Below are positions 1 to 64,000 of a stretch of DNA of 64,000 bases, piece after piece. The translations under genes were made by a program, and so were the position numbers. How positions within the stretch are numbered: position 1 is the stretch's first letter; each line of letters opens with the position of its first letter. The DNA comes from Formosa algae (GTDB taxonomy: Bacteria; Bacteroidota; Bacteroidia; Flavobacteriales; Flavobacteriaceae): assembly GCF_001439665.1 (NCBI RefSeq), contig NZ_LMAK01000078.1, positions 62,001 to 126,000 of the forward strand, read 5' to 3'. The notes under the pieces are model-generated. The model ran no database searches and was not told where the DNA came from. It saw only the letters and a program-made list of their open reading frames with translations.

Positions 1-695
1 TCTAAAAAGCTAACATCATCTTTTTTAGCGACAGGCATTTCACCAGTTGCTTTCAAATCTTTATAATTTCCTTGTAACGTATCTTGAGTAAAATTGTAAT
101 ATACAAGTCCCATTAAAAAACACACTACACCAGCTACAATCGTAGAATAACGCCAAGCTTCAGACTCTGCTGCTCCAAAGGCTACAACTGCTGCTGCTAT
201 TATTGGCATCCCTAAACGATTAGCTCCACCTCCTAAATTCCCCCAACCGGCAGAAGTTGCATTCGCAGTTCCTACAATATTTGGAGCAAACATAATTGAC
301 GTATGAAATTGTGTGATAACAAACGATGCTCCAATAAAACCAATAAAAAATCGGCAAACTAAAAACTGAAGAGGAGTTTGTACAAATCCTAATAAAATAA
401 CGGGAATGGCTCCTAAAACAAGTAACCATGAATAACACAAACGCGGTCCGTATTTATCACATAATTTACCAATTAATAAACGAGCAAATACAGTTCCTGA
501 AACTGCAAGAATAATAGAGTTCCATTTTTGTGACGGTGATAATCCTAAATCTTTAACAACATCTGGCATAAAAGGTACGATACCAAACCAGGCAAAGAAA
601 CATAAGAAAAAGGCGATTGATGTAATCCAGAATGTTCGGATAGGAAGACTCTTTACATTTAAAAGGTCTAATTTTGTAGCTTTTGTTGGATTCAT
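1..695 (-). CDS. narK: Nitrate/nitrite transporter, MFS NNP family (partial, C-terminus outside window)
   Basis: This is a membrane transporter of the major facilitator superfamily that moves nitrate in or nitrite out across the inner membrane. The frame is open from the ATG at 695 to the window edge, giving about 231 N-terminal residues with several hydrophobic segments. It contains the NNP signature GWGNLGGG and the cytoplasmic-loop motif RLLIGKLCDKYGPR, both typical of NarK/NasA proteins. It lies downstream of nirB, nirD and a NarL-type regulator on the same strand, which fits assimilation of nitrate to ammonium. A TAAGTA-N4-TACTTA palindrome and a 12-bp inverted repeat lie upstream. The missing C-terminal half prevents a test of overall length; whether it imports nitrate or exports nitrite cannot be told. 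Confidence 0.9.
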   Translation of the reverse strand, partial: MNPTKATKLDLLNVKSLPIRTFWITSIAFFLCFFAWFGIVPFMPDVVKDLGLSPSQKWNSIILAVSGTVFARLLIGKLCDKYGPRLCYSWLLVLGAIPVILLGFVQTPLQFLVCRFFIGFIGASFVITQFHTSIMFAPNIVGTANATSAGWGNLGGGANRLGMPIIAAAVVAFGAAESEAWRYSTIVAGVVCFLMGLVYYNFTQDTLQGNYKDLKATGEMPVAKKDDVSFL

Positions 696-727
696 AATAT
701 TGGAATTTTACGTTTACATGATAAAAC

Positions 728-743
728 TAAGTAATAATACTTA
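728..743 (-). promoter_or_regulatory. Candidate operator and promoter of narK
   Basis: The 16-bp element has perfect 6-bp arms TAAGTA and TACTTA around a 4-base centre. On the minus strand its last TA begins TAGTTTTA (729-722), a one-mismatch version of the Bacteroidetes -7 box TAnnTTTG, about 27 bases before the narK ATG. The same palindrome sits in the same place relative to the nirB -7 box (6994-7009). Binding by the neighbouring NarL-type regulator is inferred. Confidence 0.5.
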
Positions 744-756
744 ATTTATACGTAAT

Positions 757-789
757 TATCTACGTAATTTTTCAATTATTACGTAGATA
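757..789. repeat. 12-bp perfect inverted repeat containing TACGTA, upstream of narK
   Basis: TATCTACGTAAT (757-768) and its exact reverse complement (778-789) are separated by 9 bases. A third TACGTA lies at 749-754. There is no U-run after the hairpin in the minus-strand direction, so a simple terminator is unlikely. It could be a protein-binding dyad upstream of the narK promoter or an RNA hairpin in the regulator-narK intergenic transcript. Confidence 0.6.
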
Positions 790-870
790 GTAAAATTTCA
801 AGCTTAAATTATCAATCTTTTAATAATAACACCTAAAAAGCTATAATATAATGATATACATTTTTATAAA

Positions 871-1521
871 CTAAACCAATCGATACTTAGAAGCTACTTT
901 GGTAAGCTCGATTAAGTTCTTAACGTCTAATTTTTTCATTAAATTAAATCTATGTACTTCTGCAGTTCGCTTACTCACATCTAAATCTTCGGCAATTTCT
1001 TTATTACTCTTACCATCTAACACCAATCCTAAAATTTGCTTTTCACGTTTTGTGAGCTTAAAAGTTGCTTCTGGCTGGTCTTCTTCTACTTGTTGTCCGC
1101 CTTTATTAACCATACTATTTATAATAATAGATGATATATCTCCAGTAAAATACTTACCTCCGCTAGCAATCATTTGTAAAGCTTTCATAAATTCTTCTTT
1201 ACTTGATCCTTTTAATAAGTAGCCATCTGCTCCTGCATTTATAGCATTTAAAACATATTCTTCAGAGTCGTGCATGGAGAGCACTAATGTTTTTACAGCT
1301 TTATTTGTCTTTTTTAATTCAGCAACCACTTCAATTCCATTCATTTCTGGCATACGTATATCCACAATCAACACATCTGGAAGCGCAGTTTCTACGACAT
1401 CTAAAGCTTCTTTTCCATTAGAGGCTTCTGCTACAACATGAATTCCTTCTTGGTCTTCTAACAATGATTTTATGCCGTCACGAACTAAAATATGATCGTC
1501 TGCTAACACTACATTTATCAT
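871..1521 (-). CDS. NarL/FixJ-type response regulator
   Basis: This is a cytoplasmic transcription regulator of 216 residues. An N-terminal receiver domain (about 1-125) has the acidic pair D8/D9 and the phospho-acceptor D54 in the sequence LIVDIRMPEMNG. A LuxR/NarL-type helix-turn-helix fills about 150-212 (LTKREKQILGLVLDGKSNKE onward). It follows the sensor kinase gene by 61 bases on the same strand and is 175 bases before narK, so the pair probably forms a nitrate-responsive two-component system inside the nitrite reductase operon. The ATG at 1521 is the natural start. Nitrate as the signal is inferred from the kinase and neighbours; DNA targets are not proven but the shared palindromes upstream of nirB and narK are candidates. 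Confidence 0.9.
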   Translation of the reverse strand: MINVVLADDHILVRDGIKSLLEDQEGIHVVAEASNGKEALDVVETALPDVLIVDIRMPEMNGIEVVAELKKTNKAVKTLVLSMHDSEEYVLNAINAGADGYLLKGSSKEEFMKALQMIASGGKYFTGDISSIIINSMVNKGGQQVEEDQPEATFKLTKREKQILGLVLDGKSNKEIAEDLDVSKRTAEVHRFNLMKKLDVKNLIELTKVASKYRLV

Positions 1522-1582
1522 ATACTTATATATTCTATTTAATACGTAGCAAAATAATCAAAAAATAAGTAAATACACCTAA

Positions 1583-3394
1583 TTAAATTGGGATATTTAA
1601 AGTGATTCGGGTTCCTGTTTCTGGAGAAGAACTTAAAAACAGACGACCATTTATGTAATTTATACGCTCTTTCATAAAGGTCATTCCCATACCACCAACA
1701 CCTGTCTTAATGTTTTTAGGGCGATTCACATCAAACCCCTTTCCATCGTCATCAATCGTAATACTTAACATGTGATCACTATGAGACACGGACACTAAAA
1801 TATAAGAGGAATCAGCATATTTAATCGCATTATTAATCGCTTCTTGAGTAATGCGATAAATATTAATTTCGACTAAAGAATCTAATCGCTTATTGAAGTT
1901 TTTACGATTGTAAAGTTCTATGGTTTTACCTGTAAGTTTAGATAACTCGTGCGTTAATTTTGATAGCGCCGAGACAATTCCATAATCACTTAATTCTGGT
2001 GGTGTTAAATTAAAAGTTGCCGCTCTTACGCCTTGAATAATATCGGCCGTTAAACTTTTTAAATTTTCAATTTTGGAAGCCGCTTTTTCTAAATCGTTCA
2101 GGTTTACACTTTCTAAATTATATTTTAAACCCGTTAGCATTTGCCCGATACCATCGTGAATATCTTTGGCAATACGATTTTGCTCTTGCTCTTGGTTTTC
2201 AATAATTTTACTTGAAATGATTTTCTGCTGATTCATTTCCTCCTCGTAACTCTGTTTCGTTAGAGATTCTACTTCTAGCTGCGCTTCTTTTTTCTCGGTG
2301 ATGTCCGAGGCTATAACTAAAATTTCAGATTGGTCTTTACCAGAATGTATAGGAATTAAATACATCTCTAACCACAGCAAGTCCCCTGTACTTTTAGAAG
2401 CCTTAATTTCGCCTTGCCATCCAGATTTATAGTAGGTTTTCAAGACGTGTTCTACATACTGCTGATCATTCTTTCCGGTGGTAATTAATTCTGAAAAATT
2501 CGAATTGATATTGAACTCTGCCTGCTCAAATAGTTTTGAAAACTTTTCACCAATATGAAGAATGGTACCATCTGAAGTTACTCTAGCAAATAGCAGTGTT
2601 TTATTCATGGCCTGATTTAAAACACGTAACTCTTTTACAGATTTTTCATTCTCTTCTCGCAATTCATCTGCTTCATAAGCTGTTTGTATTGCCTTTCGTT
2701 CGGAATGCAACAACCTCGTAATGGTTTCTTTTACCATTTTCGCTGTTGGTTTAAATATAAAGAGGAATTCAAGGAATAATAATAAGAGCGTAAAAATCAT
2801 AAGTAACAGCTCCCAATTTCGCAACAAGTTTACTTTTTCATTTGCTTCTACATCGTATTGATTTACAATGGTATCCATAATTGTTAAAAACTGATACTCG
2901 TTTGCGGTAACTTGTTTTTCGAAGGGTTCTAATTGAGCTTGTTCTATGTCGGGATTCTGCTCTATTTTAGAAATAATATTTTGAGACGCCTGATACATCT
3001 CTGAAAAGGGGATTTGAAGACGCGAGAACATCTCTATAATTTCAGCACTATTGGTTCCCGAAATTTTTAAACTATCGCTCCCCTGCTGTAAGCCTATATG
3101 AGAATTTTGCCATCTGTTAATGGTTTTCTTTAACGTATCTTTATACACCAAACGCTTAGACACGTTGGTAGAATTGACAATTAAAAGTACTTCTTTACTA
3201 AGTTTCTGACTAAGCATACGTTGCCGACCAGCAACGTTAATAACAGTAGAATCGTCCTGCTGATCTTTCAAAAAATTGCGTACAATAATCTGACTAATAA
3301 ACACAGAACATGCAATAGCACCTAAAGCAATAATATATAAACGACGGAGTCTATCAAACGTACTATTATCTAACGTACTACTCAAGTCGGTCAT
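1583..3394 (-). CDS. Membrane sensor histidine kinase with NarX/PilJ-like nitrate-sensing N-terminus and PAS domain
   Basis: The 603-residue inner-membrane kinase has a transmembrane segment at about 20-38, a periplasmic helical domain of the PilJ/type IV pili methyl-accepting class, and a second membrane segment near 193-215. Just after the first segment, INVAGRQRM (52-60) resembles the nitrate-binding P-box of NarX, with R59 in the position of a nitrate-contacting arginine. A PAS domain (about 270-365) precedes a HisKA_3 dimerisation helix with H413 in AKDIHDGIGQ, and a C-terminal HATPase with NNAIKYA and DDDGKGFD. It starts 5 bases after the DUF4202 gene stop and precedes the NarL-type regulator. 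Nitrate or nitrite sensing is inferred from P-box similarity and context. I see no clear HAMP domain between the second membrane segment and the PAS. Confidence 0.88.
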   Translation of the reverse strand: MTDLSSTLDNSTFDRLRRLYIIALGAIACSVFISQIIVRNFLKDQQDDSTVINVAGRQRMLSQKLSKEVLLIVNSTNVSKRLVYKDTLKKTINRWQNSHIGLQQGSDSLKISGTNSAEIIEMFSRLQIPFSEMYQASQNIISKIEQNPDIEQAQLEPFEKQVTANEYQFLTIMDTIVNQYDVEANEKVNLLRNWELLLMIFTLLLLFLEFLFIFKPTAKMVKETITRLLHSERKAIQTAYEADELREENEKSVKELRVLNQAMNKTLLFARVTSDGTILHIGEKFSKLFEQAEFNINSNFSELITTGKNDQQYVEHVLKTYYKSGWQGEIKASKSTGDLLWLEMYLIPIHSGKDQSEILVIASDITEKKEAQLEVESLTKQSYEEEMNQQKIISSKIIENQEQEQNRIAKDIHDGIGQMLTGLKYNLESVNLNDLEKAASKIENLKSLTADIIQGVRAATFNLTPPELSDYGIVSALSKLTHELSKLTGKTIELYNRKNFNKRLDSLVEINIYRITQEAINNAIKYADSSYILVSVSHSDHMLSITIDDDGKGFDVNRPKNIKTGVGGMGMTFMKERINYINGRLFLSSSPETGTRITLNIPI

Positions 3395-3399
3395 TTGAT

Positions 3400-4008
3400 T
3401 TAAGCCAAAGCTTGTTTAATAAGATTTAAACTAGATTCTGAATATGGTAATGTCATTGCTTTTTTATGAGCAGCATCAGACATTTTATTCCAAGTTTTCT
3501 GAACAATATCTATTAATTTATCGGTATCGTGTTTCTTCGCGAAATCCTCAAAATAAAACTGTAGAAAAACCAAACACACCACATCTTCTAACGTTTGTGA
3601 ATCTGGATCTTTTTTAAAAGATTTTTTGCTAATTATAAACTTTACACGATCTATAAATTCTGCATCATAACCTACAGATTCTAAAATCTCGGCGGTTATA
3701 TTAGCATGCATTTTTTTAAGATCGTTACGCCAATTCATATATCCTGGTTTTGTCATAGGATAATCCTTTCTAGGAATCTCCCAACGGCAAATATGTTGTG
3801 CACGAACAGCGATTTGTAAGGCTTCTGAAGCTGTTGGCATATAATCTAAAAGGCAATCCGTCATGCGCTGAGAATACAACAATTCTTTTGGCATAGATGT
3901 CCCGTTCTCTATTTCGCGATTTAAGTCTTGAGCATTTTTTTCATCGATTAATGCTATGGCCTGTTCAAATTTTGTACTCACAATGTTATAGTTTTGGATA
4001 TCTATCAA
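3400..4008 (-). CDS. DUF4202 domain protein of nitrite reductase operon
   Basis: This is a soluble protein of up to 202 residues that I recognise as the DUF4202 family, which is found beside nitrite reductase genes; its biochemical role is unknown. Visible features are RAQHICRWEIPR, a following run of conserved aromatic and acidic residues, and a mostly helical composition without signal peptide or membrane segment. The start is uncertain: the longest frame opens with TTG at 4008, 2 bases after the nirD stop, while a GTG at 3978 gives MSTKFEQAIALIDEKN, a more typical N-terminus for the family. Placement between nirD and the sensor kinase suggests a job in nitrite reduction or its control. Confidence 0.8.
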   Translation of the reverse strand: MIDIQNYNIVSTKFEQAIALIDEKNAQDLNREIENGTSMPKELLYSQRMTDCLLDYMPTASEALQIAVRAQHICRWEIPRKDYPMTKPGYMNWRNDLKKMHANITAEILESVGYDAEFIDRVKFIISKKSFKKDPDSQTLEDVVCLVFLQFYFEDFAKKHDTDKLIDIVQKTWNKMSDAAHKKAMTLPYSESSLNLIKQALA

Positions 4009-4010
4009 AT

Positions 4011-4388
4011 CTATTCAGAAAATCCGATATACACAAAGTTGTCTTCTATTTTTACAGGATAAATTGCTATAGGATCTAAATCGCCATTCAGATTTTCACC
4101 TGTCAGTAACGAAAATGTTTTTTTGTGCAACGGACATGCAATTTTAGGTATTCCTTTTTGATCGCCTAACATGCCACGAGACAATACCATTTCTTGTTTT
4201 TCTGGAGATAAATTCTGGCAAGCATACCAAGCATTTAGTCTTGAAAAGTTAAACACAGCAATTTGTAGGTCTTTATATTTTACACAAGCTCCACCATCAT
4301 TAGGAAATGCGTCTACTGAAGCAGCTTTAAACCACACCGTAACTTCATTGTCTTTAACCGTTTTGTATTTTGAGAGTACTTCTTCCAT
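4011..4388 (-). CDS. nirD: Nitrite reductase (NADH) small subunit
   Basis: NirD is the small partner of the cytoplasmic siroheme nitrite reductase that makes ammonium from nitrite with NADH. The 125-residue protein has the Rieske-like fold pattern of the family, with IACPLHKKTFSLLTGE near the C-terminus. Only the CPLH half of a Rieske site is seen; the first position reads YACQNLSP instead of C-x-H, in keeping with NirD proteins that do not bind a Rieske cluster. It starts with ATG 32 bases after the nirB stop and is nearly continuous with the DUF4202 gene. Length is close to the usual 105-125 residues. Confidence 0.93.
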   Translation of the reverse strand: MEEVLSKYKTVKDNEVTVWFKAASVDAFPNDGGACVKYKDLQIAVFNFSRLNAWYACQNLSPEKQEMVLSRGMLGDQKGIPKIACPLHKKTFSLLTGENLNGDLDPIAIYPVKIEDNFVYIGFSE

Positions 4389-4420
4389 AAATGTCTATTT
4401 TAAAACAATAACTTATATAC

Positions 4421-6958
4421 TTAAAGGGTTACTTCTTTAGCTTCTTTTTCCCAATGCTTTGGCATTTTCTGATCTCTTAGTGGTACAAATACCAAGTTAT
4501 CATCTCTATCATCTGAATTAACGAAGTGACTGAAACGTTTTTTCATGTCTTCATTTTCAATAGCTTGTTTCCACTCACATTCGTAAGCATCAACTAAAAA
4601 TTGCATATCTTTTTCTAACTCTTCAACAATGTTCAAACTGTCCTCTATTACAATTTTCTTCAATTGCTCTATTCCACCCTCTAATTTATCCAACCAAGCA
4701 GCTGTTCGCATTAACGGTGCAGCGGTTTGTATGTAATACATTAAATAGCGATCTATATATTTTATTACGGTTTCGTTATCTATTTTTTCAGCTAATAGCT
4801 CTGCATGTCTTGGTGTTGCGCCACCATTTCCTCCTACGTATAAATTCCATCCACCTTCTACAGCAATCACGCCGAAATCTTTTCCGCGAGCTTCTGCACA
4901 TTCTCTAATACAGCCAGACACACCACCCTTTATTTTATGAGGCGAACGCAAACCTTTGTATCTATTTTCTAAAGCAATAGCAAACGAGACGCTTTCGTCT
5001 AATCCGTAACGACACCATGTAGAACCCACACAACTTTTTACCGTACGTAATGATTTTCCATAAGCATGTCCGCTTTCAAATCCAGCATCTATTAATTCTT
5101 TCCAAATGGCAGGTAAATCGTTTAACTGCGCGCCAAAGAAATCGATACGAGCACCACCTGTAATTTTTGTATATAAGTTGTATTTCGATCCTATCTGCCC
5201 TAACACAATTAAACCTTCTGGCGTAATCTCTCCTCCTGCAATTCTCGGCACCACAGAGTACGTTCCGTTACGTTGTATATTGGCTAAAAACTTATCGTTG
5301 GTGTCTTGGGTTACATCTTCTTTATTAGGAGTTATATTATATAAACTTGCAAAAATAGAAGACACTACAGGCTTACATGTTTCGCAACCATGTCCCGTAC
5401 CACAAGCATCTAAGACCTCATTAAAATTGGTTAATTTTTTAACTTTTACTATACCGTATAATTCTTGACGACTATATTCAAAATGTTCGCAAATGACATT
5501 TTTTACAGTTTTCCCTAAAGATTTTAAAGTTTCGTTGACTAAATCTGTAACCATAGGTTTACAACCTCCACAGCTTGTACTGGCTTTTGTTGCAGAAACA
5601 ACACTAGCTAAATCTTCGCAAGAACCATCTTTAATAGCACCACAAATCTGACCTTTGCTTACATTCTCGCAAGAACAAATTTGAGCTTCATCTGGTAAAT
5701 CTAAAGCACTACCAAAAGCACCGCCTTCTGTTGCTGGCAAGATTAACTGAGCAGGATCTTCAGGAATAGCCATACCATTTAAAAATACTTGGTGTAACAT
5801 ATTATAATCTGAAGCATCTCCAACAAGGATTCCTCCTAATAGGGATTTTCCATCTAAACTGACATTAATACGTTTATATAAATGCTGTGTTTTATTTTCG
5901 AAAATCACCGAATGCCCTTTTGAAGCAGGCATAAAAGGTTCTCCAAAACTCGCTACATCTACTCCTATTAATTTTAATTTGGTAGACATGTCTATTTCTG
6001 CCGGCATTAACACATCTGCATCACCTATAATTTGACTCGCAGCAACTTCTGCCATATCATAACCAGGTGCGACTAATCCATATATCATCTGATTATACAA
6101 AGCAACTTCACCGATAGCAAACACATCAGGATCTGAAGTTTGCATTTTGTTATTTACAACAATACCGCCACGAACTCCCATTTCTAAATCGCAAGTTTTA
6201 CCTAGCTCATCTCGCGGACGAATTCCTGCAGAAATAATTAACATTTCTACATCTAACTTATCGTCTTCTCCAAACTCCATTCCTGTAATGTAACCCTCAT
6301 CTCCTAAGATTTGATTGGTCGCTTTACTTAAATGAATATTTAAACCTATAGATTCTAGCTTCAATTGTAGAACCTGACTACTTCTAGAATCTAATTGTCT
6401 TGGCATTAATTTAGGAGCAAATTCTACAATATGAGGTTCTAATCCCATATCCATTACCGCTTTCCCTGCTTCTAAACCTAACAAACCACCACCAAGCACA
6501 GCGGCTTTAGCATTGGGATTGGTCGCTTTTAGTTTAGCAGCATATGCTAACATACCTTCTAAATCTTCTATGGTTCTATACACAAACACACCTTCCTTCT
6601 CTACCCCTTTAATTGGCGGGACAAAAGGAGAAGATCCAGTCGCTAATACCAAATAATCGTAATCATATTCTTCATCATCTACACTAGTGATTGTTTTTTT
6701 ATCTCTATGTATATCAGAAATGCGAACTTCTGTAATTAACTCGATGTTATGTTCTTCATACCAAGATCTCGGAGCCATCTCTAAAGCTTTAGCATCTTGA
6801 CTCTCGAAAAATTCACTTAAATGAACACGATCGTACGCAGGTCTTGGCTCTTCTCCAAAAACAGTTATTTTAAATGCTTCACTTCCTGCTTTGGCTACAA
6901 ATTTTTCACAAAACTTATACCCAACCATGCCGTTTCCTACAACTATCACTTTTTTCAT
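4421..6958 (-). CDS. nirB: Nitrite reductase (NADH) large subunit
   Basis: NirB carries electrons from NADH through FAD and iron-sulfur centres to siroheme, where nitrite is reduced to ammonium in the cytoplasm. The 845 residues show an FAD-binding motif VVGNGMVG near the N-terminus, an NAD-binding GGGLLGLEAG near 157, a BFD-type [2Fe-2S] region starting with C428/C430, and the siroheme/4Fe-4S ligands C643, C649, C683 and C687. Length is normal for the family. It is the first gene of the minus-strand nitrate locus; its promoter has a TACTTTTG -7 box at 6995-6988 overlapped by a perfect 16-bp palindrome. The start is the ATG at 6958. Confidence 0.97.
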   Translation of the reverse strand: MKKVIVVGNGMVGYKFCEKFVAKAGSEAFKITVFGEEPRPAYDRVHLSEFFESQDAKALEMAPRSWYEEHNIELITEVRISDIHRDKKTITSVDDEEYDYDYLVLATGSSPFVPPIKGVEKEGVFVYRTIEDLEGMLAYAAKLKATNPNAKAAVLGGGLLGLEAGKAVMDMGLEPHIVEFAPKLMPRQLDSRSSQVLQLKLESIGLNIHLSKATNQILGDEGYITGMEFGEDDKLDVEMLIISAGIRPRDELGKTCDLEMGVRGGIVVNNKMQTSDPDVFAIGEVALYNQMIYGLVAPGYDMAEVAASQIIGDADVLMPAEIDMSTKLKLIGVDVASFGEPFMPASKGHSVIFENKTQHLYKRINVSLDGKSLLGGILVGDASDYNMLHQVFLNGMAIPEDPAQLILPATEGGAFGSALDLPDEAQICSCENVSKGQICGAIKDGSCEDLASVVSATKASTSCGGCKPMVTDLVNETLKSLGKTVKNVICEHFEYSRQELYGIVKVKKLTNFNEVLDACGTGHGCETCKPVVSSIFASLYNITPNKEDVTQDTNDKFLANIQRNGTYSVVPRIAGGEITPEGLIVLGQIGSKYNLYTKITGGARIDFFGAQLNDLPAIWKELIDAGFESGHAYGKSLRTVKSCVGSTWCRYGLDESVSFAIALENRYKGLRSPHKIKGGVSGCIRECAEARGKDFGVIAVEGGWNLYVGGNGGATPRHAELLAEKIDNETVIKYIDRYLMYYIQTAAPLMRTAAWLDKLEGGIEQLKKIVIEDSLNIVEELEKDMQFLVDAYECEWKQAIENEDMKKRFSHFVNSDDRDDNLVFVPLRDQKMPKHWEKEAKEVTL

Positions 6959-6987
6959 ATACGTAGTTATTTTTCGATTACTTATTC

Positions 6988-6995
6988 CAAAAGTA
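6988..6995 (-). promoter_or_regulatory. -7 promoter box of the nirB operon
   Basis: On the minus strand this reads TACTTTTG, matching the Bacteroidetes consensus TAnnTTTG, 29 bases before the nirB ATG. It shares its TA with the palindrome at 6994-7009. Confidence 0.6.
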
Positions 6996-7009
6996 AGTAT
7001 TAATACTTA
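6994..7009 (-). promoter_or_regulatory. Perfect 16-bp palindrome overlapping nirB promoter (candidate operator)
   Basis: TAAGTATTAATACTTA is its own reverse complement and ends in the TA of the nirB -7 box. The narK promoter has the same arms at the same offset (728-743). A second perfect palindrome, AATACGTATT, lies further upstream at 7044-7053. The regulator is not known; the NarL-type protein encoded in the operon is the obvious candidate. Confidence 0.55.
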
Positions 7010-7286
7010 ATTATAGAGCTAAAAAGACACAAAAACTTCATTTAATACGTATTATTGTCAATACAGAAAACAAAAGGCTATAAAATTATTAATAATGAAA
7101 TTCCATTAGCTATTTTTAATATAGTTGATTTATAATCCTCACGATATCAGATACCTTTCAAGCTAACTAATAAGCTACAAATAAGTTTAACACACTAAAT
7201 AGTTTAAAATATTTTATAACACACGACGACACAAAAGCGCAAGTTAAAATAAGTGAATCAGTAAAAAACAGACTAAAAAGGCACAA
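7010..7286. other. Intergenic stretch between nirB promoter and secDF terminator
   Basis: No gene is seen in this AT-rich stretch. It holds the palindrome AATACGTATT (7044-7053) and one half of an imperfect direct repeat: CTAAAAAGACACAAAAA at 7019-7035 recurs with one change at 7273-7289, where it runs into the secDF terminator. Confidence 0.6.
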
Positions 7287-7320
7287 AAAAGCCCTCTAAA
7301 CTTTCGCTTAGAGGGCTTTT
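7287..7320 (-). terminator. Rho-independent terminator after secDF
   Basis: A 13-bp perfect stem (7287-7299 with 7308-7320, core GCCCTCTAA) with an 8-base loop is followed by U residues on the minus strand. It lies about 25 bases beyond the secDF stop. Confidence 0.9.
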
Positions 7321-7344
7321 AATCTATTAGAAAATGATTATTAC

Positions 7345-10311
7345 TTACGCAGCAACTTCATCTCCTTCTTTTAATTTTCTTTTCTTTTCTGAAGCAGCTA
7401 AAGTATCATACATGATAGGTGTTGCAATAAATAATGAAGAGTATGTACCCACGACAACCCCAACTATTAATGCAAACATGAAACCACGAATTGAATCTCC
7501 ACCAAAAGCAAAGATTGCTAATAATACCACTAAAGTAGTTAACGATGTATTTAACGTTCTACTCAAAGTACTACTTAAAGATACATTTACTACTTTATTT
7601 AAATTCCATCCGGTATGGATATGGAAGTACTCACGAATTCTATCAAATACAACCACGGTATCATTCAGCGAGTAACCAATTACGGTTAAGATGGCTGCGA
7701 TAAATGATTGATCGATCTCCATGTTAAATGGCATGAATTTATAAGTTAAAGAGAATACACCTAATACAATAATAACATCGTGGAATACTGCAGCTACAGC
7801 ACCTAATGAATATTGCCATTTTTTGAAACGGAATAAGATATATAAGAACACTACGATTAACGATCCTAAAACAGCCCAGAATGATTCTTTCTTAATATCA
7901 TCTGCAATGGTTGGACTTACTTTATAAGATTTCATTAAACCAATTGTTTTGTGTTGGTTATCGCTAATAAAGTCTTCGTAAGAAATCCCTGTTAAATGTG
8001 GCTCTAAAGCTGTGTATAAATCTTTTCTGATTTCTTCATCAACTTCTGCACTTGTTTCGTTTACTTTATATTTAGTTGTAATTTTTACTTGGTTAGAGCT
8101 ACCAAATGTTTTAGCATCTGCACTACCAAAAGCTTCATTTAATGTTGGTAATAATTCTGAAGGCGTAATAGCTTCATCAAAACGCACTTGGTAATTTCTA
8201 CCTCCAACAAAATCTACACCTTGATCTAATCCGTTAGTAAATAAAGATCCTAAACTTATCACGATTAAAGTTCCTGAAAGGATGTAAGCAATTTTACGTT
8301 TTTGAAGGAATTCAATATTAATATTTCTAAATAATTTTTTAGTAATTGCTGTAGAGAAATCTAAGTTTCCACCACGGTTTACATACCAGTCAATTAATAA
8401 TCTCGTAATAAAAATTGCCGTAAATAAAGACGTTACAATACCAATTAATAAGGTAGTCGCGAATCCTTTAATTGGACCAGTACCAAATACAAATAAGATT
8501 AAAGCTGTTAAACCAGTTGTAATGTTTGCATCTAAAATTGAAGATAATGCATTACTAAAACCATCTTGTATGGCTTCCCTTTGACCTTTACCATTTGCTA
8601 TTTCTTCACGAATACGTTCAAAAATTAATACGTTCGCATCTACCGACATACCAATAGTTAATACAATACCAGCAATACCAGGTAAGGTTAATACAGCACC
8701 TAATCCAGATAATACACCAAAGATTAATAAGATGTTTAATGCCATTGCAATATCAGCAAATCCACCAGCTTTACCGTAGTAAAATAACATCCATACTAAT
8801 ACTAGTATTAAAGCGATAACAAATGAAATCTCACCACTATCAATAGCTTCTTGACCTAAAGATGGTCCTACAACTTCACTTTGAATAATATCTGCAGAAG
8901 CAGGTAATTTACCAGCACGTAATACGTTTGCTAAATCGACAGCTTCGTTTAATGTAAAGTTTCCAGAAATTTCTGAATTACCGCCTGCAATTGCTCCTGT
9001 TGTTACACCTGGCGCAGAATACACTACGTTATCTAAAACAATAGCAATTTGGCTTTGTTGAGAATATGCTTTTCCAGTCATTTCTTCCCAAACTTTAGCA
9101 CCTTTAGCATTCATTTGCATAGATACTGCAGGCTTCCCTAATTGATCGTATTGTTGTGTTGCATTTGTAATAACTGCTCCACTCATAGGTGGTACATTTT
9201 CTCTGTTACCAATTAACGCATATAAACCTACAGCTTCACTGTTTTGTTCTGGCATACCAAAAGCAAACTTAACATAACGTTGCTCTACTGGAAGTAAGGC
9301 TCTAATATCAGATCTATTTAAATAGTCTAAAACAGTTTGCTTGTCTTTAATATTAAATTGAGCTACAATTGGACCACCTTGGTAACCTTGTCCGATAATT
9401 AAATCTAATAACGGATTTGCATCTACATTAGTTGAATCTGTTACAGCTTCACCTAATAAATCATCAATCTGAGAATCGCTATCTGAAACCTCATCTCCAG
9501 AAACATCTTCTGTCGTATCTTTAGTCGCAGCAACTTCTGTTTTAAGCACATTGTTTGCTTGAATAATAAAAGGAATTAAAGTCTCACCTTTATAAACATC
9601 CCAAAATTCTAATTGCGCTGTACTTTGTAATAATTTTTTAGCACGCTCTACATCTTTAACACCTGGTAATTCTACTAAGATACGTCCAGATTCTCCTAAA
9701 CGTTGAATGTTTGGAGATGTTACCCCAAATTCATCAATACGCTTACGTAATACTTCAAAAGCAGACGTAATAGATTCGTCAATTTTCTTATCAATAATTG
9801 GCTTCACTTGGTCGTCTGTCATATCAAAAGTAATCTCATCACTTAACGATCTGTTCGCAAAAATATCTGGAGAAGCTAATTTAGTATCTCCTTTAATTTT
9901 GTCGAATGCGATATAGAAATCTTCTAAATATGTATTCTGACTGTTTTTCTGAAGTTCTGAAGCATCATCTAACGCTTTGTTAAATGCTGGTTCGCTAGTA
10001 TGGTTAGCTAATCCTTTTAAGATATCTTTTACAGACACCTGAAGAATAACGTTTATCCCTCCTTTTAGGTCAAGACCAAGGTTCATGGCCTTATCTTTTA
10101 CCTCACCATAAGTGTAATCTGCAACCCCTAAGTTAAATACTTTTTCGGTTGATAATGAATCTAAATACTGAGCCTCTTTTACCGAGTCTCCATTAGAATA
10201 CGCTTTTGCCGCGTCTTCGATACTGTTTGCTTTAAACGTGAACGATAATTGGTAAATACTTACCAAACCGAACAAGACTGCAAACAACTTTACTAATCCT
10301 TTATTCTGCAT
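7345..10311 (-). CDS. secDF: Protein translocase subunit SecDF (SecD-SecF fusion)
   Basis: SecDF is an inner-membrane RND-type protein that uses the proton gradient to assist late steps of Sec-dependent export. This 988-residue fusion has a SecD half (first membrane helix, large periplasmic P1 region, then five membrane helices with GMSVDANVLIFERIREEI) and a SecF half from about 650 (VDFVGGRNYQVRF, GYSLNDTVVVFDRIREYF). The fused form is usual in Bacteroidetes. The P1 region has a strongly acidic low-complexity stretch (around residues 265-290). It starts with ATG at 10311 and ends at a strong terminator. The upstream gene (10542-11159) encodes a small protein resembling part of the SecD head. 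Confidence 0.97.
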   Translation of the reverse strand: MQNKGLVKLFAVLFGLVSIYQLSFTFKANSIEDAAKAYSNGDSVKEAQYLDSLSTEKVFNLGVADYTYGEVKDKAMNLGLDLKGGINVILQVSVKDILKGLANHTSEPAFNKALDDASELQKNSQNTYLEDFYIAFDKIKGDTKLASPDIFANRSLSDEITFDMTDDQVKPIIDKKIDESITSAFEVLRKRIDEFGVTSPNIQRLGESGRILVELPGVKDVERAKKLLQSTAQLEFWDVYKGETLIPFIIQANNVLKTEVAATKDTTEDVSGDEVSDSDSQIDDLLGEAVTDSTNVDANPLLDLIIGQGYQGGPIVAQFNIKDKQTVLDYLNRSDIRALLPVEQRYVKFAFGMPEQNSEAVGLYALIGNRENVPPMSGAVITNATQQYDQLGKPAVSMQMNAKGAKVWEEMTGKAYSQQSQIAIVLDNVVYSAPGVTTGAIAGGNSEISGNFTLNEAVDLANVLRAGKLPASADIIQSEVVGPSLGQEAIDSGEISFVIALILVLVWMLFYYGKAGGFADIAMALNILLIFGVLSGLGAVLTLPGIAGIVLTIGMSVDANVLIFERIREEIANGKGQREAIQDGFSNALSSILDANITTGLTALILFVFGTGPIKGFATTLLIGIVTSLFTAIFITRLLIDWYVNRGGNLDFSTAITKKLFRNINIEFLQKRKIAYILSGTLIVISLGSLFTNGLDQGVDFVGGRNYQVRFDEAITPSELLPTLNEAFGSADAKTFGSSNQVKITTKYKVNETSAEVDEEIRKDLYTALEPHLTGISYEDFISDNQHKTIGLMKSYKVSPTIADDIKKESFWAVLGSLIVVFLYILFRFKKWQYSLGAVAAVFHDVIIVLGVFSLTYKFMPFNMEIDQSFIAAILTVIGYSLNDTVVVFDRIREYFHIHTGWNLNKVVNVSLSSTLSRTLNTSLTTLVVLLAIFAFGGDSIRGFMFALIVGVVVGTYSSLFIATPIMYDTLAASEKKRKLKEGDEVAA

Positions 10312-10481
10312 TATTTAATTATTTATTAATCAATATTTTGAATATGTATGCTGTACAGAAGACGGCGATACATCTAATTTTTAGTTTTGTGTACGTGAAA
10401 TATAGCATGAAGTAAATTTACTTTGCTAATGGGAAGTTGTGAGCTACATGACTACACAACATATCTTATTAAGTGGAGTGT

Positions 10482-10510
10482 ATAACGTCTTTACACTTTA
10501 CAGACGTTAT
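10482..10510. repeat. 9-bp perfect inverted repeat upstream of secDF
   Basis: ATAACGTCT (10482-10490) pairs exactly with AGACGTTAT (10502-10510) across 11 bases. It lies between the 205-residue gene and secDF, about 170 bases before the secDF ATG. It has no U-tract in either direction, so it may be an RNA structure or operator rather than a terminator. Confidence 0.5.
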
Positions 10511-10541
10511 TCTAAAAAAGCTGAATGCCTAGAGACCTCCT

Positions 10542-11159
10542 TTAAGCTAAAGGTCCTGCCCGAACTTCGGGTATTTTTTTAGAATTATTATCTATTGCAA
10601 GCGCAATATCTCTATAAAATTTATAAGCGACTTTAATTGAAGGTAATTCAATTACATGAACTGTAGAACCTAATAGCGGGTGTGAATTTGTATTATTATA
10701 GTGATGACTACTCGCTTTTAATTCTATTGCTACTTTTCCTGCATGGCTAAATGCAAAATCTGATGCTTTATGAATTTCAAAAACATCAAAGTTATATGTA
10801 ACAGCAGCGTCTTTATTATTTAAAGGGAATTGTTGGTGTTCTGAATTAGAATCGTCAAACTCTAAAGTATCATCATCAGATAAAATTTCTTTAATATGTT
10901 CTACATCAGAATTTGAGTAATACGTTATTTTTAAAGTCCCGTCTTCAGCTTCACTAACCTGAATATTTTCAGCACCAATATTTTCTAATTGTTGCTTTAC
11001 TATTGAAATGGTATGCTCTGTTTTGTCTTGTACCACAACATCACCAGAAAATTGTAAAACAATCTCCTGATTAGGCACAACTTTTTGCTGCTGACTTACA
11101 ACACCAAAAAATAAGGCTACAGTTACTATAAAAGTACTAATGTACCATTTCAAATTCAT
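10542..11159 (-). CDS. Membrane-anchored protein resembling the SecD periplasmic head (uncharacterised)
   Basis: I do not recognise a named family. The 205 residues begin with one membrane segment or signal anchor (about 5-22) and continue as an extracytoplasmic domain. Residues about 49-105 align by eye with the SecD P1 subdomain of the neighbouring SecDF: a helix ending in IGAEN (SecDF: FGVTS), then a strand, then DVEHIKEIL (SecDF: DVERAKKLL) and TLEF (SecDF: QLEF). This suggests a SecD-like head without the transport membrane domain. The gene is 230 bases upstream of secDF on the same strand. A compact hairpin (10539-10544 with 10548-10553) covers the stop codon, and the final residues PEVRAGPLA are encoded by an inverted repeat CCCGA-ACT-TCGGG, so the tail may be of recent origin. 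Confidence 0.7.
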   Translation of the reverse strand: MNLKWYISTFIVTVALFFGVVSQQQKVVPNQEIVLQFSGDVVVQDKTEHTISIVKQQLENIGAENIQVSEAEDGTLKITYYSNSDVEHIKEILSDDDTLEFDDSNSEHQQFPLNNKDAAVTYNFDVFEIHKASDFAFSHAGKVAIELKASSHHYNNTNSHPLLGSTVHVIELPSIKVAYKFYRDIALAIDNNSKKIPEVRAGPLA

Positions 11160-11300
11160 GCGCCAAATATATAAAAATTTTAAGATTAGTTTCTATGGTT
11201 ATTCGTTTATTATCCGTACCAAAATTAAACTCTTAATAATTGTGTTGATTAAAGTAAAAATAGCCCTACAAATAATCTTAATTAGATTTTAAAGATGACA

Positions 11301-12116
11301 TTATTTTACAGGAATAGATAGCAAAGGAATATTTAAACCAGAAGCCATAACTCGCGTTTTACTTTTATGAATTAAAGATTCCCAAAACCCGTATTCTCTA
11401 GGAATCATGACTAACAAGTCTGAATGAAACGTTTTTATTTCACGTTCAATCTCTTCAATTACCGTATCAGATTTTACATTCTTGTATAAATAATCTACTT
11501 GCTCTAATTCCTTATCTATGTTCCCCAGAGTAGACTTATTAAATTTTAATTCGTCTATCATTTTATCGACATAAAATACGGTAACTTCAGATTTTAATTT
11601 TGTAGAAATCTGACGGAGTTTAGCTAAGGTTTTTAACGGCACATCTTGCATTAAGTCGCAAGCAAAAAGGATTTTTTTCATACCGTTAAATTTTGCGTGA
11701 ATTGGAATAGCCAATACCGGAAACTTCTTCATACTAATTAGCGTGGTTGTTGGATTTCCAATTAAATTTTGTTCTAAAGATTTATCAGACATACCAATAA
11801 CTAATAATGAAGATTCATTAGCACACATCAAATCGTCTATATTAAACTCCAACTGCGCGTAGCGACACTTATATTCTACTTCTATATCGAATGCTGTTTT
11901 CAATTGCTTTGCTGTAACTTCTAATCGATCAATATTATTTTGCATTAAGTCATTGATTGATGCCGCAGGAAGCAAAGTATTAGAAGCGTGAAGCGGGATT
12001 TGAAAAGCGTTAAAAAGAATAAGCTTGACATTAAAATGTTTCGCTAATGCTGCGGCATATAGCTCAGCATTATCAGATAATTTTGAAAAATTTGTTGCAA
12101 CTACTATTGGTCCCAT
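11301..12116 (-). CDS. Universal stress protein with two UspA-like halves
   Basis: The protein belongs to the universal stress protein group, cytoplasmic nucleotide-binding-fold proteins linked to stress survival; the precise function is not known. Its 271 residues form two repeats: the first opens with IVVATNFSKLSDNAELYAAA and has LVIGMSDKSLEQNLIGNPTT, and the second starts near 145 with KKILFACDLMQD and ends with SGLNIPLLSIPVK. The typical G-x2-G-x9-G ATP loop is only partly kept in the first half (GMSD..LIGNPTT) and degenerate in the second. It stands alone, between the SecD-like gene and mdh, with ATG at 12116. Confidence 0.88.
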   Translation of the reverse strand: MGPIVVATNFSKLSDNAELYAAALAKHFNVKLILFNAFQIPLHASNTLLPAASINDLMQNNIDRLEVTAKQLKTAFDIEVEYKCRYAQLEFNIDDLMCANESSLLVIGMSDKSLEQNLIGNPTTTLISMKKFPVLAIPIHAKFNGMKKILFACDLMQDVPLKTLAKLRQISTKLKSEVTVFYVDKMIDELKFNKSTLGNIDKELEQVDYLYKNVKSDTVIEEIEREIKTFHSDLLVMIPREYGFWESLIHKSKTRVMASGLNIPLLSIPVK

Positions 12117-12238
12117 AACACGATAAATTTAGCTACCTCTAAGGTATTAAATTTCTCATTTTTCAACAAAAATAACGGCCTTTAATTAGCAGTAAATACA
12201 CCCGAAATTCATCTCAAAACATACAAAAATTAAGGCAT

Positions 12239-12266
12239 AAAAAAAGACTGTCATTACAGACAGTCT
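12239..12266 (-). terminator. Rho-independent terminator after mdh
   Basis: AGACTGTC (12245-12252) pairs with GACAGTCT (12259-12266), loop of 6 bases, followed on the minus strand by seven U residues (12245-12239). It lies 25 bases after the mdh stop. Confidence 0.9.
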
Positions 12267-12290
12267 CTTATATAAAAAGTTTAAAACAAA

Positions 12291-13217
12291 TTAGAATTCT
12301 AATAACCCATTTGTTTTCTTAACACCTTCAGCACTTGCTGCTAAATGCGCTTTTTCTTCTTCGTTAAGTGTAATATCTACTATTTTTTCGATACCGTCTT
12401 TACCTAAAACCACTGGCACACCTAAACAGATATCTGTTAAACCGTATTCTCCATCTAATAATGTAGAACAAGGGAAAATCTTTTTAGTATCGCAAGCAAT
12501 AGCTTGTACCATTCCTGATACAGCTGCACCTGGTGCATACCAAGCTGAGGTTCCTAATAATTTAGTTAATGTTGCTCCACCAACTTTAGTATCTTCTTTT
12601 ACTTGATTTAAACGCTCTTCAGATAAAAATTCTGAAACAGGCACACTATTTCTAGTTGCTAAACGTGTTAATGGGAACATTCCTGTATCGCTATGTCCAC
12701 CAATTACCATTCCGTCTACATCGCTAATAGGTGCTCCTAAAGCTTCTGCTAATCTGTATTTAAAACGTGCAGAATCTAAAGCTCCACCCATTCCGATAAT
12801 TCTATTTTTTGGTAAACCTGTAGCTTTATGCGCTAAATACGTCATTGTATCCATAGGATTACTTACCACAATAAGAATCATATTAGGAGAATGCTCTAAT
12901 AAACTAGTTGATACATTTTTTACAATACCAGCGTTAATACCGATAAGCTCTTCTCTTGTCATTCCTGGTTTTCTAGGAATACCACTTGTAATTACACAAA
13001 CATCACTACCAGCAGTTTGGCTATAATCGCCAGTTACACCTGTAATTTTTGTGTCGAATCCGTTTAAAGATGCAGTTTGCATTAAATCCATTGCTTTACC
13101 TTCAGCAAAACCTTCTTTAATGTCTAACAATACAACTTCTGAAGCAAAGTTTTTAATAGCAATATATTCTGCACAACTTGCACCTACTGCTCCTGCTCCA
13201 ACTACTGTTACTTTCAT
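12291..13217 (-). CDS. mdh: Malate dehydrogenase (NAD-dependent)
   Basis: Malate dehydrogenase interconverts malate and oxaloacetate with NAD in the citric acid cycle. The 308-residue protein is of the lactate-dehydrogenase-like MDH type common in Bacteroidetes: nucleotide-binding VVGAGAVGASCAEYIA at the N-terminus, mobile-loop arginines in GIPRKPGMTREEL, VSNPMDTMTYLA, and the catalytic histidine in VIGGHSDTGMFP. Length is normal. The gene is a single unit closed by its own terminator. A near-consensus -7 box lies around 13241 on the minus strand but its spacing is one base long, so I do not call the promoter. Confidence 0.97.
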   Translation of the reverse strand: MKVTVVGAGAVGASCAEYIAIKNFASEVVLLDIKEGFAEGKAMDLMQTASLNGFDTKITGVTGDYSQTAGSDVCVITSGIPRKPGMTREELIGINAGIVKNVSTSLLEHSPNMILIVVSNPMDTMTYLAHKATGLPKNRIIGMGGALDSARFKYRLAEALGAPISDVDGMVIGGHSDTGMFPLTRLATRNSVPVSEFLSEERLNQVKEDTKVGGATLTKLLGTSAWYAPGAAVSGMVQAIACDTKKIFPCSTLLDGEYGLTDICLGVPVVLGKDGIEKIVDITLNEEEKAHLAASAEGVKKTNGLLEF

Positions 13218-13396
13218 TTTATTTTTATTTTAAAGATTCAAAAATTATTTTTCTTTTTGCTAATTTAACACATTTAATACAATTCGACCACGCTAGAATC
13301 TCTTATTATAATAATATTACAATTTAAAGACTAGATTTCTCAATTTAACGTAAAACCAACTTGTTCAAATCTTAAATATGCCATTAACAACATATT

Positions 13397-13431
13397 AAAA
13401 AAAACACCTTAAACTAAAAACTTAAGGTGTT
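13397..13431 (-). terminator. Rho-independent terminator after gyrB
   Basis: AACACCTTAA (13403-13412) pairs with TTAAGGTGTT (13422-13431) with a 9-base loop; an eight-base U-run follows on the minus strand. It starts 8 bases after the gyrB stop. Confidence 0.9.
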
Positions 13432-13438
13432 ATTATAT

Positions 13439-15385
<1,947 letters not shown>

Positions 15386-15454
15386 TTAAATGTTATACTT
15401 TTTTGATTTATAATCATAAAAAAAATGATGCATTCGCACCATTTTGAATACTAA

Positions 15455-15462
15455 CAAATATA
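15455..15462 (-). promoter_or_regulatory. -7 promoter box of gyrB
   Basis: The minus strand reads TATATTTG, a match to TAnnTTTG, 76 bases before the gyrB ATG. I do not see a clear TTTG -33 element. Confidence 0.45.
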
Positions 15463-15606
15463 CGAATTTAAAGGCAGTTTAAAAAGAATTTAACGCAGGA
15501 AGGCTTAAAATTATCAACATTTGTTAATTAACACAAGTATGCTAAAAATGGCTTAAAACAGCCTTAAATTAAATATTCGTGTTTTTTAACATGATGTTAA
15601 AATGAC

Positions 15607-15644
15607 AAAAACCTCAAAATCTCTGATACATGAGATTTTGAGGT
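15607..15644 (-). terminator. Rho-independent terminator after asnB
   Basis: A 13-bp perfect stem ACCTCAAAATCTC (15611-15623) with 15632-15644 and an 8-base loop lies 46 bases after the asnB stop, with a short U-run on the minus strand. Confidence 0.85.
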
Positions 15645-15690
15645 TTCTTAAACACTAAATTTATTATAAAAACGCTTCTAATTCTAAGTT

Positions 15691-17358
15691 TTACTTGTAC
15701 GCTTCTGTATGCACATTTGCAACTGCTCTTCCACTTGGGTCGTTCATGTTTTTAAATGCTTCATCCCATTCTAATGCAATTTTAGTACTACAAGCCACAC
15801 TTGCTTCTTGAGGCACACATAATGCAGCCGCATCGCTAGGGAAATGTTCTGCAAAAATTGAACGGTAATAAAACTCTTCTTTACTTGTTGGCGTTTGTAA
15901 CGGAAACTTGTATTTCGCATTTGCTAATTGCTCGTCTGATACTTCTGTTGCAACTACTTCTTTTAACGTATCGATCCAGCTGTATCCAACACCATCACTA
16001 AATTGTTCTTTTTGTCTCCATGCTACACTTTCAGGAATCATGTCTTCAAATGCTTTACGAACTACCCATTTTTCCATGCGTTCTCCGTTAATCATTTTAT
16101 CTTGCGGATTGATACGCATAGCGACATCCATAAATTCTTTATCTAAGAAAGGTACACGTCCTTCAATTCCCCAAGCCGCTAAACTTTTATTAGCTCTTAA
16201 ACAATCGTACATATGAAGTTTACTTAATTTACGTACGGTTTCTTCATGAAATTCTTGAGCATTTGGTGCCTTATGAAAGTATAAATACCCTCCAAATAAT
16301 TCGTCTGCTCCTTCTCCAGACAATACCATTTTAATTCCCATTGACTTAATAACACGTGCCATTAAGTACATTGGTGTGCTGGCACGAATTGTAGTAACAT
16401 CGTAAGTTTCTAGGTTATACACTACATCGCGAATCGCATCTAAACCTTCTTGGATGGTAAATTTAATTTCGTGGTGAATGGTTTTAATATGATCTGCAAC
16501 TTTACGCGCCGCAGCTAAATCTGGCGACCCCTCTAAACCAACAGAAAAACTGTGTAATTGTGGGTACCAAGCATCAGACTCATCATCGCTTTCAATACGT
16601 TTTTGGGCATATTTTTTAGCAATTGCAGATGTTACTGAAGAATCTAATCCTCCTGAAAGCAATACACCGTAAGGCACATCAGACATTAACTGTCTGTGCA
16701 CAGCTGCTTCTAAAGCGTCTTTAATTTCTTTAATACTGGTTTCGTTATCTTTTACTGCATCATATTCTGTCCATTCTCTATTGTACCATTTTACAAATTC
16801 TCCGTCTTTACTAGACATATAATGTCCTGGTGGAAATAATTCAATTTTAGTACATTGTCCTTCTAATGCTTTTAATTCTGAAGCGACATAAAAGGTTCCG
16901 TTCTGATCCCATCCTATATATAAAGGAATAATTCCCATATGGTCACGAGCCACAAAATATTCATCTTTTTCTACATCATAAATAGCAAAACCAAAAATTC
17001 CGTTCATTTCATCAACGAAATCAGGTCCTTTTTCTTTGTATAATGCTAAGATAACTTCACAGTCAGATTCTGTTTGAAAATCGTATTTTCCTTCAAATTG
17101 CTTACGAAGTTCGCGGTGATTGTATATTTCTCCGTTTGCTGCAAGCACTAATGTTTCATCAGGGCTAAATAAAGGTTGTTTTCCAGAAGCTGGATCAACA
17201 ATAGCTAAACGTTCGTGCGCCATAATAGCTTTGTCATTACTAAAAATCCCACTCCAGTCTGGTCCACGGTGACGAATTTTTTTTGACATTTCTAAAACTT
17301 GAGGTCTTAAATCATCCGTTTTCTGTTTCAAATCGAATGCACATACAATTCCACACAT
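15691..17358 (-). CDS. asnB: Asparagine synthetase (glutamine-hydrolysing)
   Basis: AsnB makes asparagine from aspartate, ATP and glutamine. The 555 residues match the length of enterobacterial AsnB. C2 after the initiator Met is the glutaminase nucleophile (MCGIVCAFD); the class II amidotransferase domain holds RHRGPDWSG and NGEIYNH, and the synthetase domain has the pyrophosphatase loop LLSGGLDSS followed by GEGADELFGGYLY. The gene is monocistronic: upstream lies a divergent DUF2911 gene and downstream a terminator. The ATG at 17358 is required because processing exposes the cysteine. Confidence 0.97.
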   Translation of the reverse strand: MCGIVCAFDLKQKTDDLRPQVLEMSKKIRHRGPDWSGIFSNDKAIMAHERLAIVDPASGKQPLFSPDETLVLAANGEIYNHRELRKQFEGKYDFQTESDCEVILALYKEKGPDFVDEMNGIFGFAIYDVEKDEYFVARDHMGIIPLYIGWDQNGTFYVASELKALEGQCTKIELFPPGHYMSSKDGEFVKWYNREWTEYDAVKDNETSIKEIKDALEAAVHRQLMSDVPYGVLLSGGLDSSVTSAIAKKYAQKRIESDDESDAWYPQLHSFSVGLEGSPDLAAARKVADHIKTIHHEIKFTIQEGLDAIRDVVYNLETYDVTTIRASTPMYLMARVIKSMGIKMVLSGEGADELFGGYLYFHKAPNAQEFHEETVRKLSKLHMYDCLRANKSLAAWGIEGRVPFLDKEFMDVAMRINPQDKMINGERMEKWVVRKAFEDMIPESVAWRQKEQFSDGVGYSWIDTLKEVVATEVSDEQLANAKYKFPLQTPTSKEEFYYRSIFAEHFPSDAAALCVPQEASVACSTKIALEWDEAFKNMNDPSGRAVANVHTEAYK

Positions 17359-17521
17359 AATCTATATATTTTTAATTCTTTTTATTTTAATTCTTAAGCA
17401 AATATGAATATATCATTCACATAATAAAACAACAAACAAGTTATTAGTTACAATTTGAAACAAATAAACAATAATTTAATTAAATATGAAACTGAATTCA
17501 AAAATTGAGCTTTCAATATTT

Positions 17522-17529
17522 TAATTTTG
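17522..17529 (+). promoter_or_regulatory. -7 promoter box of the DUF2911 gene
   Basis: TAATTTTG matches TAnnTTTG and lies 65 bases before the ATG at 17595. No convincing -33 element is seen. Confidence 0.4.
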
Positions 17530-17594
17530 TAAACTTTAATAAAAAATATCGACCTTTACCTAAGACTTAATATTCAATAATAAAAAACTCAATT

Positions 17595-18128
17595 ATGAAA
17601 TTACTTAAAGCATCTGTATTCTGTTTATTAGTAGCATTTAGCGCTAATACTGAAATGCACGCACAAAAATTTAGCTCGTTAGACAAGAGCCCATTGGATG
17701 CTGCGGCATACCCTGCAAGCAGTAAAGTAACTAACAAAACAATGAAAGTTATTTATAGCAGACCACAACTTAATAACAGAGAATTATACGACTTAGTGCC
17801 GCTAGGAAAAGTATGGAGATTAGGAGCAAACGAATCTGCTGAAATTACATTTTACAAAGATTCTCACTTTGGAGATACTCCAGTAAAAGCTGGAACATAT
17901 TCTTTATTTGCAATTCGCGAGGAAAAAACTTGGACTTTAATTCTTAATAAAGATTTAAATGCTTGGGGAGCTTACTCGTACAACCCAGACAATGATATTG
18001 CACGTGCTAAAGGTTTAGTATCTATTGATGCAGAATCTATTGAAGCATTTTCTATTGCTTTTGATGAAGAAGGGACAATGTATTTAGCATGGGGAACAAC
18101 TCGTGTATCTTTACCTTTTAAAAGCTAA
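17595..18128 (+). CDS. Exported DUF2911 domain protein
   Basis: The 177-residue protein is exported: residues about 1-24 form a signal peptide ending before AQKFSSLDKSP. The mature part is the DUF2911 family, seen often in Bacteroidetes, with the family traits VIYSRPQLNNRELYDLVP, GKVWRLGANESAEI and KAGTYSLFAI. The function is unknown; the fold is predicted to be a small beta-rich domain. No T9SS tail or lipobox is present, so it is probably periplasmic. It stands alone between asnB (divergent) and two T9SS cargo genes (convergent), and ends at a strong terminator. Confidence 0.88.
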   Translation: MKLLKASVFCLLVAFSANTEMHAQKFSSLDKSPLDAAAYPASSKVTNKTMKVIYSRPQLNNRELYDLVPLGKVWRLGANESAEITFYKDSHFGDTPVKAGTYSLFAIREEKTWTLILNKDLNAWGAYSYNPDNDIARAKGLVSIDAESIEAFSIAFDEEGTMYLAWGTTRVSLPFKS

Positions 18129-18150
18129 AACCTTTTGATTTATAACATAC

Positions 18151-18187
18151 AAAAGCCGCTTTCAATTAAGAAAGCGGCTTTTTTTTT
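18151..18187 (+). terminator. Rho-independent terminator after the DUF2911 gene
   Basis: A 13-bp perfect stem AAAAGCCGCTTTC (18151-18163) with 18170-18182 and a 6-base loop is followed by a run of T. The flanking A-run means it can also act for the converging gene at 18231-21206. Confidence 0.92.
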
Positions 18188-18230
18188 ATTTTAATGCGCT
18201 TATTAAACCACGCATACTAGAATTATTTAG

Positions 18231-21206
18231 TTATTGCTTAACCACTCTAATGGTTTGCGATGCATTATCTGAATCTACTTTCACGAAGTAAAATCCGTTT
18301 TGTAATGCACTAAAAGACACTTCTGTTCTGTTACTAGAACTTGCTTCTGTTACTAAAACTTTTTGCCCTAATGTATTGTATACGGTTATTGTATTAACAG
18401 CAACTTTAGACACTATAGTCAAATTATTATTTACTGGATTGGGAAATACAGTAACTCCTAAAGCAAGCTCAGACGTTTCTGAAATACTTAAAGCCTGATC
18501 TGGATAAGCCATAAGCTCGAAATTTGAAGCACTTGACGCATACACTGGAATTATATATTCTATTCCAGCCTCTAAAAGAACATCTTTTGTACCTCTATTA
18601 TAACAAGAGGTTAACTCATCTAAAGCTGTGAATCCTTCTGCACAACTTCCTGAAAATACAGTAAAGTAAGCATTTCCACCATCAATTTTTGTTAAATCAA
18701 TGTGATATAATCCTGATTGAGAAGGCATAAAACTATACCAAACCACACCATAAGTACTATTAACACAATCTACAGCAGTAGAATTTAAAGCATTCTCTGT
18801 GGTTCCTATTATTTTATTATCTCCATTTAAATCTAATGATTCTGTTAAGGCTATGGCATCTGTACATTCATTATTTGCAACAGGAGTAAAAGGTGTTACA
18901 CATAAGTCGAAAGTTTCGCCTATATCTATTAATCCAGACCTTACAAAAATGTAATATTGTTTATCTGCAGAGAAACTTAAAGCATCATCTCTACCGTTAC
19001 AACCACCTAATACATCTGTAAATTCTCCTGTTTCACAGTCGCCTTCTAACACACCATAATATGCAGTTGTATACTCACTCAACGTAATGGTATAATACGC
19101 ATCTTCAGTTGGAGTAAAAGAGTACCATACATCTCGTCTATCAGTACTACACGATTCAAAATCACTTTCTGTAGCCCCAATTGTTGATCCGCTAATTTTA
19201 TTATCGCAGGTATCATCAGACACGGATAATGCAATTGCTCCAGTACATTCATCGTTTACAGGTGCGTCTGCAGGAGTGTTTATACAAACATTAAACGTAT
19301 GGCTTGTTCCCGAAGATCTTGTATAAACTCTAACATAATACACCTCACCTACTGTTAATCCAGAAAGCGGATTATAATCTGTTGTATTACATTCTATACT
19401 TGTAAACTCACCACAACTCCCTGTATAAAATTCAGTTCCAATGTTTACACTTGTGCCTTCATAATTTACTTTATCTTCAATTTTAAAATCTAAATTTTCA
19501 CTAGTTGCAGTGAATTTAAACCAAACATCACCATAATTAGTTCCAGTACATACAGACTCAAAACCATCTGTTACTGTTGAACTGATTGTTGTTCCCCATG
19601 TTTTTAAATCACAAGAATCATCTGTATTTATAGCAACCTCTGTAGCGTCTGCACATAAATCATTTAAAGGAGCACAATAGAAATCTACAGTTTCGAATAT
19701 CTCACAAGCATTATCATCTACATTAGTCACTGAAAAATCAATAGAAGTTCCACTAGCATATGGTCCAAAAGTAGCGATTCCTAATGCTGTAACTGTTTGA
19801 GAGGTTTCTCCATCTGTAATAACTAAAGATGTTGCACTTCCTAAATCTGTTATATCTACATCTACTGAAAACGCTCTATTTTCACAATCTGAATTTACGG
19901 TATAAGTGGCCGATGGTATGATACAGCTGTTTTCTGAAATAGCTAAATCGTATGTTGAAAATTTAGTTGTAGACGTTGTTGAAACAATAACAAAATACTG
20001 AGTATCTGCCTCTAATACGATATCTTGAATAGATACATCTTCTAAACCACTTCCAGAGGTACCCGTTCCTAAACATGTAGTTGCAGTATCTGGACAATCA
20101 TCCATAATACTTACCACGGTTTGTGTTTCTGTAACATTAGTCAAGTCTATATTTATAGACATTTTTTCTGTTGGCGTTATTGCATAAACCACTTCATTAC
20201 CACTAATTAAATAGTTAGCCCCACATGGCATTGAAGAATATGTATCTTCATACCCTTCAGATGTTCCTGAAACGGTATAATTTAATGCCGCTGGATCTAT
20301 AATAATTGGATCACTACAGTTTGTTCCTTGTAAAGGCGCTGAACGAGTAGTAAATGAAGAACTCGCACACGCTGATGTAGCATCTCCATTGTCGTTATAA
20401 GGTGTTATCGTTATAAAATATTCTGTTTCAAATGCAAAATCTGCAACCACATTATACGAATTCGTTCTTCCTAAATTAAGTTTATCTATAAGATCTGTGC
20501 CACCTTCTGTAGTTCCTACAGATAATTTATAGCCCGTAAATACTCCTGTAGCATTTCCCCAGGTTACACTTACACCTGAAGCAGGATCAATATCTGTAGC
20601 CCCATTTTCAGGAATAATAACAGTAGCACTACAGTCTGGCACACTTGTACCCACTTGTGTTACCGATACATTATCGAAAAACACGCTATAATCTCCATCT
20701 AAATGAATCACAGACCAACGGATTTGAAAATCTGAATCTTCAGGAACATCTGCTCCTGCAATTGTAAAAGAATGCGATTTACACGCATCTACAGAGTCGT
20801 AGTTTGTATTGTCAAACGTTTCAATCTCTATCCAATCTGTTCCATTAATAGAGTACTCTACAGTAAAGCTTCCCCATCCAGATGGCGCTGGAGCACTAGC
20901 CCCAAAAAAACCGTAAAAATAAATTTTAGACATAAAATCTACAGTAATATCTGTACCATTAGATGCCTTAATTAAATTTGGTGACACTAATTGTGCTGCC
21001 GATTCTGCAGATCCCGAGAACTGTGCATCTATAGATGTACCAAAACAAGAATATAATGATAACGACGTACTAAATCCGTCCTGAGTCCATCCCGGTAGAT
21101 CAGACTGCGAATTAGACAAGGACTCGAAGTCTTCTTGTATCCCAATTTGCTGGGCATTAAGCAATGCTACCATAAATAGCAGTAATAAAGTAAAGTAATG
21201 TTTCAT
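18231..21206 (-). CDS. Secreted multidomain adhesin-like protein with T9SS type A sorting domain
   Basis: The 991-residue cell-surface or secreted protein has a signal peptide (about 1-18, ending ALLNAQQ). An N-terminal region (about 20-185) resembles a cleaved-adhesin/MAM-type jelly roll (EDFESLSNSQSDLPGW, FFDNVSVTQVG). A fibronectin type III-like domain follows (about 190-287). Then come repeated modules of about 115 residues opening with N(D/E)xCxxA and containing VWYSF-type strands (starts near 290, 510, 650 and 770). The C-terminus (about 912-991) is a T9SS sorting domain with VFPNPVNNNLTI and ending TIRVVKQ. Ligand and role are unknown; it may bind glycans or mediate adhesion. It lies 48 bases after another T9SS cargo gene on the same strand. 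Confidence 0.85.
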   Translation of the reverse strand: MKHYFTLLLLFMVALLNAQQIGIQEDFESLSNSQSDLPGWTQDGFSTSLSLYSCFGTSIDAQFSGSAESAAQLVSPNLIKASNGTDITVDFMSKIYFYGFFGASAPAPSGWGSFTVEYSINGTDWIEIETFDNTNYDSVDACKSHSFTIAGADVPEDSDFQIRWSVIHLDGDYSVFFDNVSVTQVGTSVPDCSATVIIPENGATDIDPASGVSVTWGNATGVFTGYKLSVGTTEGGTDLIDKLNLGRTNSYNVVADFAFETEYFITITPYNDNGDATSACASSSFTTRSAPLQGTNCSDPIIIDPAALNYTVSGTSEGYEDTYSSMPCGANYLISGNEVVYAITPTEKMSINIDLTNVTETQTVVSIMDDCPDTATTCLGTGTSGSGLEDVSIQDIVLEADTQYFVIVSTTSTTKFSTYDLAISENSCIIPSATYTVNSDCENRAFSVDVDITDLGSATSLVITDGETSQTVTALGIATFGPYASGTSIDFSVTNVDDNACEIFETVDFYCAPLNDLCADATEVAINTDDSCDLKTWGTTISSTVTDGFESVCTGTNYGDVWFKFTATSENLDFKIEDKVNYEGTSVNIGTEFYTGSCGEFTSIECNTTDYNPLSGLTVGEVYYVRVYTRSSGTSHTFNVCINTPADAPVNDECTGAIALSVSDDTCDNKISGSTIGATESDFESCSTDRRDVWYSFTPTEDAYYTITLSEYTTAYYGVLEGDCETGEFTDVLGGCNGRDDALSFSADKQYYIFVRSGLIDIGETFDLCVTPFTPVANNECTDAIALTESLDLNGDNKIIGTTENALNSTAVDCVNSTYGVVWYSFMPSQSGLYHIDLTKIDGGNAYFTVFSGSCAEGFTALDELTSCYNRGTKDVLLEAGIEYIIPVYASSASNFELMAYPDQALSISETSELALGVTVFPNPVNNNLTIVSKVAVNTITVYNTLGQKVLVTEASSSNRTEVSFSALQNGFYFVKVDSDNASQTIRVVKQ

Positions 21207-21254
21207 AAATGTTGGTTTTGGTTAATTAATTTTTGGATTGATTCTGTATAAAAC

Positions 21255-22760
21255 TTATTGTCTTACCACCTCTTTGACTATAGAAGCTCCTTGATCGTTA
21301 AACATCTTTAAGAAATATACGCCTGATGTTAATGTTGAAATATTGATACTATTTTGCTGTGCACCAACATTTAAATCTCTAACTAATTGACCAGACACAT
21401 TATACACCTGAATTTTAGACACGGTAAATTTTGTAGAAGAAAAATTTACAATACCATGTGTAAGTGTAGGATAAACCGCAAGTACTGTGTCATCTGCAAC
21501 AACCTCATCGGTAGATAGTACAAGTTGAGAAATATTATATACCACCACACGTCCTGGTTTAGACTCGTCTGTTCCATGATACGGAGAACCTACAGCTACA
21601 TATTGTCCGTCTCCAGAAATAGAAACTGCTGCTCCCGTTATAGCCCATTCTGTGTCACCATTTATAGTATCACCTATTTGCGACCATTCTTCACCATCGT
21701 AAGCATAAATAAAAACACGTCCAGAACTAGAACCCGCTTGTGTACTATAAGGATTTCCTACAACTAGAATATTACCATCGTCAGATAAATCTACTGAGTA
21801 ACCATACCACTCATCTGCATCTACACCTTCTTTACTAAAAGATTCTGACCAATCGGTACCATCCCAATCATATACTTTTACAATCCCTCTATCTGAATTA
21901 TGACCATATCCAGCAGCCACAATACGAGTTCCGTCTGCAGAAATTTTACAATATTGACCAAAATAAGTAAATTCATAAGTTGCAGCTAAGTCACTTCCTA
22001 CTTGCACCCATGCTGTACCACTCCAATCATAAACCTTAATATCTCCTGTTTTATTTCCAAATTCGTTTTCACCAAACCTAGACCCTGTAACCATTCGATT
22101 ACCATCCTTAGAAAAATCGACATACATACCATAAAAATCGCCTTCATCTCCAACTAAATCTCCACCTAATTGTACCCAATCTTCACCATCCCAATCGTAT
22201 ACTCTTATTAAACCATTGTTACTATCACTTCCCACATCAAACTGAGGCGTTCCAACAGCAATTCTATCTCCATTTTTAGCTAAAGCGACTGCTGTTCCTG
22301 TTCTATCTGCTGCATTTTCACCATCAATATCATCGCCTTTATAAATCCAAGCTCCATCTACATATTGATAAACTCTTACAGCTCCAGCTCTTGGTATGGC
22401 TGTATAAGGAAAATTCCAAGGTGCACCACCCGCCATAACATTCCCGTCTTCAGAGACGTCTACACGAACACCAAAACCTTCATTTACATGCTCGCCTATA
22501 AAATATTTACCGCGTTGTTCCCAAGTGTCACTTGATTTTTCATACATCACAATTTTACCTGTTTGGCTTACTGGAGAAAGATTAATAACGCCGTCAAAAC
22601 TTCGCACGCCAACAAGCATGCGGCTGCCGTCTTCTGACAAGGCGACATCACCACCAAAAAACTCTTCATCGGCAGAACCATTTAAATAATTACCTTCTTG
22701 AACTTGGGCGTAGCTTATTGCACCAATTAGAAGTAATGGAAAAAGTAGTTTTCTTTTCAT
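21255..22760 (-). CDS. Secreted beta-propeller protein with T9SS sorting domain
   Basis: The 501 residues start with a signal peptide (about 1-18, ending SYAQV). The body consists of about seven repeats of roughly 50-55 residues, each with a D-x-S-x-DG-x-R/I-x-x-x-G core (for example LSEDGSRMLVG, ISADGTRIVAA) and a VYDWDGxxW strand, the pattern of FG-GAP/integrin-like or WD-type propellers. The last 80 residues are a T9SS sorting domain (VYPTLTHGIVNFS, SGQLVRDL, ending VVRQ). Function is unknown; such propellers usually bind proteins or sugars. The next gene downstream is the 991-residue cargo protein, probably in the same unit. Confidence 0.85.
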   Translation of the reverse strand: MKRKLLFPLLLIGAISYAQVQEGNYLNGSADEEFFGGDVALSEDGSRMLVGVRSFDGVINLSPVSQTGKIVMYEKSSDTWEQRGKYFIGEHVNEGFGVRVDVSEDGNVMAGGAPWNFPYTAIPRAGAVRVYQYVDGAWIYKGDDIDGENAADRTGTAVALAKNGDRIAVGTPQFDVGSDSNNGLIRVYDWDGEDWVQLGGDLVGDEGDFYGMYVDFSKDGNRMVTGSRFGENEFGNKTGDIKVYDWSGTAWVQVGSDLAATYEFTYFGQYCKISADGTRIVAAGYGHNSDRGIVKVYDWDGTDWSESFSKEGVDADEWYGYSVDLSDDGNILVVGNPYSTQAGSSSGRVFIYAYDGEEWSQIGDTINGDTEWAITGAAVSISGDGQYVAVGSPYHGTDESKPGRVVVYNISQLVLSTDEVVADDTVLAVYPTLTHGIVNFSSTKFTVSKIQVYNVSGQLVRDLNVGAQQNSINISTLTSGVYFLKMFNDQGASIVKEVVRQ

Positions 22761-22917
22761 TTTTAAATCAAGTTAATAGTTTAAGTTTTAAAACTATAGA
22801 AACACCGTCCTTTAGACAATGATAACCTGACCGTTAACCTAGCATTAACCTTGTAACATTATTTTTTTACGATAATGATAAAAAAATGAATATAAATTTA
22901 AGATTTGAATATACAGA

Positions 22918-23547
22918 CTATGGAATATTCAAGTATTTATGGGTTTGAAGAGAGACTTTCCATTGCGGATTAGCCATAACATATTCCACAATTTCTGGAA
23001 TCATTTTATCGCGTTTACTCCACTCTGGTTGCATATATAAAATACAATCTTTATTAACCAAAGCAGCTTGTTCTTCGGCAAATTTAAAATCGTCTTTATT
23101 AAAAATAATCACTTTTAATTCGTGTGCTTTAGCTGACACTTCTGGCGTTGGTAATTTTAATTTCTTAGGCGATAAACAAATCCAATCCCAAGTCCCCGTT
23201 AACGGGTAAGCCCCAGAAGTTTCAATATGAACTTGTAACCCTTTAGCTTTTAATTGCGTGGTTAAAGCCGTCATATCCCAAGTTAGAGGTTCTCCTCCTG
23301 TTACTACAATAGTTTTACTATGAAGTGCAGCCTTTTCAACAATTGTAGTCGTTGCTGTTGGCGGGTGTAATTCTGCATCCCAACTTTCTTTTACATCACA
23401 CCAGTGGCAACCCACATCGCAACCACCAACTCTAATAAAATAAGCAGCCGTTCCTTTATAAAACCCTTCCCCTTGTATGGTGTAAAACTCTTCCATTAAA
23501 GGCAACATCTCGCCTTTGTTTACCAACTCTTGAATATCTTTCTTCAT
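22918..23547 (-). CDS. queE: 7-carboxy-7-deazaguanine synthase
   Basis: QueE is a radical SAM enzyme that rearranges 6-carboxytetrahydropterin to 7-carboxy-7-deazaguanine in queuosine and preQ0 synthesis. The radical SAM cysteines appear as C-x3-C-x2-C in GGCDVGCHWC, and TGGEPL is the SAM-contacting motif. The length of about 209 residues is normal. I take the ATG at 23547 as start rather than the in-frame TTG at 23556, because the TTG lies inside a perfect -7 box. No other queuosine genes are in the window. It diverges from the HerA-type ATPase gene. Confidence 0.93.
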   Translation of the reverse strand: MKKDIQELVNKGEMLPLMEEFYTIQGEGFYKGTAAYFIRVGGCDVGCHWCDVKESWDAELHPPTATTTIVEKAALHSKTIVVTGGEPLTWDMTALTTQLKAKGLQVHIETSGAYPLTGTWDWICLSPKKLKLPTPEVSAKAHELKVIIFNKDDFKFAEEQAALVNKDCILYMQPEWSKRDKMIPEIVEYVMANPQWKVSLQTHKYLNIP

Positions 23548-23553
23548 AACGTG

Positions 23554-23561
23554 CAAAGATA
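23554..23561 (-). promoter_or_regulatory. -7 promoter box of queE, 6 bases from the ATG
   Basis: The minus strand reads TATCTTTG (TAnnTTTG) and only six bases separate it from the queE ATG, so the mRNA would start at or next to the ATG and lack a ribosome binding site. Confidence 0.5.
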
Positions 23562-23572
23562 GTTCACTGATT

Positions 23573-23580
23573 TATGTTTG
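23573..23580 (+). promoter_or_regulatory. -7 promoter box of the HerA-type ATPase gene
   Basis: TATGTTTG matches TAnnTTTG on the plus strand, back to back with the queE box (11 bases between them). The first in-frame ATG (23574) lies inside this box, which supports the later ATG at 23652 as the true start. Confidence 0.45.
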
Positions 23581-23651
23581 CATATAAAATCTTAAAAAGA
23601 TTTAAAGCGTATTCCTTTAAGATTACTATTTTTATAAAAAAATTAAGAATC

Positions 23652-25169
23652 ATGACAACCAACGACGCTTTTTTTAAAGAGATAACCGAAGGAAATACCT
23701 TTAAAGGGGAATACATTACTATGGGTTCTGCCATATTAAACGAGCAGCCTATAAAAAATGCTTATGTCAATATTCCTTTAAAAACGTTAAACAGGCATGG
23801 TTTAATTGCAGGAGCAACAGGTACTGGAAAAACTAAAACCCTACAAGTTATGGCAGAAAATCTGTCTGAAAAAGGGATTCCTGTGTTACTTATGGATATT
23901 AAAGGGGATTTAAGTGGCCTTGCCAAACCAGGAGAAAACCATGTTAAGATAGATGAACGTCATGAAAAAATTGGACTTCCGTTTACGGCTAAAAATTTTC
24001 CTGTAGACTTACTTACGTTGTCTGAACAAGACGGTGTAAGATTACGTGCTACGGTTAGCGAATTTGGTCCTATTTTATTATCTAGAATTTTAGATTTAAC
24101 CGATACCCAATCAGGAATTGTCTCTGTAATCTTTAAATATTGCGACGATAATAAGTTACCACTACTAGACTTAAAAGATTTTAAAAAAATATTACAATAC
24201 GCCACACAAGAAGGAAAGGCTGAATTCCAAGAAGCTTATGGCAGAATTTCCACTGCATCTACCGGAGCTATTTTAAGGAAAGTTGTTGAATTGGAACAGC
24301 AAGGTGCCGATTTATTTTTTGGAGAAACCTCTTTTGATGTTCAGGACTTAACACGAATTGATCACGAAGGTCGTGGTTATATAAACATTCTTAGATTAAC
24401 AGATATTCAGGATCGTCCAAAATTATTTTCAACCTTCATGCTGAGTTTATTAGCTGAAATCTATACCACATTTCCTGAACAAGGTGATAGCGGAAGACCA
24501 GAATTGGTTATTTTTATAGACGAAGCCCACCTTATCTTTAACGAAGCCTCTAAAGCCTTATTAAATCAAATTGAAAGCATCGTTAAATTAATCCGAAGTA
24601 AAGGTGTTGGTTTATACTTTGTAACTCAAAATCCAACAGATGTTCCAGAAGCAGTGTTAGGACAGTTAGGATTAAAAATTCAGCATGCCTTACGTGCGTT
24701 TACCGCTAAAGATAGAAAAGCGATAAAGCTAACAGCTCAAAACTATCCAGATTCTGAATATTACGATACAGCAACGGTACTTACTAACTTAGGAACCGGA
24801 GAAGCTTTAGTATCTGCTTTAGATGAAAAAGGACGACCAACACCTTTGGCAGCCACAATGATGCGAGCCCCAATGAGCAGAATGGATGTTTTAACAACTG
24901 GCGAATTATCTGAATTAATTTCCAAATCGAAATTAGTTAAAAAGTATAACGAAACTATAGACAGAGAAAGCGCATACGAATTACTAAACGAAAAGATAAA
25001 ACTCGCTGAAGCAGAAGCTGAAAAAGAAGCAGAACGCCAAAAAGAAAGCAAAAAGAAAGCGCCAACTCGTCGTAAAAGCACGGCTATGAACCCGATTGTA
25101 AAAGTACTTACAAGTGCGACTTTTATTAGAAGTGTCTTTGGAATTTTAACCAAAGTGATGAAAAAATAA
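23652..25169 (+). CDS. HerA-type helicase/ATPase (DUF853 family)
   Basis: This is a cytoplasmic ATPase of the HerA/FtsK-like class with the DUF853 architecture; the cellular substrate is not established, though such proteins are thought to act on DNA. About 505 residues from the chosen ATG. Walker A is GATGTGKTKTLQ, Walker B is VIFIDEAHLIF, and a sensor-like VTQNPTD follows. The C-terminal 60 residues are strongly charged (AEAEAEKEAERQKESKKK) and probably a coiled coil or tail, then a hydrophobic end. The longer reading from 23574 adds 26 residues that overlap the promoter box and are not family-like. Confidence 0.88.
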   Translation: MTTNDAFFKEITEGNTFKGEYITMGSAILNEQPIKNAYVNIPLKTLNRHGLIAGATGTGKTKTLQVMAENLSEKGIPVLLMDIKGDLSGLAKPGENHVKIDERHEKIGLPFTAKNFPVDLLTLSEQDGVRLRATVSEFGPILLSRILDLTDTQSGIVSVIFKYCDDNKLPLLDLKDFKKILQYATQEGKAEFQEAYGRISTASTGAILRKVVELEQQGADLFFGETSFDVQDLTRIDHEGRGYINILRLTDIQDRPKLFSTFMLSLLAEIYTTFPEQGDSGRPELVIFIDEAHLIFNEASKALLNQIESIVKLIRSKGVGLYFVTQNPTDVPEAVLGQLGLKIQHALRAFTAKDRKAIKLTAQNYPDSEYYDTATVLTNLGTGEALVSALDEKGRPTPLAATMMRAPMSRMDVLTTGELSELISKSKLVKKYNETIDRESAYELLNEKIKLAEAEAEKEAERQKESKKKAPTRRKSTAMNPIVKVLTSATFIRSVFGILTKVMKK

Positions 25170-25216
25170 CTATTTTCACGCCTTCAAAAAAATTATTAAA
25201 ATAAGATTACTCTAAC

Positions 25217-25768
25217 ATGAAAAAATCTATCCTTAGCCTAGCTATCATGGCTCTTGCGTGCGTTAGCTGTTCTACAAAAACCGAAAACTTTACTATTGCT
25301 AAAAACAGCATTGGCGCCTTAACACCAACCACTCAAGTTAAAGATTTAGAAACCACATTTGCAAATGACTCTATTGTAAAATTTGTTCCAGGCGGAGAAT
25401 TTACAGCAAGTATTAATGAAATAGAGATTTTTGAAAAAGGCGGAAAAAAACTATTAACACTTACACCTGTAACTGTTATGGATTCTACTTCAGTAATACG
25501 TTCTGTTCAAGTTTTCGATCCACGTTATAAATCAGATAAAGGCATTTCTACATTAAGTACTTTTAAAGATATTCAAGATCATTATAAAATATCCAGCATT
25601 GATAATTTAATAAATGCTGTAGTCATTTCTGTAAATGAATTAAATGCATCGTTTACAATTGACAAAAAAGAATTACCTTCAAATTTAAGATTCGATATGA
25701 GTTTAAATATTGAAGCTTCACAAATTCCTGATTCAGCTAAAATCAAATACTTTTTCTTAAACTGGTAA
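25217..25768 (+). CDS. Predicted lipoprotein of unknown function
   Basis: I do not recognise a family. The 183 residues begin with a lipoprotein signal peptide with lipobox ACVSC, so the mature protein would start at C18, followed by S-T-K. The rest is a soluble domain with no membrane segment; motifs such as FVPGGEFTASINEIEIFEKG and ILxxLT-like strands suggest a beta-rich fold. Localisation should be the periplasmic face of the inner or the outer membrane. It is 47 bases after the HerA-type gene and 12 bases before the YitT gene on the same strand, so it may be part of a unit running to rluF. Confidence 0.75.
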   Translation: MKKSILSLAIMALACVSCSTKTENFTIAKNSIGALTPTTQVKDLETTFANDSIVKFVPGGEFTASINEIEIFEKGGKKLLTLTPVTVMDSTSVIRSVQVFDPRYKSDKGISTLSTFKDIQDHYKISSIDNLINAVVISVNELNASFTIDKKELPSNLRFDMSLNIEASQIPDSAKIKYFFLNW

Positions 25769-25780
25769 TCTTATAAATCT

Positions 25781-26752
25781 ATGAATTCACTTGTCTCTAA
25801 ACTGCTAGTTTTAATTGCTAGAAAAAAACTCGAAACCAAAGAGACAGTGGCCCCCGCTAGTTTAAAAAAGGTTGTACCTGTAGTGCGCACACTGCAAGTA
25901 GAGCTTAGTCATGCCATAAAAGAGTATATTTTTATTGCTATAGGTGTTGTTTCTGCAGGGTTTGGCTTAAAAGGCTTTTTACTTCCTAACCGCTTTATTG
26001 ATGGCGGAGCAACAGGAATCTCTTTACTCTTAGAAAACTTAACCAACATCTCTTTAAGTTACCTTTTAATTATGGTGAATTTACCATTTTTAATTTTAGC
26101 GGCTAAAACATTCAATTTAAAATTTGCTTTAAAAAGTATTGTAGCCATTACATTTTTAGCTTTTGTAGTACATTATGTTGAGTATCCTACAATTACAGAC
26201 GACAAGTTATTAATCTCTGTTTTTGGTGGTTTTTTTCTTGGTCTAGGTATCGGGATGGCCATGAGAGGCGGTAGTGTAATTGACGGCACCGAAGTCTTAG
26301 CACTTTTTATTGGACGTAAATTATCTATGACTGTTGGCGATGTTTTATTATTAATAAACATTATCATTTTCTCTTTTGGAGCCTACATTCTTTCTATTGA
26401 AACTGCGCTTTACGCCATATTAACATACATGTCTGCAGCTAAAACAGTCGATTTTGTAATTGATGGTGTAGAAGAATATGTTGGTGTAACTATTATCTCA
26501 GAGAAGCATGAAGAGATCCGGATTATGGTGACAGAAAAATTAAGACGAGCCTGCACCATTTATACTGGTAAAGGCGGATACAACCAAGAAGGTGGTGCTC
26601 AAGAAAAAGATATTATCTACACTGTGGTTACCCGCTTAGAATTGGCTAAATTTGAAACAGAAATTGATAAAATAGACAGAAATGCTTTTATTATCATGGG
26701 GCTTGTAAAGGATTTAAAAGGCGGCATGATTAAAAGAAAGCCCTTAAAATAG
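25781..26752 (+). CDS. YitT family membrane protein (DUF161/DUF2179)
   Basis: The 323-residue protein has an N-terminal extension of about 45 residues, then five or six membrane segments of the YitT/DUF161 type with FLLPNRFIDGGATGISLLLE and AMRGGSVIDGTEVLA, and a C-terminal cytoplasmic DUF2179 domain (about 235-315, with GGYNQEGGAQEKDIIYTVVT). The family is widespread in bacteria but its transported substrate, if any, is unknown. It starts 12 bases after the lipoprotein gene. Length is slightly above the usual 280-295 because of the N-terminal extension, whose start ATG could also be internal. Confidence 0.85.
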   Translation: MNSLVSKLLVLIARKKLETKETVAPASLKKVVPVVRTLQVELSHAIKEYIFIAIGVVSAGFGLKGFLLPNRFIDGGATGISLLLENLTNISLSYLLIMVNLPFLILAAKTFNLKFALKSIVAITFLAFVVHYVEYPTITDDKLLISVFGGFFLGLGIGMAMRGGSVIDGTEVLALFIGRKLSMTVGDVLLLINIIIFSFGAYILSIETALYAILTYMSAAKTVDFVIDGVEEYVGVTIISEKHEEIRIMVTEKLRRACTIYTGKGGYNQEGGAQEKDIIYTVVTRLELAKFETEIDKIDRNAFIIMGLVKDLKGGMIKRKPLK

Positions 26753-26759
26753 TCCCCAT

Positions 26760-27125
26760 ATGAAAAAATATACACTCGTAACAAATCCATTTGTTGTACC
26801 TACTACAGATGGAAAATTAATAGAAGAACATTTTGGTCAAGCCACAACTGGCGACTCAAATATAAGTATTGCACATATGATTGCGCCTGCGGGTTGGAAA
26901 GAACCTTTTCAAACCCCAGAGTTTGATGAATTCACTTATATTATAAAAGGCAAAAAACAGTTTATTATTGAAGATGAAGTTGTTGTTTTAGAAGCTGGCC
27001 AATCTATTAAAATTGAAAAAAACACACGTGTCCAATATTCAAATCCGTTTGAAAACCCTTGTGAATATATTGCCATTTGCACACCTGCCTTTTCTCTAGA
27101 CAAAGTAAATAGAGAAGATTTATGA
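26760..27125 (+). CDS. Small cupin-domain protein
   Basis: The 121 residues form one cupin barrel. The cupin motif region reads ETPEFDEFTYIIKGKKQFII-like (FDEFTYIIKG) and the second strand set includes VVLEAGQSIKIEKN. The classical metal-binding histidines are mostly absent (the G-x5-H-x-H motif is not seen), so it may not be a metal enzyme. It lies 7 bases after the YitT gene and its stop overlaps the start of the alpha/beta hydrolase gene (ATGA), indicating co-expression. Substrate is unknown. Confidence 0.82.
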   Translation: MKKYTLVTNPFVVPTTDGKLIEEHFGQATTGDSNISIAHMIAPAGWKEPFQTPEFDEFTYIIKGKKQFIIEDEVVVLEAGQSIKIEKNTRVQYSNPFENPCEYIAICTPAFSLDKVNREDL

Positions 27126-27949
27126 AAACCCTAATTGTAAAATCTGTTGGAAGTTATCTTAATATTTTAAGTTATCTCTCTAAACCTTATGCTGCAAAAA
27201 AAGCTTTAAACTTATTTACAAAACCCAGAAAGGGACGTGTTTTAAAACATCAAATCGACTTTTTAGAAACCGCTTTTAATGAAGAGCTAAACTATGAAGA
27301 ACACCCCATAATGACGTATCGTTGGTTGGGTAAAAAAGAGACTATTTTACTTGTTCATGGTTGGGAAAGTAATTCTTACAGATGGAGACCTTTAGTTTCA
27401 GAATTACTAAAAAAAGGATATACTGTTGTGGCTTTAGATGCCCCAGCACATGGCCGATCTGGAAGTAAAGAATTTAATGCTTTACTGTATGCAGAATTTA
27501 TAAACGTTGTCGCTACACGATTTAATCCAAGCATTATTATTGCGCATTCTGTGGGCGGCATGGCTACTACAGCTTTTCAGAACAAATACCAACTCCCTGA
27601 TTTGGAAAAATTAATCCTTCTAGGAGCGCCTTCAGAATTTAAAGATATTATTTCTAGATATGTAGATATGTTGGGTTACAACAATCGCATTTCACATCAA
27701 TTAAATCAAGTTATTCTTAAACGCTTTGGGGTAACTCCTGATATGTTTTCTTCTGCTAAATTATTAAATACCATACAAACAGAAGGCCTCATTATTCATG
27801 ATAAAGAAGATACTATTATTCCCTATGAGGATGCACTTCTTATAAATCGTGCATACAAAAATAGTACTTTAATATCTACAGAAGGGCTCGGGCATTCCTT
27901 AAATAATGCTTTAGTAAGAGAACACATTTACAACTTCCTAGAAGCCTAA
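27122..27949 (+). CDS. Alpha/beta hydrolase
   Basis: The 275-residue protein is an alpha/beta hydrolase of unknown substrate. The oxyanion region is LLVHGWESNSYRW, the nucleophile serine is in the elbow IIAHSVGGMA, and the acid and histidine are likely the aspartate in HDKEDTIIPY and the histidine in GLGHSLNN, so the catalytic triad is complete. There is no signal peptide, so it is cytoplasmic. It overlaps the cupin gene by 4 bases. Its C-terminal VREHIYNFLEA is typical for esterase-like members. Confidence 0.87.
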   Translation: MKTLIVKSVGSYLNILSYLSKPYAAKKALNLFTKPRKGRVLKHQIDFLETAFNEELNYEEHPIMTYRWLGKKETILLVHGWESNSYRWRPLVSELLKKGYTVVALDAPAHGRSGSKEFNALLYAEFINVVATRFNPSIIIAHSVGGMATTAFQNKYQLPDLEKLILLGAPSEFKDIISRYVDMLGYNNRISHQLNQVILKRFGVTPDMFSSAKLLNTIQTEGLIIHDKEDTIIPYEDALLINRAYKNSTLISTEGLGHSLNNALVREHIYNFLEA

Positions 27950-27957
27950 ACTTATCG

Positions 27958-27965
27958 TATCTTTG
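27958..27965 (+). promoter_or_regulatory. -7 promoter box of rluF, 4 bases from the ATG
   Basis: TATCTTTG matches TAnnTTTG and is followed after four bases by the rluF ATG, predicting a leaderless transcript. No clear -33 TTTG is seen. Confidence 0.5.
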
Positions 27966-27969
27966 CCAC

Positions 27970-28725
27970 ATGGAAACGGAATTAAAACGAATCAATAAAT
28001 ATTTAAGCGAAGTAGGATATTGCTCACGTCGTGCGGCAGATAAACTTATTGATGCTGGTCGTGTCACTATAAATGGTGTTGTACCAGAAATGGGTACAAA
28101 AGTAAGCAGTACAGATGTTGTAGCTGTAGATGGCGAAGCTGTAGTGAACACCAAAAAAGATTTTGTGTATTTGGCTTTTAATAAACCTGTAGGTATTGTT
28201 TGCACCACAGACACCCGTGTTGAGAAGGATAATATTATTGATTATATTAACTATCCTAAACGAATTTTTCCTATCGGACGATTAGATAAACCTAGTGAAG
28301 GGTTAATTCTCTTAACCGATGATGGCGATATTGTTAACAAAATTTTACGCGCAAGTAACAATCACGAAAAAGAATATATTGTAACTGTTGATAAGCCTAT
28401 ATCGCAAACCTTTATAGAACGCATGTCTAACGGTGTACCTATTTTAGATCGTGTGACCAAAAAATGTAAGGTTGAAAAGCTAGGCACTTACGAGTTCAAA
28501 ATTATATTAACACAAGGTCTAAATAGACAAATTCGTAGAATGTGTGAATATTTAACTTACGAAGTACAAGCACTTAAACGTGTGCGTATAATGAATATAA
28601 AATTAGATATGCCTATAGGTGAATATCGAGATATTACTAGGGAGGAAATGAAAGAATTACAGGCTTTAATTGGAGAATCTACCAAAACATATTCTCCGGT
28701 TCGTCCATCAAGACGGCGAGAGTAA
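27970..28725 (+). CDS. rluF: 23S rRNA pseudouridine synthase of the RluF/RsuA family
   Basis: The enzyme converts a specific uridine in 23S rRNA to pseudouridine. The 251 residues contain an N-terminal S4 RNA-binding domain (INKYLSEVGYCSRRAADKLI to INGVVPEMGTKV), then the RsuA-type catalytic domain with the catalytic aspartate in PIGRLDKPSEGL and the conserved LTQGLNRQIRRMCE. Of the RsuA-type enzymes (RluB, RluE, RluF, RsuA), RluF (U2604) fits the LNRQIRRMCE motif and length, but the exact target is inferred. It faces the response-regulator gene, leaving only 5 bases between the two stop codons. Confidence 0.87.
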   Translation: METELKRINKYLSEVGYCSRRAADKLIDAGRVTINGVVPEMGTKVSSTDVVAVDGEAVVNTKKDFVYLAFNKPVGIVCTTDTRVEKDNIIDYINYPKRIFPIGRLDKPSEGLILLTDDGDIVNKILRASNNHEKEYIVTVDKPISQTFIERMSNGVPILDRVTKKCKVEKLGTYEFKIILTQGLNRQIRRMCEYLTYEVQALKRVRIMNIKLDMPIGEYRDITREEMKELQALIGESTKTYSPVRPSRRRE

Positions 28726-28730
28726 AATGC

Positions 28731-29348
28731 TTAACGAATTGCGTGTTCTATATGCGTAGTCATGATAAAGCTTACCAACTCACCTATCGTACTTAAATTG
28801 AGTTTCTTTTTAATATTCTTTTTATGCTGATCGACAGTATGCTTAGAAATACTTAAACAATCTCCTATTTCTTTACTGGTTTTCCCTGTTGCAATAACCA
28901 ATAAAATTTCTTTCTCTCTTTTAGTTAATTCTTCAAGTTTATATATATTTTCTTCTACAGCAATATGACCTTCTTCTTTTTTCTTGAAATTTATATCAGC
29001 TAAATCTATAGTCATTTGCAATTGTAACTCGTTATATGGCTTCAATAAATACGCATATGGCACGGTATCTTTTGCTCTATTAATAATTTCTGTATTATCG
29101 TAAGCCGTTAAATACACTACTGGTATGTTTTTTATTTCCATGAGTTCTTCAATAATTTCGATGCCATCTTTTACATCGTTTAAATTAACATCACAAATCA
29201 CCAGATTAATGTCTTCCATTAAAAACAACGCCATGGATTCTTTATAGTTTCTAGCAGAAAACACTTTATTATTCCCTTTTCTTTCCAGACATTTTATTAT
29301 ATCCATAGCCACAATGAGCTCGTCTTCAATTAGTAAAATTCTTCGCAT
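28731..29348 (-). CDS. Response regulator with LuxR-type HTH
   Basis: This 205-residue transcription regulator has a receiver domain with acidic E8/D9 and phospho-acceptor D53 (LVICDVNLND), followed by a LuxR/NarL helix-turn-helix with LTKREKEILLVIATGKTSKE and SISKHTVDQHKKNIKKKL. It starts 18 bases after the stop of the large propeller histidine kinase, so they form a two-component pair. The regulon is unknown. The output domain differs from the AraC-type domain typical of carbohydrate hybrid systems. Confidence 0.9.
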   Translation of the reverse strand: MRRILLIEDELIVAMDIIKCLERKGNNKVFSARNYKESMALFLMEDINLVICDVNLNDVKDGIEIIEELMEIKNIPVVYLTAYDNTEIINRAKDTVPYAYLLKPYNELQLQMTIDLADINFKKKEEGHIAVEENIYKLEELTKREKEILLVIATGKTSKEIGDCLSISKHTVDQHKKNIKKKLNLSTIGELVSFIMTTHIEHAIR

Positions 29349-29366
29349 AGGTATTTATTTTTATAG

Positions 29367-32300
29367 TTAGCAAGGTATTAGTATTACATTTTTTACACCA
29401 TTATTAGATGTTACCGTAATGGTACCATTTAATTGATGCACCATTGTTTTCACTAAATCTAAGCCTAGTGAATTCTCTCTTATTTCATTACTATCATATC
29501 CAATCCCATTATCTTCAATTACTATTTTTAGTTTACAATCGGTCTTAGAACAAGAAATACGCAACAGATGATCTGGACTATATGTTTTAAAAGCATATTT
29601 ATACGTATTAGTAATGAGTTCGTTTAAAATGAGCCCCAGCAAAGTTGTGTTTAACTGACATAGACAATGTGGTTCTAGAATAAAAATAAGTTTAAATTTC
29701 TGTGTTTGACTATCGGATAATAAGCCTAAAATTTTTCTTGAAAAATCTTTTAAGAATACAGGAATATCAGTAGGCTCGTCTTTTGAAGCCAAATCGTTTT
29801 GAATATAGGCAATGGTTAAAATTCTATTTTTGGCAATATTCAGAATATCTTTCACCTCTTCTTCTTCAATATTATTAGCCTGCATATTTAATAAGCTTGA
29901 AATAATTTGGAGGTTGTTTTTAACACGATGATTTAATTCCTTCATTAAAAATTCTATATTATTATTCTGTTCGACCATGACAGAATGAGACGCATTTAAT
30001 TCTGCATTCTTCACCATTAAATCTCTTGTTCGGGTTGCAATAACGCCTTCTAACTTTAATTTATCGCGTTTCAGTTTCGAGGTTTTAAACAGATAAAACA
30101 ATATTCCAGAAAGCAAGAACACTCCAATAAACAACACCTTGAATTCAGGTTTTAAATACCAAGGCGGAACTATAATTAAGTGTACTGTTTTTAATTTCGG
30201 GTTCCATTTACCCACATCGTTCGAAGCTTTTATTTTTAAAGTATAGTGTCCCGGATTTAAATTGGTATAGGTAACATTGTTTTTCTTGGATACAGGACTC
30301 CAGTTATCGTCAAAATCTTCTAACTTATATTGATACAAGCACTTGTTTGGGTTTAAATAATGAATGGCAGAAAAATTAAAAGTCAAGACGTTTTCTTTAC
30401 TTTTAAAAATCAAGGTGTCTTTAAACATTTCATTATTTTCTATAGGCTGATTGAAGAGTTCTACAGATTCTAAACTCACATTTGGCAAGTACGGATTGTC
30501 TATAATTTGATTTGTATTTATAATATTAAAACCATCAATCCCACCAAAGTATAAGATGCCTTGGTCGTCTTTAAAAAAAGACTTACCATTAAATTCATTA
30601 TCCTGTAAACCGTCCTCTTTAGTATAGTTGGTAAATGATTTATCTATAGGATTAAACACAGAGAGCCCAAAATTAGTACTCATCCACACTTTATGATTGG
30701 CATCTGTAACAATACCATACACAAAATCGTTAGGAAATCCCTTTTGCTTATAATACAGTGTAGATGTTTGTGTTTTAGTATTTATATAGGTTAATCCAGA
30801 AGCTGTACCAACCCACAGATTCCCCTTGTGATCTTCTGATATTGAAAAAATTCTGTTATTTGTTAATTGTAAATCTCCCTTGGCGGTCTCTGTAATATGT
30901 CTAATAATTTTTTTAGATTCTATTTCGTACAAACCATTATCTGTACCCAACCATATATGATTTTTTGAGTCTATAATTGATGTTCTAGCGCGATCTATTT
31001 GAGTCCCGTTAAACGCTAACTTGGTAAATGTTTCTGTAGCGATATCGAATTCATTGATACCACCAGACCAAGTACACACCCAAAGTTTTTCTTTTGAAAC
31101 AGGTATAATATTAAGCACCTCATTATCTGTAAGACTATTTTCTGAAGCGGTATGTTTCCATTGTTTAAAACGATCGGTAATGGCATCGTACTTCATCAAT
31201 CCATCAGTAATGCCGCCTGCCCAAAGTGTCCCATTTTTATCTTTACAAAAGTCGTAAGTTATGCCGCCTTTACCTGTATTGTATAATTTAGATGCTCCCG
31301 TTTTTAAATTATAACTTACAGTGCCCGCATAAGTCCCCAGCCATAAAGTAGAATCGTTTTCTTTTTGAATAGGAAAAACACTAATACGTTCATCGCCGTA
31401 TAAATCTTTTAAATTCACTTTAAAACTATCAAATTTCTTCTGAAACTTATTGTAATGAAAAACACCTTCTCCTTCTGTTCCAAACCACATATTCCCGTAG
31501 TTATCTTCAATAACTTCAGTAAAATCGACTAACTCATAATGTTTATTTTCATTTACATTATCAAAAATTACACTGTTATAACTATCTGTTACAGCATTAT
31601 ATTTAAACATGCCTTTTGGAGTAAGCACATAAAATTGAGAATCACTTATTTTATGAAATCCATCGACAGTAGTCTTTATTTTGGTATCACTAAAACGAGA
31701 CGTCGCTTTATTATAAACCTGAATTCCTTGTGCAGATCCTATATAAATTTCATCTTTAGTATCTACAAAACTAGACACATCTTTACGCTCAAAATCTGGC
31801 ACATGTGATGTGGTATAATCTTCTAAATTTAATTCTAAAATCCCCGTTTCTTTAGTCGCTAACCAGGCTCGTTTACGATCTAATACGAGTACATCTTCCA
31901 CTCTATTTTCAATGGAAAGATTAGAAAGGTTTATGATGGTATGGGTTTTAAGACGCCTATCAAAAAGGATAAAATGATTTTTAGCTGAAAATAACAATAG
32001 CTTTTCTGTGAGTTGAAAAGCTTTATAGGTATTATTTAAATCTGGGTGATCCTGTTCTGTAAGTAATGAGAAAAACTGATTTTTAGAACGAATATATCCT
32101 TGAATACCTTTAGAATTTGTTGCAATCCATAAAGTGTCTTTTACCGAAAGTAGTCCACGAATATGATCGTCTGATAAACTAGATTGATCTTTAGGATTAG
32201 AAATATAACTTTTAAATTCATGACCATTAAAACGGTGTAGACCATCTTCTGTGCCAACCCATAAATAGCCCATATCATCTAAGGCAAGTGCTTTTGTATT

Positions 32301-32417
32301 TAATTGTAAAAGCCCGTGTTCTTGCCCTAAATAATTAATTTGTATAATATCTGATGTTTGCCCATTTGCATAAATACTCCATAAGAAGACTACACACACT
32401 AGGTATACTGATCTCAA
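29367..32417 (-). CDS. Sensor histidine kinase with two-component propeller and HisKA_2 core
   Basis: The 1016-residue membrane kinase has a signal peptide ending at ANGQ (residue 20), then a large periplasmic sensor made of many two-component propeller repeats (patterns such as DxxGxLWxGTxxGL) and a Y_Y_Y domain near 695-745 (YKLEDFDDNW, PGHYTLKIKASN). A membrane segment near 753-772 precedes the cytoplasmic HisKA_2 region with H830 in ELNHRVKNNLQII and a HATPase domain (ELITNTYKYA, DNGIGYD). The start appears to be TTG at 32417, as no in-frame ATG gives a signal peptide. The propeller type usually senses extracellular carbohydrate or related ligands, but there is no receiver fused here, and no polysaccharide locus adjoins it. 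Confidence 0.88.
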   Translation of the reverse strand: MRSVYLVCVVFLWSIYANGQTSDIIQINYLGQEHGLLQLNTKALALDDMGYLWVGTEDGLHRFNGHEFKSYISNPKDQSSLSDDHIRGLLSVKDTLWIATNSKGIQGYIRSKNQFFSLLTEQDHPDLNNTYKAFQLTEKLLLFSAKNHFILFDRRLKTHTIINLSNLSIENRVEDVLVLDRKRAWLATKETGILELNLEDYTTSHVPDFERKDVSSFVDTKDEIYIGSAQGIQVYNKATSRFSDTKIKTTVDGFHKISDSQFYVLTPKGMFKYNAVTDSYNSVIFDNVNENKHYELVDFTEVIEDNYGNMWFGTEGEGVFHYNKFQKKFDSFKVNLKDLYGDERISVFPIQKENDSTLWLGTYAGTVSYNLKTGASKLYNTGKGGITYDFCKDKNGTLWAGGITDGLMKYDAITDRFKQWKHTASENSLTDNEVLNIIPVSKEKLWVCTWSGGINEFDIATETFTKLAFNGTQIDRARTSIIDSKNHIWLGTDNGLYEIESKKIIRHITETAKGDLQLTNNRIFSISEDHKGNLWVGTASGLTYINTKTQTSTLYYKQKGFPNDFVYGIVTDANHKVWMSTNFGLSVFNPIDKSFTNYTKEDGLQDNEFNGKSFFKDDQGILYFGGIDGFNIINTNQIIDNPYLPNVSLESVELFNQPIENNEMFKDTLIFKSKENVLTFNFSAIHYLNPNKCLYQYKLEDFDDNWSPVSKKNNVTYTNLNPGHYTLKIKASNDVGKWNPKLKTVHLIIVPPWYLKPEFKVLFIGVFLLSGILFYLFKTSKLKRDKLKLEGVIATRTRDLMVKNAELNASHSVMVEQNNNIEFLMKELNHRVKNNLQIISSLLNMQANNIEEEEVKDILNIAKNRILTIAYIQNDLASKDEPTDIPVFLKDFSRKILGLLSDSQTQKFKLIFILEPHCLCQLNTTLLGLILNELITNTYKYAFKTYSPDHLLRISCSKTDCKLKIVIEDNGIGYDSNEIRENSLGLDLVKTMVHQLNGTITVTSNNGVKNVILIPC

Positions 32418-32483
32418 ATCGTTAAAGTTAGGTTAGTTAGATAACTAAATTTAACAAAAAAAGTTCGGTTATAATGTGGGCTT

Positions 32484-32523
32484 AAAAAAAATAAGCATAA
32501 CTACGTATATGTAATTATGCTTA
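32484..32523 (-). terminator. Rho-independent terminator after folD
   Basis: TAAGCATAA (32492-32500) pairs with TTATGCTTA (32515-32523). On the minus strand an eight-base U-run follows. It lies 25 bases after the folD stop. Confidence 0.8.
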
Positions 32524-32547
32524 ATTAAAGTGTAATAAAGAAGGCTT

Positions 32548-33432
32548 TTAAGCTTTCTTTCTATGTCTTTCGCAGGCTAACAACGTGTTTTTCAACAACA
32601 TTGCAATTGTCATTGGCCCAACACCTCCTGGTACAGGGGTTATAAAACTTGCTTTTTTACTTACGTTTACAAAATCTACATCTCCAGTAATTCTATATCC
32701 TTTTGCTGTAGTATCATCGGCAACACGAGTAATTCCAACATCTATAATTACCACATCGTCTTTAACCATTTCAGCTTTTAAGAAGTTTGGAACTCCTAAG
32801 GCCGAAATAATAATATCTGCTTGAGATGTTATTTGCGTGATGTTTTTAGTATGACTGTGTGTTAATGTTACTGTAGAATTTCCAGGAAATCCTTTTCTAC
32901 CCATTAATATACTCATAGGGCGACCAACAATATGAGAACGACCAATAACAACAGTATGTTTCCCACTTGTTTCTACGCCATAACGTTCTAATAATTCTAA
33001 AATCCCAAATGGTGTTGCAGGAATAAAAGTCGTCATATCTAACGCCATTTTTCCAAAGTTTGCAGGGTGAAAACCATCTACATCTTTATCTGGATTTACA
33101 GCTAATAACACTTTCTGTGTATCTATTTGGTCTGGTAAAGGCAACTGAACGATATAACCATCTATTTCTGGATTATCGTTAAGCTCTTTAATTTTATCTA
33201 ACAACTCTAACTCACTCGTTGTACTAGACATTTTAACTAAAGTAGACTCGAAACCAACACGTTCGCAAGCACGTACTTTACTCCCTACATAAGTTAAACT
33301 TGCCCCATCATTACCAACAATAATAGCTGCCAAATGAGGAACTTTTTCACCTTTAGCTTTCATTTTATTGACTTGCTCGGTGATTTCGTCTTTAATATCG
33401 TTACTAACCTTTTTTCCGTCTAAAATTGTCAT
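32548..33432 (-). CDS. folD: Methylenetetrahydrofolate dehydrogenase/cyclohydrolase
   Basis: FolD converts 5,10-methylene-tetrahydrofolate to 10-formyl-tetrahydrofolate, with NADP, in one-carbon metabolism. The 294 residues show the catalytic lysine region YVGSKVRACERVG, QLPLPDQI, DKDVDGFHP, and the NADP-binding GRSHIVGRPM, ending with TPVPGGVGPMTIAML. Length is normal. It is downstream of ffh on the same strand with 37 bases between, so the two may be co-transcribed. Confidence 0.97.
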   Translation of the reverse strand: MTILDGKKVSNDIKDEITEQVNKMKAKGEKVPHLAAIIVGNDGASLTYVGSKVRACERVGFESTLVKMSSTTSELELLDKIKELNDNPEIDGYIVQLPLPDQIDTQKVLLAVNPDKDVDGFHPANFGKMALDMTTFIPATPFGILELLERYGVETSGKHTVVIGRSHIVGRPMSILMGRKGFPGNSTVTLTHSHTKNITQITSQADIIISALGVPNFLKAEMVKDDVVIIDVGITRVADDTTAKGYRITGDVDFVNVSKKASFITPVPGGVGPMTIAMLLKNTLLACERHRKKA

Positions 33433-33469
33433 GTAATAGGGTTTATTATTTATTTATTAGATTTAAATC

Positions 33470-34798
33470 TTAACGCATGTTTTTCATGGCTTGCATCATA
33501 CGTTTTCCGCCACCACCTTGCATCATTTTCATCATCTTGCTCATTTGATCAAACTGCTTTAACAATTGATTCACTTGTTGTACAGATGTTCCAGAACCTT
33601 TTCCGATACGTTTTTTTCTGCTCGCATTAATCACTGAAGGATTTGTACGTTCTTCAACAGTCATAGAGTGAATAATGGCTTCAATATGTTTAAAAGCATC
33701 GTCGTCAATATCGATATCTTTCATCATTTTTCCAGCACCAGGAATCATTCCAATAAGGTCTTTCATGTTCCCCATTTTCTTGATTTGCTGAATTTGCTGT
33801 AAGAAATCATCAAATCCGAATTGATTCTTTGCTATTTTCTTTTGTAATTTTCTCGCTTCCTCTTCATCAAACTGCTCTTGAGCACGTTCTACAAGAGACA
33901 CCACATCTCCCATTCCAAGAATACGATCTGCCATACGAGATGGATAGAATACATCAATCGCTTCCATCTTCTCCCCCGTACCAATAAATTTAATTGGTTT
34001 ATCGACTACAGATTTAATAGAAATCGCTGCACCACCACGAGTATCACCATCTAATTTGGTTAAAATCACCCCATCAAAATTCAACACATCGTTAAAGGCT
34101 TTTGCTGTATTTACAGCATCTTGCCCTGTCATAGAATCTACAACAAATAACGTTTCTTGTGGTTGTATGGCTTTATGGATATTAGAAATCTCGGCCATCA
34201 TTACCTCATCTACAGCTAAACGACCTGCGGTATCAATAATAACCACATTATGTCCGTTAGCTTTGGCATGTGCAATACCAGCTTGTGCAATAGCAACAGG
34301 ATCTGAATTGCCTTTATCGCTAAAAACATCTACATTAATCTGTCCTCCTACAACATGTAACTGATCTATCGCTGCCGGACGATATACATCACAAGCTACC
34401 AATAAGGGTTTCTTTGTTTTTTTAGTTTTAAGATAGTTTGCTAATTTTCCTGAAAAAGTAGTTTTACCAGATCCTTGTAAACCAGACATTAAAATAATGC
34501 TTGGCGTTCCGGATAAATTAATACCAGCAGCATCTCCTCCCATCAACTCGGTTAGCTCGTCTTTAACGATTTTAACCATTAACTGTCCTGGTTGTAATGC
34601 AGTTAATACATCTTGACCAAGTGCTTTTTCTTTTACTCTAGTGGTAAAATCTTTAGCAATTTTAAAGTTAACATCGGCATCCAATAAAGCACGACGTACT
34701 TCCTTTAAGGTTTCTGCAACATTAACTTCCGTTATACTTCCATGTCCCTTAAGAACGTGTAACGCTTTATCTAATTTCTCACTTAAATTATTAAACAT
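33470..34798 (-). CDS. ffh: Signal recognition particle protein Ffh
   Basis: Ffh is the SRP54-type GTPase that binds signal peptides and 4.5S RNA and delivers ribosomes to FtsY at the membrane. The 442 residues have the N and G domains (GLQGSGKTTFSGKLANYL, DVYRPAAIDQL, DTAGRL, TKLDGDTRGGAA, SRMADRILGMGDV) and a methionine-rich M domain ending MMKMMQGGGGKRMMQAM. Length is typical. A -7 box sits 28 bases upstream of the ATG. The gene is divergent from the alginate lyase gene. Confidence 0.97.
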   Translation of the reverse strand: MFNNLSEKLDKALHVLKGHGSITEVNVAETLKEVRRALLDADVNFKIAKDFTTRVKEKALGQDVLTALQPGQLMVKIVKDELTELMGGDAAGINLSGTPSIILMSGLQGSGKTTFSGKLANYLKTKKTKKPLLVACDVYRPAAIDQLHVVGGQINVDVFSDKGNSDPVAIAQAGIAHAKANGHNVVIIDTAGRLAVDEVMMAEISNIHKAIQPQETLFVVDSMTGQDAVNTAKAFNDVLNFDGVILTKLDGDTRGGAAISIKSVVDKPIKFIGTGEKMEAIDVFYPSRMADRILGMGDVVSLVERAQEQFDEEEARKLQKKIAKNQFGFDDFLQQIQQIKKMGNMKDLIGMIPGAGKMMKDIDIDDDAFKHIEAIIHSMTVEERTNPSVINASRKKRIGKGSGTSVQQVNQLLKQFDQMSKMMKMMQGGGGKRMMQAMKNMR

Positions 34799-34825
34799 AA
34801 ACTTTCATCAAATTTTAAGAAACGC

Positions 34826-34833
34826 AAATTTAA
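34826..34833 (-). promoter_or_regulatory. -7 promoter box of ffh
   Basis: The minus strand reads TAAATTTG, matching TAnnTTTG, 27 bases before the ffh ATG. Confidence 0.5.
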
Positions 34834-35014
34834 TGATTTGATGTGTATTAACGAAGCATTGACCCATAAAAAAACGCATGCATATTTCTCATTTTTTTTG
34901 CAGTTTAACGCGATCTGCAGCAGATTAGAGCAATTTTCTCAAAAAAGCATAAAATATCATATTAATAACTAACTCTCTAATTTATTAAAAAACCCTTAAT
35001 TATTTCCCCACATT

Positions 35015-35048
35015 TTATTGTACTTCATAAAAAATATCATTAATTTTG
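35015..35048 (+). promoter_or_regulatory. Promoter of the PL6 alginate lyase gene
   Basis: A TTG (35018-35020) is followed after 20 bases by TAATTTTG (35041-35048), close to the Bacteroidetes consensus. The predicted start point lies within the first of two palindromes. Confidence 0.55.
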
Positions 35049-35072
35049 GTTAACCAATCTGGTATTCCAGAT
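35046..35072 (+). promoter_or_regulatory. Two adjacent palindromes after the PL6 promoter (candidate operators)
   Basis: TTGGTTAACCAA (35046-35057) is a perfect 12-bp palindrome overlapping the -7 box; ATCTGG-TATT-CCAGAT (35057-35072) is a 6-bp-arm inverted repeat directly after it. Both contain TGGT-N2-(A/T)CCA, a form known for FadR-subfamily GntR repressors, and such a regulator is known for alginate genes in Zobellia. Regulator identity here is inferred. Confidence 0.5.
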
Positions 35073-35087
35073 AAAAACTATTAAAAC

Positions 35088-37604
35088 ATGACAAACAACT
35101 ACCTTTCATTACGGTCCATATTCTATGGACTGAAGAAACAACATGTGTTATTTTTAGCATTTTCGTTGTTTACATTTTGCATTACTGCACAAACTTATGT
35201 CGAAGATCCAGACGACATAGAAGACCTTTTAAATGAAGCATCTCCAGGAGATGTATTTATCATTAAAAACGGAACCTACAACGATTTCGAACTAAGTATT
35301 TCAGAAAAACATGGTGCAGATGGAGCGCCTATTGTAATACAAGCAGAAACTGTTGGCGGTGTAACACTTACAGGAGAATCTCATTTTGTTTTTAAAAAAT
35401 CGTCGTATTTCACACTTCAAGGCTTTGTCTTTGATGCTGAAGGCGATAATTCTTTAGTTAAACTAGAAGGTTCAAACAACATTAGAATTACAAGAAATGT
35501 GTTTGAACTCCAAACAGAAGAGTCTATCAAATGGATTTACATTGGTGGTATATGGGACGACCATACATTTCAATACACTAGTCACGACAACCGTATAGAT
35601 CACAATACGTTTCAGAACAAAACCACACCTGGGCATTACATAACTATTGATGGTACAAATGATGGCGATGAAGATTTCCGTCAGTCGACTTACGACAGAA
35701 TAGATCACAATTACTTTAAAAATAACGGACCTCGTGCAGATAACGAACAAGAATCTATTAGAATTGGTTGGAGCGAAATGTCTGAATCTAGCGGATACAC
35801 CACTGTAGAATTCAACTTGTTTGAAGATTGCGATGGCGATCCAGAAATTGTATCTGTAAAAAGCTGCGATAACATTGTTAGACATAATACATTCAGAAAA
35901 AGTTATGGTACTTTATCTTTAAGACACGGAAACAGAAACCGTATTGAAGGAAACTACTTTTTTGGAGACGACAAAGCCATTGGAACATCTGATAGCGGTG
36001 CAACACTATACACCGGTGGTATTCGTGTTTACGGAACAGATCACGTAATTATTAATAATTATTTTGAAAATCTTGAAGGTACGCGTTGGGACGCACCTAT
36101 AACTATTACACAAGGAGATGCTATAGATGGAGAAAGTAGCAGCTTAAGCAAACATTTTAGAGCTGAACGTGTTACCATTGCTTACAACACACTTGTAGAT
36201 AATACATATGGAATTGAAATTGGTTTCGATAATAACGGAAACTACAGCAAAAAAGTTAAAGATGTAATGTTTGCCAATAACCTAGTTACGGGTAAAACAA
36301 ACAGTTTAGTTAATTATGTAGATGGTAACGATCAAGGCGATGGTGTTACATGGAGCAACAATTTAATGTATCCTGAAGGCGATGCCAGTTTAACTAGCGA
36401 CAATTCTACTTTTGATAGTAACGAAGTTACAGTTGGCAATCCGTATTTAGAATATAAAGATGGTGTTTGGTATAGTACAGAAACCTCTCCTCTATTTACT
36501 GCTGGAGTTACTTCTATCATGGTCGATGAAGATATTGAAGGGCAAAGCAGACCAGATGAAAGTAATGCTGGTGCAGATCACTATAGTACAGAAAGCGTAC
36601 GCTACGCGCCTTTAGACCCTGAAGATGTTGGTCCGTATTCTGATGAAGGAGAAATAGAAGAAATCGATCAATTATCGATAGCAACCCTAGACACCTTTTC
36701 TGCGGAATCTGAAACACAAACGACAACCGTAACCTCAAACATGGCTTGGGAAATTACAGCTGATCAAGATTGGATTTCTGTATCACCTGCAAGCGGAGAA
36801 AACAATGCTACTGTAGATGTTTTAGTATCGGAAAACACAACCACAGAAGAACGTTCAGGAACGCTAACCATTACAAGTAGCACGTTAAGCAGAACTTTAA
36901 ACATAACTCAAATAGGTAAAGATCCTGCCGACGGATTAGATGAATTAGTTCCTGACTCTGTATCTGCAAGTGAGGCCCAAGAATCTAACGGCCCTGAAAA
37001 CACGCTTGATGATGATTTCGATACGCGTTGGTCTGCAGAAGGTGACGGACAAATCATTACTTACGATTTAGGAGCTTTAAATACAGTGAGTTTATTAAAA
37101 ATTGCTTTTCATAATGGAGACTCTCGTAAAACATATTTTGAAATTGCTGTATCTGAAAACGGTACTGATTTCACAAAATTAACAGAAGAATTAGAAAGCT
37201 CTGGAACGACAAAAGATTACGAAAATTTTATGATAGATGCTACACAGGCACGTTACGTTCAAGTTATAGGATATGGAAACGAAAATAGTGCATGGACAAG
37301 TTTAGCCGAAGTACGTATATACGGCATAGATAGCAAACTTTCTGTAACCGATAATACATTGGCGGCAGACTTAAAGCTATATCCTAATCCGGCTCAGAAC
37401 GAAATCAATATTTCTGATGCAAAACAACAGTTAAGTGCAATAGAAATCTATAACATTCAAGGACAGATGATACTATCTAAATCAATACAATCCTCTGTAA
37501 AAACGACTATAGACGTCTCTAGACTTTCTGTAGGAACCTATATATTAAAAGCAAGCAATACAAATAACGAAACCACATTTAAACGTTTCATTATTAAAAA
37601 TTAA
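35088..37604 (+). CDS. Secreted alginate lyase, polysaccharide lyase family 6, with T9SS sorting domain
   Basis: The 838-residue enzyme is exported (signal peptide about 1-35, FCITAQTY) and should cleave alginate by beta-elimination outside the cell. Residues about 36-500 form a chondroitinase-B-type parallel beta-helix. K258 in VSVKSCDN and R279 in LSLRHGNR are spaced 21 residues apart, as the catalytic Lys/Arg of PL6 enzymes. Next come a BACON-type domain (about 524-612, DQDWISVSPASG), an F5/8 type C (discoidin/CBM32-like) domain (about 620-748) and a T9SS sorting domain (about 760-838, LYPNPAQNEI). There is no SusC/SusD pair or other lyase nearby, so it is an orphan of an alginate system. 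Activity on dermatan or other uronates cannot be ruled out. Confidence 0.9.
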   Translation: MTNNYLSLRSIFYGLKKQHVLFLAFSLFTFCITAQTYVEDPDDIEDLLNEASPGDVFIIKNGTYNDFELSISEKHGADGAPIVIQAETVGGVTLTGESHFVFKKSSYFTLQGFVFDAEGDNSLVKLEGSNNIRITRNVFELQTEESIKWIYIGGIWDDHTFQYTSHDNRIDHNTFQNKTTPGHYITIDGTNDGDEDFRQSTYDRIDHNYFKNNGPRADNEQESIRIGWSEMSESSGYTTVEFNLFEDCDGDPEIVSVKSCDNIVRHNTFRKSYGTLSLRHGNRNRIEGNYFFGDDKAIGTSDSGATLYTGGIRVYGTDHVIINNYFENLEGTRWDAPITITQGDAIDGESSSLSKHFRAERVTIAYNTLVDNTYGIEIGFDNNGNYSKKVKDVMFANNLVTGKTNSLVNYVDGNDQGDGVTWSNNLMYPEGDASLTSDNSTFDSNEVTVGNPYLEYKDGVWYSTETSPLFTAGVTSIMVDEDIEGQSRPDESNAGADHYSTESVRYAPLDPEDVGPYSDEGEIEEIDQLSIATLDTFSAESETQTTTVTSNMAWEITADQDWISVSPASGENNATVDVLVSENTTTEERSGTLTITSSTLSRTLNITQIGKDPADGLDELVPDSVSASEAQESNGPENTLDDDFDTRWSAEGDGQIITYDLGALNTVSLLKIAFHNGDSRKTYFEIAVSENGTDFTKLTEELESSGTTKDYENFMIDATQARYVQVIGYGNENSAWTSLAEVRIYGIDSKLSVTDNTLAADLKLYPNPAQNEINISDAKQQLSAIEIYNIQGQMILSKSIQSSVKTTIDVSRLSVGTYILKASNTNNETTFKRFIIKN

Positions 37605-38258
37605 TTAAAAAAATTGGCGGTACTGCATGACACGAAAATCAAAAGTATTAAACTTTGAATTAGTCTGTTTTATGTGTTTATACTGTGTCATACCGCCAAC
37701 AGCTCTATTAGCAGCGCCAGAAGGCGCTGTTAAGGAGACTGTTTTAATATGGCGTCCATTAAATTCAAAACTGTGAATTCTTGGCACCTCATCGCACTCT
37801 ACTTTTAATGCCAGCTTATAAGTTTTTAAATATCTTCTAAAAAAATATTCTGGACCATTTTTACTATTTCCTCCAGTAAACAATAACGTATGCACTTTTG
37901 GATGTGCTTTAATATATTTTAACAGGTCTCTTAATACTATATTTTGCATTCCTAAATCTGACGCATCAATTTTCTCACGTTCTGCACTTTCAACAATATC
38001 GCATATACCTATATGTCTAGAATTTAAAAAATGTTTACGTTGCAGGATAGCTTCTTCAGTTGTTTCAAACTTTAAATTTAAATCAAAAATCGTATTTAGA
38101 ATAGGCCATAATTGTCCATCTATACTTCCATAACTAAAATTTACATCTCCAGGTTTAAATTCGCCTACAGAAAAACGTGGTGGTGGCAATGTCCCTACAA
38201 TTAATTTTGTGGCTGATTCCGGTATAAATGGTGCATAAGGATGCTTATGTTTAAACAT
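37605..38258 (-). CDS. Uracil-DNA-glycosylase-like family protein
   Basis: The 217-residue cytoplasmic protein belongs to the uracil-DNA glycosylase-like superfamily group often annotated as DNA glycosylase or UDG-like; enzymatic role is not shown. Motifs are IVGTLPPPRF near the N-terminus, FSYGS, HIGICDIVESAER in the middle, LLFTGGNSKNG, and SLTAPSGAANRA near the C-terminus, which resembles the motif-2 loop position. Its stop is adjacent to the alginate lyase stop (37604/37605), convergent. The THX gene starts 46 bases away, divergently. Confidence 0.75.
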   Translation of the reverse strand: MFKHKHPYAPFIPESATKLIVGTLPPPRFSVGEFKPGDVNFSYGSIDGQLWPILNTIFDLNLKFETTEEAILQRKHFLNSRHIGICDIVESAEREKIDASDLGMQNIVLRDLLKYIKAHPKVHTLLFTGGNSKNGPEYFFRRYLKTYKLALKVECDEVPRIHSFEFNGRHIKTVSLTAPSGAANRAVGGMTQYKHIKQTNSKFNTFDFRVMQYRQFF

Positions 38259-38304
38259 TATGTTTTGCTGTTTGCTTTAAAAATAGTATTTTAAAAGAAA
38301 AACA

Positions 38305-38442
38305 ATGGGAAGAGGAGATAAAAAAACAAAACGCGGAAAAATAAATAGAGGTTCTTACGGCGTAAGACGTCCGCGAATTAAGAAAAAAGTACGTCCAGAA
38401 ATAAAAATTGATGTCGACAAAGACACTACTGTAAAACGTTAA
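38305..38442 (+). CDS. 30S ribosomal protein THX
   Basis: This is a 45-residue highly basic protein (MGRGDKKTKRGKINRGSYGV and on) that matches the small ribosomal protein THX of Bacteroidetes, which binds the head of the 30S subunit. Conserved traits are the N-terminal GRGDKKTKRGKI and the run RRPRIKKK. ATG at 38305 to TAA at 38442. The stop codon directly abuts the stop of the convergent membrane-protein gene. It is too short for routine gene finding. Confidence 0.92.
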   Translation: MGRGDKKTKRGKINRGSYGVRRPRIKKKVRPEIKIDVDKDTTVKR

Positions 38443-38781
38443 CTACTGTTTTACAGCATGTCCAAAACGCTTACCAAATTTGGAGGCCATTAAAATTACA
38501 AATACAATAATGGCTATGGTACTAAACACATAAAAAGCATACAGGAAAACATCGTCTTTAGAATTGAAACAAAAATCTGAAGTGATACATGTTTCTAATG
38601 TTTTCTTAGACCCTATCGTTAAGGTTAAACTGGTAAGATACGTCACTAATACGACCACACCAATATACATTTTCGATAGCTTTTTAGGAGATTTTCCTGT
38701 AGGCTTAAATGCTTCGCGTTCGGTTTCAGAACGTTTATTATCTTGTAAAGACCAACTCGGTTTCTGTTGAGAATTGCTCAT
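38443..38781 (-). CDS. Small membrane protein of unknown function
   Basis: I do not recognise a family. From the ATG at 38781 there are 112 residues: a polar N-terminus, a membrane segment (about 38-57, MYIGVVVLVTYLTSLTLTIG), a loop containing two cysteines (TCITSDFC) and a second membrane segment (about 79-100, AFYVFSTIAIIVFVILMA), ending with a basic tail. The N-terminal 44 bases overlap the 3' end of yaaA in another frame. A longer reading from TTG at 38805 would overlap more. Both genes are on the same strand, so expression is probably coupled. Confidence 0.65.
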   Translation of the reverse strand: MSNSQQKPSWSLQDNKRSETEREAFKPTGKSPKKLSKMYIGVVVLVTYLTSLTLTIGSKKTLETCITSDFCFNSKDDVFLYAFYVFSTIAIIVFVILMASKFGKRFGHAVKQ

Positions 38782-39496
38782 CGTATCTGTAGTTTTCGTA
38801 GTCAAATCCTTTTAAGTCTTCAACAGTTTTAGCATTAGTATCTATAACGTAGCGCGCCATTAAACCTCGAGCAAGCTTTGCATAAGTTGCAATCATTTTA
38901 TATTCGCCGTTTTTAAAATTCTTAAACGTGGCAGTAATTACTGGCACTTTTAAAGATTTTACATCTACAGCTTTAAAATACTCATTACTAGCCAAATTTA
39001 AAAACAATTCATCGTCTTTTAATTCATCATTTAAGGATGCTGTAATCGTTTTTTTCCAGAACTCATACAAATTTTTGTTTGTTCCTACAGGCAATTTAGT
39101 CCCCATTTCTAAGCGGTAAGCCTGAATTAGATCTAATGGTTTTAAAACACCATATAAACCAGATAAAATTCTAACGGTATCTTGAAGCGTTCCTAATTTA
39201 TCTTCAGAAATTGTGTACGCATCTAGTCCACGATACACATCGCCGTTAAATGCATAAATAGCTTGGCGTGCATTCTCTTTTGTAAACGGCAACGTCCAAT
39301 CCTGATTTCTTTCATAATTTAACTGTCCTAAAGCATCAGAAATACGCATTAACTCAGACAATCCTTTTGCAGATTTCTTTTTTACAACTTTATTTAATTG
39401 CTCAGCTTCTTTTAAAAACAAAGCTTCTGTAGAAACTTCTGTTGGTAATTCGCGTTCTAAATCTAAAGACTTTGCTGGAGATATTACTAATTTCAT
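38738..39496 (-). CDS. yaaA: Peroxide stress protein YaaA
   Basis: YaaA is a DNA-binding, iron-related protein that limits damage by hydrogen peroxide in E. coli; the molecular mechanism is not fully known. The 252 residues show the family's N-terminus MKLVISPAKSLD, FNGDVYRGLDA, ILSGLYGVLKPLDLIQAYRLEMG, and FKAVDVKSLKVPVI. The length is normal. The ATG at 39496 is followed upstream by a promoter with a symmetric dyad. The small membrane protein gene overlaps its 3' end by 44 bases. Confidence 0.93.
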   Translation of the reverse strand: MKLVISPAKSLDLERELPTEVSTEALFLKEAEQLNKVVKKKSAKGLSELMRISDALGQLNYERNQDWTLPFTKENARQAIYAFNGDVYRGLDAYTISEDKLGTLQDTVRILSGLYGVLKPLDLIQAYRLEMGTKLPVGTNKNLYEFWKKTITASLNDELKDDELFLNLASNEYFKAVDVKSLKVPVITATFKNFKNGEYKMIATYAKLARGLMARYVIDTNAKTVEDLKGFDYENYRYDEQFSTETELVFTR

Positions 39497-39530
39497 ATTC
39501 GTAGGATTATTTCAATTCAACTTCTATAAT

Positions 39531-39581
39531 TGATTTCAGTTTTAAAATCAATCAAATTTACGTTTGAAATGACTGAAATCA
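39531..39581 (-). promoter_or_regulatory. yaaA promoter with centred 10-bp dyad
   Basis: The minus strand has the -7 box TAAATTTG (39560-39553), 56 bases before the ATG. A perfect inverted repeat TGATTTCAGT (39531-39540) / ACTGAAATCA (39572-39581) lies around it with its centre (39556) on the box, so a dimeric regulator bridging the promoter is possible. Confidence 0.45.
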
Positions 39582-39624
39582 TATAGATAAATACTGTTAT
39601 TTCTTATAATTACATAACAAATAC

Positions 39625-40671
39625 TTATGCCTCATCTAACTCTTGGTGCTTCACATATTGTCTCCACTTTTCAATACACTGTTGCATATCTTCTGGGATG
39701 TCTGTATTAAAACGCATAAACTCTTTTGTTCTAGGATGCTCAAACCCTAAAGTCTTGGCATGTAGCGCTTGTCGTGGCAAAATTTTAAAACAATTATCTA
39801 CAAATTGCTTGTATTTAGTAAAGGTTGTGCCTTTTAAAATTTTCTCTCCACCGTAACGTTCATCATTAAATAAAGTGTGTCCAATATGTTTCATATGCAC
39901 ACGTATTTGGTGCGTGCGGCCTGTTTCTAATTTACAAGACAATAGAGTGACGTATCCTAATCGCTCTATAATTTTATAATGCGTTACAGCTGGTTTTCCT
40001 TTATCTGCATCGTCGCCAAAAAAGACTGTATTCTGAAGTCTATTTTTAGGATGTCTACCAATATTTCCTTCAACGGTACCTTCTTCTTCATCAACATTAC
40101 CCCAAACAATTGCGACATATTCACGTTCTGAAGTTTTCTCTGCAAATTGTAAAGACAAATGTGCCATCGCTTCTTCTGTCTTTGCAACCACCAACAAACC
40201 ACTTGTATCTTTATCTATTCTATGTACTAAACCTGGACGTCCAGAAGAGTTTTCCGGCAGATTATCGAAATGATAAATTAAGGCATTTATTAAAGTCCCA
40301 GAATAGTTTCCGTGGCCTGGATGCACCACCATTCCTGCAGGTTTATTTACAACCAATAAATCGTTGTCTTCGTAAACAATATCGATTGGTATATTCTCGC
40401 CGACCAATAAATTCTCGTACGGCGGATGTGCAAAAAGCACTTTAATAACATCGTTACCTTTAACTTTATAGTTGGACTTAACGGGAACGCCATTAACAAA
40501 TATATTACCTGATTTTGCAGCAGCCTGAATTTTACTTCGTGTGGCATTCTCTACAAAATTCATTAAATATTTATCAATTCGAAGTGGCGATTGCCCCTTT
40601 TCTGCTGTAAAAGCATAATGCTCGTAAAGCTCATCTTCAGCCTCTTCGTTTTGTGGTGTATAATCACTCAT
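39625..40671 (-). CDS. rluD: RluA/RluD-family 23S rRNA pseudouridine synthase
   Basis: The enzyme converts uridines in large-subunit rRNA to pseudouridine. The 348 residues have an N-terminal S4 domain (LRIDKYLMNFVENATRSKIQ, GNIFVNGVPVKSN) and an RluA-type catalytic domain with the active-site aspartate in GLVHRIDKDTSGLLVVAKT and the GRTHQIRVHMKHIGH motif. Length and S4 domain match RluD (sites 1911/1915/1917), though the exact sites are inferred. It is 3 bases after the PASTA gene; the operon order is PASTA then rluD. Confidence 0.93.
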   Translation of the reverse strand: MSDYTPQNEEAEDELYEHYAFTAEKGQSPLRIDKYLMNFVENATRSKIQAAAKSGNIFVNGVPVKSNYKVKGNDVIKVLFAHPPYENLLVGENIPIDIVYEDNDLLVVNKPAGMVVHPGHGNYSGTLINALIYHFDNLPENSSGRPGLVHRIDKDTSGLLVVAKTEEAMAHLSLQFAEKTSEREYVAIVWGNVDEEEGTVEGNIGRHPKNRLQNTVFFGDDADKGKPAVTHYKIIERLGYVTLLSCKLETGRTHQIRVHMKHIGHTLFNDERYGGEKILKGTTFTKYKQFVDNCFKILPRQALHAKTLGFEHPRTKEFMRFNTDIPEDMQQCIEKWRQYVKHQELDEA

Positions 40672-40674
40672 AAT

Positions 40675-41232
40675 TTACTCTGGTCTATTACCGTTTCCTA
40701 ATACTAAATCGATTTTAGATGTTTTAGGTAACATATCGCCTGTCTTTATTTTTTCGCCGTCATGAGATACTTCTAAAACCATATCTTTGGCAATATTGTC
40801 TTCGTATCTAATGGTTCCTACCTGAAAACCTAAAGCTTCTAAAGTAGGTTTGGCTTGTCTAAATGTACGATCTGTTAATGCTGGTACTAACACTTTTCTG
40901 TATCCAGACGGATTAAGTGTTATATATATTTTTCTATCTTCTTTAACTTTAAATCCTGCTTTAGGGTCTTGTTCTATAACAGAAAATCTAGGATAATCTG
41001 GATTGTAATTCGCAGAATCCTGAATTTGCATAACGAGCTTATTTTTTTCTAATTCAGCTCTAGCTACATCTATTGAAACTCCCGTTAAGTCTGGAACCGT
41101 TTCAAACTTACCATGGTTTGTTGTACTATCTAACCATCTTAATGTTAAATAACTCAACACAAAAATAGCAACTACAGCTAAAAGCAAATTAAGAAAGAAT
41201 GTTTTACTAGTAAGGAATTTTATAAGGCCCAT
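40675..41232 (-). CDS. Membrane-anchored protein with two PASTA domains
   Basis: From the ATG at 41232 the protein has about 185 residues: an N-terminal membrane segment (about 12-32) followed by two PASTA repeats (about 45-110 beginning FETVPDLTGVSIDVARAELE, and about 112-180 beginning VLVPALTDRTFRQAKPTLE). PASTA repeats bind peptidoglycan fragments or help cell-wall enzymes; there is no kinase or penicillin-binding domain here. The gene is divergent from ddl and upstream of rluD, an arrangement common in Flavobacteriaceae. An in-frame TTG at 41253 lies in the -7 box and is not the start. Confidence 0.85.
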   Translation of the reverse strand: MGLIKFLTSKTFFLNLLLAVVAIFVLSYLTLRWLDSTTNHGKFETVPDLTGVSIDVARAELEKNKLVMQIQDSANYNPDYPRFSVIEQDPKAGFKVKEDRKIYITLNPSGYRKVLVPALTDRTFRQAKPTLEALGFQVGTIRYEDNIAKDMVLEVSHDGEKIKTGDMLPKTSKIDLVLGNGNRPE

Positions 41233-41250
41233 GATATAGAATTTGATTGG

Positions 41251-41258
41251 CAAAGATA
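41251..41258 (-). promoter_or_regulatory. -7 promoter box of the PASTA-rluD operon
   Basis: The minus strand reads TATCTTTG (TAnnTTTG) 18 bases before the ATG at 41232. The divergent ddl box is 18 bases further. Confidence 0.5.
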
Positions 41259-41276
41259 TAAAAACCGTTCTGTTTT

Positions 41277-41284
41277 TACTTTTG
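41277..41284 (+). promoter_or_regulatory. -7 promoter box of ddl
   Basis: TACTTTTG matches TAnnTTTG, 52 bases before the ddl ATG. Confidence 0.45.
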
Positions 41285-41336
41285 ATTAATAAATGATATT
41301 TTAGCTAAACGATTTTTTCCATCGTTTGTTACTATT

Positions 41337-42320
41337 ATGAAAAAAAATATAGCCATCGTTATGGGAGGTTATTCTAGCGAATATGAAATCTCCTTAAACA
41401 GCGGAAACGTTGTTTACCAGTCACTTGATACCGAAAAATTCAATGCATACAAAATCCATATTTTTAAAAATAAATGGGTTTATGTTAATAATGAAGATAA
41501 AGAATTTCCTATCGATAAAAATGATTTTTCTGTAACTGTTGATGGTAAAAAGACCAGCTTCGATTGTGTTTTTAATGCAATTCATGGTGCTCCGGGTGAA
41601 GATGGCCAACTACAAGGCTATTTTAATCTCTTAAATATGCCACAAACAAGTTGCGAAATGTACCAAGCTGCCGTAACCTATAATAAACGTGACTGTTTAA
41701 GCATATTAAAACCTTATGGTATAAAAACTGCTGAATCTTACTACGTTAATCTTGGAGATGTTATTGATGAAGATACCATAATTAAAAAAGTAGGCCTACC
41801 ATGCTTTGTTAAAGCAAACAAAGCCGGAAGTAGTTTCGGTGTCACTAAAGCGTATAAAAAAGAAGATTTAAAAGCATCTATAGACACCGCTTTTAAAGAA
41901 GATGACGAAATTATTATTGAATCATTTTTAGATGGTGTAGAAGTCTCTGTTGGTGTGATTACTTACAAAGGAGCAACAACCGTATTACCGATTACAGAAA
42001 TTGTAAGTGAAAATGATTTTTTCGATTACAAAGCCAAATATTTAGGACAGTCTCAAGAAATAACGCCAGCAAGACTAACCCCTGAACAAGAGCAAAGTGT
42101 AAATACGCTTGCTAAAAAAGTATATGAAATTCTAAAAATGAAAGGGTTTTCTAGAAGTGAATTTATATTCAAAGACGGCGAGCCGCATTTATTAGAGATA
42201 AATACGGTTCCTGGCATGACTAAAGAAAGTATTTTACCACAACAAGCCGCAGTAGCTGGAATATCTTTATCTGAGTTATTTGAAAGTGCTATTGAAGATG
42301 CTTTAAGATATAAATCGTAA
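41337..42320 (+). CDS. ddl: D-alanine--D-alanine ligase
   Basis: Ddl joins two D-alanines with ATP for peptidoglycan precursor synthesis. The 327 residues are an ATP-grasp fold: N-terminal IVMGGYSSEYEISLNSG, FNAIHGAPGEDGQLQGYF, the ATP-binding LPCFVKANKAGSSFGVTK, and metal ligands in FSRSEFIF and EINTVPGMTKESILPQQ. It forms an operon with coaD 32 bases downstream. Confidence 0.96.
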   Translation: MKKNIAIVMGGYSSEYEISLNSGNVVYQSLDTEKFNAYKIHIFKNKWVYVNNEDKEFPIDKNDFSVTVDGKKTSFDCVFNAIHGAPGEDGQLQGYFNLLNMPQTSCEMYQAAVTYNKRDCLSILKPYGIKTAESYYVNLGDVIDEDTIIKKVGLPCFVKANKAGSSFGVTKAYKKEDLKASIDTAFKEDDEIIIESFLDGVEVSVGVITYKGATTVLPITEIVSENDFFDYKAKYLGQSQEITPARLTPEQEQSVNTLAKKVYEILKMKGFSRSEFIFKDGEPHLLEINTVPGMTKESILPQQAAVAGISLSELFESAIEDALRYKS

Positions 42321-42352
42321 ATTCACGCCACTAAACTTTTAACACAGCTAAC

Positions 42353-42817
42353 ATGAAACGCGCCATATTTCCTGGATCTTTTGACCCTTTAACTTTAGGA
42401 CATCTCGATATTATTTCTCGTGCCGTTCATGTTTTTGATGAAATTATAGTAGCCATCGGAATCAATTCTGAAAAGAACTATATGTTTACCTTAGAAGAAC
42501 GTCTTAATTTTATAAAAGAAACCTTTAAAGATGAACCTAAAGTATCTGTAACAACCTACTCTGGACTGACTGTAGATTTCTGTATAAAAATGGATGTCGA
42601 ATTTATTTTACGCGGACTTAGAAATCCTGCCGATTTTGAATTCGAAAAAGCCATTGCACAAACAAACCGTAAGCTTTCTGAAATAGAAACAGTGTTTTTA
42701 CTAACCTCATCTAAGACCTCTTTTATAAGTTCTAGTATTGTTAGAGATGTAATACGACACAATGGAGATTACACACTCCTTGTTCCCGATAATGTAAGAG
42801 TAAAAAAAGCGCCATAA
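42353..42817 (+). CDS. coaD: Phosphopantetheine adenylyltransferase
   Basis: CoaD adenylates 4'-phosphopantetheine to dephospho-CoA. The 154 residues have the nucleotidyl-transferase signature FPGSFDPLTLGHLDII with the conserved histidine, LRGLRNPADFEFE, and the SSIVRD loop near the C-terminus. Length is typical (150-165). The stop lies inside the terminator hairpin. Confidence 0.96.
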   Translation: MKRAIFPGSFDPLTLGHLDIISRAVHVFDEIIVAIGINSEKNYMFTLEERLNFIKETFKDEPKVSVTTYSGLTVDFCIKMDVEFILRGLRNPADFEFEKAIAQTNRKLSEIETVFLLTSSKTSFISSSIVRDVIRHNGDYTLLVPDNVRVKKAP

Positions 42818-42832
42818 TTGGCGCCTTTTTTT
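42802..42832. terminator. Bidirectional terminator between coaD and the SulP gene
   Basis: GCGCC (42809-42813) pairs with GGCGC (42820-42824), with A-run and T-run on the outside (one mismatch between). It serves coaD on the plus strand and the SulP gene on the minus strand. Confidence 0.8.
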
Positions 42833-42833
42833 A

Positions 42834-44729
42834 TTAAAATTTATATTCCGAAAGTGGTTTAGGAAACTCTTCAGGATTCGCTGCTAAGTGATAACGCGGA
42901 TCGTGAACATCTTCTATTATAACTTCCTTAAATTTCGGATTCGCTTTATACATAAGTATTTTACAATCTTCACTTAAGTGCTTTAGCTTAATAGATTTTC
43001 CTTCAGCTTCATATTTATTTACAATATTAGTAATGGCTTCTAATGCTGAATGATCACTAACACGAGATTCTACAAAATCGATATACACCTCATCTGGATC
43101 GTTTTTAACATCAAATTTCTCATTAAAAGCGGTAATTGAACCAAAAAATAAAGGTCCCCAAATTTCATAAGTTTTAATATTTCCATCCTGAGAAAAACGC
43201 TTTCTTGCTCTAATCTTTTTAGCATTTTCCCATGCAAAAGACAATGCAGAAATAATTACTCCCACAAATACTGCAATAGCTAAATCAAAAAACACTGTCA
43301 CTACAGATACAATTACTAACACCACTGCATCAGATACCGGTATCTTTTTCATAATACGTAAACTTGACCAAGCAAAAGTTTCAATAACCATCATAAACAT
43401 CACCCCTACTAAAGCGGCAATAGGCACTTGCTCAATATATTTATCTGCAAACAATATAAATGTTAGTAAAGTTATCGCCATCATTACACCAGATAAACGT
43501 CCTCTACCACCTGCATTAATATTAATTACAGTTTGTCCAATCATACCACAACCACCAGTACCACCTAAGATTCCGCTTAACATATTCCCAGCACCTTGAG
43601 CTACACATTCTCTATTTCCATCTCCTCGTGAATCTGTTAATTCATCTACAAGATTCATCGTCATTAACGTTTCTATTAATCCTACAGAAGCTGCTAAAAA
43701 CGCATAAGGCGCAATAAATTTTAATGTATCTAAATTAAATGGCAAATGGCTCCAAAGCTCTCCAAGATTTAGTTTGCTAGACAATTCGTCAAAACCGTTA
43801 AGACCTGCTCCTCCTCCATCTCTAATAAAATCTCCGACATTTATAGACTGTAATCCTCCAAATATTGAAATTAAAGTCACAATTAAAATAGCGGTTAATG
43901 CAGCAGGCATTTTTTTAGTCAATTTAGGTAATCCCCAAATAATTAGCATAGTTAACAGTACCAAACCAATCATAACATAAAGCTTATTGCCTTCCATAGT
44001 GGACTTTACAACACCATTATCTTTAACTGAATAAAACCCGTTATCCTGAACATTAAAGACGACTTTTTTAGTTTTTACGTCGAAAACTTGATTGTCGGAC
44101 ATAATAAACACCTCTTCACCAGTACTAGCATTAGTTATCGATTCTCCATTGATTGAAAACAATTTACTACCAGAAATTAAATCGGTTACAGCATTATCAT
44201 TTACATTATAAACCAATTCTTTAGAAACGGTTTTACGCATGTTTTGACCGAATACATCTTTAGTATTTTCTTTAAACATACCCAATTGTGCCATAAAAAT
44301 GACAATAGCCAAACCATTTACAAAACCTAACATTACAGGATGCGGTATTAATCGTACAAATTTTCCAAGTTTGAAGATACCCGACAAAATCTGAATAACA
44401 CCCATTAACACAACCGCAGCTAGTAAATAGAAATAGCCCATATTTTCTACAGGCGTATCAAATAAAAGACCTTTAGCATGTCCTTCCTGGATCATGTGCA
44501 CAAAAATAACTGCCACAGCTCCCGCTGCTCCAGAAATTAAACCTGGTCGTCCACCAAATAAGGCCGAAACAATTCCGATAATAAAGGCTCCAAAAAGGGC
44601 AACAATCGGACTAATTTGAGCCACAAAGGCAAAGGCTACAACTTCAGGAATCATGGCCAGTGATACCGTTACACCTGCTAAAACATCATCCTTCGCATTA
44701 GGTGTTATTTTCCTTATAAAATCTGTCAT
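42834..44729 (-). CDS. SulP family inorganic anion transporter with STAS domain
   Basis: This inner-membrane transporter probably carries sulfate, bicarbonate or another anion by exchange or sodium symport. From the ATG at 44729 there are about 631 residues: many membrane segments with SulP motifs (MIPEVVAFAFVAQISPIVALF, GGRPGLISGAAGAVAV, GGTGGCGMIGQT) and a C-terminal STAS domain (about 525-625, VYIDFVESRVSDHSALEAI). An unusual insert of about 85 residues follows VIFMAQLGMF (about 160-250), with repeated VxNVxDN patterns, probably extracytoplasmic. The GTG reading from 44777 is not used because the promoter -7 box falls in it. Confidence 0.9.
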   Translation of the reverse strand: MTDFIRKITPNAKDDVLAGVTVSLAMIPEVVAFAFVAQISPIVALFGAFIIGIVSALFGGRPGLISGAAGAVAVIFVHMIQEGHAKGLLFDTPVENMGYFYLLAAVVLMGVIQILSGIFKLGKFVRLIPHPVMLGFVNGLAIVIFMAQLGMFKENTKDVFGQNMRKTVSKELVYNVNDNAVTDLISGSKLFSINGESITNASTGEEVFIMSDNQVFDVKTKKVVFNVQDNGFYSVKDNGVVKSTMEGNKLYVMIGLVLLTMLIIWGLPKLTKKMPAALTAILIVTLISIFGGLQSINVGDFIRDGGGAGLNGFDELSSKLNLGELWSHLPFNLDTLKFIAPYAFLAASVGLIETLMTMNLVDELTDSRGDGNRECVAQGAGNMLSGILGGTGGCGMIGQTVININAGGRGRLSGVMMAITLLTFILFADKYIEQVPIAALVGVMFMMVIETFAWSSLRIMKKIPVSDAVVLVIVSVVTVFFDLAIAVFVGVIISALSFAWENAKKIRARKRFSQDGNIKTYEIWGPLFFGSITAFNEKFDVKNDPDEVYIDFVESRVSDHSALEAITNIVNKYEAEGKSIKLKHLSEDCKILMYKANPKFKEVIIEDVHDPRYHLAANPEEFPKPLSEYKF

Positions 44730-44749
44730 CTTTTCTTTTTTAAGAGGGG

Positions 44750-44757
44750 CAAAAATA
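44750..44757 (-). promoter_or_regulatory. -7 promoter box of the SulP gene
   Basis: The minus strand reads TATTTTTG, matching TAnnTTTG, 20 bases before the ATG at 44729; a CTTG about 22 bases upstream may be the -33 element. Confidence 0.45.
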
Positions 44758-44825
44758 CAGTTAAAATGGGGACTCACAAGTTCTTAATGTAATAATTTCA
44801 TTAAGTTTGTTTAAAAATACTAAGA

Positions 44826-46559
44826 ATGAAATTATCCACCTCTGTTTTCATTATATTCCTATTATTGAATACCTTACACACACAATCTCAAAATGATTTC
44901 ACAACACATTTTGAAAAAAGTAATGGTCTAGAAACAGCAACTTATGCAGAAGTTATTCAATTTTATAACAATCTCGCCTCAACGTATCCGCAAATAGACA
45001 TACAAACTATAGGCGAAACTGACTCTGGAAAGCCACTACACCTGGTGACTTTGAACCCTGATAAGGTCTTCGAGTTTTCAAAAATCAGAACAAACAAACG
45101 TATTCTTCTCGTAAATAATGGCATTCATCCAGGAGAAAGCGATGGTATTGATGCAACCATGATGTTGTATAGAGACATTGTTCAAGGCAAGATTAGTATG
45201 CCTAAGCATACCGTTTTAGTAACCATTCCTATTTATAATATTGGTGGTAGTTTAAACAGAAATGCGACAACCAGAACCAACCAAAATGGCCCCTTAGAAT
45301 ATGGGTTTAGAGGAAATGCTCGCAATTACGATTTAAACCGCGACTTTATAAAAAGCGATACTAAAAACGCAAAAACGTTTGCAGAAATTTTCCATAAAGT
45401 GCAACCGGATGTGTTTATAGATAACCACGTAAGTAATGGAGCCGATTACCAATACACCCTCACGCATTTATTTACACAACACAATAAACTTGGCGGAAAT
45501 TTAGGCACCTATTTACATACTAAAATGATGCCAGAACTGGAACAGAGTTTAGCTAAAAAAGAATGGGACATTACACCTTACGTTAATGTTTTTAATCAGG
45601 TTCCTGAAATTGGATTCAGTCAGTTTATAGATCACCCAAGATACTCTACAGGTTACACCACTTTATTTAACACCTTAGGAATGATGGTAGAAACACATAT
45701 GCTAAAACCATACAAACCTCGAGTTGAAGGCACTTACGAACTTATGAAAAGTATGATTTCTATTATTGAAAAAGATTACAAAACCATTAAAACATTACGC
45801 GAAGATGCCAACAACTCCTTTCTTAATGCAAAGACTTACAGTTTAGGTTGGACCATAGACACCACAAAATCTTCTACACTGCAATTTAAAGGGTTTGAAG
45901 GCGAATATAAAACAAGTGATGTAACGGGTTTAAAACGTTTAAAATACGACAGAACACAACCTTTTACCAAACCTGTTACATACCAAAATTACTTTAAACC
46001 TACAGTGGAAATTACTATTCCAGAAGCCTATATTATTCCGCAAGGTTGGTATACTATTATTGAGCTGTTAAAACTGAATCAGGTAAAGATGATACCTTTG
46101 GAAACAGATAAAACGTTTACTGTTGAAAGTTACCACATAACAGATTTCAAAACCAAATCTTCACCTTATGAAGGTCATTATCTACACAGTAATACCACTA
46201 CAGAATCAACAACCCAACAAATCACATTTAGAGCTGGCGATTTTTATATAGAAACCCGACAACCAGCCATTCGTTATCTTTTAGAAACTTTAGAACCGCA
46301 AGCTGTGGATTCGTTTTTTAACTGGAATTTCTTCGACACTATTTTACAACAAAAAGAAGGGTTTTCGCCTTACGTTTGGGAAGATTTAGCCTTAGCGCTA
46401 TTAAATAAAAACCCAAAACTGAAGCAAGAATTTGAAGCTAAAAAAGCATCTGACCAAGAATTTAAATCGAATTGGTATGCACAGTTAGACTGGATACATA
46501 AACACAGTGACAATTATGAAAAAGCCCATATGCTTTACCCTGTTTTTAGAGTAAAATAA
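44826..46559 (+). CDS. Exported M14 family zinc metallocarboxypeptidase
   Basis: The 577-residue protein has a signal peptide (about 1-21, LLNTLHTQSQ) and a zinc carboxypeptidase M14 domain. Zinc ligands are visible as NGIHPGESDG and the histidine in DNHVSNGADYQYTLTH; MVETHML holds the likely catalytic glutamate. The remaining C-terminal half has no recognised domain. It is exported to the periplasm or beyond. The substrate is unknown; M14 members cut C-terminal residues from peptides or peptidoglycan-like amides. It precedes the ATP-grasp operon on the same strand by 88 bases, but a candidate -7 box lies in that gap, so membership is uncertain. Confidence 0.85.
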   Translation: MKLSTSVFIIFLLLNTLHTQSQNDFTTHFEKSNGLETATYAEVIQFYNNLASTYPQIDIQTIGETDSGKPLHLVTLNPDKVFEFSKIRTNKRILLVNNGIHPGESDGIDATMMLYRDIVQGKISMPKHTVLVTIPIYNIGGSLNRNATTRTNQNGPLEYGFRGNARNYDLNRDFIKSDTKNAKTFAEIFHKVQPDVFIDNHVSNGADYQYTLTHLFTQHNKLGGNLGTYLHTKMMPELEQSLAKKEWDITPYVNVFNQVPEIGFSQFIDHPRYSTGYTTLFNTLGMMVETHMLKPYKPRVEGTYELMKSMISIIEKDYKTIKTLREDANNSFLNAKTYSLGWTIDTTKSSTLQFKGFEGEYKTSDVTGLKRLKYDRTQPFTKPVTYQNYFKPTVEITIPEAYIIPQGWYTIIELLKLNQVKMIPLETDKTFTVESYHITDFKTKSSPYEGHYLHSNTTTESTTQQITFRAGDFYIETRQPAIRYLLETLEPQAVDSFFNWNFFDTILQQKEGFSPYVWEDLALALLNKNPKLKQEFEAKKASDQEFKSNWYAQLDWIHKHSDNYEKAHMLYPVFRVK

Positions 46560-46607
46560 TATGTGAAAAATTTAATATTAGGATGTAAAACATATTTAAA
46601 AATAATA

Positions 46608-46615
46608 TACATTTG
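46608..46615 (+). promoter_or_regulatory. -7 promoter box of the ATP-grasp operon
   Basis: TACATTTG matches TAnnTTTG, 32 bases before the ATG at 46648. No clear -33 element is seen. A four-codon reading frame (46634-46648) ends on the TAATG start and is probably chance. Confidence 0.4.
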
Positions 46616-46647
46616 ATTCAAATTTATATCGCTATGCAGCGCCATTA

Positions 46648-48093
46648 ATGAACAAGTATATTGTTGTCAATCAACCTGAAAAATGGAATTTTTCGATTGA
46701 GAATATCAAAGTAATTTCTTCGCAAGAATACCTTACTAATCCTGAATTTTCACTAGTTAAAAAAGCTAGAATTTTCAACTTATGCAAAGATTACTCCTAC
46801 CAATCTAAAGGCTATTATGTATCGCTTTTAGCAGAGGCTAGAGGTCATTTGCCTATTCCGAACATAAAAAATATAGTCGATTTAAAAGCTTTAAAACTTG
46901 TAAGAATTGTGTCCGACGAATTTGACGACACCATCCAACAAAGTTTAAAGAATATAAAATCGCAAGAGTTTACGTTAAGCATTTATTTTGGGCAGAACGT
47001 AGCACAAAAATACAAGGAGTTAAGCCTGTTGTTTTACAAACATTTTCAGGTGCCGTTTTTGCGCGTAAAATTTAACCATACAACCAAGTGGAACATTCAA
47101 AGTATTAAAGCTATTTCTGAATCTGAAATACCATCAGAGCATTTAGAAAGTGTTCAGCAATTTGCTAATCAATATTTTTCTAAAACACGTTACGATTTTC
47201 CGAAGTTAACTAAAAGTGATTTCGATTTAGCCATATTAGTAAACCCTAAAGATCCTGCGCCTCCAAGTAATGCTAAGGCCCTTAAGAAGTTTATAGATTT
47301 GGCTGAAAAAATGAACATTTATGCTGAAATTATTGAACCTAAAGATTTGTCCCGCTTATCGTCTTTCGATGCTTTATTTATCAGACAAAGTACAGAAGTA
47401 AATAACGAAGCCTACGCCTTTGCAAGAAAAGCACAGCAAGAAGGTCTCGCTATTATAGATTATCCAGATGCTATTTTAAAATGTTGCAATAAAGTGTATA
47501 TGGCCGAAGCTTTGCAAAATGCAAATATAGATACGCCTAAGACAATTATTGTACACAAAGATAACAAGCAACAGGTACTTGATGAAGTGGGTTTACCTTG
47601 TGTGTTAAAAGCACCAGATTCTACGTTTTCTTTTGGTGTAAAAAAGGCCAAAACAGAAACAGAATACCATAACTTGGTTTCTGAGATGTTAAAAGAATCT
47701 GATTTAATTATTGCACAAGAATTCTGTCCGTCAGATTTTGATTGGCGCATAGGTATTTTAGACGACAAACCGTTTTACGCTTGTAAATATTACATGGCTA
47801 AAGGGCATTGGCAAATCTATAATTGGAATGCTAAAAAGAAAGACGACCAAGATGGTAATGCCGACTGTTTACCTATAGAATCTGTTCCCAAAAAAGTATT
47901 AAACATGGCCATAAAATCGGCCAAACTTATGGGTAAAGGTCTTTATGGTATCGACATAAAAGTGGTAGATAACAAACCTATGGTTATTGAAATTAACGAC
48001 AACCCAAATATCGATTTTGGTGTAGAAGACGCTCATTATGGCGATGCCGTTTACACAGAAATTTTATCTGCATTAAAAAAACGTTTAGATTAA
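46648..48093 (+). CDS. RimK-like ATP-grasp amide ligase with RLAN-type N-terminal domain
   Basis: This cytoplasmic enzyme of 481 residues should activate a carboxylate with ATP and join it to an amine. An N-terminal domain (about 1-160) looks like the RLAN domain found ahead of RimK-like ligases. The ATP-grasp part (about 200-481) has the ATP-binding LPCVLKAPDSTFSFGVKKA, LYGIDIKVVDNKP and the metal ligands in MVIEINDNPNIDFG. The product is unknown: RimK relatives add glutamates to proteins or make peptides. The GCS2 gene starts 1 base after its stop, and an N-formylglutamate amidohydrolase gene follows, so the three act together. Confidence 0.85.
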   Translation: MNKYIVVNQPEKWNFSIENIKVISSQEYLTNPEFSLVKKARIFNLCKDYSYQSKGYYVSLLAEARGHLPIPNIKNIVDLKALKLVRIVSDEFDDTIQQSLKNIKSQEFTLSIYFGQNVAQKYKELSLLFYKHFQVPFLRVKFNHTTKWNIQSIKAISESEIPSEHLESVQQFANQYFSKTRYDFPKLTKSDFDLAILVNPKDPAPPSNAKALKKFIDLAEKMNIYAEIIEPKDLSRLSSFDALFIRQSTEVNNEAYAFARKAQQEGLAIIDYPDAILKCCNKVYMAEALQNANIDTPKTIIVHKDNKQQVLDEVGLPCVLKAPDSTFSFGVKKAKTETEYHNLVSEMLKESDLIIAQEFCPSDFDWRIGILDDKPFYACKYYMAKGHWQIYNWNAKKKDDQDGNADCLPIESVPKKVLNMAIKSAKLMGKGLYGIDIKVVDNKPMVIEINDNPNIDFGVEDAHYGDAVYTEILSALKKRLD

Positions 48094-48094
48094 A

Positions 48095-49321
48095 ATGAAT
48101 AAAAAATATCATCTTTTTGATGTTTATGGAATTGAACTAGAATACATGCTAGTAAATCAATCCGATTTAAAAATTGCTCCAATTGTTGATGCGCTTCTCA
48201 TTAAAAAGCATGGCAAATTAACCTCGGATATTGTAAATGGTAAAATAGCTTGGAGCAACGAATTGGTTGCCCATGTTGTAGAAATAAAAACCAATGGGCC
48301 AACTAAAAATTTAAATGGTTTGGCCGACTTATTTCATAAAAACGTATTAGAAATCAATGCGCTTTTAAAACCTTTACAGACCGAGTTATTACCTACCGCT
48401 GCTCATCCTTTTATGAACCCCGTAAGTGAAACGCAACTTTGGAAGCACAGTTATAGCGAAGTTTACGAATTATACAACCGTATTTTTAATTGTAAAAATC
48501 ACGGCTGGAGCAACGTGCAAAGTGTTCATATAAATTTACCATTTTTTGACGATAAAGAGTTTGAAAAGTTACACGCAGCCATCCGTATAATACTTCCGCT
48601 TATTCCGGGTTTAAGTGCGAGTTCACCAATATTAGAAGGAAAATTGACAGGCTTTAAGGACACGCGATTAGAATACTACAAAACCAATCAGAAAGAAATT
48701 CCTGAAATGACTGGACTTGTTATTCCTGAGCGTGTGTTTACAAAACTGGATTATTTTGCCACTATTTTTGAACCAATTAAGAAGGCTATAAAACCATTTG
48801 ACACCCATAATATTTTAGATCATCATTTCTTAAATTCCCGTGGTGCTATTGCGCGTTTCGATAGAAATGCCATAGAAATACGCTTAGTCGATATTCAAGA
48901 ATGTCCGAAAGCAGATTTAGCTATTTGTGCTTTAATTATTGAAACTCTAAAATTATTAGTCAATAAAAAGCTATCGCCTTTAGCGGCTCAAAAACGATGG
49001 ACTAAAGAAGACTTATATGTAATTCTTAATGATGCAATTAAACACGGAGAGACTTCAGTAATAGAAAACTTAGACTATCTAAATGTATTTGATATTGAAG
49101 ACGCTTGTTCTATTCAAGATGTTTGGAAACATATCTATCAATTAGCTAAACCTAACATACACAAATCGCACTATAAGACTATTGAAACTATTTTAAACGA
49201 AGGCACTTTAGCAACTCGAATTGAAAAGGTTTTGGCAGAAGATTATTCTGAATCTAATGTGCTTAAAGTATACAAATCACTTACAAGCTGTCTGGAGACT
49301 AACACCTTATTTTTAAAATGA
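48095..49321 (+). CDS. Glutamate-cysteine ligase family 2 (GCS2) amidoligase
   Basis: The 408-residue enzyme is a member of the GCS2 (YbdK-like) carboxylate-amine ligase group, related to glutamine synthetase-type folds. The N-terminus has GIELEYMLVNQ, with the glutamates used for metal/ATP; further motifs are VHINLPFF and, in the C-terminal half, LNSRGAIARFDRNAIEIRLVD. Its amine and acid substrates are unknown; family members make gamma-glutamyl amides with ATP. It follows the RimK-like gene by 1 base and overlaps the next gene by 4 bases (ATGA), so the three genes are translationally coupled. Confidence 0.83.
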   Translation: MNKKYHLFDVYGIELEYMLVNQSDLKIAPIVDALLIKKHGKLTSDIVNGKIAWSNELVAHVVEIKTNGPTKNLNGLADLFHKNVLEINALLKPLQTELLPTAAHPFMNPVSETQLWKHSYSEVYELYNRIFNCKNHGWSNVQSVHINLPFFDDKEFEKLHAAIRIILPLIPGLSASSPILEGKLTGFKDTRLEYYKTNQKEIPEMTGLVIPERVFTKLDYFATIFEPIKKAIKPFDTHNILDHHFLNSRGAIARFDRNAIEIRLVDIQECPKADLAICALIIETLKLLVNKKLSPLAAQKRWTKEDLYVILNDAIKHGETSVIENLDYLNVFDIEDACSIQDVWKHIYQLAKPNIHKSHYKTIETILNEGTLATRIEKVLAEDYSESNVLKVYKSLTSCLETNTLFLK

Positions 49322-50004
49322 AATTGCTTTTAACTTGCGAACATGGTGGAGCAAACATACCTAAACGATTTGCATCTGCCTTTATAAATGAAAAAACCAC
49401 TTTACAAACGCATCGTGGTTTTGATATTGGCGCTTTAGATCTTTTTAAGTATTTAAAACCGTTAGCAGATTTTACAAACTACAGTGAAACTAGTCGGTTA
49501 TTAATTGAGCTAAACAGATCGTTGCATCATAAAAACCTGTTTTCAGAATATGCTAAAACGCTATCTAATTCAGATAAAGAATATCTAATTACTAGTTATT
49601 ATAAGGTATACAGAAATGCTTTAGAACAATACATTTCAAAAGAAATTAATAAAGAAAACACAGTTATTCATCTAGCGATACATAGCTTTACTCCTGTTTT
49701 AAAAGGAGAACAACGCACTTGCGATATCGGACTTTTATATGACACCGAGCGTGCTGAAGAATCTAAATTTTGCAAAACATTTAAATCGAATTTACACCTT
49801 GAGAATCCGAGATTAAAAACACGTTTTAATTATCCGTATTTAGGAAAGGCAGATGGTTTAACAACCTATCTACGCAAACAACATCCTTTAAATTATATTG
49901 GTATTGAGTTAGAAGTTAATCAGAAATTTGCTTCACAAAATATGATGCCGTCACTTTTAAAGCATCAAATTTACGGAGCTTTAAAAGCGAGTATCATTAA
50001 ATAA
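49318..50004 (+). CDS. N-formylglutamate amidohydrolase family protein
   Basis: The 228-residue cytoplasmic hydrolase belongs to the N-formylglutamate deformylase/amidohydrolase family. Conserved motifs are LLTCEHGGANIPKRF at the start, HRGFDIGALDLFKYL, ELNRSLHH, IHSFTP and the final IELEVNQKF. The classical role is deformylation in histidine degradation, but no hut genes lie here and the operon suggests instead cleavage of a terminal amide made by the two ligases upstream. Its stop overlaps the convergent NUDIX gene stop (49997-50004). Confidence 0.85.
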   Translation: MKLLLTCEHGGANIPKRFASAFINEKTTLQTHRGFDIGALDLFKYLKPLADFTNYSETSRLLIELNRSLHHKNLFSEYAKTLSNSDKEYLITSYYKVYRNALEQYISKEINKENTVIHLAIHSFTPVLKGEQRTCDIGLLYDTERAEESKFCKTFKSNLHLENPRLKTRFNYPYLGKADGLTTYLRKQHPLNYIGIELEVNQKFASQNMMPSLLKHQIYGALKASIIK

Positions 50005-50578
50005 GCGGACGAATATTAGCATACGAATTTTCTAAAGCCTGAATCGCTTCAACTTCATTTAACCATGCCACTTTAGTAATGCCTTCGTTATGTTGTGGCC
50101 ATAAATTTCCTTTAAAATCTGTAGACATTTCAAACCAATGCGTTACTTTAATTTTAAATTTACCGTTACGCTTAAATATGTGGTAGGTAGTATGTAAAGG
50201 CTTAGTAATTTTTAAACCTGAAACTCCTGTTTCTTCTTCTACTTCTCTTAAAGACGTTTCTTCTATGGTTTCACCAGACTCGGCTTTTCCTTTAGGTAAA
50301 TCCCATTTATCGTTTCTATATATAAACAGAATACTGCCATCTTTATTATAAACTTTACCACCACCTGCAACAACGTTAGGTAGTTTCTTTAAAAACTTTT
50401 TAAGTAATTTATCTCCATTTTTGTGAATTAATCGCACTTCCTTTAAAGAAGTAGTATTTAACTCCTTAATTACTTTACCAATATGAACAGTATCTAATAA
50501 GTAATTCTTAAAATGTGTTTCCTTTTCAACCACAGTGGTTAAAATGATTGGCTTGTCGTTGACAAATATTTTATACAT
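49997..50578 (-). CDS. NUDIX hydrolase
   Basis: The 193-residue protein has a NUDIX box with GKAESGETIEETSLREVEEE, fitting G-x5-E-x7-REVxEE. Before it is an N-terminal region of about 65 residues without recognised motifs. Substrates of such proteins are nucleoside diphosphates linked to another group; here the substrate is unknown. The stop overlaps the stop of the converging hydrolase gene. It is divergent from pyrE. Confidence 0.87.
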   Translation of the reverse strand: MYKIFVNDKPIILTTVVEKETHFKNYLLDTVHIGKVIKELNTTSLKEVRLIHKNGDKLLKKFLKKLPNVVAGGGKVYNKDGSILFIYRNDKWDLPKGKAESGETIEETSLREVEEETGVSGLKITKPLHTTYHIFKRNGKFKIKVTHWFEMSTDFKGNLWPQHNEGITKVAWLNEVEAIQALENSYANIRPLI

Positions 50579-50688
50579 ATAAAAAATATCCTACATTAAT
50601 TATGGTAAAAGTATCAATTTTTATAGCAAACATATTAACTTTAAAAAAATAATTTTAATAGACAAGAAGTATTATTTTAATTAATGTG

Positions 50689-50696
50689 TAATTTTG
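50689..50696 (+). promoter_or_regulatory. -7 promoter box of pyrE, 5 bases from the ATG
   Basis: TAATTTTG matches TAnnTTTG and is followed after five bases by the pyrE ATG at 50702. A leaderless mRNA is predicted. Confidence 0.45.
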
Positions 50697-50701
50697 CATC
50701 T

Positions 50702-51346
50702 ATGATTTTAAACAAACAAACAGCTCGAAAAACTGCTGAAGTTTTACTGCAAGTAAATGCAATAAAACTAAGCCCTAGCGCTCCCTTTACGTGGGCCTCT
50801 GGATGGAAATCGCCTATTTATTGCGACAACAGGATTATACTATCTTTTCCGCTAATTAGAAATTACATACGTGAAACTATGGCCAAACATATTGAAGAAC
50901 AATATGGAAAACCAGACGTTATTGCTGGTGTTGCTACTGGTGCTATAGGTATAGGTATGTTGGTTGCAGAATATTTAGGAGTTCCTTTTATTTATGTAAG
51001 ACCTGAAGCTAAAAGTCATGGTAGACAAAACCAGATTGAAGGCTTTATCCAAAAAGGACAAAATGTTGTTGTTGTTGAAGATTTAATTAGTACAGGAAAA
51101 AGCAGTCTAAATGCTGTGCGTGCACTTAGAGAAGCAAATCTGAATGTAAAAGGTATGATTGCTATTTTCTCTTACGGTTTTAATATCGCTAAAGAGAATT
51201 TTGAAAAAGAAAATGTAATGCTTCAAACCTTAAGTAACTACGACAGTTTAATCATGCAAGCTGTAGAAACAAATTACGTTTCGCAAGCCGAAGTAAAAAC
51301 ATTGACAGATTGGAACTCCAATCCGAGTGAATGGAACGCTATTTGA
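50702..51346 (+). CDS. pyrE: Orotate phosphoribosyltransferase
   Basis: PyrE joins orotate to PRPP in UMP synthesis. From the ATG at 50702 there are 214 residues, with FTWASGWKSPIYCDNR near the N-terminus, DVIAGVATGAIGIGM, RPEAKSHGRQNQIEG, and the PRPP-binding VVVVEDLISTGKSSLNAV. The upstream in-frame ATG at 50684 lies 5' of the -7 box and is not used. It precedes a SRPBCC-domain gene by 24 bases. Confidence 0.95.
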   Translation: MILNKQTARKTAEVLLQVNAIKLSPSAPFTWASGWKSPIYCDNRIILSFPLIRNYIRETMAKHIEEQYGKPDVIAGVATGAIGIGMLVAEYLGVPFIYVRPEAKSHGRQNQIEGFIQKGQNVVVVEDLISTGKSSLNAVRALREANLNVKGMIAIFSYGFNIAKENFEKENVMLQTLSNYDSLIMQAVETNYVSQAEVKTLTDWNSNPSEWNAI

Positions 51347-51370
51347 TTATATCTTAACAAATAAAAAATC

Positions 51371-51766
51371 ATGAATTTAGAATCTCCAAAAGTAACGGTA
51401 GACAAATCATCTCAAGAGGTATTTGATTTTCTTTCTGATATTAAAAATTTTGAAAAACTAATGCCAGATAACATTAGTAAGTTTGAAATTTTAGACGACG
51501 ACAAATTTCTATTCGCCTTAAAAGGGATGCCAGAAATTATTTTAAAAAAGAAAGAAGTGGTTCCGCCAAACAAAATAGTTTTAGGCGCTGCAGGCGGTAA
51601 ATTAGACTTTTCTTTAGTAGGAAATATTACGGAGACTGCTGAAGGAAAAAGTGAGGTTAAACTTCAGTTTGAAGGCGATTTCAACCCTATGATGGCTATG
51701 ATGGTAAAAGGACCTATTTCAAAGTTTATTGAAACCTTAGCGACTAAAATGCCAACATCTATTTAA
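51371..51766 (+). CDS. SRPBCC/polyketide-cyclase-fold protein
   Basis: The 131-residue soluble protein has the START/SRPBCC fold of CoxG or orthologues: N-terminal VTVDKSSQEVFDFLSDIKNFEKLMP, and strands through FSLVGNITETAEGKSEVKLQFEGD, ending with FIETLATKMP. A hydrophobic ligand pocket is typical; the ligand is unknown. It follows pyrE by 24 bases. Its stop overlaps the stop of the convergent birA gene by 4 bases. Confidence 0.8.
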   Translation: MNLESPKVTVDKSSQEVFDFLSDIKNFEKLMPDNISKFEILDDDKFLFALKGMPEIILKKKEVVPPNKIVLGAAGGKLDFSLVGNITETAEGKSEVKLQFEGDFNPMMAMMVKGPISKFIETLATKMPTSI

Positions 51767-52494
51767 TACAACAAGGTTATTTCTTTTAAATTATAAACTT
51801 TTATAATTTCATCTTCTAACAGCACTTTTAAATGACCAAGTTCTGTTACACCAAGAATAAAACCGGCAAACATACTGCCTTCAGCATCTAAAAATGTTGA
51901 AGGCTTATTCTTTTTAAATAATTCGCTTTCGTATTCGTTTTTTATTTTTTTGTACTGTCCGCGTTCAAGCCAAGCAAAACATTCTTTTAATTCTACAAGA
52001 ATGTGATATAATACTTCATCTAAATCAAAAACACGTCCTACCATATTAACTAAAGAAGACGCTTTGGGAAGTCCTACAAAATCTGTCTGATTAACATTTA
52101 CTCCAATACCAAGCACACTGTCTCTAAGTCCGTTTGATGTTACAATATTTTCAATAAGCACTCCACATATTTTCTTATCTGCTGACAAAATGTCGTTAGG
52201 CCATTTTATTTTTACTCGAGGTAATGCCAGTTTTTTCAAAGCTTTATAAATCCCTATAGCGGTAACCATACTAATATAAAACTGCTTTTCTACGGGTACA
52301 AAAGAAACATCTTTAAATACACTAAACATTAGGTTTTTAGCGGTTTCAGACTCCCAAATCGTTCCCATTTGTCCGCGTCCCATGGTCTGTTCTTTAGCGA
52401 CTACTACAGTATAATCTTCAACCATTTCGCAACTACTTAATTGTTTTAAAAAAGTATTGGTTGAATCGATGGCATCAAGTTTGATTATATGCAT
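51763..52494 (-). CDS. birA: Biotin--[acetyl-CoA-carboxylase] ligase
   Basis: BirA attaches biotin to the carrier protein of acetyl-CoA carboxylase. The 243 residues contain the biotin/lipoyl ligase motifs GRGQMGTIWESETAKNLMFS, VKIKWPNDI, and KKICGVLIENI. There is no N-terminal DNA-binding domain, so it is the enzyme-only form rather than the repressor. It is divergent from rsfS. Confidence 0.93.
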   Translation of the reverse strand: MHIIKLDAIDSTNTFLKQLSSCEMVEDYTVVVAKEQTMGRGQMGTIWESETAKNLMFSVFKDVSFVPVEKQFYISMVTAIGIYKALKKLALPRVKIKWPNDILSADKKICGVLIENIVTSNGLRDSVLGIGVNVNQTDFVGLPKASSLVNMVGRVFDLDEVLYHILVELKECFAWLERGQYKKIKNEYESELFKKNKPSTFLDAEGSMFAGFILGVTELGHLKVLLEDEIIKVYNLKEITLLY

Positions 52495-52561
52495 TTATAT
52501 TATTTATGTAGGCAGGATGAAAACTTCTGCAAATTTTAAAGTATAAAGAACTAAAAAATAA

Positions 52562-52569
52562 TAACTTTG
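52562..52569 (+). promoter_or_regulatory. -7 promoter box of rsfS-ftsH
   Basis: TAACTTTG matches TAnnTTTG, 19 bases before the rsfS ATG. Confidence 0.5.
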
Positions 52570-52588
52570 TACAAATTAAATCAAATTA

Positions 52589-52960
52589 ATGGCGAAAGAA
52601 AACACAAATTCAGACTTGCTAATTGCCACCATCTTAAGTGGAATTGAAGATGTTAAAGGAAAAGAAATAAATATTTTAGACTTACGTGAAATTGAAAATA
52701 CGGTTTGTGATTATTTTATAATCTGCGAAGGTACCTCAAACACTCAAGTTAATGCCATTGTAAACGCTGTCCAGAAAAAAGTTAGTAAAGAACTTAAAGA
52801 CAAACCTTGGCACACAGAAGGGCAAGACAATGCCGAATGGGTATTAATAGATTATGTGAATGTTGTAGTTCATGTTTTTCAAAAGCATATCCGCGAATAC
52901 TACGACATTGAAAGCCTATGGGGCGATGCAAAAACAACGATAATTGAAACAAACTATTAG
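52589..52960 (+). CDS. rsfS: Ribosomal silencing factor
   Basis: RsfS (YbeB/Iojap) binds ribosomal protein L14 and blocks subunit joining under starvation. The 123 residues show the family motifs GIEDVKGKEINILDLREIE, DYFIICEGTSNTQVNAI, WHTEGQDNAEWVLIDYVNVVVHVF and YDIESLWGDA. Length is normal. It is 5 bases ahead of ftsH, and both are transcribed from the box at 52562. Confidence 0.95.
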   Translation: MAKENTNSDLLIATILSGIEDVKGKEINILDLREIENTVCDYFIICEGTSNTQVNAIVNAVQKKVSKELKDKPWHTEGQDNAEWVLIDYVNVVVHVFQKHIREYYDIESLWGDAKTTIIETNY

Positions 52961-52965
52961 ATTTA

Positions 52966-54903
52966 ATGGCAAACGAAAAGAAAACTCCAAATAAGAAACC
53001 TAAATTAAATCCGTATTGGATTTACGGAGCTATTATTGCAATCTTTATTGCAATGCAGCTTTTTAACAGTAATAGTTTACAAGACTCTACCACAACTACT
53101 CCATCAGAATTCATGAAATATCTGAGCGATGGTGATATTGAAACTGTAGAAATTGTAAACAAGAGAGAAGCAGATGTTTATTTAACAGATGAAGCTTTAC
53201 AAAAAGAAGAACATAAGAATTCAAAACCGTCTACGTTACTTCCAACAGCATCTAAACAGCCAAATTATAGTTTTGAATTTGGTGATTTACAAAATTTTGA
53301 AAATCAAGTAAATGCTGCAATTAAAGATCAAGGGTTAAAAACTCATGTAGAATACAAAACAGAACAAAACCTAATGGGAGATTTCCTTATTGGTATTCTG
53401 CCTTTTATTCTATTAATAGGAGTTTGGATCTTTATTATGCGTAGAATGTCTTCTGGTGGAGGTGGCGGTGCTGGAGGTCAAATCTTTAACATCGGAAAAT
53501 CTAAAGCTAAATTATTCGATCAGAATACAGACGTTAAAACATCGTTTAAAGATGTAGCCGGTTTAGAAGGTGCTAAAGAAGAAATTCAAGAAATTGTAGA
53601 CTTCCTTAAGAACCCAGAAAAATACACAGCTCTTGGTGGTAAAATACCAAAAGGCGCATTACTTGTAGGCCCTCCAGGAACAGGAAAGACCTTATTAGCA
53701 AAAGCCGTTGCAGGTGAAGCTAAAGTACCGTTCTTCTCTTTATCAGGATCAGATTTCGTAGAGATGTTTGTAGGTGTAGGTGCATCTCGTGTTAGAGATT
53801 TATTTAAACAAGCTAAAGAAAAATCTCCAGCAATTATTTTTATTGATGAAATTGATGCTATTGGACGTGCAAGAGGGAAAAGTAATATGTCTGGATCTAA
53901 CGATGAAAGAGAAAATACTTTAAACCAGTTGTTAACAGAAATGGATGGTTTTGGAACCAACACAAATGTAATTGTGTTAGCTGCAACCAACAGAGCAGAT
54001 GTTTTAGATAGTGCTTTAATGCGTGCCGGTCGTTTTGACAGACAAATTTTTGTTGACTTGCCAGATATTAGAGAACGTGAAGAAATTTTTGAAGTTCATT
54101 TAAAACCTATCAAAAAATCTGAAAATCTTGATACAGATTTCTTAGCAAAACAAACACCAGGTTTCTCTGGAGCAGATATTGCTAATGTATGTAACGAGGC
54201 TGCTTTAATTGCTGCAAGACAAGGTAAAAAAGCTGTAGACAAACAAGATTTCTTAGATGCTGTAGACCGTATTATTGGTGGTTTAGAGAAGAAAAATAAA
54301 ATCATTACACCTAGCGAAAAGAAAGCTATTGCTTTTCATGAAGCTGGTCATGCTACAGTGAGTTGGATGTTAGAACATGCTGCACCTTTAGTAAAAGTTA
54401 CTATAGTACCACGTGGTCGTTCTTTAGGAGCTGCATGGTATTTACCAGAAGAACGCCTAATTGTTAGACCAGAGCAAATGCTAGACGAAATGTGTGCTGC
54501 ATTAGGAGGTCGTGCTGCAGAGAAAGTTATTTTTAATAAAATCTCTACAGGAGCTTTAAGTGATCTTGAAAAAGTGACTAAACAAGCACGAGCAATGGTT
54601 ACCGTTTATGGATTAAGCGATAAAGTTGGAAACTTAACGTATTATGACTCTTCTAGTCAAAACGAATATGGTTTTACAAAACCTTATAGTGAAAAGACTG
54701 CAGAACTTATCGATAAAGAAATATCTGATATTATTGAAAAACAATACGAAAGAGCAATCAAACTTTTAGAAGATAACAAAGACAAACTTACAGAGTTAGC
54801 CGATGTACTTTTAGAAAAAGAAGTTATTTTTAAAGATAACCTTGAGAAAATATTTGGTAAACGCCCTTTTGATCCAGAATTAAAACCCCTTTTAGATAAA
54901 TAA
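52966..54903 (+). CDS. ftsH: ATP-dependent zinc metalloprotease FtsH
   Basis: FtsH is a membrane-bound AAA+ protease that degrades misfolded membrane and regulatory proteins. The 645 residues have two membrane segments (about 18-35 and 140-160), a glycine-rich linker, the AAA module with GPPGTGKTLLAKAVAGEA, IIFIDEIDAIG and the SRH region, and the zinc protease domain with H458-E459-A-G-H462. Length is normal. It is followed by a strong terminator. Confidence 0.97.
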   Translation: MANEKKTPNKKPKLNPYWIYGAIIAIFIAMQLFNSNSLQDSTTTTPSEFMKYLSDGDIETVEIVNKREADVYLTDEALQKEEHKNSKPSTLLPTASKQPNYSFEFGDLQNFENQVNAAIKDQGLKTHVEYKTEQNLMGDFLIGILPFILLIGVWIFIMRRMSSGGGGGAGGQIFNIGKSKAKLFDQNTDVKTSFKDVAGLEGAKEEIQEIVDFLKNPEKYTALGGKIPKGALLVGPPGTGKTLLAKAVAGEAKVPFFSLSGSDFVEMFVGVGASRVRDLFKQAKEKSPAIIFIDEIDAIGRARGKSNMSGSNDERENTLNQLLTEMDGFGTNTNVIVLAATNRADVLDSALMRAGRFDRQIFVDLPDIREREEIFEVHLKPIKKSENLDTDFLAKQTPGFSGADIANVCNEAALIAARQGKKAVDKQDFLDAVDRIIGGLEKKNKIITPSEKKAIAFHEAGHATVSWMLEHAAPLVKVTIVPRGRSLGAAWYLPEERLIVRPEQMLDEMCAALGGRAAEKVIFNKISTGALSDLEKVTKQARAMVTVYGLSDKVGNLTYYDSSSQNEYGFTKPYSEKTAELIDKEISDIIEKQYERAIKLLEDNKDKLTELADVLLEKEVIFKDNLEKIFGKRPFDPELKPLLDK

Positions 54904-54933
54904 TCTATTAAGTAGTTACGCTTAATAGCAGGA

Positions 54934-54972
54934 AAAATCTTAAATTGACCTTTGGTTAATTTAAGATTTTTT
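54934..54972 (+). terminator. Rho-independent terminator after ftsH
   Basis: A stem of about 16-17 bp (54934-54950 with 54954-54970) with a 3-base TTT loop is followed by a T-run. It lies 31 bases after the ftsH stop. Confidence 0.9.
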
Positions 54973-54979
54973 ATCTTTG
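54951..54979 (+). promoter_or_regulatory. Promoter of the LUD-cdsA-psd-ACBP operon, overlapping the ftsH terminator
   Basis: TTTG (54951-54954) lies in the loop of the ftsH terminator hairpin and is followed by 17 bases and TATCTTTG (54972-54979), directly after the T-run. The first gene starts at 55020. Confidence 0.5.
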
Positions 54980-55019
54980 AACAAACCCTATTTAACATAG
55001 ATTAATCGCAGATGTCTTA

Positions 55020-55631
55020 ATGAGTCTATTTAGAAAACTTTTTGGTTCCAAATCAAATAAATCAGAAGAGGAAATAAAATCGGAAGACAGAGGCAAATAC
55101 ATGCCTGAAATAAAACTACCTATAGATGAAAAGTTTACAATAAACTTTAAGGAAAATGGTGGTAAATTTTTGTATTGCGAAAATTTAGATGAAATTTTTC
55201 AAACCCTAGATTATATCATAGAAGAAAACAGTTGGGAAGATAAAAAAATTCTTATTCTGGAAAACGAATTAAAAAAACGTTTTGCTTCATCTAGTTTAAA
55301 CATGGCTAAGCCTAATGATACCGACACAACTTATTTTTTAACAAGTTGTGAAAGCTTAATTGCAGACGATGGTTCATTATTAATTTGTTCTAAACAAATC
55401 GCAGAAAAAAAACTAGCAGATCTTCCAAGTAATTTTATTGTGTTCTCCACTACAAGTCAGATAGTAGGAAGCATAAGTGAAGGGCTACGTAAAATTAAAT
55501 CTAAAAACACGCAAAGAATTCCAACAAATATTACTACAATAAAGCATTTTAAATTAGAAGAGGAAAAAAACTTTATGACCTATGGTAGTAATTCAAAAAA
55601 CCTATATTTGCTGCTTTTAGAAGACCTCTAA
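55020..55631 (+). CDS. LUD domain protein (lactate utilisation-like)
   Basis: The 203-residue protein resembles the LUD (LutC/LutB-like) superfamily seen in lactate utilisation proteins; the substrate here is not known. Motifs include a basic N-terminal region, FFLTSCESLIADDGSLLIC-like strand and turn (DDGSLLICS), LPSNFIVFSTTSQIV and the terminal LEEEKNFMTYGSNSKNLYLL. There is no iron-sulfur cluster domain. It is the first gene of an operon with cdsA, psd and ACBP, starting 1 base before cdsA (gap of 1 base). Confidence 0.72.
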   Translation: MSLFRKLFGSKSNKSEEEIKSEDRGKYMPEIKLPIDEKFTINFKENGGKFLYCENLDEIFQTLDYIIEENSWEDKKILILENELKKRFASSSLNMAKPNDTDTTYFLTSCESLIADDGSLLICSKQIAEKKLADLPSNFIVFSTTSQIVGSISEGLRKIKSKNTQRIPTNITTIKHFKLEEEKNFMTYGSNSKNLYLLLLEDL

Positions 55632-55632
55632 C

Positions 55633-56454
55633 ATGAAAGAAATTCTTACCAGAGCTATTTTTGGTTTTATATACGTTGCTTTATTAATTGGATCTCTTTA
55701 TAATGAGCATGCAGTAACCGTTCTATTTTTTATTTTCGGACTTATATCTATAGGTGAATTTAAGAAACTGATAGACACTCGTACATTTACGCCATACATA
55801 ATCTTTACCATTCTATATTTTGTATTTGGATACTGGCATATGGTCTCTCCAAAACTAGATGGTTTTAATGAAGCTACACAAATACTTCTAGTGCTATCTA
55901 TATTTGTAAATCTATTCCTGATAAAAGATTTATTTTCTAAAAGAGCAATTCCGCTATTTAAATTTAAACGATTTCTACTCACTAGTTTTTACTTATCTAG
56001 CTCATTTGTATTCTTACTTTTGATTGCCCGATTTGGAAACGAATACCTACCTAGCATCATCTTAGGTTCATTTATTTTAGTTTGGGTTAATGATACTTTT
56101 GCCTTTATAGTTGGAAAAAATTTCGGTAGACAGAAATTATTTGAAAAGATATCACCCAAAAAAACAGTTGAAGGTTTTATAGGCGGATTGTTTTTTTCAT
56201 GTGTTGCTAGCTATTTTATTGCTACCTTTACCCAAACTCTTGGTTTTAACCAATGGCTAATATTAGCAATAATTGTTAGTGTTTTTGGTACATTGGGCGA
56301 CTTAGTAGAGTCTAAATTTAAACGTCAGGTAAATGTTAAAGATAGTGGTGTAATTATGCCTGGACATGGCGGATTACTTGATAGATTAGACAGTATTATT
56401 TTTGCAGCACCATTTATTTATTTGTTTTTAAGAATTTTAGATTATGTTTCATAA
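55633..56454 (+). CDS. cdsA: Phosphatidate cytidylyltransferase
   Basis: CdsA makes CDP-diacylglycerol from phosphatidate and CTP in the inner membrane. The 273 residues have multiple membrane segments and the CDP-diglyceride synthetase signature with SPKKTVEGFIGG, GTLGDLVESKFKRQVNVKD and the terminal PGHGGLLDRLDS. Length is normal. It overlaps psd by 11 bases. Confidence 0.95.
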   Translation: MKEILTRAIFGFIYVALLIGSLYNEHAVTVLFFIFGLISIGEFKKLIDTRTFTPYIIFTILYFVFGYWHMVSPKLDGFNEATQILLVLSIFVNLFLIKDLFSKRAIPLFKFKRFLLTSFYLSSSFVFLLLIARFGNEYLPSIILGSFILVWVNDTFAFIVGKNFGRQKLFEKISPKKTVEGFIGGLFFSCVASYFIATFTQTLGFNQWLILAIIVSVFGTLGDLVESKFKRQVNVKDSGVIMPGHGGLLDRLDSIIFAAPFIYLFLRILDYVS

Positions 56455-57094
56455 AGAAGGTTTTAAGATTATTTTAATCACTTTTGTATTAGTAATTGCT
56501 TCATTTTTGGCAATAGATAATTTCATTTCAACCGCTTGGTTAAGAAACGTACTATTTTTTGCATGTTTTGGATTCTTAATACTAATCTTACAATTTTTTA
56601 GAAACCCAAATCGTAAAGGTATTTTAAACGATAATCAAGTATTATCTCCTGTAGATGGTAAAGTTGTAGTTATCGAAGAAGTTTTTGAAAAAGAATATTT
56701 TAAAGAAAAACGCCTACAAGTTAGTGTGTTTATGTCTCCTATAAATGTACACGTTACACGATACCCTATTGGAGGAAAAGTGGTGTTTAGCAAATACCAT
56801 CCTGGTAAATTTTTAGTGGCTTGGCATCCTAAAGCTAGCGAAGAAAACGAACGTACAACAGTGGTCGTTGAAAATAAGATTTTCGGGAAAGTTTTACATC
56901 GCCAAATTGCGGGTGCATTAGCAAAACGAATAGTTAATTATGCTAAAGTTGGGGATGATGCTATACAAGCTAGTGATTCTGGATTTATTAAATTTGGTTC
57001 GAGAGTAGATTTATTTTTACCTTTAGGAACTAAAATAAACGTTAACCTTAACGAGAAAGTTAAAGGAGGACAAAGTATTGTTGCTGAATTATAA
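56444..57094 (+). CDS. psd: Phosphatidylserine decarboxylase (short, archaeal/Bacteroidetes type)
   Basis: Psd decarboxylates phosphatidylserine to phosphatidylethanolamine. The 216-residue precursor has two membrane segments at the N-terminus (about 5-25 and 28-48) and then a soluble domain with LSPVDGKVVVIEEV, VHVTRYPIGGKV, and the self-cleavage site with the glycine-serine in FIKFGSRVDLF that yields the pyruvoyl group. The start ATG overlaps the end of cdsA in another frame. Confidence 0.93.
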   Translation: MFHKEGFKIILITFVLVIASFLAIDNFISTAWLRNVLFFACFGFLILILQFFRNPNRKGILNDNQVLSPVDGKVVVIEEVFEKEYFKEKRLQVSVFMSPINVHVTRYPIGGKVVFSKYHPGKFLVAWHPKASEENERTTVVVENKIFGKVLHRQIAGALAKRIVNYAKVGDDAIQASDSGFIKFGSRVDLFLPLGTKINVNLNEKVKGGQSIVAEL

Positions 57095-57360
57095 TGACTT
57101 CTGAAGAATTAGATATTGACTTTAAGGATGCCGTAGAACGCATTAATAATCTTCCGGGCCCATTTCCAGCAGATTTTCTGTTACGCTTATATGCGTATTA
57201 CAAAAAGGCCACTAACGATTATAATAGACCTAATAGTGGTAAGCCCATTATAAATGCATTTAAAACAAATGCATTATTCCAAGTACAAAACATTACACAA
57301 GACGAAGCTAAGCGCATTTATATCGATCTGGTAAATAACTATAGTTTGTACAGAAAGTAG
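57094..57360 (+). CDS. Acyl-CoA-binding protein
   Basis: The 88-residue protein is a small acyl-CoA-binding protein (ACBP) of the four-helix type, which carries long-chain acyl-CoA in the cytoplasm. Key positions include FLLRLYAYYKKATNDYNR, KPIINAFKTNALFQVQ, and DEAKRIYIDLVNNY. Its start overlaps the psd stop (TAATG). ACBPs are common in eukaryotes and scattered in bacteria; this one accompanies phospholipid genes, which supports a role in acyl-CoA supply to lipid synthesis. Confidence 0.87.
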   Translation: MTSEELDIDFKDAVERINNLPGPFPADFLLRLYAYYKKATNDYNRPNSGKPIINAFKTNALFQVQNITQDEAKRIYIDLVNNYSLYRK

Positions 57361-57463
57361 TATTAAATATTACTGTACTTACAAAGAATGATTACATTCT
57401 TACTTTATCTCGGTTTACGCATTCAACGTTAAGCATTCAACATAAAATTAAGAAACACCATAT

Positions 57464-57499
57464 AAAAAAACCCTTAATGTATAAAGTTAAGGGCTTTTT
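57464..57499. terminator. Bidirectional terminator between ACBP and the phosphatase gene
   Basis: CCCTTAA (57471-57477) pairs with TTAAGGG (57487-57493), flanked by an A-run on the left and a T-run on the right, so it can stop transcription of both converging genes. A short direct repeat GCATTCAAC (57419-57427 and 57433-57441) lies just before it. Confidence 0.8.
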
Positions 57500-57521
57500 G
57501 TATTGTAATATATTACACATA

Positions 57522-59171
57522 TTAATGCTGTAAGACAAACTCTAAAGGCTGACCAGTTGTACCATTTGGAAAGCTAATTCCTAAGAGTCCTGAAATGGTT
57601 GGCGCAATATCTATAATCTCTGTTTTTTGTAAAGTACTACCATGCTTAATACCTTTTCCAAAGAATAATAACGGTACATGTGTATCGTAGTTTAAACCAG
57701 AACCATGAGTAGATCCTGTTTTGCTATATGAAATCACAGCAGGATCGAAAGCAAACAGCACATCTCCCGAACGCTTTTGATTATAGCCGTTTTTCAATAA
57801 AGCTTCCATATCATTTCCGCCGCTTGAAACAGAATAAGCTGGAGTAACATAATAAATATGATCGTAAGCAATTAGTTCATTTGCAATCTCTTGTTGAACG
57901 TCTTCCAACTTTAAATTTAAAACACTTACTTTCTTACGGTTTAAGAAGATTTGATTATTACTTATGTCTTCAATTAAATCTGTAGCACCATATTTTTGTG
58001 CCATAAAGGCATTCAATTTGTCATTAAATGAACTTTTTGCGAAATATCCTGAAGGAACATGTTGAGAATGTAAATACGAAGGAACATCTACAGCACCGTG
58101 ATCTGCGGTTAAAAACACAGTATATTCTCCGTTACCTACATAACTATCTAACATTTTAAATAAACGTGCTAAGTCTTTATCTAGACGGATGTAAGTATCT
58201 TCAACCTCTTTAGAGTTTACACCAAAATTATGTCCGATATAATCTGTAGATGAAAAACTCACTGTTAATACGTCTGTAATATCATCTTTACCTAAATCTT
58301 CACCTTTTATAGCTTCTATTGCGAAATCTGCTACAATACTATTACCGTATGGTGTACTTTTTAAGATGTCGAATCCGTTATTTTCTTTACTTAAAGCTTT
58401 TAAATCATAAGGAAAAGATGCTGTTTTCTTTCCTTTAAATCCACCTTCAAATTCATTTAAATCGTCTCCACTTTCAGTGTATTTCTTGATGTTATAATAC
58501 GTATCCCATTCTTTTAAGTAATTTTTTGCTTTTTTAGACGAATTGAAACTCTTTACCCATTTCGGTAATTCTTCTTGGTAATATGTACTTGAGATAAAAT
58601 CGCCTTGATCTTCACCAAAGAACCAATAAGCCGCATTTGCTGTATGTCCTGCAGGTAATATCGCACCTCTATCTTTAATAGAAATACCTATAGTTTTACC
58701 TTCCATTTGTGTAAACAATCTATTTTCATCTGCAAAAGTAGTTGTCATCATACGGTGAGGCGACATTTTTCCTGCTTTGTTTTCTGTACCAACAGGCGCT
58801 ACGGAAGCATCTTCTGCACAATACACAGAGGCTTTAATTTCTTTATCATACCAATTATTACCAATAATACCGTGATTCATTGGAGAGGTTCCTGTATAAA
58901 TAGAGGCATGTCCAGGAGCTGTATAGGTAGGAATGTAATTAAAATGATTATTTTTACAGTTAAAACCTTCATTCATCATACGCTTAAAACCATCATCACC
59001 ATATTTATCATAGAAGCGTGTTAGGTAATCATAACGCATTTGATCTACCACTATACCCACAACCAATTTTGGTTTCACGTATATGTCTGCAGGTTTTGTG
59101 TCCTGTGTTTGTTGAGCAAAACCAGTTGCAAAGAGCAAGCCGGCCGCAAAACTTAATATTGAATTTTTCAT
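57522..59171 (-). CDS. Alkaline phosphatase, PafA-like
   Basis: This exported phosphatase of the alkaline phosphatase superfamily probably releases phosphate from monoesters in the periplasm. From the ATG at 59171 there are 549 residues: signal peptide about 1-20 (LLFATGFAQQ), D43 in IVVDQMRYD as a metal ligand, the nucleophile T84 in PTYTAPGHASIYTG, DHGAVDVPSYLHSQH, and STHGSG near the C-terminus. This resembles PafA of Flavobacterium meningosepticum-like enzymes. The TTG at 59198 lies in the -7 box and is not the start. No pho genes are near. Confidence 0.88.
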   Translation of the reverse strand: MKNSILSFAAGLLFATGFAQQTQDTKPADIYVKPKLVVGIVVDQMRYDYLTRFYDKYGDDGFKRMMNEGFNCKNNHFNYIPTYTAPGHASIYTGTSPMNHGIIGNNWYDKEIKASVYCAEDASVAPVGTENKAGKMSPHRMMTTTFADENRLFTQMEGKTIGISIKDRGAILPAGHTANAAYWFFGEDQGDFISSTYYQEELPKWVKSFNSSKKAKNYLKEWDTYYNIKKYTESGDDLNEFEGGFKGKKTASFPYDLKALSKENNGFDILKSTPYGNSIVADFAIEAIKGEDLGKDDITDVLTVSFSSTDYIGHNFGVNSKEVEDTYIRLDKDLARLFKMLDSYVGNGEYTVFLTADHGAVDVPSYLHSQHVPSGYFAKSSFNDKLNAFMAQKYGATDLIEDISNNQIFLNRKKVSVLNLKLEDVQQEIANELIAYDHIYYVTPAYSVSSGGNDMEALLKNGYNQKRSGDVLFAFDPAVISYSKTGSTHGSGLNYDTHVPLLFFGKGIKHGSTLQKTEIIDIAPTISGLLGISFPNGTTGQPLEFVLQH

Positions 59172-59195
59172 AAGAAAGAATTGAAATTTTGAATA

Positions 59196-59203
59196 CAAAA
59201 ATA
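59196..59203 (-). promoter_or_regulatory. -7 promoter box of the phosphatase gene
   Basis: The minus strand reads TATTTTTG, matching TAnnTTTG, 24 bases before the ATG at 59171. Confidence 0.45.
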
Positions 59204-59285
59204 AGGTTTTTAAAATCTTTCTTAATTTAAATAATCATTAAATAAGTAATAGTATTTTTTTACTTTAGCAGTTACAAACTATTCT

Positions 59286-60023
59286 ATGAATTATCTACAC
59301 AGTATTGGCACTTATATACTCATGATAATAGAGATTTTCAGAAAACCTACCAAATGGTCGGTGATGAAAAAACTCATTATTAAAGATATCGACGACTTGA
59401 TTATTGGTTCTTTAGGTATTGTTGCATTTATATCTTTCTTTGTTGGAGGAGTTGTTACTATACAAACCGCTTTAAACATGGATAACCCGCTAGTTCCAAA
59501 ATCTTTAATAGGTTTTGCAACCAGGCAATCGGTTATTTTAGAATTTGCTCCAACTTTTATTTCCATTATTATGGCTGGTAAAGTTGGTTCTTTTATTACA
59601 TCCAGTATAGGAACTATGAGAGTTACAGAGCAAATTGATGCCTTGGAGGTTATGGGAATAAACTCGCTTAACTATTTGGTTTTCCCTAAACTTGTGTCTT
59701 TAATGTTATATCCTTTTGTAATTTCAATTTCTATGTTTTTAGGAATTGTTGGAGGACTAGCAGCTTGTGCTTTTGGTGGTTTTGCTACAGTGAATGATTA
59801 TATAACGGGATTACAAGACGATTTTATTCCTTACCATATAATATATGCCTTTATGAAAACTATTGGTTTTGCATTCTTACTAGCAACAATCCCTTCGTAT
59901 CATGGTTTTTATATGAAAGGAGGCGCACTAGATGTAGGTAAAGCAAGTACAGTCTCTTTTGTTTGGACCAGTGTTGCCATAATTACATTAAATTTTATAC
60001 TAACTCAAATCCTGTTAAGTTAA
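59286..60023 (+). CDS. mlaE: MlaE-type ABC transporter permease
   Basis: MlaE is the inner-membrane permease of the lipid-asymmetry transporter that moves phospholipids between outer and inner membranes. The 245 residues have five or six membrane segments and the family motifs FVGGVVTIQTALNM, EFAPTFISIIMAGKVGSFIT and TEQIDALEVMGINSLNYLVFPK. It overlaps mlaF by one base (TAATG at 60021-60025). No substrate-binding MlaD (MCE) gene is next to it in this window. Confidence 0.92.
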   Translation: MNYLHSIGTYILMIIEIFRKPTKWSVMKKLIIKDIDDLIIGSLGIVAFISFFVGGVVTIQTALNMDNPLVPKSLIGFATRQSVILEFAPTFISIIMAGKVGSFITSSIGTMRVTEQIDALEVMGINSLNYLVFPKLVSLMLYPFVISISMFLGIVGGLAACAFGGFATVNDYITGLQDDFIPYHIIYAFMKTIGFAFLLATIPSYHGFYMKGGALDVGKASTVSFVWTSVAIITLNFILTQILLS

Positions 60024-60790
60024 TGATTGAAGTTAAAGATTTACAAAAATCATTCGGGGATGCTCATATCTTAAAAGGCATTAGTACCACTTTTGATAAA
60101 GGAAAAACAAACCTTATTATCGGACAAAGTGGCTCTGGTAAAACTGTATTTTTAAAATGCTTACTAGGCTTATTTAATTATGAAGAAGGTAGTATTTCTT
60201 ATGAAGGACGAATTTTTTCTAAATTATCTGACGAACAGAAACGCGATTTAAGATCTGAAATAGGAATGGTATTTCAAGGCAGTGCACTATTCGACTCCAT
60301 GACTATTGTAGAAAACGTAAAATTCCCTTTGCGTATGTTTACAAAACTTAGTGAAAGTGAAATGGACGACCGTGCAAATTTTGTTTTAAAACGTGTGAAT
60401 TTAGAAAATGCTCACAACAAATTACCTTCTGAAGCTTCCGGAGGTATGCAAAAACGTGTTGCTATTGCACGTGCTATAGTAAACAAACCAAAATACCTTT
60501 TTTGTGACGAACCTAATTCTGGCCTGGATCCAAAAACAGCTATAGTCATAGATAATCTAATTCAAGAAATTACAGACGAATACGATATTACTACTGTAAT
60601 TAATACACATGACATGAATTCTGTTATGGAAATAGGCGAAAAAATTGTCTTTCTAAAAGATGGATTAAAAGCTTGGGAAGGTTCTAACGAAACCATTTTT
60701 AAAACCGACAATGAAGTTGTTACAGACTTTGTATACTCTTCAGAGCTATTTAAAAAGGTAAGAAAAATGTATATCGAAGAAAACCTTTAG
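60023..60790 (+). CDS. mlaF: MlaF-type ABC transporter ATPase
   Basis: MlaF powers the lipid transporter with ATP. From the ATG at 60023 there are 255 residues: Walker A GQSGSGKT, Q-loop FQGSALFDSM, ABC signature SGGMQKRVAIARAI, Walker B YLFCDEPNSGLDP, and H-loop NTHDMNSVME. The frame also opens at 59963 but that reading lies inside mlaE and adds no family sequence. The stop overlaps the stop of the convergent DUF389 gene. Confidence 0.93.
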   Translation: MIEVKDLQKSFGDAHILKGISTTFDKGKTNLIIGQSGSGKTVFLKCLLGLFNYEEGSISYEGRIFSKLSDEQKRDLRSEIGMVFQGSALFDSMTIVENVKFPLRMFTKLSESEMDDRANFVLKRVNLENAHNKLPSEASGGMQKRVAIARAIVNKPKYLFCDEPNSGLDPKTAIVIDNLIQEITDEYDITTVINTHDMNSVMEIGEKIVFLKDGLKAWEGSNETIFKTDNEVVTDFVYSSELFKKVRKMYIEENL

Positions 60791-62292
60791 TGCTTTACGC
60801 GTTCAACAAGTAAAGTATCTAATTTCAATTTAAGTTTTAACCAACGTTCTAACTTGTCTTGGTCTTTAGCTAGCACTTCTTCTTTAAGCGCTTTATCTGC
60901 TTTCCAACGGATACCAAATACGGGAATAGTATCTATCTTTTCGAAATTTGATGAAATCACAGGAGAATATCTAAACAGATCCAGGTTTTCATAATTGATA
61001 TGAACTTCTTTTAAAATATCTTCAAAAGGAATAGTCTGATCTTCTAGGTATTGTAACTGTCCTACTCGCTTTTCTAAATAAGCAATCTTTTGAGTCTGAG
61101 ATAATAAATCTAAGGAATCGCGCTGACGTAATTGCTCCATATACTTCACATTATCTACATTAGTTCTACTTTGATTAAATTCAAAATGTGCATTCCTTAA
61201 TGTTGGATAATCTGCTAATTTGGCTTTTAACAGTTCAATAGTTTCATCTGGTATATATCCAATTCCATAAGTATTAAATATAAAACTAGATCCATCTTTA
61301 CCATTAGAATATTCATAAACTACATTGCGTTTAATATAGTCATATTGTGGTAAACCTTTTAATTCGTGGTCTAAATATAATTGTGCTTCTCTTTTAAAAT
61401 TACTTTCTTTTAAAACATCAACGAAGGTCCATATTGCAGGAATCATAGCAACAATCGCTAATAGAGATGCAATTTGAGAAATGCGTTTTCTCTTTTTAGA
61501 ATTTGCGTATTTAATCATTGGGAAACGCAAAATCTTTAAGGCTATAAACGTAGCTAATGCTATAAAAATAGTATTAATTATAAATAAGTAGAAAGCTCCA
61601 GACGCATACCCTATCCCTTTAGAGAAATCGTCGAAAGACACTGCTAAACCATATCCTACAGTACATAATGGAGGCATTAAGGCTGTGGCAATAGCAACAC
61701 CAAAAATTACAGACGCAATTGTTCCTTTTTTAGTTCGTGCAATAATTAAAGCAGCGCCACCAAAAAAGGCAATTAAAACATCTCTAATATCTGGTTTTGT
61801 TCGTGCTAAAAGCTCTAGTGATTCTTCTTGTAATGGAAAAAATTTGTAAAAAAGAAAAGCGGTTATTACACTCAAGAAAATCATAACCCCAAAATTAATA
61901 AGGGACTTTCTAAGTGTATCAATATCATTAATGGCTACAGATAAACCTATACCTAAGATAGGTCCCATTAATGGTGAAATTAACATAGCACCAATAACAA
62001 CAGCTGTAGAGTTCGCGTTCAATCCAATGGAAGCGACGAAAATAGAACAAATTAAAATCCAAGCCGTAGCGCCCTTAAAAGGAATATCGCCTTTAATGGC
62101 AGCTATGGTTGCTTGCTGATCTGTATCTTGTCTAAAATCTAATAATTCTGATAAAAAATCTCGAATGCTATCAAGTAAACCCTGAGCATCTTTTTTAATG
62201 GCTTGTTTAGACTCACTTACAGCAGCATCCTGAGCTTCTGCTTTCTTTTTATCAGCTTCGTCTTCCGAAAAATCAAACTTATTTTCACTCAT
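60787..62292 (-). CDS. DUF389 family membrane protein
   Basis: The 501-residue protein has an acidic N-terminal cytoplasmic part (about 1-70) followed by six or seven membrane segments with the DUF389 motif ANSTAVVIGAMLISPLMGPI and FGVAIATALMPPLCTVGYGL, then a long C-terminal soluble domain (about 300-501). The function of the family is unknown. Its stop overlaps that of mlaF by four bases. It is 3 bases after the mannose-1-phosphate guanylyltransferase gene stop. Confidence 0.87.
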   Translation of the reverse strand: MSENKFDFSEDEADKKKAEAQDAAVSESKQAIKKDAQGLLDSIRDFLSELLDFRQDTDQQATIAAIKGDIPFKGATAWILICSIFVASIGLNANSTAVVIGAMLISPLMGPILGIGLSVAINDIDTLRKSLINFGVMIFLSVITAFLFYKFFPLQEESLELLARTKPDIRDVLIAFFGGAALIIARTKKGTIASVIFGVAIATALMPPLCTVGYGLAVSFDDFSKGIGYASGAFYLFIINTIFIALATFIALKILRFPMIKYANSKKRKRISQIASLLAIVAMIPAIWTFVDVLKESNFKREAQLYLDHELKGLPQYDYIKRNVVYEYSNGKDGSSFIFNTYGIGYIPDETIELLKAKLADYPTLRNAHFEFNQSRTNVDNVKYMEQLRQRDSLDLLSQTQKIAYLEKRVGQLQYLEDQTIPFEDILKEVHINYENLDLFRYSPVISSNFEKIDTIPVFGIRWKADKALKEEVLAKDQDKLERWLKLKLKLDTLLVERVKH

Positions 62293-62295
62293 ATA

Positions 62296-63375
62296 TTAAC
62301 AGTACTTGTCTCCGAATGTATCTCTCACTTTATTTCGTATTCCTTTAATATCTTGCTCTTTTGCTTTTGGATAAATTAGTAAAACATCATCCTTATCGAT
62401 TATAATATAGTCATTTAAACCATCAACGACAACAATTTTATTATCTTTGGTTCTAATCATATTTCCTGAAGCATCCTCTACTAATGTTCTTGCATTTACA
62501 ACAGCATTATTATCCTCATCTTTATCTAGCTTGTCATAAAGACTTCCCCAAGTTCCTAAATCATTCCAGTCAAATTCCGCAGATAAAACGTATACGTTTT
62601 TAGAGCTTTCCATAATAGCGTAATCTACTGAAATATTATCGGCCTTGACATAATTTTCTGCTATAAACTCAGATTCTGAAGCCGTGTTATAAGACGGAAT
62701 TCCGTGTTCAAATAATTGAAACAATTCTGGCTGATTGGTTTTAAAAGCTTTTAATACACTAGCCACACTCCACATAAAAATACCGGCATTCCAAACAAAA
62801 TTACCTTGCTTAATAAAAGATCTTGCAGTAGCATAATCTGGCTTTTCTCTAAATTGTTTTACAGGCTTTACTACATTTTCAGTTTCTGTATCGTACTCGA
62901 TATAGCCATAACCTGTATTTGGAAATGTAGGTTGGATTCCTAATGTCATTAAGGCATCGTTCTGCTCACAGAAATCAAAAGCAGTTAATACATTTTTAGA
63001 AAAAGCAGCTTCATCTTCTATCCAGTGGTCACTTGGTGCAACTAACATTAAAGCATCCGGATTTTCTTTCTGAATTTTTAAAGCAGCATATAAAATACAT
63101 GGTGCTGTATTTCTCATGGCAGGTTCAAGCACAACCTGTTCTTGCGATATATCTGGTAATTGTTCTAATACTAAATCGTTATAATCTGCATTAGTTAAGA
63201 TGTATATATTTTGTTTGGGAATGAACTTTGACAAACGCTGAAACGTTTTCTGGATTAATGTTTCTCCAGTTCCTAGCATGTCGTGAAACTGTTTAGGGAA
63301 ACTGTTCATACTTACTGGCCAAAATCTTGAGCCTACACCTCCTGCCATAATAATGGCATAATTATTTTTGTTCAT
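62296..63375 (-). CDS. manC: Mannose-1-phosphate guanylyltransferase
   Basis: The enzyme makes GDP-mannose from mannose-1-phosphate and GTP for polysaccharide or fucose synthesis. The 359 residues have the nucleotidyltransferase N-terminus MAGGVGSRFWPVSMNSFPKQF, VAPSDHWIED, EKPDYATA, FVWNAGIFMW and WNDLGTWGSLY. It lacks the C-terminal cupin isomerase seen in bifunctional enzymes. It lies 10 bases after the SprT-like gene and 3 bases before the DUF389 gene on the same strand. Confidence 0.94.
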   Translation of the reverse strand: MNKNNYAIIMAGGVGSRFWPVSMNSFPKQFHDMLGTGETLIQKTFQRLSKFIPKQNIYILTNADYNDLVLEQLPDISQEQVVLEPAMRNTAPCILYAALKIQKENPDALMLVAPSDHWIEDEAAFSKNVLTAFDFCEQNDALMTLGIQPTFPNTGYGYIEYDTETENVVKPVKQFREKPDYATARSFIKQGNFVWNAGIFMWSVASVLKAFKTNQPELFQLFEHGIPSYNTASESEFIAENYVKADNISVDYAIMESSKNVYVLSAEFDWNDLGTWGSLYDKLDKDEDNNAVVNARTLVEDASGNMIRTKDNKIVVVDGLNDYIIIDKDDVLLIYPKAKEQDIKGIRNKVRDTFGDKYC

Positions 63376-63385
63376 TCTATTTATA

Positions 63386-63979
63386 TTAAATAACTTCTAT
63401 TTCTACATTCGGATTAAATAAATATTTTTTTCCGGTTTTAATTTCAATGCATTCAAAACGTTTAACACGCTTATTACCTTTCTTGAATTGTCGTCCATTA
63501 TAAATCTTAAATAAACTTCCTTCGGGGACTTCAAAAATATAGGTTTTATCTGAATTTTCATCATATTGTTTTAAAGCTAATGATAAAATATGATCAGTAT
63601 CGCTTGTTGCTTTAGGATTTATAAAATGTTTAGCTAATAGCGGTAAAAGTTCTTTAGGAAATACATCTGGATTTATAAATGGTAACATTAAATGTTGAAA
63701 CGTATATTTCCACTCCTTACCATGAGGCTTTACGTGTGCGCCGTAAGCTTGGAACGTTTCAAAATGTGCTACTTCATGAATTAAAGTAATTAAGAAGCGA
63801 TACGGATTTAAATTTGAGTTTACAGTAATTAAGTGTCTGCCATTTGGTAATTTTCTATAATCACCATGCCGCGTTTTACGCTCTTGTTTAACGATAAAAT
63901 CTAATTTATCATGCGCTAACAATTCCTGAACTTTGGGAATTGAATTTTCGGGTATATAGCTTTGAAGTAGGTTCTGCAT
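63386..63979 (-). CDS. SprT-like zinc metalloprotease-domain protein
   Basis: The 197-residue cytoplasmic protein has a SprT-like domain with the zinc motif HEVAHF (H68, E69, H72) and GKEWKYTFQHLM downstream; the C-terminal part (KNGRQFKKGNKRVKRFECIE-like, positions about 160-190) has a beta-rich zinc-ribbon-like end without clear cysteines. Its substrate is unknown. It starts at 63979 with a -7 box five bases before the ATG. The gene is the first of a unit with manC and the DUF389 gene. Confidence 0.85.
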   Translation of the reverse strand: MQNLLQSYIPENSIPKVQELLAHDKLDFIVKQERKTRHGDYRKLPNGRHLITVNSNLNPYRFLITLIHEVAHFETFQAYGAHVKPHGKEWKYTFQHLMLPFINPDVFPKELLPLLAKHFINPKATSDTDHILSLALKQYDENSDKTYIFEVPEGSLFKIYNGRQFKKGNKRVKRFECIEIKTGKKYLFNPNVEIEVI

Positions 63980-63984
63980 TACAA

Positions 63985-63992
63985 CAAATGTA
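63985..63992 (-). promoter_or_regulatory. -7 promoter box of the SprT-manC unit, 5 bases from the ATG
   Basis: The minus strand reads TACATTTG (TAnnTTTG), five bases before the ATG, predicting a leaderless mRNA. The -33 region lies beyond the window. Confidence 0.45.
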
Positions 63993-64000
63993 AGTGAAAC

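Follow-up and report, generated by a model that had tools for sequence, protein, structure and literature searches.

The three genes at positions 46,648 to 50,004 of the plus strand of the window, the 64,000-nucleotide stretch of the Formosa algae genome that was analyzed as a whole, could well represent the Flavobacteriaceae form of a putative module by which a short non-ribosomal peptide is made and recycled in the cytosol. The basis of this reading is the gene unit itself, the co-occurrence of its members, the mutual exclusion of partner enzymes (with respect to one type of GNAT), the identity of the domains, and the conservation of catalytic residues. The unit looks like a trimmed version, belonging to the Flavobacteriaceae, of a module of four enzymes that many phyla share, with a C39-type cysteine peptidase as the gene that was probably lost in this family. 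The enzyme set is spread over many phyla, and no product is assigned to it in the literature searched.

Proposed function

In the first step, the RLAN-RimK protein would activate a carboxylate with ATP and link it to an amino group on a second amino acid or peptide. The GCS2 protein would then activate the gamma-carboxylate of glutamate and cap the amino end of the peptide with a gamma-glutamyl group, as the counterpart of the acetyl group that a GNAT enzyme would provide in sister systems. The FGase-type hydrolase would take off the glutamyl group, and the bond that remains would then be cut by the C39 cysteine peptidase in the majority of other lineages. We infer this order of the steps, the identity of the cap and the peptide, and a cytosolic peptide instead of a protein as the target. 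A role as a stress or storage solute is suggested only by analogy with the NAGGN osmoprotectant system.

It is also conceivable, albeit rather doubtful, that the products form a class of undescribed cytosolic non-ribosomal short peptides present in many phyla. The amino-end cap would have been swapped during evolution between gamma-glutamyl (via GCS2) and acetyl (via GNAT), the peptide bond would always be made by RLAN-RimK, and dedicated hydrolases would provide the turnover, as with a stress solute or a storage compound. The resulting prediction is sharp, a gamma-glutamyl-capped product in one branch and an acetyl-capped product in the other, so that the product should be findable by a comparison of metabolomes using single-gene deletions in two kinds of hosts.

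Gene arrangement and enzymes of the operon

The first gene (46,648 to 48,093) encodes an RLAN-RimK ATP-grasp carboxylate-amine ligase of 481 aa, the second (48,095 to 49,321) a GCS2-family ligase of 408 aa that is a predicted former of gamma-glutamyl amides, and the third (49,318 to 50,004) an FGase-family amide hydrolase of 228 aa, all on the plus strand. One base separates the first two genes, and the last two share the ATGA at 49,318 to 49,321. This agrees with the couplings named in the original prediction, and its assignment of two different ligases and one amide hydrolase was borne out by the Pfam matches (RLAN/RimK, GCS2, and FGase). As also claimed, no adjoining genes for amino-acid degradation were apparent when the open reading frames between 42,000 and 54,000 were inspected by eye and five of them scanned with Pfam.

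The RLAN domain of the first protein (E = 2.1e-48, residues 26 to 170) is located N-terminal to a RimK-like ATP-grasp domain (RimK, 5.6e-10, residues 281 to 456, plus Dala_Dala_lig_C), which assigns the protein to the RLAN-RimK ligase family. Its residues K282, K321, D365, R367, D436, E448, and N450, all of which except D365 we take to be ATP-grasp catalytic residues, were invariant in all 24 aligned sequences, and the region containing them aligned with RimK and LysX structures. The structure model (pLDDT 86.8) had RimK, LysX, ArgX, and Ddl as best PDB folds; the 50 PDB matches listed were of these types, and a separate fold for the RLAN domain was not resolved among them. The GCS2 ligase (Pfam GCS2, 6e-27) gave a model with a pLDDT of 92.2, with YbdK relatives and a plant glutamate-cysteine ligase as best PDB folds, and G12, E14, E16, H145, N147, and R191 were invariant in 23/23 sequences. 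Family match, fold, and conserved residues identify it as a GCS2 carboxylate-amine ligase, which would use the gamma-carboxylate of glutamate. Both ligase models thus matched amide-forming enzymes in the PDB structure comparison. The hydrolase belongs to the FGase family according to its Pfam match (1.8e-16) and nine residues (C7, E8, H9, D36, R60, N66, R67, H118, and H122) that were invariant in 16 of 16 sequences, with 2odf as PDB relative.

The operon had been suggested to make and trim a small peptide or a protein modification. Since both ligases possess conserved catalytic signatures, the operon is best interpreted as making and trimming a peptide or an amide; the sequence does not choose between the two kinds of product, and the small peptide is favored.

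Distribution of the module and its partners

The gene order RLAN-RimK, GCS2, and FGase recurs across phyla far beyond chance. Conservation beyond close relatives had been named as a test of the original prediction, which withstood this part because the order is shared far outside them. Its three-gene unit stands, but a fourth gene, encoding the C39 peptidase, had been missed, as had a sister form in which GNAT replaces GCS2.

Among 296 Bacteroidota genomes, 35 contained RLAN and 24 the GCS2 subfamily. All of these 24, spanning 8 family codes, were among the 35, with GCS2 adjoining RLAN-RimK every time (hypergeometric p of 3e-27 for the overlap, with kinship ignored). Of at least 591 loci, the 80 with the best scores, a selection that is therefore biased toward the kin of the query, included 76 in which GCS2 adjoined the ligase. 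In 179 RLAN-RimK loci, the partner was GCS2 in 106, GNAT of one type in 67 (56 adjacent and 11 fused), neither in 6, and both in 0. Two pairs of loci, L062/L150 and L165/L226, had identical ligases, so that the 179 loci represent 177 distinct ligases; a contig-edge fragment (L027) was not counted. A frame-mixed reading frame (L058) was dropped from later alignments and from the GCS2 HMM, while its GCS2 row was kept in one Bacteroidota search.

A gene for a C39-type cysteine peptidase preceded the ligase gene in 63 of the 67 GCS2-type loci outside of the Flavobacteriaceae (61 of 65 had C39 beside them when identical ligases were counted once) but in 0 of the 39 Flavobacteriaceae loci, making it a usual, not a universal, partner of the family. 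In 14 Flavobacteriaceae genomes, no match to a C39 profile exceeded 22 bits, and the profile yielded nothing in 10 GNAT-fused Bacteroidota genomes; it is weak for C39 of the DUF3335 type, one of which (in genome G213) it scored at 20 bits. The result for the GNAT-fused genomes indicates that the GCS2 and GNAT forms may not share the same job.

The median gaps were 2 between C39 and RimK (63 loci), −4 between RimK and GCS2 (106 loci), and −4 between GCS2 and FGase (81 loci), and none of these pairs was ever on opposite strands. FGase was missing beside 25 of the 106 GCS2-type loci, some of them at contig ends. No fifth gene family of at least 80 aa recurred beside the module across lineages, and neither a transporter nor a regulator nor a precursor was recurrent among reading frames of this size. 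One candidate cluster (13 loci) overlapped the C39 and RimK genes and was taken as shadow reading frames.

Carriage of the operon by plasmids or phages was rejected. The GCS2 gene had 1 match among 72,556 plasmid records, and six phage records showed partial matches to the ligase, over 42 to 47% of its length. For a ligase on a Pseudomonas aeruginosa plasmid, neither GCS2 nor GNAT was among the 15 features listed. When the three operon proteins and one C39 protein were compared with the PADLOC models at 0.001, 0 families matched, and a function as a known anti-phage defense system was rejected.

Region upstream of the operon

The sequence TACATTTG at 46,608 to 46,615 of the plus strand, 40 nt before the start codon of the RLAN-RimK gene, matches TAnnTTTG, the −7 promoter box of the Bacteroidota. 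Of the 39 Flavobacteriaceae loci, 31 had this motif in the 120 nt upstream, usually between −25 and −40, compared to 3.98 expected from shuffled upstream sequence; the loci are related and therefore not independent. A scan of this stretch of sequence for sigma-70-type promoters remained at chance level, with 27 found and 25.9 expected.

The 88-base gap to the preceding gene is present as described (46,560 to 46,647). This gene had been proposed to encode an exported M14 carboxypeptidase that could belong to the operon, and neither part could be confirmed. Searches with the 577-aa protein against Pfam (up to E = 10), NCBIfam (0.001), and PDB sequences (up to E = 1) were negative, so that a motif reading is the sole basis of the M14 label. 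The gene was found within 7 kb in 15 of the 39 Flavobacteriaceae loci and in 0 of the 67 other GCS2-type loci. Given these numbers and the promoter-like box in front of the ligase gene, it is probably located outside the operon. In a congener (locus L022), a gene for a ClC-type channel lies between this upstream gene and the ligase gene.

Related systems and alternative explanations

Among the closest known systems are those of Iyer et al. 2009 (Mol Biosyst), the RLAN-RimK and GNAT-C39 amidoligase systems, in which RLAN-RimK reportedly occurs with a C39-like peptidase; compared to these, the operon has GCS2 and FGase in the place of GNAT and is without C39. The Ngg protein of the NAGGN system contains an ATP-grasp domain. 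As a precedent for the module, PMC8070244 describes Ngg as the enzyme responsible both for acetylating glutamine and for the peptide bond, with a peptidase gene in the same operon. This system (AsnO, Ngg, and peptidase) resembles the module in combining a ligase, an amine cap, and a peptidase in one operon to yield a capped dipeptide. In contrast, the operon contains neither AsnO nor GNAT, and a gamma-glutamyl cap is proposed instead. Pfam found neither the AsnO nor the GNAT-ATP-grasp domain of Ngg in the operon proteins, a GNAT profile found nothing within 39,601 to 55,100, and the 20 NCBIfam models that were listed for the ligase included none named for the NAGGN system.

RimK adds amino acids to ribosomal protein S6 and, being itself a protein modifier, counts against a small peptide as product. 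Alternatively, then, RLAN-RimK may add amino acids to a protein, with GCS2 or GNAT capping or branching this tag and FGase and C39 removing it, an explanation regarded as rather unlikely. The nearest folds are RimK, including its complex with RpsF (5zk6), and a reversible tag would suit two ligases and two hydrolases. RimK and RimB, a reversible ligase-peptidase pair according to PMC12239564, share the ATP-grasp fold and the pairing of ligase and peptidase with the module, but the operon ligase has the additional RLAN domain, and the module contains other peptidases and a GCS2 or GNAT partner. No target gene was recurrent beside the module, GNAT as the alternative partner would better suit a small amine cap, and the genome also encodes a RimK-sized ATP-grasp protein (296 aa), so that modification of S6 would not need RLAN-RimK. 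The two-ligase logic is identical in glutathione synthesis, where a gamma-glutamyl ligase (GshA) is followed by an ATP-grasp ligase (GshB). That GCS2 produces gamma-glutamyl-cysteine and the ATP-grasp enzyme adds a third residue in a glutathione-like thiol pathway is nevertheless quite unlikely. The GCS2 model has YbdK-type proteins and the plant glutamate-cysteine ligase as its closest structures, and the ATP-grasp enzyme matched models of glutathione synthetase in NCBIfam weakly (at 28 and 20 bits, compared to cut-offs of 408 and 272), but RimK and Ddl models scored higher, and the two GSH-S_ATP matches of the genome are on other contigs, the operon ligase not being among them. The ATP-grasp families differ, the module has dedicated hydrolases and a GNAT sister form with no counterpart in glutathione synthesis, and BshC is present in the genome (457 bits), which points to bacillithiol.

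An exported natural product or graspetide-like RiPP with a precursor encoded nearby is improbable. ATP-grasp ligases and C39-family peptidases are both found in RiPP loci (PMC8939145), but neither a transporter nor an extra reading frame was recurrent (at least 80 aa searched), and most genes of the module are directly adjacent or overlapping. A role in breaking down N-formylglutamate or some other intermediate of the histidine pathway, with the ligases only loosely linked, is highly improbable. FGase is the family of the HutG-type enzymes, but no hut gene was apparent by eye between 42,000 and 54,000, the FGase protein had no NCBIfam match at 0.001, and FGase shared the strand of the ligases in 81 of the 81 loci that had it.

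GNAT sister form of the module

A GNAT joined to the C39-like DUF3335 was found beside RLAN-RimK. In the ligase trees (77 of 178 rows in one and 44 in another, with the short L091 left out of a further tree), the GNAT-fused Bacteroidota clade was nested inside the GCS2 clade. The AU test just failed to reject a single GNAT clade (p = 0.052), and the strongly supported branches, taken alone, do not rule out a single origin of GCS2. A GNAT of an unlike kind, fused to a nitrilase domain as in L023, was near 6 of the 106 GCS2-type loci on the same strand, so that the absence of loci with both partners is limited to the RLAN-type GNAT. These GNAT-nitrilase genes were at distances of 73 to 3,961 bases (110 bases or less in 3 cases), all at Flavobacteriaceae-type loci, and a broader GNAT search revealed another GNAT-like reading frame in locus L158 with 47 bits.

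Three-gene operon and its distribution

In the window, the RLAN-RimK ligase gene (46648-48093) is followed after a 1-base gap by the GCS2 gene (48095-49321), which shares an ATGA overlap with the FGase gene (49318-50004). The three families concerned (RLAN, GCS2, and FGase) are established ones, the domain assignments are secure, and the window ORFs bear out the originally described 1-base and ATGA couplings of three genes. A convergent NUDIX gene on the opposite strand overlaps the final 8 bases of the FGase gene.

Of 60 genomes from this family, counting the one that contains the window, 6 carried a full-length ligase with 74-100% identity, and there was one further fragment at a contig edge. 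The distribution within the family is patchy, yet the ligase is strongly conserved where present, and conservation of the RimK-GCS2-FGase order across flavobacterial genomes, proposed earlier as a check, was found in all six carriers. In the phylum, RLAN occurred in 35 of 296 genomes and the GCS2 subfamily (top match above 370 bits) in precisely 24; a further 10 genomes gave GCS2 matches of no more than 25.1 bits. All 24 are among the 35 RLAN genomes, with both genes adjoining, and the remaining 11 comprise 10 GNAT-RLAN-RimK fusions and genome G213, in which a short RLAN-RimK relative adjoins a GNAT-C39-like ORF.

The original prediction would have been refuted by a lack of co-conservation beyond close relatives. 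A contig scan yielded at least 591 relatives of the ligase, and in the best 80 of these, a set biased toward the query, GCS2 adjoins the ligase gene in 76 and is absent in 4. By their record titles, these 80 stem from many phyla: Bacteroidota, Fibrobacter, Desulfobacterota, Deltaproteobacteria, Ignavibacteria, Planctomycetota, Verrucomicrobia, Omnitrophota, Uhrbacteria, Nitrospirae, Tectomicrobia, Hydrogenedentota, Myxococcales, and other proteobacteria. The sole plasmid record matching this GCS2, L215 (Legionella adelaidensis, 9073 bases), is annotated with the RimK-GCS2-FGase order. In the Pseudomonas aeruginosa plasmid record L214, the RLAN-RimK gene lies amid a gamma-glutamyltransferase and a glutamate/aspartate ABC transporter; GCS2, GNAT, and C39 were not found among the 15 features shown.

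A fourth gene and probable chromosomal neighbors

A gene for a C39-type cysteine peptidase (roughly 240 aa) directly precedes the ligase gene in 63 of 67 non-Flavobacteriaceae GCS2-type loci (61 of 65 when loci sharing the same ligase sequence are treated as one), with a median gap of 2 bases. Its Cys15, His171, and Asp189, which we take to be the catalytic triad, were conserved without exception across 17 aligned sequences; the Cys region aligns with ComA-type C39 structures, as does, weakly, the His/Asp region. C39 was beside the ligase gene in none of the 39 Flavobacteriaceae-type loci, and its profile gave nothing above 22 bits in 14 whole Flavobacteriaceae genomes and more than 270 bits in five genomes from other groups. 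The preferred interpretation of the window's three-gene operon is a reduced version of the module. A DUF155 gene is located immediately 5' of the C39 gene at two loci (L081:5136-5921 and L083:5927-6715), and a similar-sized ORF at the equivalent position in locus L085 is a candidate for the same domain.

The exported-looking 577-aa ORF upstream (44826-46559, + strand), with a signal-peptide-like start as judged by eye, had been named M14 and thought possibly to belong to the operon; its protein found no match when compared with Pfam, NCBIfam, and PDB sequences at the cutoffs applied. This M14-like gene was less than 7 kb away in 15 of 39 Flavobacteriaceae-type loci versus 0 of 67 other loci, and in a congener a gene for a ClC-type channel separates it from the ligase gene. 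In 31 of 39 loci, a TAnnTTTG box was present less than 120 nt 5' of the ligase gene, versus about 4 expected by shuffling, an excess that is overstated because the loci are related. Therefore, the operon probably has its own predicted promoter, and we conclude that the M14-like gene is probably a chromosomal neighbor and not an operon member.

GCS2 or GNAT as partner

In Pseudomonadota, RLAN occurred at 59 places in 56 of 299 genomes: 55 with an adjacent GNAT, 1 GNAT fusion, 1 of the GCS2 type, and 2 with neither. The GNAT ORFs had at least 300 aa in 42 of the 55 loci, with rough ORF starts, and among ten such proteins scanned for domains, 7 long ones were GNAT joined to a C39-like DUF3335 and 3 short ones GNAT alone. 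All 179 loci taken together comprised 106 with GCS2, 56 with GNAT beside, 11 with GNAT fused, 6 with neither, and none with both. A GNAT profile built from the fusions scored at least 80 bits in GNAT-type loci, with one 35-bit match across the GCS2-type loci. Among the loci scored, FGase accompanies the GCS2 form alone (81 of 106 versus 0 of 67 GNAT-type loci).

This exclusion is valid solely for the GNAT type accompanying RLAN-RimK. In a broader GNAT search, 6 of the 106 GCS2-type loci proved to have a GNAT-nitrilase-type ORF of roughly 508 aa nearby, with scores that are inflated because the GNAT part of the L023 protein, which carries a CN_hydrolase domain, was within the query. These six ORFs (L023:8056-9585, L094:5386-6915, L099:5366-6892, L092:3824-5353, L117:10403-11926, and L100:1514-3040) are on the same strand, 73 to 3961 bases off, three of them less than 110 bases from the ligase gene. 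Since all six loci are of the Flavobacteriaceae type (6 of 39) and the distance varies, as with M14, we read this gene as a chromosomal neighbor. A GNAT-like ORF at locus L158 scored 47 bits in the same search.

The distribution of GNAT and GCS2 on the ligase trees requires two changes, with the GNAT-fused Bacteroidota clade nested within the GCS2 clade. In a careful 44-row tree, GCS2 formed one group in 0 of 200 bootstrap trees; a single GCS2 group is nonetheless compatible with the strongly supported branches taken by themselves, and holding all GNAT rows together narrowly missed rejection (p-AU 0.052). That GNAT replaced GCS2 is favored by these trees, not proven. The C39 profile had no match in the 10 GNAT-fused Bacteroidota genomes, where a DUF3335-type C39 gene could escape detection because the profile gives that of G213 just 20 bits. 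Loss of C39 in the fused genomes, if true, would argue against a simple one-for-one equivalence of GCS2 and GNAT.

Proposed function

Both ligases retained conserved catalytic signatures in the alignments, and the structure model of each matches enzymes that form amides, namely RimK, LysX, ArgX, and Ddl in the case of RLAN-RimK, and YbdK and plant glutamate-cysteine ligase in that of GCS2. GNAT proteins acylate amines and GCS2 enzymes form gamma-glutamyl amides. That the two almost never occur together next to this ligase suggests that they play similar roles, the capping of an amino end. FGase would reverse a glutamyl cap. No recurrent transporter, regulator, or larger precursor was found among the loci, which fits a putative cytosolic compound. 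Where ATP-grasp, GNAT, and COOH-NH2 ligase genes are linked, PMC4431377 and, reportedly, Iyer (2009) predict that they make peptides, and PMC10318531 describes DUF3335 proteins as often GNAT fused. A precedent is the osmoprotectant NAGGN, for which PMC8070244 describes that Ngg carries out both the acetylation of glutamine and peptide-bond formation and that the operon includes a peptidase gene. The literature search returned no paper recognizable as dealing with this operon, which is filed here as the C39-less, GCS2-bearing form of RLAN-RimK systems. At locus L280 (G000:C77:37532-38062, - strand), a 354-aa frame matched the glutathione synthase-like GSH-S_ATP, and the same genome also has BshC.
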